From Megamerina dolium (Eukaryota > Arthropoda > Insecta > Diptera > Megamerinidae): a DNA stretch of 64,000 bases. The stretch is from the NCBI GenBank assembly GCA_963854835.1, contig OY978525.1, positions 122,014,240 through 122,078,239 on the forward strand. The letters are read 5' to 3'. Positions 1 through 64,000 of this stretch are shown piece after piece; within the stretch, counting starts at the first letter, position 1; every line of letters begins with the position of its first letter. The notes under the pieces were generated by a model, which saw only the letters and a program-made list of their open reading frames with translations, was not told the origin of the DNA and searched no databases. Made by a program: the position numbers and the translations under genes.

Positions 1-696
1 ACTTTTTATTTCTCATATTTTTACACATATCGTAAATACTGGGTTCTTACCCCCATACTGCCAAGATTGCGTTAAACAATATTTATTACAAAAACGTGTG
101 CCGCAGTACGCAGAAGGCATACCCTATTAGGGAGTGCCTTTTTTACTAATACTACTGAGCTAGCTCTATTAATTAAGATATCCCAATGTTTCCGTTCGAC
201 TTCGGGAACGCAGGATAGTTAGCATCATCGATCCACGGTATCGCAATGGGCCAATATTTTGGCCTCAGTGCGCAAACCCTTGGGGGGTGCCTTGAGCTAA
301 GTGTATGAGTGATGAATTCCAGTAGGCGCTCCTAATTGAGTTTTACAAGTTTATTTCTGAACATCTGGATATAATGTGTTGCATAGTTTCCTCCTCCTCC
401 TCCTCGGCAAAGCATTGGTCGGAGAGGAGGAATTACAAAATATATATATGGTTTGACCATCTTCTGAGAGTGCACCTATATCAATCTTACACAGTTTCAA
501 AGCGTAAGCCTGGCTGTCTGAAAGCAAATTTATTATTGTGCTCATTGCGTTTCGATCCAACGGTGTGGATATTGAGGAGCTTAAGTCGGTTAAAGTTGCT
601 CTGTTGATTAAAACGAGGTAAACGAGCAGTATTCAGAAGAATTAAAATTCTCGGCACGAAATATGTCAATTAACAGTAAGACATACATATACATAT
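1..696. other. Intergenic or intronic sequence, no gene recognised
   Basis: Only short overlapping open frames are present. A GAGGAGGAGGA-like purine/pyrimidine run occurs near 390-435. I see no splice-flanked coding exon, no repeat with clear ends and no RNA gene. Confidence 0.5.
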
Positions 697-704
697 GTGT
701 CGTG

Positions 705-1175
705 AGTGCATGGCCATCACTAGTGATGAGTGATTTTACACTATCGGCGATTTAATCACCGTGATTGAGAAATCGCTATAGTAGATTGCTAGTCTACAAT
801 AACAGTGATTAGTGATTTTTGTACTAATATGATATTTCGCTGTTAGTGGTGATGGTGATTTTATTGGTAACAGTGATATTTCTACTAGCTTGATATTTCA
901 CTGTGAATCAAAATCACAATTGACAATAACTAGCTAAAAGAAGTAGCGAATGGTTAGTTTTGTACGAGTGGTGAGTTTTCTACTAGCATGATATTTTGCA
1001 AGCAAAGAGAAGTACGAAGATTGTACGAGTGGTGATTTTTCTACTACCATCATATTTCATTGTGAATACAAATCGCTATAGCTCTAAAAAATCACCGTGA
1101 TTTATAAATCGCAATCGCTCTTTTCACTGATATTGAAAAATCACTATATCGCTCATCAATATCTATCGCAGAATT
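705..1175. repeat. Degenerate palindromic repeat with internal sub-repeats
   Basis: The motif GTGATTTTTCTACTA followed by a CATGATATTTCACTGTGAAT-like stretch recurs, diverged, at about 811, 865, 966 and 1030. The outer parts mirror each other: AATCACCGTGATT with AAATCGC on the left (about 755-780) and the same words near the right end (about 1090-1120). This looks like an old foldback or MITE-type element. No target duplication was found and the ends are approximate. Confidence 0.45.
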
Positions 1176-1494
1176 TTCTTATTTACTTTATACTATTAAT
1201 GAACGCTACCTGTTTATGCATAAAACATATTTTTCCATCCGAGTGAGTACATACCTACCATGGATACATGCGTGTTTTATATTTATTCGAGTAAAGTTAT
1301 GTCTTATATAATTTACTATTTCATTGCTGCATTTATTATGAAGAATATCAAAAATGGCAAAAAAAAAACACACACATAATAACACCATTAATAATAATTT
1401 ACTGAATATATACAAACACAAATTTATATGCATTTGCTTGAGATTACTATATATAGGTATAGGTGTATATATAGGGACTTTCAACAAGAGATGT

Positions 1495-1871
1495 CATCAG
1501 AGAGTGGATTGCGTTACCGAACAATGTTGATTGACTCTTTTTGCCTGAAGTTGATGAAATGGACGTAGACGACGTTTATTTTCAGCATACAACTGTTGAA
1601 ACAATGTCTCTGTTACGTGAAAAATTTCTTGGATGTATGATTTCTCGAAATGGAGACTTTGAGCGGCCGCTGAAACGTGGGCTTAACACCATTAGACTTT
1701 TTTCTTTGGCGCTACGTTAAAAATAAAATCTACACCAATGCTCCAGCAAATATTAAAGTACTTAAAGACAATATGCGAAAATGTGATGAAATATTTCATC
1801 AAAAGAATGGCCATATGCAAGAAGAGTCGCGAATGACATTCAGCAGATACCATATTGGGTTCCATTACTAA
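1495..1871 (+). pseudogene. Mariner-like transposase relic (C-terminal half)
   Basis: Across frames the translation follows the C-terminal part of insect mariner-type transposases. A segment reading RYRTMLIDFFLPELDEMDVD is followed by LLREKFLG, ISRNGD, a damaged WPPRSCDLTPLDFFLW region (LDFFLW survives at about 1690) and YVKNKIYTNAPANIKVLKDN. Frame changes and stops interrupt it, so it cannot be active. The assignment rests on recognised transposase motifs. Its relation to the mariner deletion derivative just downstream (2417-2969) is possible but unproven. Confidence 0.75.
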
Positions 1872-2273
1872 CCTTAGAGTTTGTACTTTGGATTAAAGTA
1901 AAATTATCAAATCTTTTCACAAAAATATTTGTTTTTTTTTTATTTAAAATGACAACTCTCGTTGAAAGGCGCTGTAGGTAGTTGCAACAAAATGTACATA
2001 AAAAACAAAAACCTCTTCAGTTAGTTGGTTGAATGTGCATTCATAACTGTGAAGTCGTAGTCCGTTGCAATTGCATTCGAGTGCATCAAACTCTAACGTT
2101 TTGAATGCTTCAAAGAACCCTTGACGAACGTGAACATATTGCAATCATAAAGAGCGGATGATTGCATAATAAAGATGATTTCGCAAATTTTCATATTTCT
2201 CGGTACTGTATTTTGTGGCATAAATTTGTTTGCATATGTAGGTACATATGGGTAGGTAAGTAGGTAGGCATGG

Positions 2274-3030
2274 GTGCCGTAGCTCAGTGGTTAGTGCGTT
2301 AGCTTTCTGATCTGTAGGTCGTGGGTTCAATCCCCGACTGAGACAGTTTTAATATCGAAAAATTTTTCTTTTGAACGGTGACATAAGGACTCTGCTGTTC
2401 GAAACCGGCTAATATACATTCTGTCAAATAAGTACCCGGAAGTTCTCATTTTTAATTTTCCCACTGAGAATATTTCAAAAAAATTTTTTTCCCAGCTTGG
2501 CACAACTGTCAGCCACTATTCTGTGAATTTTTATTGCTATGTGTCATTTAGTTTGGTTACGGCGTCATTAGGAACAAGTCAACCTTTTGTGTGCGTTGCA
2601 ATTTCTTCTCGCCCCTCTTTGAACGATTTATACCAATCGTAAACTTGAGTTTTCGACATGGTTGAATCACCAAATGTTTTTTTTCAACATTTCCAATGTT
2701 TTGGCACAAGAAATTTCGTTTGAAACACAAAATTTCACACAAACTCTTTGTTCGATATTTTTATCCATAGTAAAAATCGCAACGCACACAAAAGGTTGAC
2801 TTGTTCCTAATGACGCCGTAACCAAACTAAATGACACATAGCAATAAAAATTCACAGAATAGTGGCTGATAGTTGTGCCAATCTGGGAAAATTTTTTTTT
2901 TTGAAATATTCTCAGAGTGAAAATTAAAAATGAGAATTTCCGATTTCCGGGTACTTATTTGACAGAATGTAAGTAAGTCCCTTCTAATACTGTCCACATT
3001 TAACACACAGTACTGAAAGAGAAGCTCGAT
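2274..3030 (+). mobile_element. tRNA-headed SINE, interrupted by a mariner-type insertion
   Basis: The head carries a pol III A box (TAGCTCAGTGG) and B box (GGTTCAATCCC) and is followed by the family body, TTTCTTTTGAACGGTGAC. The body breaks off at 2414 inside the segment that reads CCGGCTAAAATAAGTAGG in other copies. It resumes after 2969 with AGTAAGTCCCTTCTAATACT. A 553-bp terminal-inverted-repeat element fills the break. Other copies of the SINE are at 5437, 5818, 10118, 23861, 45447 and 50508. Confidence 0.8.
2417..2969 (-). mobile_element. Mariner-type deletion derivative with about 185-bp TIRs
   Basis: The termini are CATTCTGTCAAATAAGTACC and its reverse complement. The similarity of the two arms runs inward for about 185 bases (2417-2602 against roughly 2780-2969). 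The element is flanked by TA on both sides (2415-2416 and 2970-2971), the Tc1/mariner target. On the minus strand the core encodes the start of a transposase (MDKNIEQRVCVKFC, then SCAKTLEML). A frame break follows, then residues matching a YDWYKSFKEGREE-like segment, after which the opposite arm begins. The catalytic domain is missing, so it is non-autonomous. Confidence 0.85.
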
Positions 3031-3069
3031 GGTACCACAACGGACTTTTCTGAATAAAGTGTGTGCTAA

Positions 3070-4077
3070 TTGTCTTATTACTTATTTTAATTACTGGTGT
3101 AAAAGAACTGTATTTTTTTTATAGGACCCTTCATCACATAATCACCATGAATGGTTGAAAGAAATGACAGGGTAAAGGCAAAGGAATCGAAGATGTGAGT
3201 AAAAATTTCCACACTGACTAATTTTGGGTGTGAAAATGATGAACTAAATAAAATTGTGTGCTGGATCAAAGCAGAAGTAGCTACACTTCTGATATTGTTT
3301 ACTCTTCTTCTAGGTACACGGTTAAAAATTTCGGTTTTAATTTTAAACTTTTATGGACTACCTATATGACAATAGTAAATTTAGTTTGAAATGAAACCTT
3401 CCAAGTTTATAAAAAAAGAGAGCATATATGTATGTTGCGTTTAGAATTTAAACAGTTCGATTTACGAAAGATAAGGACTCTTTCGAAGTGTCTGATAATG
3501 ATAACGACGGATCAGTTATTATATCCACAAAGATATTCAACCACCGAAAGTGAGAATCTCAGTTGGAAGGATCAATATCTTGATAAAGTGATTTGAAATC
3601 AATAATGATGCAAATCAGATGGAAAATGGTCGAGAGCTATTACACGAAAGAAAAAATTAACAAACAAATTAATTTTAAGTTTCTGCGTATAAAAAGAGTG
3701 ACTGCGGCTTTAAATCAGCCAGTACAAATTAAATCAAAATTTCTTTTTTGTAATGATGAAAACTAAGTCACTGAAATAAGTTCAGTTTGTTATTTACGAA
3801 AAATCTATGTTTATTATAGTATTTTATTTTTCAATTTTGATATACATATAGTCGTAAATGTGCGGGCATTTATGTATGTGTGCTTAAGTATAATACAAAT
3901 TATAGTGTATAATTTATATTCAAATAATGTATGCATGTATGTCGTACGTTATTAACAAAACCTGTCCACATTTAAGATTTCAACAACAGCAACTTTTGTT
4001 TTTGATGCTTTTAATTTGCTGATTTAAGTCATTAAGCATTTTGTGGAAGAAGAAATATTGAAGAATAATAAGACAAA

Positions 4078-4119
<42 letters not shown>

Positions 4120-5430
4120 CAGTAATTTAGATTTATAAAAAAAAACTTATAGAATTTGTATTACTATTTTGATGTTGCTATTTTTATTTAATAGATAATT
4201 TTCTTTTATAATTTGTAATTAATAAAATTTCTCATATCATTTCAAACATATATGCATATATGCAATGCATTAATTCGAAATTTTTAAAACTAATTCAATG
4301 GGCAATCACTATATCTACGGAAATATTATTTTGAAATTTCGTTTGGCGAACTACACAGGACGAGAACACAGCGGCTTAATAATAGGGGTGTTTTATTCAA
4401 CAACATAACAAACTTTAACGAGTATAACTTTACACTATACATATGTCGTTTTAATTGCACAAAGATACTGAGTTGTCGAGTAGAACACGGCTAATGTCGC
4501 ATTTGGTACGCGATCAACATTTTAGCAGAAATATGAGCTTACCACACTTTATATATCTTCCTTACAAAATTACTCGCTTAATGATGATGTCGCTGTATTT
4601 CATTTCAAATTTCAATAGAAGTGATCCGGCTATATTTTTGATATCTCCCAATACCACTTTGTCATTTATTGATCTCTTAAACAATTCTGGGTCGAAATAA
4701 CGTCTTGTTGGCTTCAAACCTTTTATAGACGGCTGTCCGCTCGTCAACTTGAAATGATTTTTTAGAGACTCGTCGAATGTTAATGTACTTTAGTTTTTTT
4801 AATAAACAGTAATTTTTTCATTTTGTGTGTCAATTTGTATGTATTTTTAATCCATACATATGTATAAGTACACGTAGGTGCTGAAAATTTTCTCCGAAAG
4901 CTTTTAATTGTTCTTCTTTATGACCTAAAAAAAATACCTAAGAGATTTATAAGGTATATCATATGTACTCCATATGTAGCAAATTAGTTTCATCTCAAGC
5001 ATGAACTTTAGCTTACCATACTTTCTATTCATTTGAATGAGTCAACAAACTACTATAATAAGATAATAAAGCCAAATAACTAATAAAAAAAAAACTTTAA
5101 AATAAACCAAGTAAAGGGTGTCTTTTTCACCATACCACAATTTTAAACAAAATATAAGTAAGCGGTTAATGAGATAACACTCCACACGCGAAACTTTACA
5201 AACTGCGATAATGTTGAGTAATCACAATATCAACTGACTACAATGTGGTCGCAATTTTGTGCATGACATTTAGAACTGTGGTGTCATATTACATATATTT
5301 CTCGTCCATAGTAGTAAATATTAACAAATTAAGCTCCACCAGCTCCCTTTGCATTAGACACTTTATAAAGTAAGTAAAATCGAAATAACAGTTATGCACC
5401 AGAAATTATTGCAAACGCCGAACTTTCTTC
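3070..5430. other. AT-rich stretch without recognised genes
   Basis: I see no splice-flanked coding exon. The only distinctive feature is an (AAT)n microsatellite at about 4079-4118. The open frames at 4455-4747 overlap each other on opposite strands and match nothing I recognise. Confidence 0.5.
4079..4118. repeat. (AAT)n microsatellite
   Basis: About thirteen uninterrupted AAT units. Confidence 0.95.
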
Positions 5431-5436
5431 AGCCAA

Positions 5437-5640
5437 ATATTTTTCTTTCGAACGGTGACCACCTGTCGGCAAGCAATTGGCAATTATTCCGGCAGTAACA
5501 ATTTGCTGTGGAAAAGCTTCTAAAATAAGTAGGTCCCTTCTACTACTATCTAAAATTTAACAAGCACAACAGTACTGGATGAAAAGCTTGGTCAAAGAGC
5601 CGTATGGGGCTTATAAGTGCCACATATATAAGTATATTTT
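5437..5640 (+). mobile_element. 5'-truncated SINE copy
   Basis: It lacks the tRNA-like head and starts at the body motif TTTTCTTTCGAACGGTGACC. It runs through GGCAGTAACAATTTGC, AAGTAGGTCCCTTCTACTAC and the terminal GCCACATAT segment. It faces the full copy at 5818-6187, about 180 bp away, so the pair can fold into a long imperfect hairpin. Confidence 0.75.
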
Positions 5641-5817
5641 TTATCATTTAATATATGGAGAATGTTCTGATGGCTAACTTGTGTTCCAGTGAAGATTATT
5701 GGGGGAGGCTTTAACTTTTGTTTTTTGGTCTGCTCTTTTGATACATCTATAACATTTTCTGATGAATGCTTTTTGCTAGCTGTTTTTGTGCTATTGAATG
5801 TGCAATGAATTTATTTT

Positions 5818-6187
5818 TCTAAAAAAAAAAATAAATATGTGGCACTTAAAGCCCCGAAGGGCTCGTTGCCCGAGCTTCTATTCCATTACTGTTGTGCGTG
5901 TTAAATTTTGGACAGTATTAGAAGGGACCTACTTATTTTAGCCGTTTCCGAACGTCAGAATTCTTGCGACTCCAACTTTTTCTGAGCTTTGTCGCAGAGT
6001 TCTTTTCGAAGTTTTTCCATAGCAAATTGTTACTGCCGGAAGAATTGTCAATTGCTTGCCGACAGGTGGGTACCGTTCGAAAGAAAAATATTTTCGATAT
6101 GAAATTTGTAATGCTGTAGGTCGGGGATTGAACCCACAACCTACAGAGCAGAAGGCCAACACACTAACCACTAAGCCACCGCACCCA
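5818..6187 (-). mobile_element. Near full-length tRNA-headed SINE copy
   Basis: On the minus strand it begins with the tRNA-like head (TGGCTTAGTGGTTAGTGTG, and the B box GGTTCAATCCC at about 6121-6135). It continues through TTTCTTTCGAACGGTACCCA and GGCAGTAACAATTTGC, and ends in a T-rich tail, GCCACATATTTATTTTTTTT. At about 370 bp it is, with the copy at 23861-24217, the best guide to the full unit. Confidence 0.85.
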
Positions 6188-6189
6188 CT

Positions 6190-8110
6190 TTCTTCTTCTG
6201 GTGTTGTTTATTTACAATTATAGGTTTGTTCGCGTACATTAACATCATTTTCTGTGAATGAGAGAGTAAAAACAAATTACACTCTGGATATGAGGAAATA
6301 TACACTTATCAGGAACTTGCAAATTGACAGTTGAATTTTTTTCTATATGTGATGGAAAGTGATGGCAAAAATTCAATCAGCTCTCTTCAATTACAAAAGG
6401 TTAACAGCCAATACAATTAATACTTAAAACCTAATTCTTTACCTGTTTAAAGTGCAAGCGGGTACAATGGTTATTTAACTGAGTGCCCTGATTTTCATTG
6501 TGCCACCTGTTCAATGAAAATTCAATTCCGCTACTGGGTAGTAATTATATTCATTATATGAAATGGAGTCACTGTTACATGCCATTATAAAAATAATTGT
6601 TAACATGATAGCAACGGTGATCATAGACGACTGGTAGTGGGTTTCATTGTTATTTTCTGTCTAATAGGTCAGCCAGCCATCGTTATTAGGTTCATACATA
6701 TGTCTGTATATACGTGGTTATTCTTATTATTATTGTATTATTACTGAACTTCACTACTTTGTACAAATATTTTTATTGTTATTATTATTATATTTTTGTT
6801 GTTGTTTTATTCATGTTCACATGTGCTAAATTGTTTGAAATTATTTAGCACATATACATTAGGGTATATCGCTTTTCCAAATAAAGTTTCTACATAGCCA
6901 TAACCTATGCAGTGGGTTCTATAAAGAAGATTTGAAAAAAAAATCAGATTATTGTATTGTATTAAAATACATTGTGGGAGGTTTGACCGAAGTAATATCA
7001 CAAAAGTCATAATAATATTTAATAAAATATATCTTAGAAACTAAAACAGAAAGTCGTGAGGCGGCAACCCTAAACATAATTTTTTTAAGTTGATTTTTTT
7101 TCTGATCTTCTTTATAGGAGCTCCTGCATATGTTACGCCTTCTAAGTAAAATCGATACACTCTAATATAAATACATACGCCCAGACATACATGCAAATGT
7201 ATTTACCTATACATATATGTGCATAGTATGTCATTATCTCACGCTTGAACTATTTATAGCATTTTTAAACAATTTTTTTTTCTACATACATATACTACAC
7301 ATCACACGTCTGTAATTATCACCAAACAAATATATTTTTTGTTCAATATACTCAGTACATGTATGCATTGGAATTAGGTCAATTACAGCCATTATATAGC
7401 TTATTCATTGAATTTGTACATTTGTACATATCAAACATAAATACTCATACGACATACATACCTACATATTTGTTGATTTATTTGAGGGGGATGGGGCCCT
7501 TTTAGAAGCTAGCAAGGCTTAACGTTACTCTGGCTCCCATGAACGAATTAATGAACAAATAGAATGCACTGTACTAGTACAACCATCTATTGCAAGTACA
7601 TATGTATGTAGGTTTATAATCAGATTTGATGTATTACAAAGTATTTCATATCATCATGTATTTATTATTTGAGTGGCCTAAGGTTGAAATACGACTGAAG
7701 CTTTATGTAGTCAAAATTGAAATTACATACAATTTAGAAGGTTAGAATATGGTTGGTGTGGTTTAGCGGTGTACAATGATGTTTTGCAATAATCCCTTGT
7801 GATCGTTGCCGTTAGTGTTGCAGTAATGTTTAACTGTAATTGATTTAAATAATGCATCAATCTATTTGTAACATTATTAACATCAATTTATTTGTATCAT
7901 CTATTTCACATTATCTTTAACTCTTCCATAGTATCACTCTTTTGCTAAGCGTTGATGGTGGGAGCCGAGATTTGATTTTTTTGTGTAAAAAAGGTAGGCA
8001 AACAAAGAGATAGAGACAGAAAGGAAGTGATAAACTTTTTTAAACATATATTGAAGCGATAGAAAAACTCAAAATCGAACACTTAATGCTTCTATGGCGG
8101 CCTTTAGAAT
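6190..8110. other. AT-rich stretch without recognised genes
   Basis: No exon, RNA gene or bounded repeat could be supported. The longest open frames are about 67 codons and lack coding character. Confidence 0.5.
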
Positions 8111-8574
8111 AATTAATAGCTGAATTCTTTTGTAACCCAGTTGCAAAAGAACACCAACTCGCATTTAATTTCCCTTTTACTTAAATATAATTTCCCTTTA
8201 GTTACTTAGCAACACTGGTGGTATATATGGTTGTTCGTGAAATTTATAAACGAAATAAAAACAAAAAGAAACAATTCGTTTATTTAAAATAATTTTTTAT
8301 TTACACTTGCTTTATTTTGCTTATTTTTGTTTATATGTACAATAATTTGACGTGTTGTTGAAATTTCTCAAGCACATTCCAGTAGTCTATTCACAATAGT
8401 GCTGTTTTTTACTTTCCAACCCTCTAACTCAGGTCGATTAAAATATAAGCAACTTCAATTGAACTCGGTTAAAATAGACGATGTCGCTTATTTTTGTTGT
8501 TGCTTTGCATACAGTTCGGCAAATAAGTCAGTGTTCTTTTTCAACTCGCGTGCAAAAGAATGCGGCTAATATTG
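8111..8574. mobile_element. MITE-like element with about 50-bp imperfect TIRs
   Basis: The left end reads AATTAATAGCTGAATTCTTT, then AGTTGCAAAAGAACACC. The reverse complement of the right end reads AATATTAGCCGCATTCTTTT, then AGTTGAAAAAGAACACT. About three quarters of the positions agree over 50 bases. There is no coding content and I could not settle a target-site duplication, so the superfamily is open. Confidence 0.55.
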
Positions 8575-8651
8575 ATCACGTTGAATTTTTTGTTGTGCAT
8601 TTTTATCATGATCCTATATTACTTATTATTTATTAGTAATAATATTAGTTA

Positions 8652-8654
<3 letters not shown>

Positions 8655-8693
<39 letters not shown>
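8655..8693. repeat. (AAT)n microsatellite
   Basis: About twelve AAT units, ending in AATAAATG. Confidence 0.95.
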
Positions 8694-8696
<3 letters not shown>

Positions 8697-8699
8697 GTT

Positions 8700-9380
8700 A
8701 TGAAATTACTTTTTAATTTTGTTTGAGTTCTTCATTAGGCTTTCTGTTATATTTACATAAATGAACTCGTACGATTACAAAAGTACTTGTAGTATGTTCA
8801 CCCACTAAAGCTAAACGTAATTAAGTAACGTTCATTTTAAACACAATTATTCGAGTATATATAAGAAAAAGATCACATCTGCATATACATACATCTGAAC
8901 ATATGCATATATAATTATAATATGTATATGTATGTATTTAAAACAAAACACTGTCACTGACCCTGATCAGCAGCAACGAGTGGAGTCGGGTTGATTATAT
9001 CTCAACTTCAAATACATTAAGCTGGTAGTACACAAATGTGTGAAAACACTTGAAATTCATATGCAGGTTGTTGGTTGTTTTTTATTTTTATTATTACATT
9101 CTGTCACTTGCATGACAAATAAATAAATTGTAGGTACAAATATGTATGTATGTACACATGTGCACTTACACACGCTTCATTAATTTATTATGTTGTAACC
9201 TTTAACATTCGCCATCAACGATGACTATACTCAGTGGCTACAGTATGTAGCAGTAATAAAGAGGTCATAAAAACAATGCAAAATTAATGGAATGAGGCAA
9301 ACAGTTTTTAATATATTTAATTAACAATAACAAGTTTAGATGTGAATATGTAAAAAGTGGGTGAATTAAGTTTTATGATT
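8700..9380. other. AT-rich spacer, nothing recognised
   Basis: ATGTATGTA-like simple sequence is present but no supported gene or element. Confidence 0.5.
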
Positions 9381-9386
9381 GTCTAA

Positions 9387-9740
9387 TTGAAAATCATGGT
9401 TAAGCATGGTCGATGTGAAGCATCATTCAATATTCGGTTGGAACAACTAATAGGCACATTTTTAGATATACAAAAAGGTTGTCCTCTTAACAGGGTGCCA
9501 ACCTGTCCAATAGTAATTGGTCATCTTTTGCGACAATTAAACATTTCATTGAGACATCTGGGAATAAAAGATATCATAAAAGTTCTTTCATGATAACAAA
9601 TTTTTTGTATACGGAATTGTAATATCTTTATGTGGTTCCACCAATGGTAATTTGGTAATTTTCTGGTCGTATGAGTTCAAGAAACAGTATGTCAATTGCC
9701 TGGCTAGATCGCCCGATTTAAAGCAAATATATATACAAAT
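9387..9740 (+). pseudogene. Tc1-like transposase relic
   Basis: Pieces in different frames follow a Tc1 transposase C-terminal half. In order they are VKHGRC (for VKHGGGSVMVW), LRHLGIKDI (before the usual FQQDNDPKHTA motif), and LARSPDLKQIY near 9700-9730 (for WPARSPDLNPIE). Frames change between pieces and the catalytic motifs are damaged. The assignment is by motif order only. Confidence 0.6.
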
Positions 9741-9744
9741 AATC

Positions 9745-10117
9745 TTATAATTCTATGATTTTTATTGTATTTAATTCCATTTTAAAATTCAATTTGAAAG
9801 ACTCTGCACATTTTTATGGACCACTTCAATTGTAATGTAATTCACTTTAGTCTTCTAGTCCTCTATATATTATTATTATATTATTGTTATTGAATTGTCT
9901 TTCTGATATATGAATATAGACAGGTTTCGATTTAACAGAAGTGCAGGCAAATAGCAATTCAATCCCATAAAATATCGGTACAATATCAAGAGGATTGATC
10001 TGTTTCCGATTTTGATTGGTAGTTCTCCATTCAGAGATCTTAAATTTTTTCGTGAAGCTGTGGTAGTTTGACGTCAAACCGGTCGTTCAGCATATTTGGT
10101 AAGCTATAAAAAGAGAA
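9745..10117. other. Spacer, nothing recognised
   Basis: The minus-strand open frame at 9847-10077 has no recognisable motif or splice flanks. Confidence 0.45.
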
Positions 10118-10336
10118 GTTCCATAGCTCAGTGGTTAGTGTGCTGACCTTCTGATCTGTAGGTCGTAGGTTCAATCCTCGGCTGAAGCATATTTAATATC
10201 AAAAAGATTTTCTTTCGAACGGTACCTACCAGTCGCCAAGACATTGGCAATTTTTCCGGCAGTAACAATTTATCATGGAAAAGCTTCTAAAAAAACTCTG
10301 TAACAATGCTTAGAAAAAGTGATGTCGCTAGATTTC
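10118..10336 (+). mobile_element. 3'-truncated SINE copy
   Basis: The tRNA-like head (CATAGCTCAGTGGTTAGTG, B box GGTTCAATCCT) is followed by TTTCTTTCGAACGGTACCTA and GGCAGTAACAATTTATC. It ends in AGAAAAAGTGATGTCGCTAG, so the 3' 150 bp of the unit is absent. Confidence 0.8.
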
Positions 10337-10339
10337 TGA

Positions 10340-10997
10340 TTTTGTTTCATTTTAATATTGTTAGTTTTAAAAATTCAAACATTTTTTATGATAAATCTTC
10401 AACACCGTTTTGTCGACTTTGAAAAGCTCTTACTCATTGCTTGTAGGTACTCTACCTTTCCATAAAAAATCTGCTTAATACAACACTAAATATTTACTTT
10501 GAAATTATGAATTTTGAAAATTTTGTCTGTGGTGGGAATCATTAAAACGCGACATAATATAATTATGCTATTTTAAGATGGCGTTAATGACCAAAAATAT
10601 CATATACACACATATGTTTCTCAATGAAATGTTTACATATTGACATATTATTATTATTTCATGATAAAAAGAAAAATAAATATGATATGTATGTACACAA
10701 ATAGGGAGAAAAATATGATAGATTGAATTTTGCAATTCTCAATTATCATCATTTCCACAAATATGTATTATTATCATATGAAAACTGACTGATTGTCAAA
10801 TGCCATCATTAATACTTGTGTTAATTGTCAATATTGACACTGTATACACCACATGTGCTTGTACCTACTATACTCATACGCGTTCATATGAACGTTATTG
10901 ACAAACTTTTGAAATTATTGTCACTCAATAAGGAAGAGAAAAAATAAACGACTTAAATTTAACTATGTATTAATAAGTAAAAAAGGGTATGTATGTA
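10340..10997. other. AT-rich spacer, nothing recognised
   Basis: No supported exon or bounded repeat. Confidence 0.45.
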
Positions 10998-11622
10998 CAT
11001 TAAGGTGGTCCTTATAATCATCGATTTATTCAGTGTCACCTTCTCAGTCGTTAATACCACGTTCAAAGATATCACACACGCATTTTGATCCCGATTGGTG
11101 GGGTGTCGCACAGGGCTCAAATTTTAGAGTCCTGTATGGACACTCAAATATTTTTAAATAATTTTTTTTTCATCTAATATCGAAAAGCGATACTACTATA
11201 ATCGAAGATATGGCATATAAATTTTGGTCAATAGACAATTTTCCATCAATACGCAATTGTAGCCGGAGTTATCATATGAAATGTTGCTGCATCCTGAATT
11301 GCTCAAACTATTCTATAATTGTACACATTTTTATATTAGGTATATCTTATGCAATCTTCAATCAGGGCCAACATTTATATGTCATATCTTCGACTATAGT
11401 AGTATCGTTTTTGGGTATTAGATGGACAAAAAATTAGTCAAAATTTTTCAAGTCTCCAGGGAGGAATCTAGACTTTGACTCCTGAGGAACACCCCTTAAC
11501 CATTTCCAATCGTGCCAAAATTTATAAGTTATATCTTAGACCGTGGTGCTACCGATTGAGGGAGAGGGGTTTGGAAGTCTGATTTAACATTTTTCTTCCT
11601 ACATTTAAGGGCTACCTTAATG
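10998..11622. mobile_element. Foldback/MITE element with TA target site
   Basis: The ends are CATTAAGGTGGTCCTTA on the left and, reverse-complemented, CATTAAGGTAGCCCTTA on the right. Both are flanked by TA (10996-10997 and 11623-11624). Inner segments also mirror: CATCTAATATCGAAAAGCGA (about 11171) against TCGTTTTTGGGTATTAGATG (about 11405-11424), with GATACTACTAT shared. The small open frame at 11210-11437 lies inside the element and is not a gene. Short TIRs with a TA site suggest a Tc1/mariner-type MITE. Confidence 0.75.
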
Positions 11623-11629
11623 TACATAC

Positions 11630-12047
11630 AGCAATTATTCAAGCGAGAATGTATTATGTCTGCTGTCTGAATAAGAAACTTTCACTTTTCTTTGCATTAT
11701 TTATGCAAAACACGTGAGATGGTGTAATCGTATTAGGGCAAAAATCGTGCTTTTTTCAGATTTTGTGTGTTTTTTCTTTGATTTCGAATAAAATTATTGC
11801 ATCTAACTAATTGGTATAAGCAGGTACTTACTTATATACTTACGAACACACTTATGAACTTACGTACACAGAAAAAAGCAAATGAAAGCTAATTTATTTT
11901 CAAGCATAATATGTAACAACTTCGTCCTTATGATCTTAGATGTATAGGAAAAAGCAAATGAAAACTTAATTTAATCTCCAATATTTAAAAAACATCACAA
12001 TTATTGCATATACATATTTAATAAATTCGATTTAACATTCTTTTCAG
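11630..12047. other. Intron or upstream sequence of the CUB/LDLa gene
   Basis: It ends in a good acceptor, CATTCTTTTCAG, at 12047. The first coding exon or exons (signal peptide) must lie upstream, but I could not find them in the 12 kb available. Confidence 0.6.
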
Positions 12048-12547
12048 ATGTGAATTTTCTGACAAATCCCAATTTTGAATCAATTTGCAATACACCCGAA
12101 GAATATTTTATCGAAAGCGACGGCAAAGAATCTAGTCTTATACTTGAGTTCACTTCGCCCATTTTAGGTGATAAGACAAAATCTTGCACGCGCATATTGA
12201 GTACTCCGGATAATTATGGTTTTATCGTTCGATTGATATTACCCAAAATACGACATGGTCATCATCAGCAGGCCACATCGATTGGAGCATCACCATCATC
12301 ACCACCATCATCAGTATCAGTATCAGCAGCTGCAGCAGCCTCCGCATCAGCATCTTCATTAAGTACTCCACAATTGCAATCGTCATCACCTGTAACATCT
12401 GATGAAATCAATTCGGAGTATACAGATTCTCCGAGCCAAACAAATCCAATGATATCATTTATTGAGAAATTAAATGCGTCGACAAGCACGTTGTCGACTA
12501 TGAAATCGATAAAGACATCAGTTGGACGTACATGTCCTTTAAGTGTG
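12048..12547 (+). CDS. Exon: CUB-like region plus Ser/Ala-rich insert
   Basis: Acceptor TTTTCAG|AT; the exon starts with two bases of a split codon. It ends in phase 0 before GTAAGT. It encodes ICNTPEEYFIESDG, then LILEFTSP, CTRILSTPDNYG and FIVRLILPKI. This is the pattern of a CUB domain: a cysteine, a beta-strand ending in FTSP, a second cysteine, then a P-x-x-Y/G turn. A low-complexity stretch rich in His, Ser and Ala follows and interrupts the fold before the next exon. The GTG near the start is not an initiator; the acceptor decides the boundary. Confidence 0.85.
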
Positions 12548-15500
12548 GTAAGTGAGACATTTTTTATATCGCAATTTTAAAAATACTCCCTCCGCCTATA
12601 AAAATTCAGTGAATATCTTATCTAGTTACCACATTCTGCTTTAATTTTTTTTTATCTCACTTTAATTACCTTTATTCCCATAGATACCAAAAGTTGTTTA
12701 TAATTAGAAGCTATCTATGTGTTACAAATAAGTAGTCTGCCAAATTGACAGTAATAAACAATAAGAAATAATGTGACAAATCTACATACGTAAATAATTT
12801 TTTAATACACAGAGCTGTTAAAATAAAGGTGAACTGGTTTCACATCGCACATTTAGTCGACAATAGCTGTTGTTGTTGCTATTATCATTCAATAAAATCG
12901 AATTATTTGACATTTTAAGTAAATTTCAGTTGTACAAAAATCTACTGATTTTTTAAACGCTTTTATTTCTGTACGTTGACATTGTGTTTTACGACCACTA
13001 ACTTTTCAGCATTAATCGTGCGCGAACGTAAATTAACACATTTGAATTGTCTGAGGGTATTCTCTCATTTGATGAGTCATCAAAAATACTAATTAATACT
13101 AATTAATACTTACTTAGTTAACAAGTAAGGTCTCTCTCTGTTAGTAAAGTAATGTAAAAAACGAAGTGCGATTAATCAACACGGATAGCTCAGTCCATAT
13201 GCTATAGAAGTATAACTTTTGTATGAAATGGATCGGAACAGCTGATCCTTTACCTGTCGATAAGTCTTGAGTAATCGCACTATAAGGTATATTGTGATAG
13301 ATTTTTCAAGATTTGGTTTATGTTTGGTACATTCGATCTTTCTAGATAATATCTGGGATTTCCATTTCGGTAATTATTTTCATGTTTCAGTGACACAACA
13401 TTCGCTTTGAAATCATATTTTTGACATTTAGCGATATTGTTTAAGCGAAATATCATGAATTACATTTTTATTGCAAAAATATTGTACGTTAAAGTGATAT
13501 CTAAATTAAATAGAAACCTGTCGATGACGAACCCTTTATATATAAGAGTACAGGTCGAAGAGGCAAACTGATTGATTGATCTGCAAAGTTGGACTCATTT
13601 GTCTCATCGATCTGTAGATGGAGGAAGAAGTTATGCTGAGTGTGAAAATTAATCAGATAAGCATGCTTAAAAAGCAACAAAGGTGAATGGGGCACAAATT
13701 GACTATTAACTTGAGGTACATACTTTAATTTTATCTTTAAATGTAGGCAGTGTTTTTGATTATTAAAAATTATTGTTAATAATTTTGATCAATATCTTCG
13801 ATATGACGAAATCAAAAGAAAAAAGATCCCCTTTTCCGGCCACTTAATTAAAAAATAATCTTTATATGCATAATTCAGTAAAGCTTAAGTTATAAGGTCA
13901 CACGTGCGAAAGCCGATGTTTTTGTTTTGGTATTTTGGCATTTAATAGACATTTGGAAAACTAGTTTTGCGCTGAGGTTAGATATTTCACAATATCAATT
14001 TACTTAAATTATATTATGTTTTAAAAGAATTGTTTTGATAAACAAAATACAATAGATATGTATGTTTATGATATTTTTCTGTATTATTTTTATACATTGT
14101 ATGTAAATTGTTTTTGATATTGCAGTTATTGTAACACTATTGCTTTGCTTATTTATTCACTTCTACCTTCCTGTTTCAAGTAGTAAATTGTGTTCTTTAA
14201 TTTAAATTTTTAAAGCATTTTGTTTTTAATGATAACTGCTGACTACCGACTTGATGCCGCTGTCTTCTTGTGTGAATTTTTTTGTTCACATTCATTTCCC
14301 ATTTATAAATATATATAAACACAAAATAACAGAAGAAAGAAACAATACAAATACAATACAGCTGTGTTCACAACAGTACTAGTATTTAAGCCAAAAAGTG
14401 ACGATGAAATAAAAGTTTCGAATTCTAATGCCTAAAGGAAAAAAAAAAATAATAATAAATAATACAATAATTATATCAATATTTTTCGTGCATGTTGACC
14501 AAGTTTAGCAGTTTCCCTTTAAGTATTCTAACCTTTCACTTTGGAAGACGATAAATATAAGTTAATGCAGTAATTTTGGATGTTTTATTATACCCTAGAA
14601 ACTCAAAATTAAACACAATGCTCAAGCTTTTAATGTACAATCACAAATCTTGACTATTAATTCAATATTTTTCTTCAATTTATGTATTCAATAAGTAAAT
14701 AAAAGTAGGCATTACTAGTGGCATTATTGTTTACACAACTTTTTTATTTTTTATATTTTTGCTTGTTTTGTAAACACATATATATGTAAAAAAAAAAGGT
14801 GGTAATTATGTACGTATGTATGTACTATGTGACAAATCGTATAGTAAACCAAGAAACTACTACTGACCCTGAGTATATTTGATCAAATGGCGTGGTCTTA
14901 AATTCAGTTTTGAAAATCTTTAGTAAATAATTCTATCCATTAAAAAATATTTCAATTTTGTTTGGAAAGGAATATTTACTCACCGGTCCAAAATTTCGTT
15001 CAGTATATCGAAAACGAAACTTTTACCTCGCCGTCCAGTTCGTTTACGATTGGTCAACGCTAGCATTTTTTATTTTAATGGCTATGGTTTGCGATATTGC
15101 CAAAAATTAATATTTTATTTATATTTGTGTAATTATATATTAACATTAGGTACAGTGTTACCAGAACGACACTGTGTAACTCCCATTGGGAATGACCTCT
15201 CCCGAACGGCTTTTCAGACAAGGTGATTCGTTATCGTTCGACTTATTCAATCTTATTATGGAGAAAATACTACGAGCTGCTGATCTACGACATAATAGCA
15301 CTATCTTCAACAAAAGTGTCATGCTGTTAGCTTATGGCGATGATATTGACACGATCGGCACGAAGACGCGAGTAGTCAGTGAAGCATTCTCACGTCGCGA
15401 GAGCCGCGTCGAATGGGTCTTACGGTGAACGAGGGTAAGACGAAGTACCTAGTGTCAACAAACAAAGAGTCCCGGACAGCACGTCTCTGTTAATAACTAC

Positions 15501-18500
15501 GCTTTTGAAGTAGTGAAGGACTTTGTCTATCTTGGAACCAGCATTAATACCAGTAATGGAGTCAGCCTGGAGATATTGCGTAGAATCACTTTTACAAGCA
15601 GGTGCTACTTTGGGCTAAGTAAGCAATTGAGAATTCAAGGCCTCTCTCGAGAAACGAAAGCCACAATCAACAAGTCTCTCATCATGCCTGTCCTTACTTA
15701 TGTACGCCGAAGCATGGACAATTTCCAACTCAAATGAGAGAACGGTCGGAGTTTTCGAGAGAAAAGTCCTACGCAAGATCTTTGGATCTATTTTCGTTGG
15801 TGGCAAGTATCGAATAAGGTACAACCATGAGCTGTATGATCTTTATTCACACACTTTTTGCACTCTTTTTATATCGAGGTCTGGCCAGATCGTAGTATAT
15901 CGAACACAACCCGTGAATACACGAGGGTTAAACAACCTTTCAACTTTCGTCACATAAATATTATTAATTTATTACTACCGCAAAGGAATGCCTGTAACTA
16001 CTTAAATTAGTATTTATGTATTCTTAGAAGTATTTTCATTTAACTACAGTATTAACTATGTATTATTATACGTATATGTAATATTATCTATATTCCGTAA
16101 TATTTGCCATCGTATATAACCGGCCAAGATATGTCACATGACTTTAAAATGAATATTCGTACATGCAAATTATCTCCTACCATGATTATATTTTACATTC
16201 TTATCATGGGAAAATTTAATATGTAACAACTCTCGAATAATCCGTAATTACATACGTAGACTGTTGAGAATATTTAACCTTGAAGTGATAATGAAACGAT
16301 TTATTAAAAGTGAGAGTTTAACAGCCTAGCCTAGAATATGACGTTACTCATAATATGCGATAATAATGAGAGATAGATAGAGATGTAATCATGATGATGC
16401 TGATGATTTGAAATTGAGATTATGAACCAGTTTTTATTTTACAAATAATAAAGTATTGTGTGTGAAACTTAGAAACAATTCGAGGCGATATATACCAATG
16501 AGAATATAGGTATCATACATTCAAACATAAAGCGTAAGAAAAGATGAACAACAATTTTGTTTTGTTTACAATATTACGAGTAGGTATTATTTTATGAATT
16601 ACAGTCACGTATTCAAAATAAAAATAATTCAATTTGTTTTGCAATTGTTTTGTTTCTCATGCAATAGGTACAATAAGTAGTTGTATACGATAAAAATTGT
16701 TAACAATAACATTTGAATAAGCATTCGTAACTTGAATGCGTAATATATATATATATGTATATACATATATGCAGCATCGCTGATAACGTCACGGACACAC
16801 CTACCAATCTATACGAATTTTAGCTAAATATTTGTAGCTAGAATCAATACTCTTGAAGAGACAGATTAAAGATAGATGCGTACTCTGGTTAAAAAAAAAA
16901 GCGTGTTAACCCTCATGCAACATCCTCATTCGTGCGAATTCTCTAGACATCCTTGGTACAGCTGTGCCACTGTGTATTTTATATTGAAACTATAGTCCAG
17001 CTGAACGGTGTGATAGTTAATAGTGGCTGTACGCCTGTGTGTGTATGTATATGTATATCTGTGGGCGATTGACGTGATAAGTGAGACAATTCGAGGTAAA
17101 AAAGGTACTCAGTTTTGGTAAAAAGATGAAAAATTACATTGAGAAGATATGAAACATTATGATGCATTGTAGCACTTATCTAAAATTTAAAATTAAAAAA
17201 GTAAAAAATAAACAGAATAAATTCAATAATACACGGAAAGTTAAAAAATAAAAGTATAAAATAACTAAACGAAAATATTTTGTAATTTCTGCATATATCA
17301 TCGTTGCATTTCGCGCCCGTCTGCCGTGTTTTGCAATAACCTTTTTCATGTTGCACACGCACGCAGTTTGCAACTGCCTTTAATGTGATGTGTTGTCCAA
17401 GATGACGGAACTCTTTGTTTGTTGACGCTAGGTACTTTCTCATGGCCTCGTTCACCTTAAGGCCCACGAGGAGCGATAAAATCGAAGAAGTCACATGATA
17501 AGGAATAATATTGTCTGAAACCTCGTTCAGTATTAAAATATGGGAAGAGGTTCTCCTCAATTTTCAATGCACAGCAAAAATTGAGCAATGTCATTCAGCA
17601 TAGTCGATTATTATCTGCAGGAAAACTGAGCCTTGTGGGACAGTGAAAAGCGGTATTTTAAAATAGAGAAATAGGTGATGTCTGCCGATCTGCTTTTCGA
17701 GGGTTTTCTCCAGGATTTGGTGTAGTGTGAAAAGCTGGTATATAGTGGATTTATTAGTGCTTCTATTGTGAATGGCATCCGAACTTAATTGAGTTGCCTG
17801 ACAAGCAACTGTTATTTCAAATTCGTATTATCGATGGCAACCAAACGAATCTAGCGCCAAGACGACCCTTTCGTGGCCATAAACAAAATTTGGCAAACAA
17901 TTTTGGACGTTTTACTATAAGGATCTAGGTCTTTCGTCCTGACAATGACCCAGTTAAACCAACCAGAATATTATTTTCTTGTATATATTTAGCTATTGGT
18001 TAATTTTTTATTTTCTGTTCTCTCCCTTGCAGTTTAGTTCCCATGATCCACATACACCACAATGGCGTGTTGATCCATGCCAATTGGAGGATACTGCACC
18101 AGAAATGGAGGATCCTGTTCGTTTGTTTCATGGTCGAGTACGCATTGTATGGGAGCATGGCCAAAATACCCTCAAATCCAAGCTAATGGTTACAGTATTG
18201 GGCAAAGGTGATCAATGTCGCAAGGAGAACAAGCATCAATGTCTCAAAATAGGGTAAGTTGTACATACAAAAATAGATAATACAACTGGTACATAATATC
18301 TTCATAGGGATGAGCCAATATTGTGCATTTCAAAAGATCTCATCTGCGATGGCATTCGCCATTGTCCATATAGCAATGAATACGACAGTGATGAGGACTA
18401 TGCAATGTGTTGGAAACGTCGTCGCCTCGATGAACCAATCCCACCAGCAATGGAATCGGATATTTTCGAGCATTTCGCATTAGAAGTGTTTCGAAATTTA

Positions 18501-19565
18501 TTTGCCTATGATGCGCCCACAATACCTGATAATCGCAATAATGACGAGGCGGCCAAAAAGACTCTGAAGAATACGAGTAAGCGACCGCCGTTAATAACAA
18601 ATCAACTCGATACGACAACACTGCGTAAAGTGGATACCAAAGAAATGCTAAATACAACTGTAAGTGGTGCTGGTGCATCGAATGACACAGTTGCTACCGG
18701 CTCCGGAGTCGATGGTAGCACTGAGAGTGGCGGCAACCACCATCGACGTAACTCAACACGTTCTGGTTTAAGTTCGGACCTCTCCAAATACGGGCCCTGG
18801 GGATATCTAATGTTGGGCATGTTGCTATGTGGTGGTGCTCTACTTATCTGTGGTCTATGGGGTAAGTTAGTAGCATCTAATGGGTGAACACACATAGGAG
18901 AAAAGTCGATTGCTTGGGACGGGATTTGGTTTTGGTGCATACAATTTTACTGAACTATAATTTGGTTTACTACTTACTTACTTACTTATGTAAAGATATT
19001 AGTAAACTTTTGGAGAACACATCCTTCATAATTTTTTTTTTTTTGTATTTTATTTTTGTATCGCCTATCGTTCATTCTTAAACAGCTTTTCTACCTTTCT
19101 GCAACTACTCTACTTATTACCACTTTTCATTCGATATCCGTCCCATCTGTGCAAGCACCACTTTTATTTTTGTGTGGTCATCCGTCAGTTTGCATTTGTC
19201 ACTTGAGCTCTTAGATTGAATCCATCCGTTTCATTTCAGCATCTGCTTCACAACATGCGGCGAATAATGAACGCGAAGCTGCCATGCAGGCTAATGTTGG
19301 TGGTGCTGGCTACAATGGCAACAGCATGGAATCGAGTAATGGTGCACCCCCCAATTACGATGAACTGGATCCGCCGCCAGCATACTCTGTGCTATTTCCA
19401 AATCAGAAAGCTGCCTCCAGTGCAACATTAAATTCATTGGCAACGGCAACTGCATCAGCCGCTGTTGCAACGGCCATCACTATGCCATCACTATCTGCAC
19501 AATTTGAAGGGGTTACAGCAAGTAGCAGCGCTGGAAGTGCACATTCCCATCCAGCCATTCAATGA
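12048..19565 (+). CDS. CUB-LDLa single-pass membrane protein with PPxY tail (5' end missing)
   Basis: Four coding exons join in one frame: 12048-12547, 18033-18253, 18308-18861 and 19240-19565, ending in TGA. All introns are GT-AG, with GTAAGT donors. In order the product has a CUB-like region, one LDL-receptor class A module, a linker rich in Ser, Thr and Asn, a transmembrane helix (GYLMLGMLLCGGALLICGLW) and a cytoplasmic tail with PPNY and PPAY. The proline motifs are typical ligands for WW domains of Nedd4-type ubiquitin ligases, which would suggest controlled endocytosis. The domain order resembles the Drosophila CUB/LDLa surface protein Loaf (CG6024), but I cannot establish orthology. 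The signal peptide exon was not found. A role as a cell-surface receptor or adhesion protein is inference. Confidence 0.85.
13165..13281. repeat. Short inverted-repeat element
   Basis: AGTGCGATTAATCAA at the left faces TTGAGTAATCGCACT at the right: 15-bp arms with one mismatch, about 117 bp overall. It is possibly a small MITE. No target duplication was established. Confidence 0.45.
15181..15957 (+). pseudogene. Non-LTR retrotransposon reverse transcriptase relic
   Basis: The pieces follow the C-terminal half of an insect LINE RT. In order they are FRQGDSLSFDLFNLIMEKI, LLAYGDDID (the catalytic YADD box as YGDD), VNEGKTKYLVSTNK, DFVYLGTSINT, RCYFGLSKQLR, ETKATINKSLIMPVLTYV and, after a frameshift near 15700, AWTISNSNERTVGVFERKVL and IRYNHELYDLY. 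Stops and a frameshift show it is dead. It lies in the sense direction within the host gene's intron. The family matches the relics at about 17374-17545 and 45536-46390. Confidence 0.85.
17374..17545 (-). pseudogene. Second relic of the same LINE family
   Basis: On the minus strand TERGFRQ with YSLSCDFFDFI is followed, after frame changes, by GLKVNEAMRKYLASTNKEFR and HLGQHITLK. These match the RT segment RGFRQGDSLS ... GLxVNEGKTKYLxSTNKESR of the copy at 15181. The longer open frame here (17180-17560) is this relic plus AT-rich intron sequence, not a host gene. Confidence 0.7.
18033..18253 (+). CDS. Exon: second CUB half and start of LDLa
   Basis: It begins in phase 0 with FSSHDPHTPQWRVDPC and includes VRLFHGRVRIVWEHG and KLMVTVLGKGDQCRK. 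It ends with two bases of a glycine codon. The cysteines in DQCRK and HQCLK are the first two of the LDLa module finished in the next exon. The open frame extends upstream into the intron, but the acceptor sets the start. Confidence 0.9.
18308..18861 (+). CDS. Exon: rest of LDLa, linker, transmembrane helix
   Basis: The split glycine is followed by DEPILCISKDLICDGIRHC, then DSDED and AMC. This gives the remaining four LDLa cysteines and the acidic calcium-binding cluster (D..C..DSDED). The linker holds several N-x-S/T sites (for example NTSK, NDTV, NSTR). Near the exon end YGPW precedes about 20 hydrophobic residues, the membrane helix. The exon ends with one base of the next codon. Confidence 0.92.
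18862..19239 (+). other. Intron of the CUB/LDLa gene
   Basis: Donor GTAAGTTAG and acceptor TTTCATTTCAG. No element or alternative exon is evident. Confidence 0.85.
19240..19565 (+). CDS. Terminal exon: cytoplasmic tail with two PPxY motifs
   Basis: The split alanine codon is followed by SASQHAANNEREAAMQ, a glycine/asparagine stretch, then PPNYDELDPPPAYSVLFP and an Ala/Ser/Thr-rich end closing with HPAIQ and TGA at 19563-19565. The two PPxY motifs, spaced by seven residues, are the most informative part of the tail. Confidence 0.92.
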
Positions 19566-20480
19566 GGAACGGCTAGCGATTAACGAATTTATCTTTCTAT
19601 GACATATAATGAGCGCTTTCCTACATGCGAAATCAATTAGAGATTTTGAATGTAGAATAAGAGATGCTTGTGAAAATTTGCCAGGTAGTTGGAGAGCGCT
19701 TACATTATGCAGAAACGATCGATTGATCGATTGTTTGTTAAACAATGATATTATAGTTGTGACGCTGCATTTAGAGAATTAATGTGTTTTCAAACGACTG
19801 AATTTACTTTTAATGATAAATACGAAAATGTAATTTAACAAATTAGCCTCTAAGCGTTAAATCTTTTGGTTTTCTATTATAATTTGTATATGTATATACT
19901 TATATTGTTATAATGTAGGTAGATGTTTATATTGAGCGTCGATCTTTTAAAAATGTGAAAATTGTTTGTCATATTTTATCACTTTATTTGTATTACGATG
20001 AAATTGAATGCTTGCGTGTGTGGCTGTTAAAAGAATATATTTATTTAATCATTTTTACATAATACAACATAGCCATACTCGTACTACTTATGGGAAAATA
20101 TCACCATTGATAATGGAATAATGGAAGAGGTAAGACAACTTTTCTCTGAATGAATCTTTCTGATTCGATGAGTATTTGACATTTTGATGCCACAGGAAAT
20201 TTAAACTCGGTAACATATAAAAGTAAAACCGCTACCTGAGTTTATTTGCTTACCTGTCCGCTTAGCACGCAATACAATATAAAAATGCGTTACCATATGC
20301 ATTTCACTACAGAATTTTGCAGCTGATTGGCAATACTTTGCCCACTTCCCTAGAGGACTATGTTCAAGTATTGCGATCTAACTTTGTTGATAAATGAAAA
20401 GCATGTAAATGGTATTCAGATATATTTAAGAAGGTGTGAATGTGTGAATTAGATTTAATAAAATTATGACCGCATGTAAA
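19566..20480 (+). other. Probable 3' UTR of the CUB/LDLa gene
   Basis: AT-rich sequence with an AATAAA at 20457-20462, a reasonable polyadenylation signal. The true cleavage site is not determinable here. Confidence 0.5.
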
Positions 20481-21830
20481 GAAAATCAGCAACTACTCTT
20501 ACAAATACGACGCTCATTGCGCAAGTGCAATTTATTTCATTTTTTGTTTTAGTGAAAATTAATTCATAATTGTTTTCTATTTGTTTTAATTGGTTTTAGT
20601 TTAATCTTAATTTATTTCTTATTGTGCTTTTGCTATGTTATGTGTGATATAAATTATAGTTCAGTATATTATACTTATGTTATAGTTTAGTATACGTATA
20701 CGTAATTGGAAATAGAAAATAAATTAAATGAAGTGAAGAAAATATTTACTATATATGTATAAACAAATTGTAATAATTATTTAATTAATTAATTAATTGA
20801 ACTAAACGGTAAGCGATACTAGGCAGGGCCCAGGAGAATGATCAAAATCCGATATTTCTCACAATTACATAATCACTGCTCGAAATTGAGCGTTCGCAAT
20901 TGGTAGCGAGTGAGAAAGTTACGATACGAACGAAAGCATTTACGATAATTTACGAACACTCACCAGTGTTCTTTAAAATTACGAACGACTGATCACTGCT
21001 ACCAGCGTCCCTGGCACGATCATTCATTTATCATTCCTATTTAAAAGGGAAATCAAAAGTAAACTGTATATAGTAATAGTCTATATTATATTAAAAAATT
21101 AGTTCACCTCAAGTATTTCATAACAAACATTAAATTAAGAAAACTAAGTTAAAATTAAATACGATCGTCGTAATCGATTAAAAAACCGACCTTTCTCATT
21201 TCAGCTCATTTTTGATATTGTGTGGAGGGTCAATAGATTCTATTTTTTTTTTCTCGTTCGAAAATACTTGTTCTCGTACAAATTTAAAAAATTTGATTGC
21301 AACTATAATATTACAACTATATATTACATATAGGAAAATATATGATATGAAGTGCCATGTCTCTGTCTTATACAAAATAGGATGAAACGTTCGTGCCATA
21401 GATTGAAGCTCAAACAAAATGTTCTGAACATTGGGTTGATCGGATGGGATGGGGTACTGTAACATAAAGCTAGCCGTGCCAGTCATTTGAATGATGTGTT
21501 CCATTCTTAAATGAATAAGTCCAATCTTTCTAATGAACTCATGACTTTGAATAATTCAATTAATCTTGAGTGAATATTACAAGTTATTTGTAATATTTAG
21601 ATGCTTTAAAAATGTTATTGACACAGAAAGGTGCTGACTGACGTAGTTTATATAAAAGTGGTTCTGAAAGTAAATATAAATAAAACACACTTTGGGCCTT
21701 GCCATTATATGTGAAATATAACATCATTCAAATATCCTCGACTGGGGTGAGTGCTTGAACAACAGCGTTTGGATGATGATTTTGCTCATTAAATTTTCTT
21801 CAGCGATGAGGCTCATGGGCCACCAAGATC
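20481..21830. other. Intergenic, no gene supported
   Basis: A diverged stretch at about 20823-21013, starting CAGGGC and ending CCCTG, could be an old hAT-like remnant, but the flanks do not match. The minus-strand frame at 21196-21504 has no recognisable motif. Confidence 0.4.
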
Positions 21831-21834
21831 GTGC

Positions 21835-23095
21835 GATTTATTACCGTTGGAATTTTTGTATGTGGGGTTTTTGAAAGGCAAGCCTACTCTAATCAATCTG
21901 TTAGAGGTTTCTTCACGCGTAAGAAACGGTTTCAATTTAAATTGCGAAACTAATATCATTTATACTAACTTTAGTAAATCATTTGACAAAGTAGACCATC
22001 AACTGCTTTTAAAAAAAGTTAGACCTAATTGGTTTTTAGCCAATTTTGCTCTGTTGGATTAAATGTTGGATTAAATGATTTGCCTACTGTGATAAAATAT
22101 TCTAAAATTATACATTAAAATTGATGATATGAGCTTTTTAAGTCGCACAGGTCAGCAATTTAGCAGGTTCTTCTGCAAGATAACCTAGACAATTTGGTCA
22201 AATGATGCATTATAAATCGCGTAATAGCCTAGACAGGCGGCAGCCTAATTCCGGATTACCGGCGCACTTAATCCGAATAAAATATTAACCTGACAGACGG
22301 CAGTATTGCGGATTAACTAACCGGCTGATTGCTGTTTTATTAGGTCTGCTCACTTACATTACTATCACTATCAATTTCTGTCATGTGTCACTCTCGATAT
22401 GAGAAAATCTACAAGAAGTACGTGAACTGAAAACTATCAGAAACTTGTAAATTGACATTCACCGTTTGTAATTGACAGCTGGATTTATTTGTTCGCCAAC
22501 GTTTTTCATGTGGAAAACTGTTAACAATTGTTGAAAGTTTTTTGTTAGCGAACATACCTAATATTTTGTAAAATGGTTGGTGAAAAATTCATAATAGACA
22601 ATTTTCCGCAGTGTTGCCATCTCAAATTGCCCTAATGCTCTTTTATTTTGAGAATTAACTCATAGAGTTTATGCGGATTAGCTGCAGTTAATGCCCGAGT
22701 TAATTCGAATTAACTTCGTAATCCGGAATTAGGCTGCCGTCTGTCTAGGCTATAAGATGTTAATATAAAATATTTTTATTTATGTATTTTTCAAGAAAAT
22801 CTCAATTTTCTGTCACACATAAAATTCAAGATCACACACAAGTCCTAATATTTGTTGACTTGGTGGTTACCATGGATACCAAATTACGCTTTAAATATCA
22901 AATTAATATCTGCGTAAATAAAACAGAGGGAGTCTTTGTCTTCATTAATATATGGTCTAACCAATTTATTGATCTTTTCACCACATTTTCGACCAATCCT
23001 AAAATATGCATCTGCCCTTTGAAGCCCACATTATCAATTACGCTAGACGAAACGAAAAAACTACCTAAAGTCACTCGTTTATTTTTTCAATGAAG
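21835..23095 (+). pseudogene. Jockey-like LINE RT relic, split by a MITE
   Basis: The left part (about 21847-22224) encodes TLINLLEVSSRVRNGFN, then IIYTNFSKSFDKVDHQLLL, the conserved YTDFSKAFDKVDH block of jockey-type RTs. The right part (22756-23095) resumes with FSRKSQF, TMDTKLRFKYQINICVNK and VFVFINIWSNQF, matching the LGVxLDPKLxFKxHIN-NKAxGxLxFIKRWS region downstream in the same protein. A 528-bp inverted-repeat element separates the two. The copy is decayed. Confidence 0.8.
22225..22752. mobile_element. PIF/Harbinger-type MITE inserted in a LINE
   Basis: The 35-bp TIRs begin TAGCCTAGACAGGCGGCAGC on the left and TAGCCTAGACAGACGGCAGC on the right (reverse complement). They differ at one position and continue with CTAATTCCGGATTAC. 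TAA flanks both sides (22222-22224 and 22753-22755), the three-base target typical of PIF/Harbinger. A subterminal repeat, GACAGACGGCAGTATTGCGG, occurs at about 22294. No transposase is encoded. Confidence 0.88.
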
Positions 23096-23099
23096 CGTT

Positions 23100-23860
23100 T
23101 TCAAAATATTTGCGCAAAACACAAATTCCATATAAGTCAAATATTGCTTCATTAGAAGGTTCAAATAAATTTTAGAGATTTAATGAATTGCTGAAAGAAA
23201 AACAAACTACACGAATTTCATTTCGAAAACGACGACGTTTTTATTATTTTATATATTTCTCAATTGATTTCTTCTTTATGTGCATCTGATTTTTATTTAT
23301 GTGTTCTGTTATTAGATGATGATATACATAAACTATGTGTGAGCACATTTTTCTTAATTATAATATTGAATTTGTTCTCTTGAAGTATGTACATACATAT
23401 ATTTCTTCTTTACTTCTGTGTGTATGTGTGAGTGAGCGTGCGTGAGTGTGTGTGTAATTTCATGTGACATTTAAATTAAATACTTATATATAAGTTCTTT
23501 GGTTTTTTTATTTTTATTTTTCTTGTTCAGTGGGGCATTCACCAAGTAAATTACACATAAGATTTTTCACATATACCTAGTACATATTCGTAATTATAAT
23601 TAATTTAATTTAATATGTTTATTTTTGTTTTTCTCTATTCTTCACATGTGTATGTATCATTTTCATTCGTTCTGAGATATGCAATTTTTTTGCAGAGTTT
23701 TTGTTTTGTATGATTACTATTTCTATTTTCTTTCAGTTTACCATACACGTAAGTTATTACAGTTTTCTTGTTTATGTGTACATTTGACAATTATTTGAAA
23801 TCAGAATAATCGACTAACAGCACAATTATATTTTTCAATCATGATAAATGTTTATAAAAA
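23100..23860. other. AT-rich spacer, nothing recognised
   Basis: It contains a GT-rich run at about 23420-23455 (GTGTGTATGTGTGAGTGAGC) and no supportable gene. Confidence 0.45.
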
Positions 23861-24217
23861 AAAAAATAAATATGTGGCCACATAAAGCCCCAAAGGGCTC
23901 ATTGGTCGAGCTTCTCTTCCATTACTGTTGTGCGTCTTAAATTTTGGACAATATTAGAAGGGACCTACTTATTTTAGCCGGTTCCGAACGGCAGAACACT
24001 TGTGACATCACTTTTTCTGAGCTTTGTCACAGAGTTCTTTAAGAAGCTTTTTCATGGCAAGTTGTTACTGTTGGAAGAATTGCCAATTGCTTGCCGACAG
24101 GTGGGTACCGTTCGAAAGAAAAATCTTATCGATATTAAATTTGTTATGCATCAGCCGGGGATTGAACCACCGACCTACAGATCAGAAGGCGAACACACTA
24201 ACCACTGAGCTACGGCA
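23861..24217 (-). mobile_element. Near full-length tRNA-headed SINE copy
   Basis: On the minus strand it starts TGCCGTAGCTCAGTGGTTAG, with B box GGTTCAATCCC. It runs through TTTCTTTCGAACGGTACCCA, CAGTAACAACTTGCC, TAGGTCCCTTCTAATATTGT and GAGCCCTTTGGGGCTTTATG, and ends GCCACATATTTATTTTTTTT. It is co-linear with the copy at 5818-6187. The tRNA-like part does not close into an acceptor stem, so it is not a functional tRNA gene. Confidence 0.88.
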
Positions 24218-24229
24218 TGATAAATGTTT

Positions 24230-26860
24230 ACCTCTCCATTTTTCATAATGCTTCATTACTAAGAATTCTTGATTACATCATATCGAATCCAACAAGATGT
24301 ATTAAATTTCGTTTTTTTTTTCTCTCTCTCTCTCTCAATGATTTATCTAAAATTATCTAAACTAATTACTACTTATTTATTTAATTAATGACTATCATTT
24401 ATGCCAATCATGTATATAGTAACATATACATATATTTTTAGTATTCCAAAAAAATTAACTTTTTCCTTTGCGGTGGATGCATGAGGCATACCTACTTACT
24501 GACAACTGGGAAAATGTTAATTTTCAAAGAATTTCTTTTACGATAAATTTTTTTGTTCATAAGAATTGGGCGTTTTATGTTCATGTTCATGTTCATGTTC
24601 ATGTGTTCCATTGTATGTACAATACATTGAATATTGTGTTGTTCATTGTAAATATACGTAAGTGTGTATTTATATTTTTGAAATTGTTTGTGGGAGAGTG
24701 TGTTATACATATAAATATACATTGAACATTGTGTTTTTCATTACAAATATATGTACATAGTAAGTGTGTATTTATATTTTCTAATCTTCATTTTAGTCAT
24801 AATGATAAGCTTAATTATTAGAATATTTTCTATTGTGTTAAAGTTTACATTTAAAATGGATCCTTTGCCTTCAAATTAGATTTCGTACATTATTAATATA
24901 TATTGTTTAATCTCAGTATGTAACTTTTGTGATTTCAATATTTCTTTATTTATTTATTTTCATCATCATATTTCAGCTCTAAATGTGCACATTTATGTTT
25001 ATTATTGTAGGCAATAGGGTATTTGGTTTCCAAAAATCAATTATATTTACATTTTGGAACAATTTTAGTTATAAAAGTCAAGGAGAAAAAACTTGCATTG
25101 GTTACGACCACACTAATTAACGATTTAAATAAATGTATGTAGCTCTGAGTCCGCCCTGTCACTTGGTCCAATAGATGCTTTAAGCTAAACCGAAAATTGT
25201 GAAAGATTTTTAAAAGAAATTCGAAGGGAAACAACTTTTTTGCAATTTCTTCCCTTTATATGAATTTGAAAAAATGCATTCGGAGATATAGATTAATCGA
25301 TTTTTTGAATATGTCATATTATTCGATTCCTAAAAGTATGCAATAGAAGCTTTAACAATTCAAAAGATAACTGAATCAAAACTACTTTTATTGGGTATCA
25401 GAAGTACTGCTTGCTCGCTCTAGCACTGCGACCACAAATAATATATTGTACATCAAAAATAATAATAAAAAATAAAATATAAACACTTTTTCTCGAAAAT
25501 ATAATTTTTCTTGTAAAAGTAGCTCGAGAGAAGTGGCAAAAATTGAAGCTAAAAGTTGGAATTCTGTAAAATGCTTGTTTATCCGAAAACTTCCATTCAT
25601 GATTTTAGCGTGTGTTCACAAATGAAGGTATATGAAAGACTTTTCAGTCCATAGTCAAAGTAGGTATATAAGGTGACTTTTTCCAAGATTGATTTACATG
25701 TGAATTAGAGTTGGACGTATTGTTGAACTTTAATTCTTATGGAGAACGAAGAAGTGTAGTTATAATATGATGAACATATTTATTTATATCCGAGTTTCAA
25801 TTTTGATGGAGGGCTTTTCCTCTGTGGCTAAATTAGCCTAAAGTAAGATGCAATTTGTGTTCAATTTCCTCGACACTATCTTCACAAAAAATTGAATAAA
25901 TTGAATAATTCATTAAATGCTAAAGAATATGCTGCATCGCCAAGTTTGAGACCTGAAGGTGATTCTACTACATCAGTTGCTGCTAACCAGTAATTTGATC
26001 TTTATACTGTCAGTTAAGAACGCATTAAGCTATCAAATGTTGAGCAAATATTAAATGAAAATGTATGTGGTCGTTCTAGCCAAAACTTTGTACAAAACTT
26101 TCGAAAACATGAATTATGAACTTAAAGATTTTTTCAAAATTTGAAATTAAGGATGGTATTGAAATGCAGAATCGAGGTAAAAAATTTAATTATAATATTA
26201 TTTATATCTTCATTTAATACAAAAAAATTCATGCGCAACATACTGTAGTCGATAAAGGTGCAACTTCTTTGCTTCATTTTCTTTACTTCATAATTATTTT
26301 CATCTTCGGATTCATTTTCATTTTTACCTTCATCTTAATTTTCATTTGTTCAACAAAAAAAAAAGTTGATAAAAATTGTTGACGAGCATAAAATTTCCTT
26401 ATATAGAAGAAGTTTCTTTTATTTCTACTTTATTCTTCTACTATAAGACAAGTACACAAGTGTACTGGGAGGAAATAGATCTAACGAAATATGTTATTCA
26501 ATTATTTGTCGAAAATTGCCATCAAATACTTCTCAAAAAAGTTATGCTAACATTAAATAAGGGACTCTCGAAAAGATTTTAAAATTAAACTTCATTCGTA
26601 CAGATGAAAATTGATGTACGTATCCGTACGTAGGTAGGTACTAAAATGTATACATATGTGAATACATATCTAAATACACATATAACAATAACATGAATAT
26701 ATACCATTTATTTAATATGAATATAAAAAATAAAAAATTGGTGAAACAATGCAATTATGGTAGTAATTTGGAAATGTAAGTATGAAAATTGAAAGTGGCT
26801 GATTTTTCCATAATAACTAAATAGGTACTTATTTTACTATAGTAATATGATATTTTCTTA
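24230..26860. other. Intergenic AT-rich stretch
   Basis: It contains a (TC)n run at about 24319-24336 and a six-base tandem repeat at about 24579-24604. The open frames are short and without coding character. Confidence 0.45.
24579..24604. repeat. (GTTCAT)n hexamer repeat
   Basis: Four consecutive GTTCAT units; the overlapping open frames encode only Val-His or Met-Asn alternations. Confidence 0.9.
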
Positions 26861-26862
26861 AT

Positions 26863-27212
26863 AGCTGTATTCACACTGATCTTGCTAGTTTGTTAATTCG
26901 TTAGTTGCTAGATCGGTAAAATTTTTAACTGTGAAGGCACCTTTCATCTTAATATAGTTAGTTTTGCAAGTGAGAGGTAAATTGAGCGTAAAAAACTCAT
27001 GACTCTCATGGTTATGCCTCTCTGTGTATCATCAGCCTACGCGACATCAGTAACGAGTGTTAACGAGTAACGAAGAAATTATCTAACATAGCTTGACGTC
27101 TGGGTGGTTACTTCGTTACTTCGGCAATTTGAAAAATTCCCAAAAACAAAATAAACGGGAAATATTACCGAGTAACAAGTAACGAAGTATCGAGTTTGGT
27201 GTGAATACAGCT
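26863..27212. mobile_element. MITE-like element with 14-bp perfect TIRs
   Basis: AGCTGTATTCACAC at the left end is mirrored exactly by GTGTGAATACAGCT at the right end, giving a 350-bp unit. The interior is rich in GTAACGAAGTA-like words (for example CGAGTAACGAAG and CAAGTAACGAAGTATCGAG) and has no coding potential. The target duplication is not clear. Confidence 0.65.
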
Positions 27213-30200
27213 TTTTTTGTTTTTTTTTTGTTTTTGTTTACTTTTCTTTTTTCAAAAAATAAGGCCAGTGGATACTCTAAAAAATAGATTACTAATATGT
27301 CTAACTATAAGAGTGTGTTTCAAAAATTTCTGGAATAGTGTTCAGTTGGTTTACACACTGGCATTAGAGTGCATTTTAAAGTTTGCACTTTCGCAAAATT
27401 TTTGACACTTTGCAAGCACCAACAAACAATAAAGGTTTGAGGTTATCAAAATGAAATATAAGCCACTCGCAGTCCTTCAATTCCATCATACAAACAAAAA
27501 TGGAGGGAATTGTTATACATATTTCAGTGAAACTTCTTGTTTCAAGTAAATTTCGGATCACTGATGTCAATCCTGAAATCATTATTTATGTAGGCTTTTA
27601 TTTATAAATCAGGTTTGAAAACTTGATTTTTCCCTTTTGGAAGAGCGTGTGGTAGCCAAAGGAGTAGTTCGATTTCTATTAATTTTTTTTAAATAATATT
27701 TTTCCAAAAACAATTCACATCAAAGATGCAAGATACTGGATATACTGCAAATATTGTAATTACAACGACAAAACAAAAAGAGAAAGATAATTATATATCC
27801 TTTAGGAATTTCCTTTGATATGAGCATAAGCACAAAGCACAAGAGATTATATATTTTTAAATTACAATTTTGTACTATTTAAGTACAAAGGTGCTAAATT
27901 TTTATCCAAAATATACTTTTCGGTTAAATCAAAATTAACTTTTGTTTTTAGCCAGTTTATTTTAGCTGGTTTTGACTAAAATCTGATGGTTTCTTGATTT
28001 TAGAATGTTTGAGCTCTAAAATGCTATAGCAATTTCGTTTTTCTTATATTGAATTTGAAATAATAATGATGTAAATTTGACACACACACTCTAATGCAAA
28101 TGTGTTATTCTTCGTGTGGCCAGCATTGTTCTAGATCACGCAGCAAAAATAACAATTTCACTAACAATTTTGTGCGGAAGGTGGGCGTGTCTGTCGCTGA
28201 AATTTACTCAAACTTATATTAAGTATATTCTTTTACTGAATTTACTGAATTCTGAATTTTACTGAATTCCAAAAAAGTAAATTTGTACTAATTTTGGTAA
28301 ACATTTTTGTATTTTTTTAACAACACGTTTGCGATGACTTCCAAAGGGGTGGATGCGTTTTTGCTGCTTTAGGGAAAAGATCTTGGGAAGTGGGCGTGTC
28401 CATGGATGGAATTTCCGAAATTTAGGTATATGATTGATATAATCTGAAAAATATGTGCAATAATTTCCAAAGCTCTAGTTCTCTGTTTTATTATTTAAAT
28501 ATTTATAATAACGTAGATATATATCTCCATTTCTTACTATTAACTATTGACTACTACTAACAAAAAAAAAAAGGACCTATTCCACTTTCAAAAATAACAA
28601 CTGATATGTTATTATAGAGGATTAGGGATTTTTTAAACTAATATTTGGTTGATTGGATAGTCATTTTTCTCTGCTAATTATATGATAGTGTTAATGAATC
28701 GAATGGCAAAATCGGTTTCAAATTTTTATTCTTGTACTTACATCACGGCCTTCTTCGTGACTTTAAAATTATATAAAATAACATCCTTAGTTCCATTTAT
28801 CCACATTTCAAACTCATTCCTTTTGCTTATTGAGATTTTTAACGTGGGTATTGAAAGATTGAGATGTATACTTTACTCTAGCCTACAAATGGAATTCTCT
28901 AAAATTTAATAATTTCATACTAATTACGATTAACCAAAAACCTAGATCTGCTGTATCCAATATTAAACATTCAGAAAATGGTGTAATCTATTTCTGTTTA
29001 ACAGCAAAGAGTAAGAAATTATTTATTACTACTAGTTATCATACTGATTTCACATTTCTTTCTTTTATGAAATTTATTAATTTCAAAGCTATAGCGAGGA
29101 CAAGAGGATCAAGAATAGTGAATTTAAAGTCGAAAAAGCCACAAGAAACTAGACCACAAAAGATGTCTGATGACCAGTCATAAATCAGACAAGAATTAGC
29201 CCACTAGCTTTGTTGTTTGTTGGTGAAACGCGAAGTGTCCGTAGTGGTGAAGGCCTTGAAATGCACACCGATCTCCAGTCCGAAAACTTTTGTATCACAC
29301 TGTAGGTATATGCTTTATGGTGATACATATATCTATATACATAACTGCATATATTCTAAGGTATATGGTTGTTGTTGTTGTTTTAGCAGCAACAACAGGT
29401 ATGCGGTGTTGCAATTATTCAGTATGGTAAATATTTTTTATTGTTTTTACTTGTCTAGTTGCGTTAATAGTACTTACTTAATTCTTAAACAATTTAAGTA
29501 GTATACAGTATTTGATTCACCTAATTCGATACATTTCTTCTTTTAACATTTAATATTCACCATGTGCTAAACATACAAGGTGCTGCAAAAGTTGTATTTT
29601 ATAATCAGTATAAGTAATGGAGTTAAAAACGTGTTTTATTTGTGAAAAATTTGAGATAATATTTTTTGTATAGAAAACGTACTGGTTTATTTTAATGTTT
29701 TTTTTTTTTGCTGCTTTTGTTTTTAATAGAAAATATTTAATAATAGTTTTTTTTTTGTACGGTATAAAAAATATGTAAAAATGTTAGCTCTCCATCGTTT
29801 GGTTTGAAAAAATGTTTATCTGAAATTTATTATTGATATTCTTATTCTTGATTAGTTCTGTTAAAAATTCCATAAAATTTTTCTTGTTGTCTTTAAAAGG
29901 TCTTAATAAGAAATAACTCATTAGAGGGGATTATTGTATTTAATGACTTAGAATTAGTGGAATATATTGTCAAAGGAAAAAAGGATAATAATTAGTGAAA
30001 TGATGTGCTATTATATGTACGTATGTATGTATCATAACTTACATTATTATTACAATTACATTTATTAATTTTAAGTTTTCTATTTTTGATATTTGATATT
30101 GATGAAAATTTTGAGCGCATTTCGTAAGACAAGTGTGTTTTATTTATGTTGAACGATTTCCAGTACTTTAGAATAGTTTTCGAGGGAAAGTAAACGACAA

Positions 30201-31200
30201 AAGTAATCCGAATTAAAAAAAAGCGCTGTGTTGGCTTGTTCTTTATCACCTGGTGCATGAGGGAAAACAAAAAAAAATGTATCCAAAGAAAATTTCCATG
30301 GAAAATAATTGAATTCTTAACTAAAATATGGATGGATATATAATCCAACGAAGACTTCATTCGAAATTTCGTCAAAATATCTCTACATTTCTCCACGATA
30401 TCTTCCGAAGAAAAAAATTTTTGTGGAACAAAAAAAAATTAAAAATAATAAATTTCCACATAAAAATAAGTGAAAATAGAAAAAAAGTGTACAGTACACT
30501 GACAAAATAATTATAAAATTCTGTTATTTTCAATTTACTCTTGCTCAATTAACGACTTGTAAATGAAAGTGTATTTTTTACCACCAAAACCAATAATGCT
30601 TCAATCGAGTTGTGCAAATACCAGACCATTCTGGAAAAATTCCGAGAGTGTTTATCAATTATGAAACAACAACTTAAACAAGCCATCCTTAATACAATAC
30701 TGATATCAAAAGTTTAACATTGTCTCACTGTGTAATTTTTCTTGAAGGTTTCTGCTGTTAAATTCGATTGATTTGTTCATATTTGGAATTAGAATACCTG
30801 ATAACATTCAAAAGTTTTGGGCTTTTTGGAACGTACCCGCAATAGTCAACTGAATTTATCGAATACACGACCCAAATATAGAAATATAGAACGTATATGA
30901 AAAAAGGTCAAATACTTGTAAATTAGAAATCGTTCCAAATTGTGATCTTCATACACGAAATACTATAAATTCTCAAAACTACACCGGAAATAATACCAAA
31001 AAGGTCAAACAACTCTCCGAAGCATATTTTACTCTGGATAATACTTCATTTAATGTTGAAATATCTCTGTTTAAAAAACGAGAATGTCCAAGCGTTATTC
31101 AAGGGGATGCGGTTTCAATATAAAAGAAAATGAGGTGAACCAAAACAGTAATAAAACTATCCTCATGCACAAGATTGATCAAATATAGTTTCCATAAATT
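27213..31200. other. Intergenic, no gene supported
   Basis: Two GTGGGCGTGTC words (about 28182 and 28391) sit in slightly GC-richer sequence and may mark an old repeat. A TTGTTGTTGTTTTAGCAGCA hairpin lies at about 29370-29398. The frame at 29992-30396 lacks motifs and splice flanks. Confidence 0.45.
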
Positions 31201-31369
31201 CTGTACGTCCATAAATGATTTTAATACTTCAAGTGTCATCGTTAATTGGCAAAGGCGACACTATTTGCATGGATAAATTTCCAGCAGCTCCAATGTCGAA
31301 TTTGTTTGTTTTATATTTTGTTGGCCTTCTTCAACTTCAAAAACTGTTTCCAGTGGTAAGGAGTCGTTT

Positions 31370-31448
<79 letters not shown>

Positions 31449-31892
31449 TTCATCGTATATCTCAAAATCATAAGTGAATCATCAGTCCTTGCATGTACAA
31501 TTTCGTGCATGTTACAAGTCTCCCTCACATCATTCTACCAAATATGTATATATGTATTGTATATCTTTGACACTTACTTTTTAGAGCTATATTGATTGAA
31601 TGGTAAACAAGCAGGCTAAACCGGAATTAAACATTTCTACTCAGTTGTGCCGCTTACTAAAGTATAACATTGTTTGATTGATTGATAGAAATAGGGCAAT
31701 GACGACGACTAAGATGATCGATTGATTATACCGATGTTACGATGTATGGAACGCTTGATCCCTTGATTTAAGTTGTGCGTTTGTGTTCCAGAAGCATGCG
31801 CTAGTGCATTTGATTGAATTCGCACGGTGCTACTTTGCAACTTTAACTACAAATGATTAACAACCCCCGTACCACGGAAAGGTCCAGCACCA
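31201..31892 (-). other. Probable 3' UTR or downstream region of the Stac-like gene
   Basis: It follows the final TGA at 31893-31895 and includes the (AT)n tract. No AATAAA was confidently placed on the minus strand, so the transcript end is unknown. Confidence 0.4.
31375..31446. repeat. (AT)n microsatellite
   Basis: About 36 AT units; the Ile-Tyr open frames on both strands here are artefacts of it. Confidence 0.97.
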
Positions 31893-34292
31893 TCAGTGCG
31901 GAAGCATCAACGGTCGTGCAGTGCTGGTCAATTTATGACGCGCTTGTGGTTTCTCGCCATACTCGTCAAAGCAATAGAGTGGTGATATTTTTAGGCCTGT
32001 TTTCTCCGGAATAATTTTAAAATGAGGTTGTTCGGTACTGACAATGAGGGGACGCTTCATCGAATGCATGTACTCGGAATGGGGTGCTCCTAGTGGGCGT
32101 CGTGTGCTTGGCACATTCATTTTCTTACAAGGCTCCGGTTTGGCATCGACATTCATTTGGCAGTTGAGTGGTGAGTACTTGTTGGGTTTATAAATTGAGA
32201 ATATATTGTTGATGAGACTCAATGCAGAATGTCCGCCCGCTGATGGGTGATGTCCTGTGGAGGTCGGCTGTTGTGTCTGTACGTTGTGTTTCGGATAGAA
32301 ATTATTGTATTTATACGAGGGTAACGCGTCTGCGGGAAATACTTTGTGGCCGTAGTTGTAGGAGCGGTGTAAGGGCGAGCCAGCATGTTCAAAAAAATGA
32401 ATGTTACTTACATTGTTGGCACTGGCGGATGAGGTTCCCATCTGTGGCGGTGACGGCATACCTTCTAGCAGTGACTTTTTTATCATCATACGTTCCTGTT
32501 CGCGATCGTGCAAATCGATAGGTTGACCATTGTTGTAACAGCCGACATTTACATTTTTCACCTTCAGATTGCTATGCATGTTGCGGCGCTGCATATCCAA
32601 GTCGATGGGGCTAGGCGGCTTCTCCAATTCCTCCCAGTACTTTTCCAAATCGATATTGAAATCCTCCAAATCCATTTCTGTGGAGTCCGAACATGTGTCT
32701 TCATCATAGCGGCTAGGCGGCTGCACTTCCAAGAGTGATTTGCTACGCGCTGGAGGACGATAACCCGACAAATAGTTTCGACTGCGATTTGCGGCATCAG
32801 CTGCGGACAGGTATCGTTCATCTTCGTCGAGGAATTTGTCCTGTAGCATAAGACGTTCGCGTTCGTCACGTATAAACTGATCCAAGTCGGTGTCATAGAC
32901 GCGACAGTGCATATGTTCCTCCTCCTCGGCCGCGGGATGATGACTTGGACAATGCAGTCGTGAACGTGACCTGGCGATATGGTGCTGCTGCTGGCGGTGG
33001 TAGCAATAGTCTTCGGCGGAACAGCAACATATCATCGTGGGTGGCGGCGGCAGAGGCTGCTCGCATTCACCTTCGCGATGATCGCGTCCTGAGTGTAGCG
33101 AGTAGCGCGTCGCCGTTGCCACACGATGGTTACCAATTCTGTCCTCAATCCAGTCGGTGGCAGCATGCAGGTTTCTGTTGCTTCCGCCACTAGCGCCAGC
33201 ACCATACATACCAACTGGTAAGCCGCGTCGCCACGAACGTCGAGTGCCATTAGTAGGGCCAGCATAGCTGGGATATATTTCGTCTAATAAACATTTGGCA
33301 TTTGTGCATTGATCACGTGCGCAACAGGAATAAGAGTCACGCACATGCGCCAGCGCGTTCTCATCCAGACTGTTGCTGTAGTAATAGCCCATGGACTTGC
33401 GAAAGGCCTCTTGTTTTTCACGACGCGTATTACCCTGCTGCGGTAAATCATAGTCCATAACATCGAAGGGCGTCGTCTTTGAACTGGCACTAAAAGAATA
33501 CGATTTAGGCACACTGGCACGATTCTTTAGTATTGAAGTTGTGCCGATAGAGGAACTTGGTTGCGTCGTCGCTGTTTCCCCTTCATACATGTAACCACCA
33601 AAGCAACAACTATGCGATTTGGGGTAATGAAACTCTTTACAGCTTGTTGAACGTTGCAACCCAAATTCAGTGGAGCCTTCACCCTCACCTCTTCGGCCTC
33701 TAGGTGCATCATCACTACCGCCGATACTATCAGTGACGAAAATCTCGTCCTGTTCGCGGATGTTACGAAGTTTCTTGTATGTGCTGTATTTAATGCAATC
33801 GGGTATGTAGTCCTCATCTAAATCCTCCGAGCGATTCGAATAGATATTGTCCGTATACCAAGTGGAATCTAATTGTTTCGGTTTCGGTTTAGCCTGCAAC
33901 ATTCTGTCACGCTTCGATTGACGATAACTCTCGAAGCAAATGTTTTTCATCCTCTCTAATTTCTGTTCACGAATGCGCTCCCAATTTTCCCAATTTTTAT
34001 CATTTTTATTTCGACCACCATAACCGCCAAAGAATCCATTATTATTCAATGTATAATCGCCCCCATTATAATCATGGAGGTTGGTATTTTTTGGCTCACC
34101 TCTGGTATAGGTTGTGGTTGTAGTGTTGGTGGCGGTAATTGTATCTTTACTTAAATTATTGTAACTGGTCGTGGTGTTGCCACCGTTTTCGGTGACTACA
34201 ATTCTTATCCTACGTTTGGTCTTGTCGAGCAACTTCGACGATAGCGACGATTTATGTGGTTTGTCGCGTTCATCAGGCGGCTCTTCTGGCTG
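31893..34292 (-). CDS. 799-codon in-frame extension after the Stac-like TGA
   Basis: Directly after TGA (34295-34293) the frame reads QPEEPPDERDKPHKSSLSSK, then LLDKTKRRIRIVVTENGG, and stays open to TGA at 31895-31893 (last residues ARPLMLPH). It is Thr/Asn-rich at first and then mixed, with KNICFESYRQSKRDRML, DYIPDCIKYSTYKKLRNIRE, EKQEAFRKSMGYYYSNS and ARSKSLLEVQPP. It has no recognised domain and looks largely disordered. Its base composition is clearly richer in G+C than the flanks, as expected of coding DNA. No in-frame ATG or acceptor close to its start offers an easy independent beginning. Readthrough, or splicing that bypasses the TGA, is therefore needed to express it. Confidence 0.75.
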   Translation of the reverse strand, partial: QPEEPPDERDKPHKSSLSSKLLDKTKRRIRIVVTENGGNTTTSYNNLSKDTITATNTTTTTYTRGEPKNTNLHDYNGGDYTLNNNGFFGGYGGRNKNDKNWENWERIREQKLERMKNICFESYRQSKRDRMLQAKPKPKQLDSTWYTDNIYSNRSEDLDEDYIPDCIKYSTYKKLRNIREQDEIFVTDSIGGSDDAPRGRRGEGEGSTEFGLQRSTSCKEFHYPKSHSCCFGGYMYEGETATTQPSSSIGTTSILKNRASVPKSYSFSASSKTTPFDVMDYDLPQQGNTRREKQEAFRKSMGYYYSNSLDENALAHVRDSYSCCARDQCTNAKCLLDEIYPSYAGPTNGTRRSWRRGLPVGMYGAGASGGSNRNLHAATDWIEDRIGNHRVATATRYSLHSGRDHREGECEQPLPPPPTMICCCSAEDYCYHRQQQHHIARSRSRLHCPSHHPAAEEEEHMHCRVYDTDLDQFIRDERERLMLQDKFLDEDERYLSAADAANRSRNYLSGYRPPARSKSLLEVQPPSRYDEDTCSDSTEMDLEDFNIDLEKYWEELEKPPSPIDLDMQRRNMHSNLKVKNVNVGCYNNGQPIDLHDREQERMMIKKSLLEGMPSPPQMGTSSASANNVSNIHFFEHAGSPLHRSYNYGHKVFPADALPSYKYNNFYPKHNVQTQQPTSTGHHPSAGGHSALSLINNIFSIYKPNKYSPLNCQMNVDAKPEPCKKMNVPSTRRPLGAPHSEYMHSMKRPLIVSTEQPHFKIIPEKTGLKISPLYCFDEYGEKPQARHKLTSTARPLMLPH

Positions 34293-37200
34293 TCACACCT
34301 CTTGCAGGTACTTGATTGGGCAATAGCCCTGACGATTGTCAGCCGCACGTACCATAACCATACCATTGACCTCGTCGCCAGTCTACAGTACAAAAATGTA
34401 TTAAAATGGAAATTTAGTTAGTAAAGTAGTAAGTATTGCATCACCAACGATATTAAACAATATGTATTGTCGTAATCAGTTTAATTTACCTGTATAACAA
34501 TTTGGTCCCTTAGTAAAGTCATATTCTCTCCACGTTCGCCATCTGAGACTTGCAGATTGTGTGTTACTTGTAACGGCTTCTCATTGGCATTTAAACGAAC
34601 ACAATATTTTGAAGGAAAATAACCAACACGACCCAGTACTTTACCCTTCCACCAATCGGGGTCTGATGTATCAATGACGGTCACCTAATGTGCGAAATGA
34701 TATAGATAACATATAGATAATAAACCGAGTTTAAATGATATTCTATGTACATTGGAACTTAATTAAGCGAGAGGAAAAGTAATTAGCCATGATTATTTAA
34801 CATATTTAATGAGCGTATTTAATGTCGCACTTTCAAATCGCTTTAGACTCATTTGGGTAAGTATATTCAGAGTATTATAAATATTTTCTTTGTTTTGTAT
34901 TTGCCTTCATTCTGACATAACTTGACTTAATTAACATTCCACTTGTGAGAACGATTTTCAATGAATTTTCACCCGAATTCATATAATTAATTTCACTCGC
35001 TGCTCATTTGCCTTTCAATACACAATAACATGTACCTATGTACATATGAACTAATAATAAAAGTAATAACAATGCACTAAACAAGAGTCAATTTGCACAC
35101 GATATACTATCAGAAGTGTCAACAACTACAAAAGCTCAATTTTACTGGAAAACAAGCTGAACAAAAGAAAACAAAACAATACCACTTTAAGTTGAAATAA
35201 GCGCTAAAATGCCATTGATTCGCAACCGACTAGGTGACACCCATTTTCTTATTGACACTCAATAGTTACAACAACAACGAAAAGAACAACATAATCAACG
35301 ATAATGACGACGCCGACTACGACGGCGACAGCGAATTTGTATATTACAATTTATTTTGATGTAAAGTATGACATTAGCAAGTATGCATGCTCCCTATCTC
35401 TCACTCTGCTTCTCTTATTCGTTTGAATTTGCTCTTTGTTTTGATCAATTACTCAAACGCGTATGGTGTTTGAAACACAAAAATGACATTTTCGCAGTTA
35501 ATAAAAGTGTTCTTTACACCGTTTGTTCTAATTTGCAATAGGTCTGAGCATATTGAAGTTGTAAGTATTACAACCAAATACTCCTCACATCCTAAATCCC
35601 TAACTTCCCAACTGAACAAAATCGTTTATTTTCAGTTTAGGCGAAGTTTTCTTGAAGTATCGCTACTATCGTAAAAAATGAACAATTCTCGAAAGTTTTA
35701 TCTCTAGTGTACCATACTTTTCAGCGAATGTTTCTCGAACTATCGCATATTATTCATTTTATCGAGTGTTTTACGAAGTGTACATTAGGCATATGACTTT
35801 TCAACTTTTTTGAAAAAATTAAATATACAATACCATTTCAAGAAAATTTTTCAAAAATCTCCCGCAGGAATCAAATTGAAAGATTGGAACCCTATCCTAC
35901 TGTCAAAGTAGGAGTAAAATTATCAGATGACTGCACCATTCCGGCCATAGGGCATAGCATCGGGTCGCTCTGCAGCAGCATCAATAGCTTTATTGCCGAT
36001 TTATCTCGATTCTTTTAGATCGAGAAATCTTATACTATCACCTGAAAAGTCTACTGCGACGGTCTTTACAACTTGGCCCAGAGAAGAGAAGACAACGCTC
36101 AATATTTTTGTATATAAGTACTAATGTACTTATATACATTGTAACTACTAAAGAGCTGCTCAAGCACTATACAAATCATTAGCAAGCCATCAGAACTCAT
36201 TTAAAACACTGACTTTCTCATTCTCTCGTTTTGTTAAACAAAAGCTATAGTGACGAAAGGTTTTGACATTGCAAAAGAAATGCTGCACGAACGGCAATAG
36301 GACAACAGAACAAAACTGAAAAAAAAAAACAAACTGAAGTAGAAGTCAGATTTGCTTTTCTTTTTATTTAATTTTTACTTACATTCAATCTATTAATTTT
36401 TTTGTCTTGGCGTTCACTGCAAATTGCTTGGCTTGCCGCTAACTATTGCTTACGCTAACTATTGCCTACTCGCAGTGCCTGCTATGATTTACGGTTACTT
36501 TACTTCCCTATTTTGTTTTGCTTTTAGATTTTACTTTAGCACAGAACACAAGCAGTATCATCGTTGCAGCAAAAGCTTTTTCAAATGATGCTCTGTTTGT
36601 TTTGTTGCTAAGTTTTACTTGAAATCTTTTGGTTTGGCATCAATTGCATTGAAATATAGTGCTTGGTAGTACTGTGTAGTAGTGAAGTGTGGCTTTTAGA
36701 AGGTCTTGCGCAGCTCTTTAGTATGTACTTATATGTTCACGCTTACCTTGTAACCAGCTTTCAGGTCAAGTTCATCAGCATGACGCGCCTTAAAGTTGTA
36801 CAAGATTACATACAAATTCGTTGGCAATAAACGGTGAGATTTCTATGAAAATTATTACAAATAATAATATATGTATTAATATATCTTTTCGTTTTTTTAC
36901 TAAAAATTGTTCTATTCTCTAAGGAAGAAGCAATAATAGAAAACTGAATTAATGAATATATAAATAATGCCCATCCAAAAAAAAACCACGACAAAATAAA
37001 TGTAAGTACGTAGAAATACTAACAATAACAAAATGCAAATTCAATTAACTAAACAAAGCAAAAACACAAGCAAACAACAAAAACTAAATATCATCTTCTT
37101 ACCAGATGACTGCATGTCTGTGGCGTTTCTCGTAAAATCCAGAAAGAAACCCGTACCGAACAATAATATGTTAAATATTAAATATGAACGCCGTAGAACA

Positions 37201-40200
37201 AAGAAGAAGAAAAAACACAAACAAACAAACACAAAAAAAGATGCAAATAATATAGAAAAATAAAAAATGCCTGAAATTTTCTTACGGGTGATGGGCAGGG
37301 CGATGTACTCGCCGATGATTGCGATTTCTCCATTTCATCCGGTAGATCAACACTACCGCCACGCATGCCACGACTGGCATATAGAAGTTTACGTCCCTGA
37401 TGGGAAGGACTCGATGGTGCTGCAAATGTACGTCAAAATGCGTTGGGTTAATGTGGTTATATGATGTGTATGGATGTGCGTGTGTGCGAGCGTGCGTACG
37501 TGCTTGAGTGCGAGGAATGGAACAGGAATCAAATGTTGACACAGCATGTGTTGTAAATAGCACACAGAGGTAAAATTATAAAGAGAATAGCAGAATGAGG
37601 ATTTGCTTTAACAACAGGAAGGCGACAAAACAGAAAATCAAATGTTTGGGTTTATTTTCGTATTATATTTTCTGCAGGTACTTCAAAAATATTTTCGGTA
37701 TGTTATTATTTTTGATCAATTCTTAGCAAAGACAAACGAAAACATTCAACGAAAATGAAAAGATAATATTGTACAAAAAAAAAAAAAAAAATTAAATAAA
37801 ATAAAATACAATAAAATGAAAGCGATTGAAATTGAAAAAGTATCGCTTTGAGAATTTCACACTAGAGTTCATACAAGTCTAAAATATACGACGGATTTGG
37901 AATGAATTAGAAATTTTTGCAAAGTATTGTATGTAGGTATTTCTTTTATTTTATTTTTATATTTTTTTATTGTTGTTTTTGTGACTAAAGTTCATAACAT
38001 ATGTCAAAATTAAGCAAAAACAAAAAAAAAACGCTACAAATAATGGAACGCAAATTGTTGGAATTATGATTACTATGTATATGTAGAGATGCAGAATTAT
38101 TAAATCAACACTAAGTTACATAAAGTACTAGAATATATATAGGAATTTTTTACTAGTCAAATTAACCAACTACCTACTTGTTCTACTAATTATAAATACA
38201 GAAATCTATGTAAGAATTTGTATACTTTTTACAAAACAATATTTAGAATTGATTCAGTTCAGCAAAAAATATATATATTGGGTGTTCATATATATTATAT
38301 ATTAAATGATTTTCCTTGAAGGTGTTTAGGTGAGGTTAGTGTGATCAAATTGAGAATTGAAAATGGGAATTTTGAATGCAGGAAATCAGGAGGTTGACAA
38401 TGTCAACCTGGAATAATTGGGCTAAGGTATTCAGTTGGTAGTGTTCTAGGAATTTCTTGCGACTATTATATAATGCTGGGCAGGTGCACAGCAGATGTGA
38501 GATTGCTTGAACCTCTTTACCTCTGCAGTTTCTGCAGAAGTTAAATCTAATATCACAGCGTGTGGACCTATGAGGCAGTGGCAAGTGACCCCTGCCACAT
38601 AAGTCGAAATGTCTACTCGATTAAGATCAGTAAGCTTACGTCAAAGCGTTTCTTAATATGTAAGGGCTACGGCGGCTTCTCCGTTTACATATGGCTACAT
38701 CTGTTCATCTATTCTGGAAGATATCGGATTTGATAACCTCCAAACTTCGATTTCACGTTGCTATGGGATCCCTAAACAAGCATCTCGATAAGAGACCTCT
38801 GGCAGCCTTACTGAAAGCTCAGTAACTCAGTATGTAAATTTCTCTATGGAAGACAGTACCTTGTTTAATCTAATTTAGTGCAGTTTGAATAGCTTTTACT
38901 TCTGCCTGAGACACACTACAGTGGCCATAAGGAATGAAATATTAACGTAGGATTTATCCGAATTTATACCTGCTCCCAATCTTTCAATAAGATTAGAAGT
39001 ATATTTCAGTGCACTTGTATATATATGCTCAAATGACTTTGATGTCCATTGATGAGTCGTAATGTAGAGTTGGTCGCCAACTTCACTTCTTGCTTCTTTT
39101 CTAACTCACGAATCAACTGAACAAATAGATTTGTATATTTATTTCCACGAAATTTCAAGTTTTCACGATTGTTCAGCTACTACTAATGTACACGTGCAAA
39201 GAGCATATAGTCTTCCAATATCAATGATATTTCGGCACAATGACTACATTTAATGAACAGAAACAATTACATATAAAAATGCCTTAGAGATATGTATGAA
39301 CGCAGAACATATATATATATTGAACAACTTGAATGAGATGCAAATGTTGTCCCATTAGTTCAGGCAAAAGCAGAAAATACCATCGTGCCGCAAAAATCAA
39401 AAGGCTATTAACGATTCACAGGTGTAGGTACATATGAGTACTGTACTGCATACGTGCTGACAACAATGCACAATTTATTTCAATTTATGAGAGTACACAA
39501 TAAGATTTTATAAAGATGATAGATTAATTTAGAACCAATTTGTTTTTTAAAACAAATAAAGTTCAGGAGTTTCAGCATTAAATATTTATTGCAGGTCATT
39601 TGATAGTGTGATTTTTTCTTGGCAACAGAAGGGCTCATGAATGTACATAAAAATACATTTTTTAAAGCTAAAGTTAAACATTACAGAATTCCATTCTTAG
39701 AAGTAAAGCATCGAAAAGTACCGATTCCGAAATTTCACTAAATAACTTGTTCATACTAAACGGAGTAATGTTAATTCAGGCTCGACTGTAGTATAGACGC
39801 TACTGAAATAATTATGGAGTATTATCGAAGATATCGATTGAGATTGTCGTTTTGTTGTGAGAAAATCGTTCTTAATTGTTTCTTAATAATGCTGTCACAC
39901 AGTGGTTGAAGGAAGTGAGTCCCAACAGGTTTAGAAATAGATCACACAGATGTAGCAATAATAAAATATTGCGTTATGACGGAAGTGTCATCGGAAGTAA
40001 TTAGTCGCACTTCGGAGATAAAACGTAAGAGTATATTTTTATTTTTTGTTGTTCAGGATAGGGTATTAGAGGGAATATTTTAGATATCGATATGTATTCA
40101 TACATAAATGAATATACGATGTGATTGTGTAGTTGTGTGCAAACGTCCAGTGGGAAAGCACGTCACCAATCGCAAGGGATGAGGTAAGCAAACATCCCTT

Positions 40201-40732
40201 CTCTCAAAAGATCAACCTAAATTTTTCCATTTACCTGCTAATAAGTTAGGAAATACCAAATTGAATAATTGTTTTTTATTCTGTTTTTGAAATTGCATTT
40301 GTGACATTTTACCAAACACTATTAGAATTAATGGAATTTTCTTCAAGAAATTCTTGAGTTGATTTTGATAACGAGCTACTTACTTTCCCACTGTATAGGT
40401 GATTCTGTGCGACTCTGTATGAGTATGTGTGTGTGTGTGCCTTTTTTGCAATGAATGAATGTTCTCTAAAACTACTTACAATGCAAGCGACTGTTATTTG
40501 ATGGCGGTGTACTGTGCTCCAAGTGTCCACCTGAGCCGCCACTGCCACCGCCGCCGCCACTGATATTGCCGCCACCACCATGATAATATCCAACTGATGA
40601 TGGACCAGCTACAGGTCGGCGTCTAATTTGACCATGCATTTCAGATGATTCGGGTGAATCCAAACTTAATGATTTCATGCGTAAATTTAATTTTTGACGG
40701 CGTGGCGAGTGTGGAGCTATTGTTGAGTACAT
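31893..40732 (-). CDS. Stac: Stac-like tandem SH3 adaptor, with in-frame readthrough extension
   Basis: Five minus-strand exons join without a frame break: 40480-40732, 37286-37419, 36747-36842, 34490-34684 and 34293-34382. They give 255 residues from the ATG at 40732 to TGA. The first SH3 spans exons 3-4 (LYVILYNFKARHADELDL, then DPDWWKGK and GRVGYFPSKYCVRL). The second, divergent SH3 starts in exon 4 (LLRDQIVIQ) and ends in exon 5 (GYCPIKYLQEV). The WWKGK...G.FP block, followed by NEKP and a weak second SH3 ending near the C-terminus, is the Stac family pattern. Stac proteins bind and promote trafficking of L-type calcium channels. After the TGA, 799 further in-frame codons run to 31893. 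The C1 domain usual in this family was not found. Gene identity is by motif, not by search. Confidence 0.75.
34293..34382 (-). CDS. Stac: Stac-like exon 5: end of second SH3 and TGA stop
   Basis: Acceptor TACTGTAG|ACTGGC. The exon starts in phase 0 and encodes TGDEVNGMVMVRAADNRQGY, then CPIKYLQEV and TGA. Length and content match the end of a Stac second SH3, where the protein normally stops within a few residues. The stop context is GTG TGA CAG. Confidence 0.85.
   Translation of the reverse strand, partial: TGDEVNGMVMVRAADNRQGYCPIKYLQEV
34490..34684 (-). CDS. Stac: Stac-like exon 4: SH3 core
   Basis: The acceptor is TTTCGCACATTAG|GTGACC and the donor CAG|GTAAAT; both ends are phase 0 (65 codons). 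It encodes VTVIDTSDPDWWKGK, GRVGYFPSKYCVRLNANEKP and LLRDQIVIQ. DWWKG and GYFPSKY are the SH3 ligand-groove tryptophan region and the ALYDY-opposing P-x-x-Y region. An internal ATG-like start is not needed. Confidence 0.9.
34685..36746 (-). other. Intron of the Stac-like gene
   Basis: Between donor AAG|GTAAGC (36746) and acceptor CATTAG (34685). It is AT-rich and no exon was recognised. Confidence 0.8.
36747..36842 (-). CDS. Stac: Stac-like exon 3: start of first SH3
   Basis: The acceptor is TAATTTTCATAG|AAATCT and the donor AAG|GTAAGC; 32 codons, phase 0 at both ends. It encodes KSHRLLPTNLYVILYNFKAR, then HADELDLKAGYK. LYVILYNF followed by ADELDL is the first SH3 strand and RT loop, continued exactly in phase by exon 4. 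It was too short to be listed among the long open frames. Confidence 0.9.
36843..37285 (-). other. Intron of the Stac-like gene
   Basis: Donor CCC|GTAAGA and acceptor TTTTCATAG; AT-rich, nothing else seen. Confidence 0.8.
37286..37419 (-). CDS. Stac: Stac-like exon 2: Ser/Pro-rich linker
   Basis: Acceptor ACATTTGCAG|CACCAT, donor CACCC|GTAAGA. The exon starts with two bases of a split codon and ends in phase 0. It encodes PSSPSHQGRKLLYASRGMRG, GSVDLPDEMEKSQ and SSASTSPCPSP, a phosphorylatable linker like that before the SH3 pair in Stac proteins. Confidence 0.8.
37420..38339 (-). other. Intron sequence, Stac-like gene
   Basis: AT-rich. An (ACGC/GTGC)-like alternating stretch lies near 37470-37510 and a poly-A run near 37777. 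No exon was supported. Confidence 0.6.
38340..38960 (-). pseudogene. Non-LTR retrotransposon relic (RNase H to zinc-knuckle end)
   Basis: Minus-strand pieces are VSQAEVKAIQTA (RNase H, about 38870-38920), GHLPLPHRS-like (a H..G.GHF motif) and CRNCRGKEVQAISHLLCTCP with ALYNSRKKFL, the C-x2-C-x8-H-x4-C zinc motif that closes jockey- and R1-type ORF2 proteins. Frames are broken. It lies inside the intron in the same orientation as the host gene. Confidence 0.75.
38961..40479 (-). other. Intron sequence, Stac-like gene
   Basis: It runs up to the exon 1 donor at 40479. No exon or bounded element was found. Confidence 0.6.
40480..40732 (-). CDS. Stac: Stac-like exon 1 (or internal exon): basic/Gly-rich segment
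   Basis: Donor TTGCATT|GTAAGT leaves one base, which pairs with the two bases opening exon 2. From ATG (40732) it reads MYSTIAPHSPRRQKLNLRMK, then SLSLDSPESSEMHG, RRRPVAGPSSVGYYHGGGG and a Gly/Ser run. Two starts are possible: the ATG, with an in-frame TAA upstream, or a weak acceptor at AACAATAG|CTCCAC (exon upper limit 40716). The second would make it internal, downstream of a C1-containing part. RRQKLNLRMKSLSLDSPE looks like the Stac linker. Confidence 0.75.
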
Positions 40733-43700
40733 TTTATGACGTTATTTGATAATGATGGTTATATTATTTATATACATATTATGTATGAGTGTGTTGTTGT
40801 TGTTGTTGTTTAATATGATGATATTCGGCAAACATTTAGAATGTTTTCAAAGAAAATAGAAATTTTGTAAAAATCAATGGAATTAATTGTTAATTTAATG
40901 TTTTCAAATGACAAATGACTACAACAATAAAACATAACATACAACTACTCAGTACAATTGAATATGTTGACAAGAGCTGGGCGGAAAAAAATTAAACATA
41001 TTGAAACAAAGTATATAGTTTATGTGTAAAAAGAATATATTGAATATTGGAGTGATTTCAAAGTGTTTCTGTATGCGATAAGTGTATAGGTGTGCTGGAA
41101 TATTCAATGATGTAGAATGAAAGAAAAAAATTGTAAATATTGCGACATACACATATGCACTACACTACTGATTGATTTTCTTAAACAACTAAAATTTAGA
41201 AATTGTTCAAACAATTCAAAATATATCTACAGATAACATTAAGGGAAAAAGAAGAAAAAAGAAGAGTGGAAGTGCAAAATGATGAGTGATATTTGCTTTT
41301 AAGTACACCTTCCGTGTTCTCTTTATTACGTCAAAGACTTATAGGTCGATTATCGATTATCGAACCAAACTTCAATTGCTTTGCCAGTTTCCAAAATGAT
41401 AGAGTGCTTATTTGTGCACATTTGTGGTTGCGCTGTAGTATTTTCAAAGCAAAAAAGGAGCGAAAATTAAAAAGTAAGTACAATTTATTATTAAATTATT
41501 AGTAATTTTAACGTTAATGAACTTTTTATAGTATTATTTGTGTCGAAGTTTGGTTGCAATCAATAATCGACTTATTAGTCAAGTAATTTCGCCATTTCGT
41601 TTTGCAATGTGTACTTCTATCTCTCAATCATCGAAATTAATATGCCGAAGGTATTAATCGAAAAGGACTCCAATAACCAGTGGCGGATTTAAGATTTCGA
41701 TTTTGCATTATTATATTTTTCGACTATCACATTTAGGATTATTTAAAACAATGCCGGCCAAACGAATACTAAAACATTTGCATAAGTGTGTATGTCAAAT
41801 GGAGAATGTGCTTCTACAGTGGCTATATAAAAACTCCGAACTGTGAAATGGTGAGCAAGCATTGCAGCATATTGTCGTTTATTAAGTAAAAAAAATTTTT
41901 TTCTGTTCATTGCTTTTTTTAATCATGTGCAACAACATTACGTCGTGTGAAAACACGAAGGCAAATTACACTTTGTGCAACGCTTGGCCGACTTTGATTT
42001 AATACCTTAAAAACCGTAACTGAAAATGTTTTCATAATAAAAACTTGCTTTATCGAATCTTTATAAACAGTTGTTAGATTTACCGCAACACTTAGTCCAT
42101 GGAGCTATAAACCACCCTATTACAAGTATATAGTAAATGTACCGATGTATGTGATGTAATAGAGTTATGATTTTCACTGCTCGATATGGCCACATTTCAG
42201 CATTATACATAGTACCTGCGATACATACATATGTGTGCATAATAAAACTACCATATATTTTAAATCAAAACAAAAATTGTTGTTTTTATATGAATAAGCA
42301 TAGAATTAAAATACTACAGTATGTGTATATACATATAACTACATACACGGGTATATAGATTGATAGTAAAGAATATACATATATGTACTTAATAAATTAT
42401 TTAAAACATTTACACATTTAACGATACAATATATGTATATTAACAAAATATGTTAAAACCAATAAAGTTCATCAATAATTAAAACCAAAATGATTTAATA
42501 TAAAAGTTTATACATTCAACCTTTACATTAAATAAATACAAAAATCAAAATATTTCTTATTTTTTATTTTTGCACTAACGAATAAAAACATAATAATAAA
42601 AATAGCTCTCGAAATATATGTTTTACATATGTATTTTGCATTACTGATAGTTGACTCGATCATTAAGCATTTAAATCTCAAATTTATTATGTACCTAACA
42701 TATCCATATGAGAAAAAGTTATAATTAAAATTACTGCATTAAAAATTCATCATGTAACAATCGGACAGAAAAAAATTGAAACATATTTATATTGCATAAA
42801 ATTGTATGTAGGTAAATATATGGTTACATATTTATTTGTTTTTATTATGATTGTTATAATTTTTTATTTTATTTTATTTTTTGCTACAGAGGCTTTTGTA
42901 TTTGCATTTGGTTTCTATGTGGAAAGTGGATATTTCTGGAGTAAGTACATAAATACCATATAGGTAGACATATAGGAGAAGTTAGGTATTAGTCGAACTT
43001 AAAGAATTATTGGAAAACAAATATTTTCAGCATCCTGATGTAATTTATAGTACTCTGCTTCCGTATACAATCTTGCCAAATCAACTCGCAGTTTGAGTAG
43101 TTCAGCGTTGGCCCATGAGAATTTAGTAACAATTTCAACATGTTTAGTGGGAGGGAAGTGCTTTTTGGTGTTACATAAAAATTACTGCATTTTCCGTAGT
43201 TGGTAGATAATTAAAAAATAATTAGAAACCAACACCATTATGTTTGTTAGAATAGAGCCAAGCGTCATTTACTTGTAAAAAGCGCCAATTATAATTTTCA
43301 TTCATTTTATCGCCAATACAAATTTGTATCAATACTGTTTGCAAATAAATCTGAAGAAGATTCCTAGCTGTATAGCGAAAAAAAATTTGTCAGAGTGTCA
43401 TTGCACAACTCTTCTAAGTACTTAGATCAGGGACCTATTTCATAAAAGCGGCAGGTGGGATAATGACGATTTTTCCGGACAATTTCAGAGCCACAATTGT
43501 TGGCGACATTTTTTGTGTTTCAGTGATAATTGATGGAAAGCGACAGTGACAATACTGGAATATTGTCGACAAGTGTTTGGCAATGGTTCTGACAATTGTA
43601 CTCTGACATAATTGTTGCAACAATAACGACAAAACTAATATCATTTCTATGAATTAGACCCCAGTTATCATTGAGTAAATTGAGTATGTAAAAATGTTTG

Positions 43701-44353
43701 TTATAAATTTAGAAAATGTTTGGAAATCTATACTTTAGTTTCGGATGGAATTTTTTCTTATATTATTTTAATACATAATATTTTCAATGGGTATCCGACT
43801 ATTCTTTAATGGTTTTCTAACTGTCCAAAATATTAGTTTTCGAAGAATTAACAAAATTTGGAATTGTAACTTTATTAACTGAAATCGAGCCAACACGTAC
43901 TAAATACGTACTATGTTATTTATCTTCCAAATTTCGAAACATATGTATTTTTAAGCTAATCTTAATAATATATAAGTACCTAACTTCTCCTATTTCACTT
44001 AGAAGTATAGTGAAAAATATTACTGTGGGAATAAAATTTTAATAGTAAAAAATTATGTTTTATTAAAATAGGTTAACGCTGAAGAATATATCTTGAATCA
44101 TAATATAAAAAAAAAATAGGAAATAAAAAATAAAAAAAAAATAAAGTCGACTGCCTTTCACATCCATTCATCTTAAAGCTCGCAACTATCTTATTCTCAT
44201 CCATTCATCCTAAAGCTGACAATATTTTAAATGGTAGATACTACTTTCGGCTGTCATGACTGCCAACTTGATTGTAGTGTCAGTTGCTTTGTTTCTATGC
44301 TTTTTATATGCCACCACCAACGCTTATCTTTTACTGCTATCTGTGTAACGTAC
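40733..44353. other. Upstream or intronic sequence of the Stac-like gene
   Basis: It holds a possible MITE (43430-43662), a 60-codon minus open stretch (43010-43175) and a splice-flanked plus-strand segment at 42892-42941. No C1 domain exon was recognised. Confidence 0.5.
43430..43662. mobile_element. Possible MITE with imperfect TIRs
   Basis: Left end GGGACCTATTTCATAAAAG; right end, reverse-complemented, GGGGTCTAATTCATAGAAA. The inner TAATGACGA is mirrored by TCGTTATTG, and ACAATTGT-like words fill the middle. Boundaries and target duplication are uncertain. Confidence 0.4.
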
Positions 44354-44577
44354 TCTTCGAACTGGTTTATTGCTTTCATTTCCTGCTGTTACTCGTAGCG
44401 ATGCTACCGATGTTGCCGCTATCGAACCACCTGCTGATGTTGTTGTTGTCATGCCACCCATCATTGCCGGCGGTGCCATCGTCGACGCATCTGTTGACGG
44501 TATTTTCAGTATTTTCTTTTTCAACATTAATGGTTCACCAAAAGGCCGTGCTATTCTAATATCCATTTCTTCTGGAA
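44354..44577 (-). CDS. Candidate coding exon, probably upstream exon of the Stac-like gene
   Basis: The acceptor is TTTCAAATTAG|TTCCAG and the donor AAGA|GTACGT. Two bases of a split codon are followed by PEEMDIRIARPFGEPLMLKK, then KILKIPSTDAS, an Ala/Thr/Ser stretch with MGGMTTTTSAGG, and NESNKPVRR. The sequence is GC-richer than its flanks and has coding character. Its opening phase fits the candidate exon at 55666-56005 (A+TT). It ends in phase 0, so at least one further exon would be needed before 40716. Attribution to the Stac-like gene is inference from strand and order. Confidence 0.55.
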
Positions 44578-45446
44578 CTAATTTGAAATAGATGATTTGT
44601 AATTAGTACAATCGCTCAGTTTTATAAATATGATTTGTCAGTGATTAGTATTTTCTCTTTGGCGACATTTTTCGGTTTTATCTTCCGGCATGTTTCCGAC
44701 TGTTTTCGTTCGATTTAGCAGTATTGTTAGTACAGTGAATATCTGTTAGTATATAGTTAGCAAATAGACAGGACATTCGTTTAGACTAAGCATTACTTTT
44801 CTATATTTGTGTTTCGGATTTCATATCGCTTTTTGATCGTATCCAAATTTCTAGTTACCAATAAAGGATTTTTCGCCATTTTTGAAGCTTTGTAGATGCT
44901 TCAAGAGAGGGCCGATTTTTTGTGACGTATGATGTTAGCTATCGGATTTAGTTACAGACGGTAATACCAATATTAATACGCTAAAGCAGGCGAGCAAATT
45001 ATACATATTAGCTGTTCTCTCCGTGGCACCAGCTCAGCAACAACAACAAATAGTCACTTTTAGTAGAATATTATTGAAATATCATATAATATAATATTAA
45101 TCGCAATATCTTGTTTTGGTATGACTTACTTATATTCAAAGTGATAGAGTTTTCTTTACATTCAATGTGTAGAACAAATATTTCGCACTACAACCAAAAA
45201 TGCATTCAATTAAAAAATGACCTAATATTTTTACTATCAAGCATTTTTTAATTGTTAAATACACTACTATTGAGGCATAATTAAGCGTGACTAGATTAAT
45301 ACCTGTGGGAGTTGGTATGATAAAACAAAGTAAAATATAACTTACAATGCAAATATTTAAATGAAGAATAATAGTAAAATAAAATAAAAATTTGCAACGA
45401 TCCAATGAAGAAAATAACAACAATAACAATATCCAAATTATAATAA
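44578..45446. other. Probable intron sequence
   Basis: AT-rich; a short CAACAACAAC tract lies near 45038-45048. No supported gene. Confidence 0.45.
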
Positions 45447-45535
45447 ATCACTCCGTAGCGCAGTGGTTAGTGCGTTCGCCTTCTGATCTGTAGGTCGTGG
45501 GTTCAATCCCTGGCTGCAGCTTAACTTTAATATGG
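45447..45535 (+). mobile_element. SINE head joined to a LINE fragment
   Basis: CTCCGTAGCGCAGTGGTTAG (A box) and GGTTCAATCCC (B box) end at CTTAACTTTAATATGG. From there the sequence is not the SINE body but LINE coding sequence. Confidence 0.75.
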
Positions 45536-46390
45536 AAACATCTACCCCAATCATGGATGATGGTGTAGATGTTCCACCGTCGGACCATGACGAGGTTGGG
45601 AAAGCCATACCTAGGCTGAAAGAAAACAAAGCTTCGAGTGCTGATGGTCTACCTACCAAATCGTTTAAGACTGGAGGCGATGAACTGATCACAGGTTGAA
45701 ACATGCATCAGATCATATGCACAATTAGGTCAGAAGAAAGCTTGCCCGATGATTGAATGCTCAGTGTTCTCCGTCCCGTATATAAAAAGGAGACCCTACA
45801 ATTTCCACTAACTACTATGATATAAGTCTTCTAAGCACCGCATACAAGGTCCCATTGAGCGCACAGTATGAAAGATTGAAACCAATGCTCAGCAACCTAA
45901 TTAGACCTTATCAGTATGGTTTCAAATAAAAAAAGGTAATGAAAAAAGGAATTAACTCTTCACAACAATGTCTGAGTTTGGTATTTCTGCGAAGCTCATT
46001 CGTCTTTGCAGAATGGCACTGTATAACTCCCGTTGTGAAAATTGGAAAAGACCTCTCCCCGCCGTTTAATACCGAACGAGGTTTCAGACAAATTGTTTCG
46101 CTATCGAACGATTTCTTCGATGTTATTGTATTATTTAGAAAATAATACAAGCTGCTGACCTGCGACATAATGGCACTATCTTCAACAAACGGGTCATGCT
46201 GTTAACGTATGCCGACGATATTGACATAATCGGCATAAACACACATGCATTCAGTGCGGCATTCTCAGGGATGGATAGAGAGTGGCTTCGAATGGGTCTA
46301 ACGGTAAACGAGGGCAAGACGAAGTACTTAGTGTCAACAAACAAGTAGTCCGGGCGTCTTGGACAGCTCGTCATTGTTGATAATTACCCA
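45536..46390 (+). pseudogene. Third relic of the RGFRQGDSLS-type LINE
   Basis: The pieces in order are DGVDVPPSDHDEVGKAIPRL, KENKASSADGLPTKSFK, a damaged middle, then (about 46020-46150) FNTERGFRQIVSLS, followed by nucleotide-level matches to the ACGACATAATGGCACTATCT and GTAAACGAGGGCAAGACGAA segments of the copy at 15181. It is interrupted by many stops and frameshifts. It ends near a poly-A tract at about 46420-46434. Confidence 0.75.
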
Positions 46391-49300
46391 TTTTTTTAGC
46401 TTTTCTAATTTTCCCAACAAAAAAAAAAAAAAACAAAGTACCAAATATTTAGCTATAATTTTTCGGAAAAAGCCTAGTGCTGACCATAAAAGGTTACAGA
46501 ATTTCGATTTCAATTTCTAATGTCAAACTATGTTAAAAGTATACTTTTAATATGAAATTGGTTAAGTAAAAGGGAAAATACTTTTGTGTTTCTCACTTCT
46601 GAGTTGTATAGATTATTTGCTTCTCTTTCAAAAGAGCACTAAAAAATTCGTGTGCTCATTAAAATTTATATTATATTTGATTAAATGCGATATCAACATA
46701 ATAGATTGGAGAAAAATTAAGAAATTACAAAAAAAAAGGGCAAAAACAGTTCCGCGGTGCTCTGTAGGTATGCTGAATCGAGCATTCCAAATGAATAACT
46801 TTCAAAGTGAAAAGAAAAATACGAATTATGTGGTAGTTTTTAAAATACTCATCATTATGACTATGATATGAAAATGACAATACATCCTTTATTTTTGTAC
46901 TCAATTGGTGGGGAGAATTAAACATGGAATACGAAGTATAGGATAAGTGTGGTTGCAATAACCAAACTCAGATAAAGACATAATTAAGGGAATAATGATG
47001 AAAAAAGATGGTGATGTATATTAGAACCACAGCTTAATACAACCCTACACAAACATATGTACCTGAGTAAGCCATATTGAAATTAAAACTGATACCCAGA
47101 GTAGCAGCCTCCTAATGTACAATATATAATTGGGAAAAGTGAGTAAGCCGTTCTTTTTTTAAATAATGTGAATAAAAATTTGTAATGAATTTCTCTAGTT
47201 AGTTTCTTAACCATAACTAGCAAGGTGTACTGTGGCTTGTAAAAGCCATGAACTTGTAAAGTTTGTTCTACCACTTTATATAAATTTCGAAATTAGTGAG
47301 CGTTGGCTGATTGAAATATAAAATTTTCCCTAAAGTACTGTTGCATTTACAAGAAGATTTTGTAGTTTCAATATAAACTGATATTTCCAATATTTCGATT
47401 TGTCCCCTAATTACTTTTATTCGGTCAACTTTTATATCCAGTTGACCCAATTTCTGCTCGAGGCTTTTATGCGTTAAGTAAATAAATAATTCTTTTAAAG
47501 CGTTTTACGTTTCTTTCTAACACACTTAATTTAAAAATTTTCTGTTTTTTTTTTCTTTCTTCAGCATTTCGCTTATGTTTTCATAGAAATGAGTTTTCAA
47601 ATTGAACTTTCACCTGAAATGAGCTATTATTTGCATTTATTTGTTGGAAGATTCTTACGTTTGTTACCCAGCGACGTTGTAAAAGGGTAAAAATAACAAA
47701 AAGGACAATAGAAAAGAACCTTTAGTAATATTGACTACTGTTTTTAGGTTAATTATCAGTAATTTAATGTTCATTTATATGAAAGAAAAGACATCTAGGT
47801 GCTAGCTTGCTCATTGATACCGAAAACTTTGCACAAAAGCGTGTAGGAAAATGATAGGGAAATACATTCCAAAAAAAAAAAAAAAGTGTATGTTACCTGG
47901 TGCGAATGGGTTTAAAATGGATACCAATTTTAAAATCGACCTAGTGTCAAAGACGTATTTGAAAAATTGTAAAAACTTTTTCGACGTTTTTCGAGCTATC
48001 ACAATTAGCATGTAAGGATTCAGGATATATTCTTCCTGTACTTCGACCAGTAAGGTCCATTGTATACCAATTAAAGGCACCTAAATGAAAGAATGATTTT
48101 CCCCAACTACTGTGTGAAAAAAAATTCGCACACCATGACTGATACATAGGTTTTTAAGTTAAGATAAATTAAAATGACATACCAATAAAAATAATTTTGT
48201 TTAATTAAACCTTGCTGGCTATTGCTCTTATAACATCATTAAACATGAATAAGTATCTATCTCAGTAACAGCAACAGTTAGTATATTTTTGTTTATACTT
48301 AATTTCTTCGAAAGTGATTTGAATTATTAAATGAAATAAACGATAAAACATTTCCAAAGAAAAATTGACTACTTAATGAACTTTTGAAAAAAATTGAAAA
48401 TAAACTGACAGAAAAAAACCTAACTGTTTGTGACTTATGATGATTATATAAAGTCAGAAATAAGATAAGGTATTTATAATTTTGTAACCAGAATTTTGTT
48501 TTGCTTAGCATTTTCAAGGGAACCCTGCTTCACAAATCCACAGTTACGCAAGCAAAGAACAAATAAATCGTAGACAAACATCCCACAAAAGCATGGCAGC
48601 AGACAATTTAGCAAATTTATTTTTAAAAAGAAAACTAAAAATAAAGTAAATCGCAAGAGCTTTCCCCTATAAAGCAGTTTGTAACAATATTTAACATAAG
48701 TAGCACGTCGGCGCCATTAATATACAAGGCTACACACTCTGTAATATACACAAAATTAAGTATATCAATGATGAAGATAAATAAGAAGATGGATTATAAA
48801 AATAACCATACCGACAAAGAAATAGAAGATTGAGAAAAGAGTAGGACGAAAGCTAATAGACACAACAAATTTACAAAGAAGGTTTTAATTTAAAAAAAAA
48901 ATGTTTAAAAATATGAGGGGTAACACCACGCCGCGGCATTAGAAGAAAGAGCAGAGAAACAGTTAAAACAAACATTGAATTAAACTATAAACAAAGGACA
49001 AAAAGTAAATGCAGTTGCAACACTTTATTTATGCAACAAGAACAAAACTTACATCGGTGACAATTGGACATGATGCTTTACACGTACAATATATCACAAA
49101 GTTATATTGCACGTAGATACGTTAAGCAATGCAAGTGCATAAAGTTAATTGCCACAGCAATCAGAAGAAGAATTTCTCGTTTACGCTTTGGCAATAATAC
49201 CACAGACGCCAGCAGCGCAATGTTCTATACTCGTATTTTATAAGCCGAAAAAAAAACACAAATGACAAAAATAATCTAGAACAACGAGCACATTAACTAA

Positions 49301-50505
49301 CACGTCGATATTTGAAGCTCATAGTAAAATGCACAAAGATACAAGAAATTCATAATATGGAATGTAGATGAAACTGAAAAAAAAAAGAGAACTGAAGCAG
49401 TGGAAACAGTGAAAGTACACGTAAATAAATACATGCGATAAAAATTTTGACAGCAACAGCAATAGCAACAATGATAACGGCGCACATAAAATAACGGAAG
49501 CACTTAGGAAACGAGTAACGGATATGGAAATTGCGGCTGAATAATATTGCATGACCAAGGCAAACGATTTCATACGCATATATATGATAATATGTAATTT
49601 GTATCATAATAATGGTTGTAAATTGCATTATATCTATAATTATTAAAATACGAAACCCTCCTATGCTACAATACAGTTCGATATGTTTAAAGAAGTGATC
49701 GAGCGCCACTACTTGAACACAATATATTGGAGTGAAAGTACAATTATCGAAAGTTTTCGATAATTTTTCAAAAAATTTAAACAAATACCGAGTTTCAGTT
49801 CTATTGCTTTACATTTGTACGTAAAAAGTATAAAACCATATTTGTATAAAAAGTTGGCGTGGCTCATTACTCATTCGTACGTTAGTGAAAATAATCTCTC
49901 ATTTTCAATAAAATTGCTTAATAACACATAGAATGAAATGGACCAATCGACTAGGATACAACACAATACGCGTGTATACAATACAATTAACTATCGATTT
50001 GTATGGAGAGTTAAGCGGCGATCTTTATCAAGGAATAAAACTCTAAAGAGATCTAAAGGGATTTTTATTCCCCAGAGAATTAATTATCTATGCAATGTCT
50101 AAAAAATAAAAATTATTTCTCACTCGAATAGAGCAGATTTCGAATTTGTACGATTTACACAGTAATAAGTGAGGATTATAAGTAGCAACCGCCAAGCGGC
50201 ATTCTAATAAGATACTATATATGTAACATACAATGTAGGCGTAGATATAGCCGAAAGAAATACATATTTCAATAATTTGCTTAGTAACTAAAGCAAATAT
50301 AAATAGTGTGTGACAGTCATAAGTGACTGTATTAGCACTCGTTATATAGAAAAATATATAAGCAGACGGTATGAACAACACTTATACGTATACTTAACAT
50401 TTTAATTAATTGCAGCTGATACCCACATACATACACAGACCTACATGCACACAGCTCCATATGACTTGCCTAATTTCTTTGCAACAACAATATATAATAT
50501 ACAAT
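46391..50505. other. AT-rich intron or intergenic stretch
   Basis: Many short open frames occur on both strands, none with splice flanks plus coding character. A slightly GC-richer minus-strand stretch at about 47947-48147 (GRSTGRIYPESLHANCD) could be an old repeat. Confidence 0.4.
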
Positions 50506-50507
50506 TT

Positions 50508-50700
50508 TAATATTGAAAAGATTTTTCTTTCGAACGGTACCCACCTATCGACAAACAATGGACAATTCTCCCGGCAGTAAAACTCATAAAAAGTAATGTC
50601 ACAAGGATTCTGCCATTCGGGACCAGCCAATATAAGTAGATCCGTTCTAATACTGTCCAAAACTGAACACGCGCAACAGTACTGGAAAAGCTGTTCCGCC
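50508..50700 (+). mobile_element. Headless SINE copy
   Basis: It begins TTAATATTGAAAAGATTTTT, then CTTTCGAACGGTACCCACC, CCGGCAGTAA, AGTAATGTCACAAGGATTCT, GTTCTAATACTGTCC and ACAGTACTGGAAAAGC. The tRNA-like head and the last segment are missing. The overlapping minus-strand open frames are shadows. Confidence 0.75.
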
Positions 50701-51560
50701 CTTCAGGAAAACTGGATGCAACTAAACAGTTACAAATAAACATTTATTTACAACAACAACAAAATAGTCCCAACTTAAAAGACAGTGATTAAATTTGATA
50801 AATGATTTCACCAACGAAATTACCACTTACTAACAAACATGTTAGAAATAATCTCTTCGGCGCCGAATTTACTTTTAAATCGGCCCTACTCTGTTGTAAA
50901 AAATTTGTGTACGTAAATATGTACACACTTTGTTGTCGTTATTACTGTTATTGTTCTTTCACTCTACTTTATTTGTTCATGAATTGTTGAACTGTTGTTG
51001 TCGCTGTTGCATTGTACTATTTCCTTAATTTTATTACTTTATACAATATAAGACAGAGAACAAAAAGAGAAAAATAAATAAATGCAAACAACAATTATGA
51101 CATGAAGATAAATAAGTATAGGAACAGGTTAATGATGTTGGTGATAGTACGAATTAATAGTCCATATTCTATAAACTCTTCGTATTTTTCTTGTTGAAAT
51201 CCTAATTGCAAACTGGGTTAATTCTAATTGGATAGTTGATTGTTTAACAACTACTTGGCAATTTAAAATGTTGCAAGTTAAAGGAAAAATTATGAAGAAA
51301 AGCACAAGCACACGGAACGTATCCTCAGTTAATAATAATAATTTTAATCCCATTTCTATTTCGCAACCAGAAGAACAATATACACAAGAATTTGTAATCG
51401 TGTATGCGCTTGCATATTCAACTTTCAAAAAAAAAAAAATCATCACAGACTGAAGTTTACAAGGAAGAAGTGTACAAGTCATCTAATTGGTGCTTAATTA
51501 ATTATTATTATTACTCGGGGGCGATTATTAAGAGATGGCTCAATGGTCTTGGTACGTTAA
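50701..51560. other. AT-rich stretch without a supported gene
   Basis: A poly-A run lies at 51427-51439. No gene seen. Confidence 0.45.
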
Positions 51561-51619
51561 TATACATTAAAATGAAGATAATTTTTTCCAACTATATTTC
51601 CGTAATAAGTGCAAATGAA

Positions 51620-51885
51620 CTTGTATGAATTGTATTACTTGTGCCTTGTGGAGTTCTGCGAGATGTGCTGTAGAGACAAGAGCAATGAAAGAATTTGTTC
51701 TTTCTTCGCTTGAGATGAATAATGCTTGCATCTTTGAAGCAGTTTTGGAATAAGATGACCCTGATTGCACATCTTCGGATGATCGGTCCTGAGAACTTCG
51801 GGAATCTTTAATTTGTTGTGTGTTTTTAAACTGATAGTGAGGCTGGTATGCGGAGGTTTGATTTAAAACACTTTTGGTCCGGTTG
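51620..51885 (-). other. Candidate exon or exons of unknown gene
   Basis: The minus frame is open for about 90 codons with a coding-like composition: NQTSAYQPHYQFKNTQQIKD, SRSSQDRSSEDVQSGSSYSK and TASKMQALFISSEERTN. Within it TTGCTCTTGTCTCTACAG is a strong acceptor followed 29 bases later by CAA|GTAATA. Either the whole stretch or a 29-base microexon might be used. No family was recognised and a chance open frame is not excluded. Confidence 0.35.
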
Positions 51886-51899
51886 GAGATGTTTTGAGT

Positions 51900-52769
51900 T
51901 AAAATATAGAGTACCGTGTTTTAGTTACAGTCTAACAGTTCTCAGACACGAGCACCTAACTTTTTAAAAACTATAATCTGGATTTGTTAGACTTGACTCT
52001 AATAAGCCTCTCCATGACTTCATAAGTTAGTGTCATAAGTTCATACATTTCTTCCCATATTGAAATAAATTAGAGATTATTCGCACAAAGCCACCAACGC
52101 TTCGAGAAGTTTCAAGCAGCCAAATGATAAAACAACGCAGTCATATACGCATCAGATAAGCAAGCTACACACACGCTATATACTCTTTCATATTGTACAC
52201 TCTTAAAAGTGGCTAACATACACATCTATGTGTTCGTACGTACATAACATATGTATGAGCTTGACATTTGAACTATTCTTACGACTACGTACCTTCAGCA
52301 CTCAATTAACTCCCATTTAAATTAATTTCAGCATAAATTTTAAATGAGTACGAGAAATAACGTACATATAATGAAAATTGAAAATAAAGGGATACAATAT
52401 AAATGCAATTATATTTGCGTACACATACATAACATATAAGTATAGCAGATATAGTGAATGCGACAAACCGAAAGTATGAGGACCAGAAACCTTCCATTAA
52501 AAATAAAAATAAAAACGCACTCACATTGCCAAACACAATAGAAAACAGAATCAACAATTGTAGAATGAATGAATGTTCTAATGTGAATGAATGAACGAAC
52601 GAATTAATGAATGAGTGAGTACCGAATTGTACCAAACAGTGCCCGCAATCAGTAGAGTAATTAAAGTATACATACACACAGTCACTCACAAGAAAAATAA
52701 GGAATCATTTTGTACATTAAAATATAAAGATGTTAAACTATCCATACAAAGTATAAAAATTTTCAAATA
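51900..52769. other. AT-rich stretch without a supported gene
   Basis: An AATGAATGAACGAACGAATT-type degenerate tetramer run lies at about 52580-52620. Nothing else is supported. Confidence 0.45.
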
Positions 52770-52927
52770 TCCACCCCTTAATTGATAGCTTACCTGAAGC
52801 GGATAGGGGCATTATGTACTAAACATTTTTTATTTGACCGAGGAAAAAATAGCTATTTTTTCATCTCTTGACATTTTTTTAACAGTGCCTAGAACTTCTC
52901 AAGATCAGCTATCAATTAAGGGGTGGA
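52770..52927. mobile_element. Small MITE or hairpin element
   Basis: The arms are 21 bp and perfectly inverted, TCCACCCCTTAATTGATAGC plus T. Similarity continues outward: AAATTTTCAAATA on the left against AAAGTTGCAAATG on the right. The unit is about 158 bp, without coding content. GGTGGGTCAATGAAAAAGTT just outside the right arm (minus strand) resembles Tc1/mariner termini, so the true element may be longer. Confidence 0.65.
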
Positions 52928-52959
52928 CATTTGCAACTTTTTCATTGACCCACCGTAAT

Positions 52960-55665
52960 AGAGAATAACATACGATTGTGCTACAAGTGCTTGCATGCAA
53001 GTGCAAGTGCATATGAAAGAGCGAGTTCTAGTGTAGGCTTGAGTGTTCTTGTTTTGATTTTGATTTTTATATTTCTATTATATGTTATTTGTTTTTTTTT
53101 TTTGTATAAAGTGCGTCCTTGACATAAAGTCAACATAAAATAACCAACCACATCAAATTACGTAACAATTTCCGACAAATTAAATTCAAAAGCTTCGCTG
53201 TTTTCTTTTGTCTCATGTGGTTTATATATGCGACTTTGGTGAGGATGCCGTTGGTGCCTGCCTTCCTTCCTTCCTCTTTTGTGGTAAAATCCTCACAAAG
53301 TACATACGAATGACAAGCATAGGCGAATACATGTGCTCATAGTAAGAAGTCGAGCGTAGTAATGGCATATTTTACAATGAAATTACAGCGCATTAACATC
53401 ATATATATGCGCATATTTCTATGAGTACTTGTTGTACTTGTACATAATTGTATAGTGTGTGTGCGTGTTTGTAATAAATAATAATGTTAACAGAAACTCT
53501 TTAAATTACATTTACATATTTTCTACAAATGATTAATGAGTCTCGTACACATTTGTTTGTTATGAATATAATGCAGCACATGAGAGCAATATTTATATAT
53601 GCAAGTACTATTAGGGAAAATATTTAATAATATTTAGAAATATAATTTTTTCCATACATAATACTTGAACACTTCTTTATTTTAGTGAAATATACCCAAA
53701 TAAATATATTCATTAGAATGCATTTTCATTCTTCTTTTCTAATTCACTTGTAGTTATATTTAGAAGATAAAATGTATTTTAGTGAAAATCACGTTTCAAG
53801 TTGAAACAACATTTTAGTTCTTTGATAATTATACTCATTTAAAACGACATTTTAACTTAAATTTTAAAAACCTATCAGAAAGACCACTCTCTGTAAAATA
53901 ATATGTTCATATTTTCGTGAACGTGGTCGTAAGTCAACCGGGTTATCAACACTGAGAGCGTGTGGTCATGTAACATGACATTGCCAACAATTTCCATAAT
54001 TCCAGAATTTCCGAATCGTACTTAAATTGTTTAGCATATAAGAGCGTTTTTCGAGTCATGGTAATTCAATTTCCGATTGAAACCAGAAAAAATAGAAAAA
54101 CTGTTCCACACACGAAAGTAGGAGGTTCATCGTCCTTGTAGCAGCAACTTTTTCCCTTGCAGGTTAGAAGATGTGACGAGATACAATCAAATTTTCCTTA
54201 TAACCGTAATTATAAAGATATGCCTCAGAATCCATGTGTTTGAATTTTTTCATTGGGGGAGTATTGTAGCCATCTTGGGATTTCGATTTCGCTAATAAGT
54301 TTCGGGAAATTTTTATATAAACGAATTCCACTTCATGAGAGATTTCAGTTTAACACAATAATGCCAATCTACACCATCAATCAATAATTCATGGAGTCGA
54401 ATTTTAGCTTGAATTGAGATTGGTAAAAGTCATCCTGCCGAGTCAGAAAGTTTTGTGACAGATGAAAGAACATGTCGCTACATGACAGCATTTAATGTAG
54501 AAATTGGAATGACACTATATGAAAATGTGTCTGAAAGAACGTTCCATCGAATTTCGAGGGTTTTTGTGGAATTCCTGCGGATTCGACGATTTGAATTGCC
54601 TGATCAAATGCTTCACATACGGACTGGATGTCATGACCTTTTAAGGAGGAGGACATTTGTCGCAAAGGATATTCTTGTTTGAGTTACAGTTTTCAATTTT
54701 AAATGTACAGGAAAGGTGCTGACAGATTATTTTATCTAAAAAATTGTTATTGATTTCAATTCAATTCAACTCAATTCACTCTTGTTCTCCCTTTTCTTTT
54801 TTTGTTAATTTTTTGTATATGAATATGTGGTCAACCACCTTTGTATATAAATTAATATAGGTTTATTAATAGTTTTTGTTTTATACCTATGCATTATTCT
54901 TCTCTTAAACATATCGAACTGTTCTTGTTTGTTTGTTGTTTGACCCTAACAAACAAGTAAAGGATACCAATTACTTACATGCTAAAAACAAAGCTACGTA
55001 TGAAATGAATGTTTATATAATTGTGAATTGATGGAAAAATAATGTGAATAACGAAAAAATTTGGTTGCCTTCAAGCTTACAACATGCAAACAAGTAAAAA
55101 GTGAAAATTTCTGAACATTGGAATCAGTAATCATTGACTACCTACGTGTTTTAAAATACAATTTTTGGAAAATATGAAATAGAAAAAATAACGAATATTT
55201 GCACACATCAGAACAACTAAAACATCATATTTATGAATGGAAGAGGCTTCGCATATAAATAAGCGCACATACAGAGAAGTAATATGCAATGCTGCATAAA
55301 TATAGGATAAGTAGTATATGTTATCCATACTATTAGGAGTGTATTTACGTAAGACATAGTATTAGTGCCGTGAGTTGATCGGTATGTACAAATTCATGTA
55401 AGTACATGCTAATGCTAAAGTTGTCTATTACACTGTATAGCAGTAGTATTAGTAGTAGTAGTAGTTTTAGAATTAATATCTGTTGTATTAGTGTTAATGT
55501 GAGTGGTGATAGTAGTAATTGAGGTTGTTGCTGTTGTTGTTGTTGTTGTTTTTGTTAATGTTCTTAAAAATATTGTGTTGTCATCATTGGAATTGCATTT
55601 GGTCGTGTTGTTGCGATTATAATACGTGTGGTAAAGGTAGTAGTAGGAGCTTGGCACGTAATTAC
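52960..55665. other. AT-rich stretch, probable intron
   Basis: A region of slightly higher coding character lies at about 54430-54690. Short open pieces occur on both strands there, such as SVCEAFDQAIQIVESAGIPQ on the minus strand, and they may be a transposon relic. No gene could be modelled. Confidence 0.4.
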
Positions 55666-56005
55666 TTTCGGGTAATGATATTGATCGATGTTGCGACGAA
55701 CGATAACGTAAACGGCCAAATCCAGAAAATTGACGAACTCCAGCAAATAAACGACGACGTATACCAGTATCAGTAGAAATTTGCTGTTGCTGCTGCTGCT
55801 GCTGTTGCTGCTGTTGATAAAATTGTTGTTGCTGCTTCTGCTGTTGCAACACTGCGATTGCATTTATGTCACTACCAGTATAATAATTTATACCCATTCC
55901 GCTACTAGTATAGGCGGATGTTGAATGATTCGATACGGACGGCATGTTCATGGCTAAACGGTAATCTATCGTTTGTTGTTGTTGTTGTTTCGTGCACATA
56001 TTCAT
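55666..56005 (-). CDS. Candidate first coding exon with polyglutamine
   Basis: ATG at 56005 in context ACGACAATGA begins MNMCTKQQQQQTIDYRLAMN. It continues with YTSSGMGINYYTGSDINAIA, a glutamine-rich tract (plus-strand CTGCTG repeats at about 55781-55852), then GIRRRLFAGVRQFSGFGRL and RYRSSQHRSISLPE. A usable donor, CCGAAA|GTAATT, leaves one base. That phase fits the exon at 44354-44577, giving ISLPE-I-PEEMD. Beyond the donor the frame runs into Thr/Asn repeats and is probably intron. Assignment to a long isoform of the Stac-like gene is a hypothesis. Confidence 0.5.
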
Positions 56006-58615
56006 TGTCGTGATGGTTGTTGTTGTTGTTGTTGATATGATGGTGTTGTTAGTAGTGATTTTAAGCAATATCAAGCGAGAATTAAGTTACCAGCAAAGAA
56101 AGCAAATAACGAGTCATTAAGAAAATGTGTGATTTTTGCATTTTTGTTTTTTAATTTTTAGAAAAATATAAAAAAAAAAAATTAAATTTTAAGATTTTAG
56201 CAAAGAGTAATATTTGTGAATTTATTTCAATTTAAAGGATGATTATTTGCATTGGTTAATTTTGAGATATCGTGTATTTTCGATATTACGTATTACCCAG
56301 CTTTATTTCACACCCCAATTGATTGTTTTTAAAATATTTAAGTAAATTCTTAGCTATGCATATCATGTAAATGGGAATATTAAATAGCTTGGATATGAAA
56401 ATAATATCTTTTATGCGATTTTTAGTGTGCAGATAAATAATAAGCTTCAAGTCAAGTCTTCATATAATTTTTTAAACTAAAGCTACGTAAGGAAAAATTC
56501 AAGAATAGTAAGTTTCGCATTTGAAATTTGTATTCTCAAAAATGTTTAATCAAGCAAATATGCAGCATCGTTCTAATCGACACACCAATGAAGGAACGAT
56601 TCAAAAATTGCCTGCTATCGTTCATTCATGTATAAGTAGAAAATAAAATTTGTTTTCCAGTAGCAGAATACTGAAGGCATATATTTAAAATGCCATTGTT
56701 GACTAATGAATTCTTCATAGGCGAGTAACTGAACAAACGGTCATATATATGCGAATCGTTCAATCAAATTACTTCAACACGTACTGTTTATTTATAAGTG
56801 AAGCTTCATCAACAAAGGTTAACATGTTATACGCTAGCATGTACGTGAAGGATGCATTTTTGTTGTTGTTGAATCGTTCGTTCGAACACTCCAATTCTAT
56901 TTGAACATTCAAATTAAAAATTGAATTTTGATTTTGGTTCCTATTATCTTGTATATTCCCGACGTAGTAAGTTCTTACAAGTACCTTAAAGTCTTCAAGA
57001 TATAGTGAACCTTGATTTTATGAACTAGGATCAGAAGCAATTACAGAAGCCCTTCTTTAGGATCCAGAAGGATTTACCATCCCTAATAATTTTTTTTATG
57101 AAACTGCCCATATTGCAATGTGTTTCGTAGAACAGCTTTCAGAAGGAGTTTGTTTCAAGCACTTCAGTAATGCCAAAATTTGTTCATTCATTGCAAAATG
57201 TGATTTCGATATGAGAATTACATGTGTCTAAATCAAAAATAAATTCCTCTCTTGTTAGTTCCTAGGTTTCCCGATCGCAAAGTTAGCGCTTAACCGTTGC
57301 ACCATATGCCATGCTAAAATATTGGTGATTAAAGTGATGATAAAAATAAATTTCTCAAAAATATTGTTAAAACTTTTGTAGAAGTGTAATTGAATTTTTT
57401 GTCAAATATACTATTTCCAAAATGAAAAAAAAAAACGTTTGCACTATTTCAACATCTATCTAATTCGATTGTTATCTAGATGCAAACAAATTAATTGAAA
57501 TTATTGACCTCATTTCAATTTATTTGCTTAAAAATTTACATCCTCGCTTCTCGAGAAGGACTGCTGGAAGCAGTATGCATACGGCGATGTGAGATGTGTA
57601 TTTCACCTGCTTAAAATCTGTTCCACAATGTCTAATGTTGTCAAGGCCTTGAAAAATTTGCGACTGGGTTGTCAGATAATAAAATGCACACATACACGTT
57701 CGCAGTAAAATGACAATTTATTACCCAACTTTTAAGTGTATGTCGATGAGCATTACCAAAACCAGCAACAAAGGTAAGCAACAAAAGAAAAACAAAATTA
57801 TAATAACAACTCCTAGTTCTTAACTCGTCTCATGACTGGTTAATTCACTATAAATATATCTAGTACCTTGTATTGATGCATGTATTGTACATGTGTATGT
57901 GTACTGTGTAACTGCCAAAAACTCAAAGAATAAAATTAAGTTGACTAGCAGTATAATGCATTAAAACCATCCTCATAGCCAAATTACCACATACATAAAA
58001 ATAACTAACGACCTCAATAACAACTACGACTACTTAATACGTATATACACCTTCTACTTTAGCTGTGTACTACTCATATCACACTCACTTACTAACAATA
58101 ACAATAAGTGTACATGAAGTGTGAATCAACACCAAGTACCTATGTACACTTGTTGTAACGAGATGCTGTGAGAGTAAGTAATATAAGAGAGTACGTACAA
58201 GTGCAAGCGACTATGAAAATAAATTTTAAAATATTTGGTATTATAGCTATTGTATGATAGTAGTAATAACAGTAGAAGTGTACGGAAGTACAAGAAAATA
58301 ATTGTATTCAACAACACTACACTACAACACCAATTGCTTTTCAAGGACTACCGGTGGAGCATCGGTTGTTCGTTCAAACGCTCATTTGTCTATATTGGTA
58401 TGTATCTAGTAGATATTCTCACTGACACAGACACACTCTCGCAATGATAAGTCGAGGCATAAAAATAGTACATATCGTAAATGGGCAATTTTACACAAAG
58501 GCACTTAACACACACATACATAACAAACGTAAGTATATATCGGAACTAGTTTGAAAATAAATGTGATTGCATTGTTCCATATTTTGGAGCCACCTCTGAG
58601 AGGAGAGACGTTTTC
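56006..58615. other. AT-rich stretch without a supported gene
   Basis: It may include the 5' UTR and promoter of the exon at 55666-56005. No TATA box or initiator could be assigned. Confidence 0.4.
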
Positions 58616-58770
<155 letters not shown>

Positions 58771-59624
58771 GTGGAAATGAAAATATTAGAAATTATATGA
58801 AGTGCAGCTTCATTCATAGACTTTGTGCCCGTGCTAATATGTATTTCTAAAAAATGACGTTTGTAATATGTAGTTTCGAACTTCAAATTGCTCCGAATCT
58901 AAAGTCACTCATAAATTTGGTGCAAATTTTGGTAAATGATTCATAAGCTAAAAAATCGATTTTGAATTAGATACTCTAGTTTTAACCTTCCTCTACAGGT
59001 TTATTATATACTAGCGCTAACAACTCCAAGGAGCTCAGTCAGATTGCGTTAGTATACATATATGTATATGTGCCTGTCAGGAAAATTAATTAATTTTATT
59101 ATCAGCTTATATGCCTATATACAACAAGAAACAACGAAAGAAAAGAAAATCAAGGCAATTTCATCTTTCGAATAATTCATTTTCGTATTGCTTTTTTTTC
59201 CTTAACTTCACTAAGTAGGCTTACGTTTTTGTTTATGTGTGCAAGCAATATATACATACCAATCGTGGAAGACAAGTAGTTGAGAAAAATCTAAGAATGG
59301 TAAAGATTTTTATAGAGATGACTTCATACATATTTATAAAGAGCTATATAAAATCGTTACATATGTATAAAATCATTATTTATACAATTTTAATTTTCCA
59401 ATATCGATGGCAAAAAGTAGTAAACTTATGGGACTCTTTCTAAATTAGATTATACGTGTTTGAATATATTAGTATTTGTGATTTCGCATTTAAATACCTA
59501 CTTGTACATAATCGGTTTGTTGCCTAGTGATCTATGTCTCTCCTTCCTCTTGCTCTTTCCTTTGTTTTGATGTGGCTCCATTACCAGATACCAGATCGTA
59601 TAGGGAGAACTAAAACTACCATTG
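58771..59624. other. Spacer without a supported gene
   Basis: No exon, RNA gene or bounded repeat seen. Confidence 0.45.
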
Positions 59625-59632
59625 ATTCTAAG

Positions 59633-59770
59633 CAGTGGTGTAGCTAGGGGAGGGGCTCAGAGGATAGATCTCCCTGGTCGATGGACTTGTTAAAAAGGAA
59701 AAATAATATTATTTTGATATTTAAAAATCATTCATTAAACTTTTTTCTTGTACATCTAGCTACGCCCCTG
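59633..59770. mobile_element. hAT-type MITE with 8-bp target duplication
   Basis: The 138-bp element runs from CAGTGGTGTAGCTAGGGG to the reverse complement of CAGGGGCGTAGCTAGATG. The direct repeat ATTCTAAG flanks it on both sides (59625-59632 and 59771-59778). CAG-starting TIRs with an 8-bp duplication are diagnostic of hAT elements. The intact duplication suggests a fairly recent insertion. Confidence 0.93.
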
Positions 59771-59778
59771 ATTCTAAG

Positions 59779-62700
59779 TGTAGTTGGAACTGAAATGAGT
59801 TTTCACCTCCGCATATTCACAAACAAACATTTGTTTCCATACAAAAATATTTTTAAAATCGTTTTCTCCTGAATAGAAATACTATTTGTTAAAATACGGT
59901 GTCAAAATTTATTTAGTCCTATGGTTTCTTGGGCAAATATACTTGCAATTATAGGTAATTTCTGTTTTTGCTATACGAATTGCGGGCACAAAATTTCACC
60001 TGTTCTAATGTACATATGAATAAACTTAAACATAATGCCAAACGATTATGTACTGCCAGCATGCACGTAACATTAAATGTACGTGTGAGTGAGTGTCTAC
60101 AATGTATGAGTAAAGTACATACTCTTCTACGGCTGATTCAATTTATGGTCAGATTGGCAAATTTCTAATGCAATACGCGTATTATTTAATTTTGTAGTCA
60201 CATCACGCTTAACTTATTTACGTTATGGCTGGATTATAACTTAGTTTGGTATTTGTGTGGCCTTTTTGATTGTTGCCCTTCTCCATCAGTGCGGATGGTG
60301 CTTATTCTCTATTAAAACATAGTTTTAGACACAAATCAAAATTGCTACAACCTATGGTAGTTGAACGTTTTCATAGACACAACCTTATGTAAATCTATTA
60401 CAAATGGCAAAAAATCGTAACGCATAAATAAAAAGCCTAAAGCATCAAGTCAGTAAACAAACCTAATAGACTATCGACAAATGTACATATTAATCGTCGT
60501 CTAAAAGACGAAAATGTGTGCTTGCTACTTGGTTTTTGTTTATGTTGGGTGAATTTTGAAAGTTGAACATTTCTATAGACATAACCTAACCTATTACGAA
60601 TGGCAAAAATCAAAACGCAAAAGTGAATAGCCTAAAGCATCATGTCACTAGACGAACCTAATAGACTTTCCACAAATGCACATACGCATCGGCTCCTAGT
60701 GTGTGTTTGGTATGGGGTTTTTATTGCTGTTGGGTGCAATTAAGAAGCATGTGTGGTATGTATGAATTCAAAGTTTAAAAATATCGGCCATCTAGACAAG
60801 AAGACAAAGAGAGTAAAGTACATCACATAGTAACACATTTTGAACTGCAGGCGATGCCATGATATTGTAAAATATTGTCACCGTAGCATACTGTAGGTAT
60901 ACATTTGACTAATAAACACATACATACGAATACTCGCACGCACACACATAAACACTCATAGAAACGACAAACATATGAAAGAGCACGTTCGTCGTAGCAT
61001 TGCTTTGGTTATGTTGACACGTGCCGTACGACGCTATGATCTACCATCACTCACACTGTGCAGTGCTCATATGCATACATACATATGTTCACATGCAAAT
61101 ACTGTAGATATATGAAAATATAAATTAATCGTTTAGTTTAGTTTTTGATGATACGAATAGTGTGTTTCATGACTTTCTGTACCCACTTTTGTGACATCGA
61201 GGTGGTATTGCGCTAAATTTAAAAACTTTAGAAACATTGGCCATTATAGCCAGACTAGTAGTATATGACATTTTTTTTGAAATATGTTAAACAAATCGAC
61301 TGATTTTGGCAAGGGGTAGCGAAAAAGATGTATCAGAATAAATTTTTAATGAATGATTTTTAAATACCTATACATTATTATTTGTCGTTTTTAACATCTA
61401 TCCCCATGATCCACCCTGGTTACGCCACTGCCAATGAGGTTAATTATTTGGAGCGAATGCATTATTAAATAATAATAAATTATTATACAAATTATTCGAT
61501 TAATCAACCAAATATTCACTTATAATTTTTTTTCCTGCTTTTGAAACTTGTTTAAACATTTAAAATTCAATCGAATATTAGAGCTCATTCGTAAGTTTGA
61601 AACATTATTTGTATTCGAACTTGAAAACATTACAAATATTTCGATTTATTTTTTGTTCGAATAGCGCGATTCGCAGCTAGTAATCATTTACAAGGATACA
61701 TGGTATCAAATAAAAAGTTCTGGGCTTCACGTGAAACTTTCATTTACCGAAAAGAACATAACCTAACCATTTCAGATTTAGATTCAAGGGATTCACATTT
61801 TCTACACATAATGTTTGATTTAAACCACACTAATTCAGTAGAATTAACCGCAGACAAGGCAAATATTATGTTTAAATCGCTTGCAAGTAGAAAACATTTT
61901 ATTGCTTTTACCGTGAATGCGAAAATAACATAACATAACTTAAGCATTTAAGTATATGTACTCTATAGCCCAACTAGTAATCATATACGGCTTGATTAAC
62001 AGTTATTAATTTCAAATGTGAAACTTAAACATTTAATTCAAATAAACGTTTAATAAAAGCAAACTTGAACAAATGATCAAACTACTAACTACTCAAATTG
62101 TCATGTAAGCATAATATAAATAAATTAATATAATAAAATATATATGCAATACATATGTATATATATGTATACATAATAAATTATTACTTATTACATACAT
62201 AAATGGTTATTAACGTATTTATTTCGAAATGGGTAAGCAGCTAAGCCATGTAAAGTTGCAATAATTTTTATTTTTTCGGGATAATATACGTTCATACTAA
62301 CTACAATAAGTACATATTTTAAATTAACTTGTCAATAAGATCATCTTGTCCTTTGAGTGATCATTGCAATAATCGGTGCAAAATTGGAAAATAAAAACCA
62401 ATATACAATATATAATGCGAGCAGCGGAAATGTGGCACACGAAAACGTTTGGGTGGGAAGTTTGTAATATTTTGTTATTATTGTGAATATGTGTGTATGT
62501 TAGAGTTATGTCTGAGTGTGATATGGATGTGCATAATGATCAAGAGGAAAAAGAATAATATTTTGAACTTTACTTGTTCTAATACGTATGTAATATTGTA
62601 CTCGTATATCTTTTAGATTTGAAAAATAAAAGATATATAATGTAAATAATGTTTTACGAATAAGAATATTTAGTTGCTATTGTATGGTATGTAGTATGTA

Positions 62701-62960
62701 AGGAGTGTGAATCTATAAACATTACTACCTAGATGTACCGAAAAAAAATGTTGTAGAATAAAAGGAGTAACGCATCATGAAATTACATTAACATTTTATA
62801 GTACAATAATAGGATTATGAAAAACGTACGAATGTGAATATGTGTATGCAGGAGAGAGTAGAGCAAATGCCAAGAAAGCAAAATAAGGAAATAAGGAAAA
62901 ACAGAAACACAACGTTACGCTATGATGGTAGCGACAGATTAAGAACGAGCGCAATATTAT
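59779..62960. other. AT-rich stretch, no gene supported
   Basis: Near 60350-60480 and 60540-60670 two related segments (ACATAACCTAACCTATTACGAATGGCAAAAA and relatives) repeat, about 190 bp apart. The frames at 61700-61947 overlap on opposite strands and have no motif. Confidence 0.45.
60355..60720 (+). repeat. Diverged direct tandem duplication
   Basis: Words shared in the same order by about 60361-60540 and 60555-60720 include TAGACACAACCT or TAGACATAACCT, ATGGCAAAAA, AAAGCATCAAGTCA or AAAGCATCATGTCA, CTAATAGACT, ACAAATG and CTTGCTACTTGGTTTTTGTT-like ends. This is a two-unit duplication of about 180-195 bp with moderate divergence. Confidence 0.6.
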
Positions 62961-62968
62961 ATTTATTC
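62961..62968 (-). promoter_or_regulatory. Possible polyadenylation signal of the unidentified gene
   Basis: AATAAA on the minus strand lies only a few bases after the TAG stop at 62975-62973. A more distal signal may be the one used. Confidence 0.35.
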
Positions 62969-62972
62969 AAAA

Positions 62973-63358
62973 CTATGGCGGACCTGAACTACTAGATATA
63001 TCTTGTACGGGCACTGGCAATCCGCCGCGCTGTTGCTGCAATTCCTGTTGTTGCAATTGTACCCCCAATATGGGAACTGGCACTGGTGGTGGTCGTATAC
63101 CACGTCCGGCACGTCCTGCTGCTGCTGCTGCCACTGCTGCCAAACTAGTTGTACCGACAGTACCGCCGCTTCCAATCGCACCACTCCGCTCCGGATAATC
63201 AGGCACATTTACAATGGGAATGTCTTGACCACCGGCAGATTCCAATTTGGAAGGATGGACGGATTTATCAGTTGTTGCTGTAATGTTAGTGTTGTTGTTG
63301 GATTTAAGTTCGCCCGCTTGTTTGAGCACGCGATAAATTTGATCGATATCGTTATATT
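62973..63358 (-). CDS. Terminal coding exon of an unidentified gene
   Basis: The acceptor is TATGCTATCACAG|AATATA. Two bases of a split codon are followed by 127 residues and TAG. It opens with YNDIDQIYRVLKQAGELKSN, continues with SVHPSKLESAGGQDIPIVNV and PDYPERSGAIGSGG, then an alanine run, RPPPVPVPILGVQLQQQELQ and QDISSSSGPP. The first 20 residues look folded and helical; the rest is low-complexity and Pro/Gln-rich. No family was recognised. The upstream exons lie beyond 63359, probably outside the window. Confidence 0.7.
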
Positions 63359-64000
63359 CTGTGATAGCATAACATACATATGGGTGCAAAAGTAAGCATT
63401 TGGATTGTTAGTGAGTGAGATCGGTGATCGGTGATGATGATAGTGGTGGTAGTAGTGGGCGCAAAGCATTTTTTTGTTCACGTTTAATTCATATAAAAAT
63501 TTGTACAATTTGTAGCCGGATTATCATATATATAGTTGGTATTTATTTGATTCATAAGGTGCAAAGGAAATGAAAAAGGTTCAAATAGGATATTTATTAA
63601 AATGCCCATTCAGAATATTTCACCTATCAAGATAATGAAATGGTGAGGAGGAAAAGGAGAGAATTTTAACTTTAAGATACTATATTCATTTTTTCTTGCA
63701 TTCATATGCTAAATATATGTATGTGTATTTAAACAAATTACTTTACAGTCGCCCGGGGTCAACTGAATTATATAGCACATATTGGAACTATTGGAAGAGA
63801 AGCTCGGTGGTTTTAAAATGGGGCTTTCTGGCCTAAGTGTGTCCTGTCAGAGAGACGGCAGCCATATAACCTAACTTAACCTACTCGATTTTGTATGGGA
63901 TCCGCATAAAGAAATGGCTTACTGATTTTATGCCAGTTTATTTCCGACTACAAAATTAATGTAAGTGTCAAATATGGTTGTTTTAGACAGGAAATTGCCG
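63359..64000 (-). other. Intron upstream of the terminal exon
   Basis: AT-rich with no further exon recognised before the window edge. A TGATGATGATAGTGGTGGTA-type simple stretch lies at about 63429-63455. Confidence 0.5.

Follow-up and report, generated by a model that had tools for sequence, protein, structure and literature searches.

Introduction

Kelch is the historic case of long stop-codon readthrough. In 2015, FlyBase counted 328 Drosophila genes with programmed stop-codon readthrough, whose annotated extensions reach more than 1000 residues (PMC4528330), and an extension of 286 residues after a UAG codon has been described for dfr (PMC8417969). With a CARYYA hexamer 3′ of the UGA, readthrough in one mammalian reporter reached about 15% (PMC4132726), and in flies the readthrough of premature-stop reporters was highest in neurons (PMC7244557). 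Both muscle and a subset of neurons express the adaptor Dstac (PMC7573238), and flies need it for locomotion and neuropeptide release (PMC8258685).

Here, we analysed a window of 64,000 nucleotides from the Megamerina dolium genome (contig OY978525.1), in which all the features described below lie on the minus strand. Comparison with related proteins suggested that partial, programmed readthrough of a UGA codon probably yields a short Stac protein together with a form that carries a mostly disordered tail of about 800 residues.

A Stac gene followed by a long open frame

Judged by protein similarity, the gene is the fly orthologue of Stac (Drosophila Stacl/CG43729, also called Dstac), and three exons in the window are 88-98% identical to named Stac-like proteins bearing SH3 Pfam domains. 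A possible upstream Stac coding exon at 62979..63269 was recovered weakly by tblastn with P0034 (50% identity, E 3.5e-4; no Pfam match). Clearer exons are located at 40481..40738 (MKSLSLDSPESSEMHG...; tblastn with P0003, P0034 and P0039, 53-68% identity) and 37286..37420 (APSSPSHQGRKLLYASRGMRGGSVDLPDEMEKSQSSASTSPCPSP; tblastn, 98% identity to P0034). The first half of an SH3 domain is encoded at 36738..36842 (NLYVILYNFKARHADELDLKAGYK; tblastn, 94-97% identity, with the frame read), and its remainder, plus the sequence after it, at 34490..34684 (tblastn, 95-98% identity); the latter exon gave partial SH3_2, SH3_9 and SH3_1 Pfam matches at E of about 0.001, under the curated cut-offs, the domain being split by an intron. 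The final part of the SH3 region (34296..34382; 88-91% identity) starts at 34382, directly after an AG, and terminates before a TGA with KYLQEV, the usual end of insect Stac proteins, the listed short forms ending in LQEV. No C1 domain was detected between about 34290 and 64000 on the minus strand, and the gene may begin outside the window.

The first stop codon, TGA at 34295-34293 (34293..34295), is the proposed readthrough site. It is followed by CAG CCA GAA and, in total, by 799 sense codons (31896..34292), proposed as the readthrough extension from the open frame and protein homology, up to a second TGA at 31895-31893 (31893..31895). The initial annotation had described QEV-TGA, the following CAG, 799 open codons and the second TGA at 31893, and every coordinate was confirmed. 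The other five frames over the same stretch contain 27, 64, 31, 41 and 27 stops. Under a first-order Markov null derived from the stretch itself, about 38 stops per 800 codons were expected on average, the minimum in 300 draws was 22, and zero stops in 800 codons had a probability of about 8e-18, in agreement with the earlier claim that a random frame of this length is nearly impossible. A chance origin of the frame is thus excluded. The G+C content is 0.47 in the tail stretch, 0.29 just downstream and 0.33 in the whole window. The tail had also been said to exceed a 255-residue core; this holds against the portion of the protein then in view, but not against most first open reading frames, as the short Stac forms retrieved from other Diptera (ending in YLQEV) span 581-1410 residues in a search that admitted only about 540-1710.

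No domain was found in the tail by Pfam search at E <= 1. An AlphaFold2 model of the Glossina protein P0003, built from a 54-row alignment, had a mean pLDDT of 44, and the tail is accordingly predicted to be mostly disordered with some helices. Its short conserved motifs are best kept near the C-terminus. Beyond the second TGA, the frame continues for 11 more codons (WCWTFPWYGGC, 31860..31892) to a TAA at 31859-31857. At this place the tephritid-like protein P0002 reads W-WCWTFPWYGDC, which makes a second readthrough at 31893 possible.

Conservation of the tail and, apparently, of the stop codon

Protein comparison indicated that flies share this tail as a conserved segment. It is 73% identical to that of Teleopsis along its whole length, and homologues numbered 27 proteins in one search and 90 in a tail-only search, with Drosophila, midges and mosquitoes among the matches listed; its spread beyond flies, covered in part, is judged from the best 120 of 483 matches in the search limited to about 540-1710 residues. 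The initial annotation had proposed to examine whether the TGA and the downstream frame are both conserved. At the protein level the frame is conserved from its first codon, since 17 of the first 20 residues past the stop are identical in each of Teleopsis, Lucilia, P0002 and Glossina, and 12 of 20 in D. miranda. Over the first 12 residues, compared without gaps, the window shares 6 with P0160, P0169 and P0178 (Lucilia, 7), and random 12-mer pairs attain 6 in 0.02% of cases; agreement with the window is poor for P0164 (2 residues) and P0166 (4 residues). A pattern scan of genome contigs for the tail gave 32 pattern matches, none of them a relative, and Centruroides P0028 was rejected as a tail relative, being a repeated SH3 model that lacks the tail. 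The tail protein of D. busckii bears the name CG43729, a hint that the gene model of D. melanogaster contains the tail as well; the tail-only search (candidate lengths about 715-2275) gave no match named D. melanogaster, in results where clusters hide members and names are shortened.

The first stop also appears to be kept in several relatives. NCBI labels its tail models for Teleopsis, Lucilia and D. miranda 'partial', and each starts with QPE, immediately past the stop. In the Glossina model YLQE runs directly into PEEPP, so that exactly Val-stop-Gln is dropped as a 9-base GT...AG 'intron', which is too short for a real one. P0002 reads YLQEV-W-QPKE and shares an identical stretch of 30 residues with a Bactrocera latifrons protein whose last residue is the Val, and six further proteins read YLQ[DE]V-W-Q at the junction; in the 12-residue comparison with these six, D. 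miranda has only 1-4 matches and P0002 has 2-5. In these seven relatives the Trp sits exactly at the TGA and would stand for it, a reading taken from the apparent genetic code of the source, with TGG as the alternative. Of the retrieved proteins, 15 combine the SH3 end with the tail: 7 have the W junction and 8 are joined at Glu, and none has a sense codon other than that for W after the junction Val (P0002 judged by eye). Conservation of the first stop is therefore supported, indirectly and at the protein level, by three 'partial' models, one nine-base skip and seven W readings, from which the type of stop is deduced, and the readthrough interpretation as a whole is likewise supported at this level.

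Sequence context and predicted RNA structure of the stop

The claimed leaky TGA-C context is present, and it is fuller than had been stated: the stop reads TGA CAG CCA, and the hexamer CAGCCA (34287..34292) fits the CARYYA readthrough motif (PMC4132726). A stem-loop is predicted at 34224..34286, starting 7 bases past the TGA. The region 34175-34295 had a z of -2.75 against dinucleotide shuffles. Against synonymous shuffles the z was -2.04, which ranks second from the bottom by z among 77 stretches but only 13th by energy, and the folding comparisons point to a modest structure signal past the stop.

These features suggest how two products would arise. The majority of ribosomes would halt at the UGA after KYLQEV and release an ordinary adaptor with SH3 domains. 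A minority would insert an amino acid at the UGA, probably through a near-cognate tRNA and aided by the UGA-CARYYA context and perhaps by the stem-loop, and would proceed through the 799 codons to the long form. Its tail of about 800 residues, largely disordered but containing helices and short conserved motifs, is proposed to bring other partners to the channel complex. Readthrough in vivo, the amino acid inserted and any regulation are inferred from sequence. The high reporter readthrough in neurons, taken with the expression of Dstac in neurons and muscle, implied that the long form may be mainly neuronal.

Alternative explanations for the tail

Alternative splicing is the strongest of the rival explanations, yet we regard it as unlikely. 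Here GAG|GTGTGA would act as a 5′ splice site, possibly a weak donor when its strength is judged against the consensus, and a downstream in-frame acceptor would join the SH3 region to the tail, the unspliced transcript giving the short form. A scan of in-frame AG codons among the first 140 offered, for example, AAG at codon 20, whose pyrimidine content from -20 to -4 (0.59) equals that of the real acceptor at 34382 (0.59) and is near that at 34684 (0.65). The resulting intron of 66 bases would be of normal length for flies. Gene models of other insects are consistent with such a junction: five Anopheles models, along with those of Culicoides (P0165) and of the beetle Phaedon (P0066), look spliced at Glu|Val, and Anopheles P0036 and P0045 skip a larger part of the SH3 end. 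A single Culicoides gene is annotated with two forms, one ending YLQEV and the other reading YLQE-DKNGNLL (P0069, P0165), and in the Phaedon model FLQE-FKQQNGTL leads into a tail that resembles the window's tail at its end (36% identity across 89 residues; E 1e-7, with only seven sequences compared). However, the would-be intron is conserved as protein, at the 17 of 20 residues in four flies given above, and D. miranda lacks an AG codon where the codon-20 acceptor would lie (SSR-TT instead of SSK-L). NCBI gives the Lucilia tail and short form different gene numbers, while its tail models for Teleopsis and D. miranda begin after the stop rather than being joined, which would also speak against splicing. 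Splicing around the stop is less likely, though possible, in the window gene.

It is very improbable that the tail forms an independent protein that has a promoter or start of its own, or is reached through an alternative acceptor TGACAG|CCA. An independent transcript with its own start had been named as an outcome that would count against readthrough; the earliest Met in the tail is residue 115 (98, 102 and 122 in relatives, 59 in P0002) and the segment ahead of it is conserved, which argues against an internal AUG start as the explanation of the tail. For the acceptor, the CAG after TGA would supply the AG, and Q follows the stop in all 11 rows, out of 13 aligned, that include this residue (Glossina omits it and P0005 starts later), but the pyrimidine content ahead is 0.35 against 0.59 and 0.65 at the two real acceptors, and the product would lack the end of the SH3 region.

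A-to-I editing of UGA to UGG (Trp) would suit a gene expressed in neurons and a stop that is TGA here and presumably in the seven W proteins, and therefore recodable; it is rated still lower, as the leaky context would be superfluous and the required duplex over the A is not matched by the predicted stem, which begins 7 bases past the stop. Decoding as selenocysteine is scarcely credible, for although the codon is UGA, an Rfam scan of 29500-34700 found no SECIS element 3′ of it.

Discussion

Readthrough of the first TGA may also have a history in splicing. In a rather unlikely but conceivable scenario, the GTGTGA after LQE would be a 5′ splice site in certain insects (the beetle, Culicoides and perhaps mosquitoes), where splicing adds an old C-terminal tail, whereas higher flies and some midges would have lost the intron and use the six bases as a leaky stop. 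In the latter, readthrough would have inherited the choice between short and long forms; the second TGA would perhaps be read through in some flies.

The Dstac passages of PMC8258685 mention no tail, and a term search in PMC7573238 gave neither 'readthrough' nor 'C-terminus'. In the literature searched, nothing was found that joins stop codon readthrough, Drosophila and Stac, or CG43729 with readthrough, and papers matching both Stac and readthrough were unrelated by title and the start of the abstract. The Stac tail is possibly a new, maybe already annotated, case of the known fly readthrough. If the proposal is true, a calcium-channel adaptor also exists in a long version whose tail, about 800 residues in length, is absent from those Dstac passages, results obtained with short-form constructs would need rereading, and the extension would stand among the long conserved ones. 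If, in addition, the midge-like relatives are placed rightly, it would be old enough for studying how readthrough persists and whether it is able to replace splicing.

In comparison with described systems, the locus resembles Stac/Dstac (Stacl, CG43729) in its last SH3-region exons, which are 88-98% identical to Stac-like proteins of Bactrocera and Stomoxys. With TMV-type readthrough it shares a hexamer after the stop, CAGCCA, that fits CARYYA, whereas that type is known mainly from plant viruses and the present gene is cellular, with a weakly supported stem-loop. Kelch, headcase and drifter/vvl likewise have long extensions, produced by tissue-regulated readthrough, but these are other proteins, whose translation was shown experimentally, whereas the present case is argued from sequence. 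With the Drosophila readthrough genes the locus shares a conserved in-frame open reading frame past a seemingly conserved stop, the TGA-C context, a disordered extension and the lack of a SECIS element; most of their extensions measure 8-300 residues, against 799 here (PMC4528330). The length had initially been called exceptional, which was too strong, as extensions of more than 1000 residues are already annotated in Drosophila (PMC4528330), and the Stac tail would thus belong to a known kind.

Layout of the Stac gene and its open frame

Upstream exons of the Stac gene lie on the minus strand at 40738-40481, 37420-37286, 36842-36738 and 34684-34490, where they match named Stac-like proteins. 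A further, weak match lies at 63269-62979. Against the Stac-like proteins of Stomoxys and Bactrocera, identity ranged from 50% (the weak match) up to 98%, and no C1 domain was found in the scanned part of the window. The last exon starts at 34382 and reads TGDEVNGMVMVRAADNRQGYCPIKYLQEV up to a TGA at 34295-34293, followed by CAG CCA GAA, and the same frame stays open for 799 codons (the tail) until a second TGA at 31895-31893, as the initial annotation had described. Its view that chance could hardly produce such a frame was borne out by a probability of no stop of ~8e-18 under a Markov null from the stretch itself; the remaining five frames each contain 27 to 64 stops.

Elsewhere in the window, two plus-strand open frames of ~200 codons (11975-12580 and 18297-18887) look coding by eye, the second being Cys-rich with a hydrophobic C-terminal stretch, and neither has a Pfam match at E <= 0.01. 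A weak Pao retrotransposon peptidase match at ~54298-54477 (minus strand; Pfam E 3.6e-4, under the curated cut-off) is perhaps a decayed element, and microRNA matches below the Rfam threshold, present on either strand at 31368-31447 towards the gene's 3′ end, probably reflect a simple repeat of TA type.

Conservation of the tail as protein

In a protein search with the 799 tail residues, 27 proteins passed E <= 0.001. Teleopsis came first (73% across the whole length), and the others included Lucilia, many Drosophila, Megaselia, Bactrocera and a Glossina protein that bears SH3 domains as well. A tail-only search over a different length range returned 90 proteins, among them those of Anopheles, Culicoides and gall midges as well as many others. 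The best-conserved pieces in a 54-sequence alignment include STWYTDNIYSN, TEMDLEDFNIDLEKYWEELEK, LINNIFSIYKPNKYSPL, HFKIIPEKTGLKISPL and STARPL, and no Pfam domain matched the tail. The AlphaFold2 model of the Glossina protein P0003 (mean pLDDT 44; mostly disorder, some helices) is in line with the proposal that the tail would be mostly disordered.

The first stop in relatives

Judged from protein sequences, the first stop seems to be conserved in relatives as well as the tail. For Teleopsis, Lucilia and D. miranda, the public tail models carry the label partial and start at the codon after the stop, with QPE. The Glossina model omits precisely Val-stop-Gln, presumably as a modelling device to get past the stop, since 9 bases from GT to AG are too few for a genuine intron; the Anopheles models, which disagree among themselves, may be similar devices. 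Across 30 residues the tephritid-like protein P0002 is identical to a protein of Bactrocera latifrons ending at the junction Val, and it shares 93% identity over 378 tail residues with another B. latifrons protein; its junction reads ...YLQEVWQPKEPP..., continuing beyond the Val where the B. latifrons protein stops, and its C-terminal end is PPHWWCWTFPWYGDC, where 25 of the 27 tail-search proteins finish in PH. Six further proteins (P0160, P0164, P0166, P0169, P0176 and P0178) read YLQ[DE]VWQ at the junction, and we take them to be nematoceran midges solely because their SH3 end is like that of Diamesa. A Trp in precisely the position of the stop would be expected if the source translation read TGA as W, a code that we infer and that is not stated.

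In a census of 181 retrieved proteins, 98 bear the C-terminal motif searched (P0002, with a variant motif, falls outside them). W stands at the junction in 6 of the 98, 3 start with QP, 8 have the SH3 end joined at Glu (Glossina, five Anopheles, Culicoides and Phaedon), 77 begin with M and carry no SH3 end, and the remaining 4 are other Anopheles models. None of the 15 proteins with both SH3 end and tail passes the junction Val by a sense codon other than W; the lone flagged exception (P0165, Culicoides sonorensis) was a match elsewhere in that protein.

Readthrough and its alternatives

Splicing at Glu/Val could bypass the stop by joining the SH3 end to the tail, and we consider this unlikely. 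The main point against it is that the would-be intron is conserved at the protein level. Over the first 20 residues after the stop, Teleopsis, Lucilia, P0002 and Glossina each have 17 residues identical to the window, and D. miranda has 12; residues 41-100 are mostly less similar than these, and residues 101-160 equally similar or more. Over the first 12 residues, ungapped, the window matches P0160, P0169 and P0178 at 6 positions, P0176 at 5, P0166 at 4 and P0164 at 2, and against the same six proteins Lucilia reaches at most 7, Teleopsis 6, P0002 5 and D. miranda 4; among 200,000 random 12-mer pairs, 6 matches occurred in 0.02% and 5 in 0.08%. Conservation from the first codon after the stop makes the stretch hard to explain as an intron.

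On the other side, GAG/GTGTGA is a possible weak donor in the window, and among in-frame AG codons up to codon 140 the best candidate acceptor is AAG at codon 20 (66-base intron). The pyrimidine content before it is 0.59, equal to that of the acceptor which the exon uses, so that pyrimidine content alone leaves room for splicing; CAG/CCA is preceded by just 0.35. The tail, or its C-terminal end, also occurs outside higher flies, in gene models that link the SH3 end at Glu/Val as if spliced. A single Culicoides gene has one form that ends in YLQEV (P0069) and another that continues as YLQE-DKNGNLL (P0165), and the model of the beetle Phaedon cochleariae (P0066) reads FLQE-FKQQNGTL leading into a tail whose end is 36% identical to the window tail over 89 residues (E 1e-7, in a comparison against seven sequences only). 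These forms suggest that part of the tail is older than Diptera and in some insects may be spliced on at the same Glu/Val.

An AUG start within the tail cannot yield the segment before residue 115, which is its first Met. No SECIS element was found in an Rfam scan of 29500-34700.

Readthrough of the UGA, the probable explanation, finds the leaky TGA-C context that had been pointed out, and TGA-CAGCCA fits the readthrough-promoting hexamer CARYYA, for which ~15% readthrough after UGA, below CUAG, is reported in one mammalian reporter context (PMC4132726). The RNA from the TGA onward folds with a z of -2.75 against dinucleotide shuffles and -2.04 against synonymous shuffles, the second lowest z among 77 stretches yet 13th by energy, which is only suggestive of structure as a readthrough aid.

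The second stop

The TGA ending at 31893 is followed by 11 codons, WCWTFPWYGGC, and then TAA (31892-31857, minus strand). P0002 has WCWTFPWYGDC at the same place, alike at 10 of 11 positions against 68% identity of the whole tails. After ...RPLLFW, P0160, P0164 and P0169 carry W and then L[LI]..[TA]AKGILWD; P0166 finishes shortly after its W, and P0178 differs. From the two fly sequences compared, double readthrough in some lineages, or a conserved untranslated (3′ UTR) element, is possible. Double readthrough is reported for 22 Drosophila cases (PMC4528330).

Comparison with known readthrough genes

Programmed readthrough is indeed documented in many fly genes, with 328 listed in FlyBase in 2015, and the extensions span 4 to >1000 residues (PMC4528330), which weakens the claim that 799 residues would be exceptional. 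Our literature search found no report of Stac readthrough; gene lists sit in supplements outside that search, so the form may already be annotated. The interest of the case lies in the length of the extension, its probable age and the gene concerned. Ancient cases common to Drosophila and Anopheles are described as enriched for TGA (PMC5100048), and Stac likewise uses TGA.
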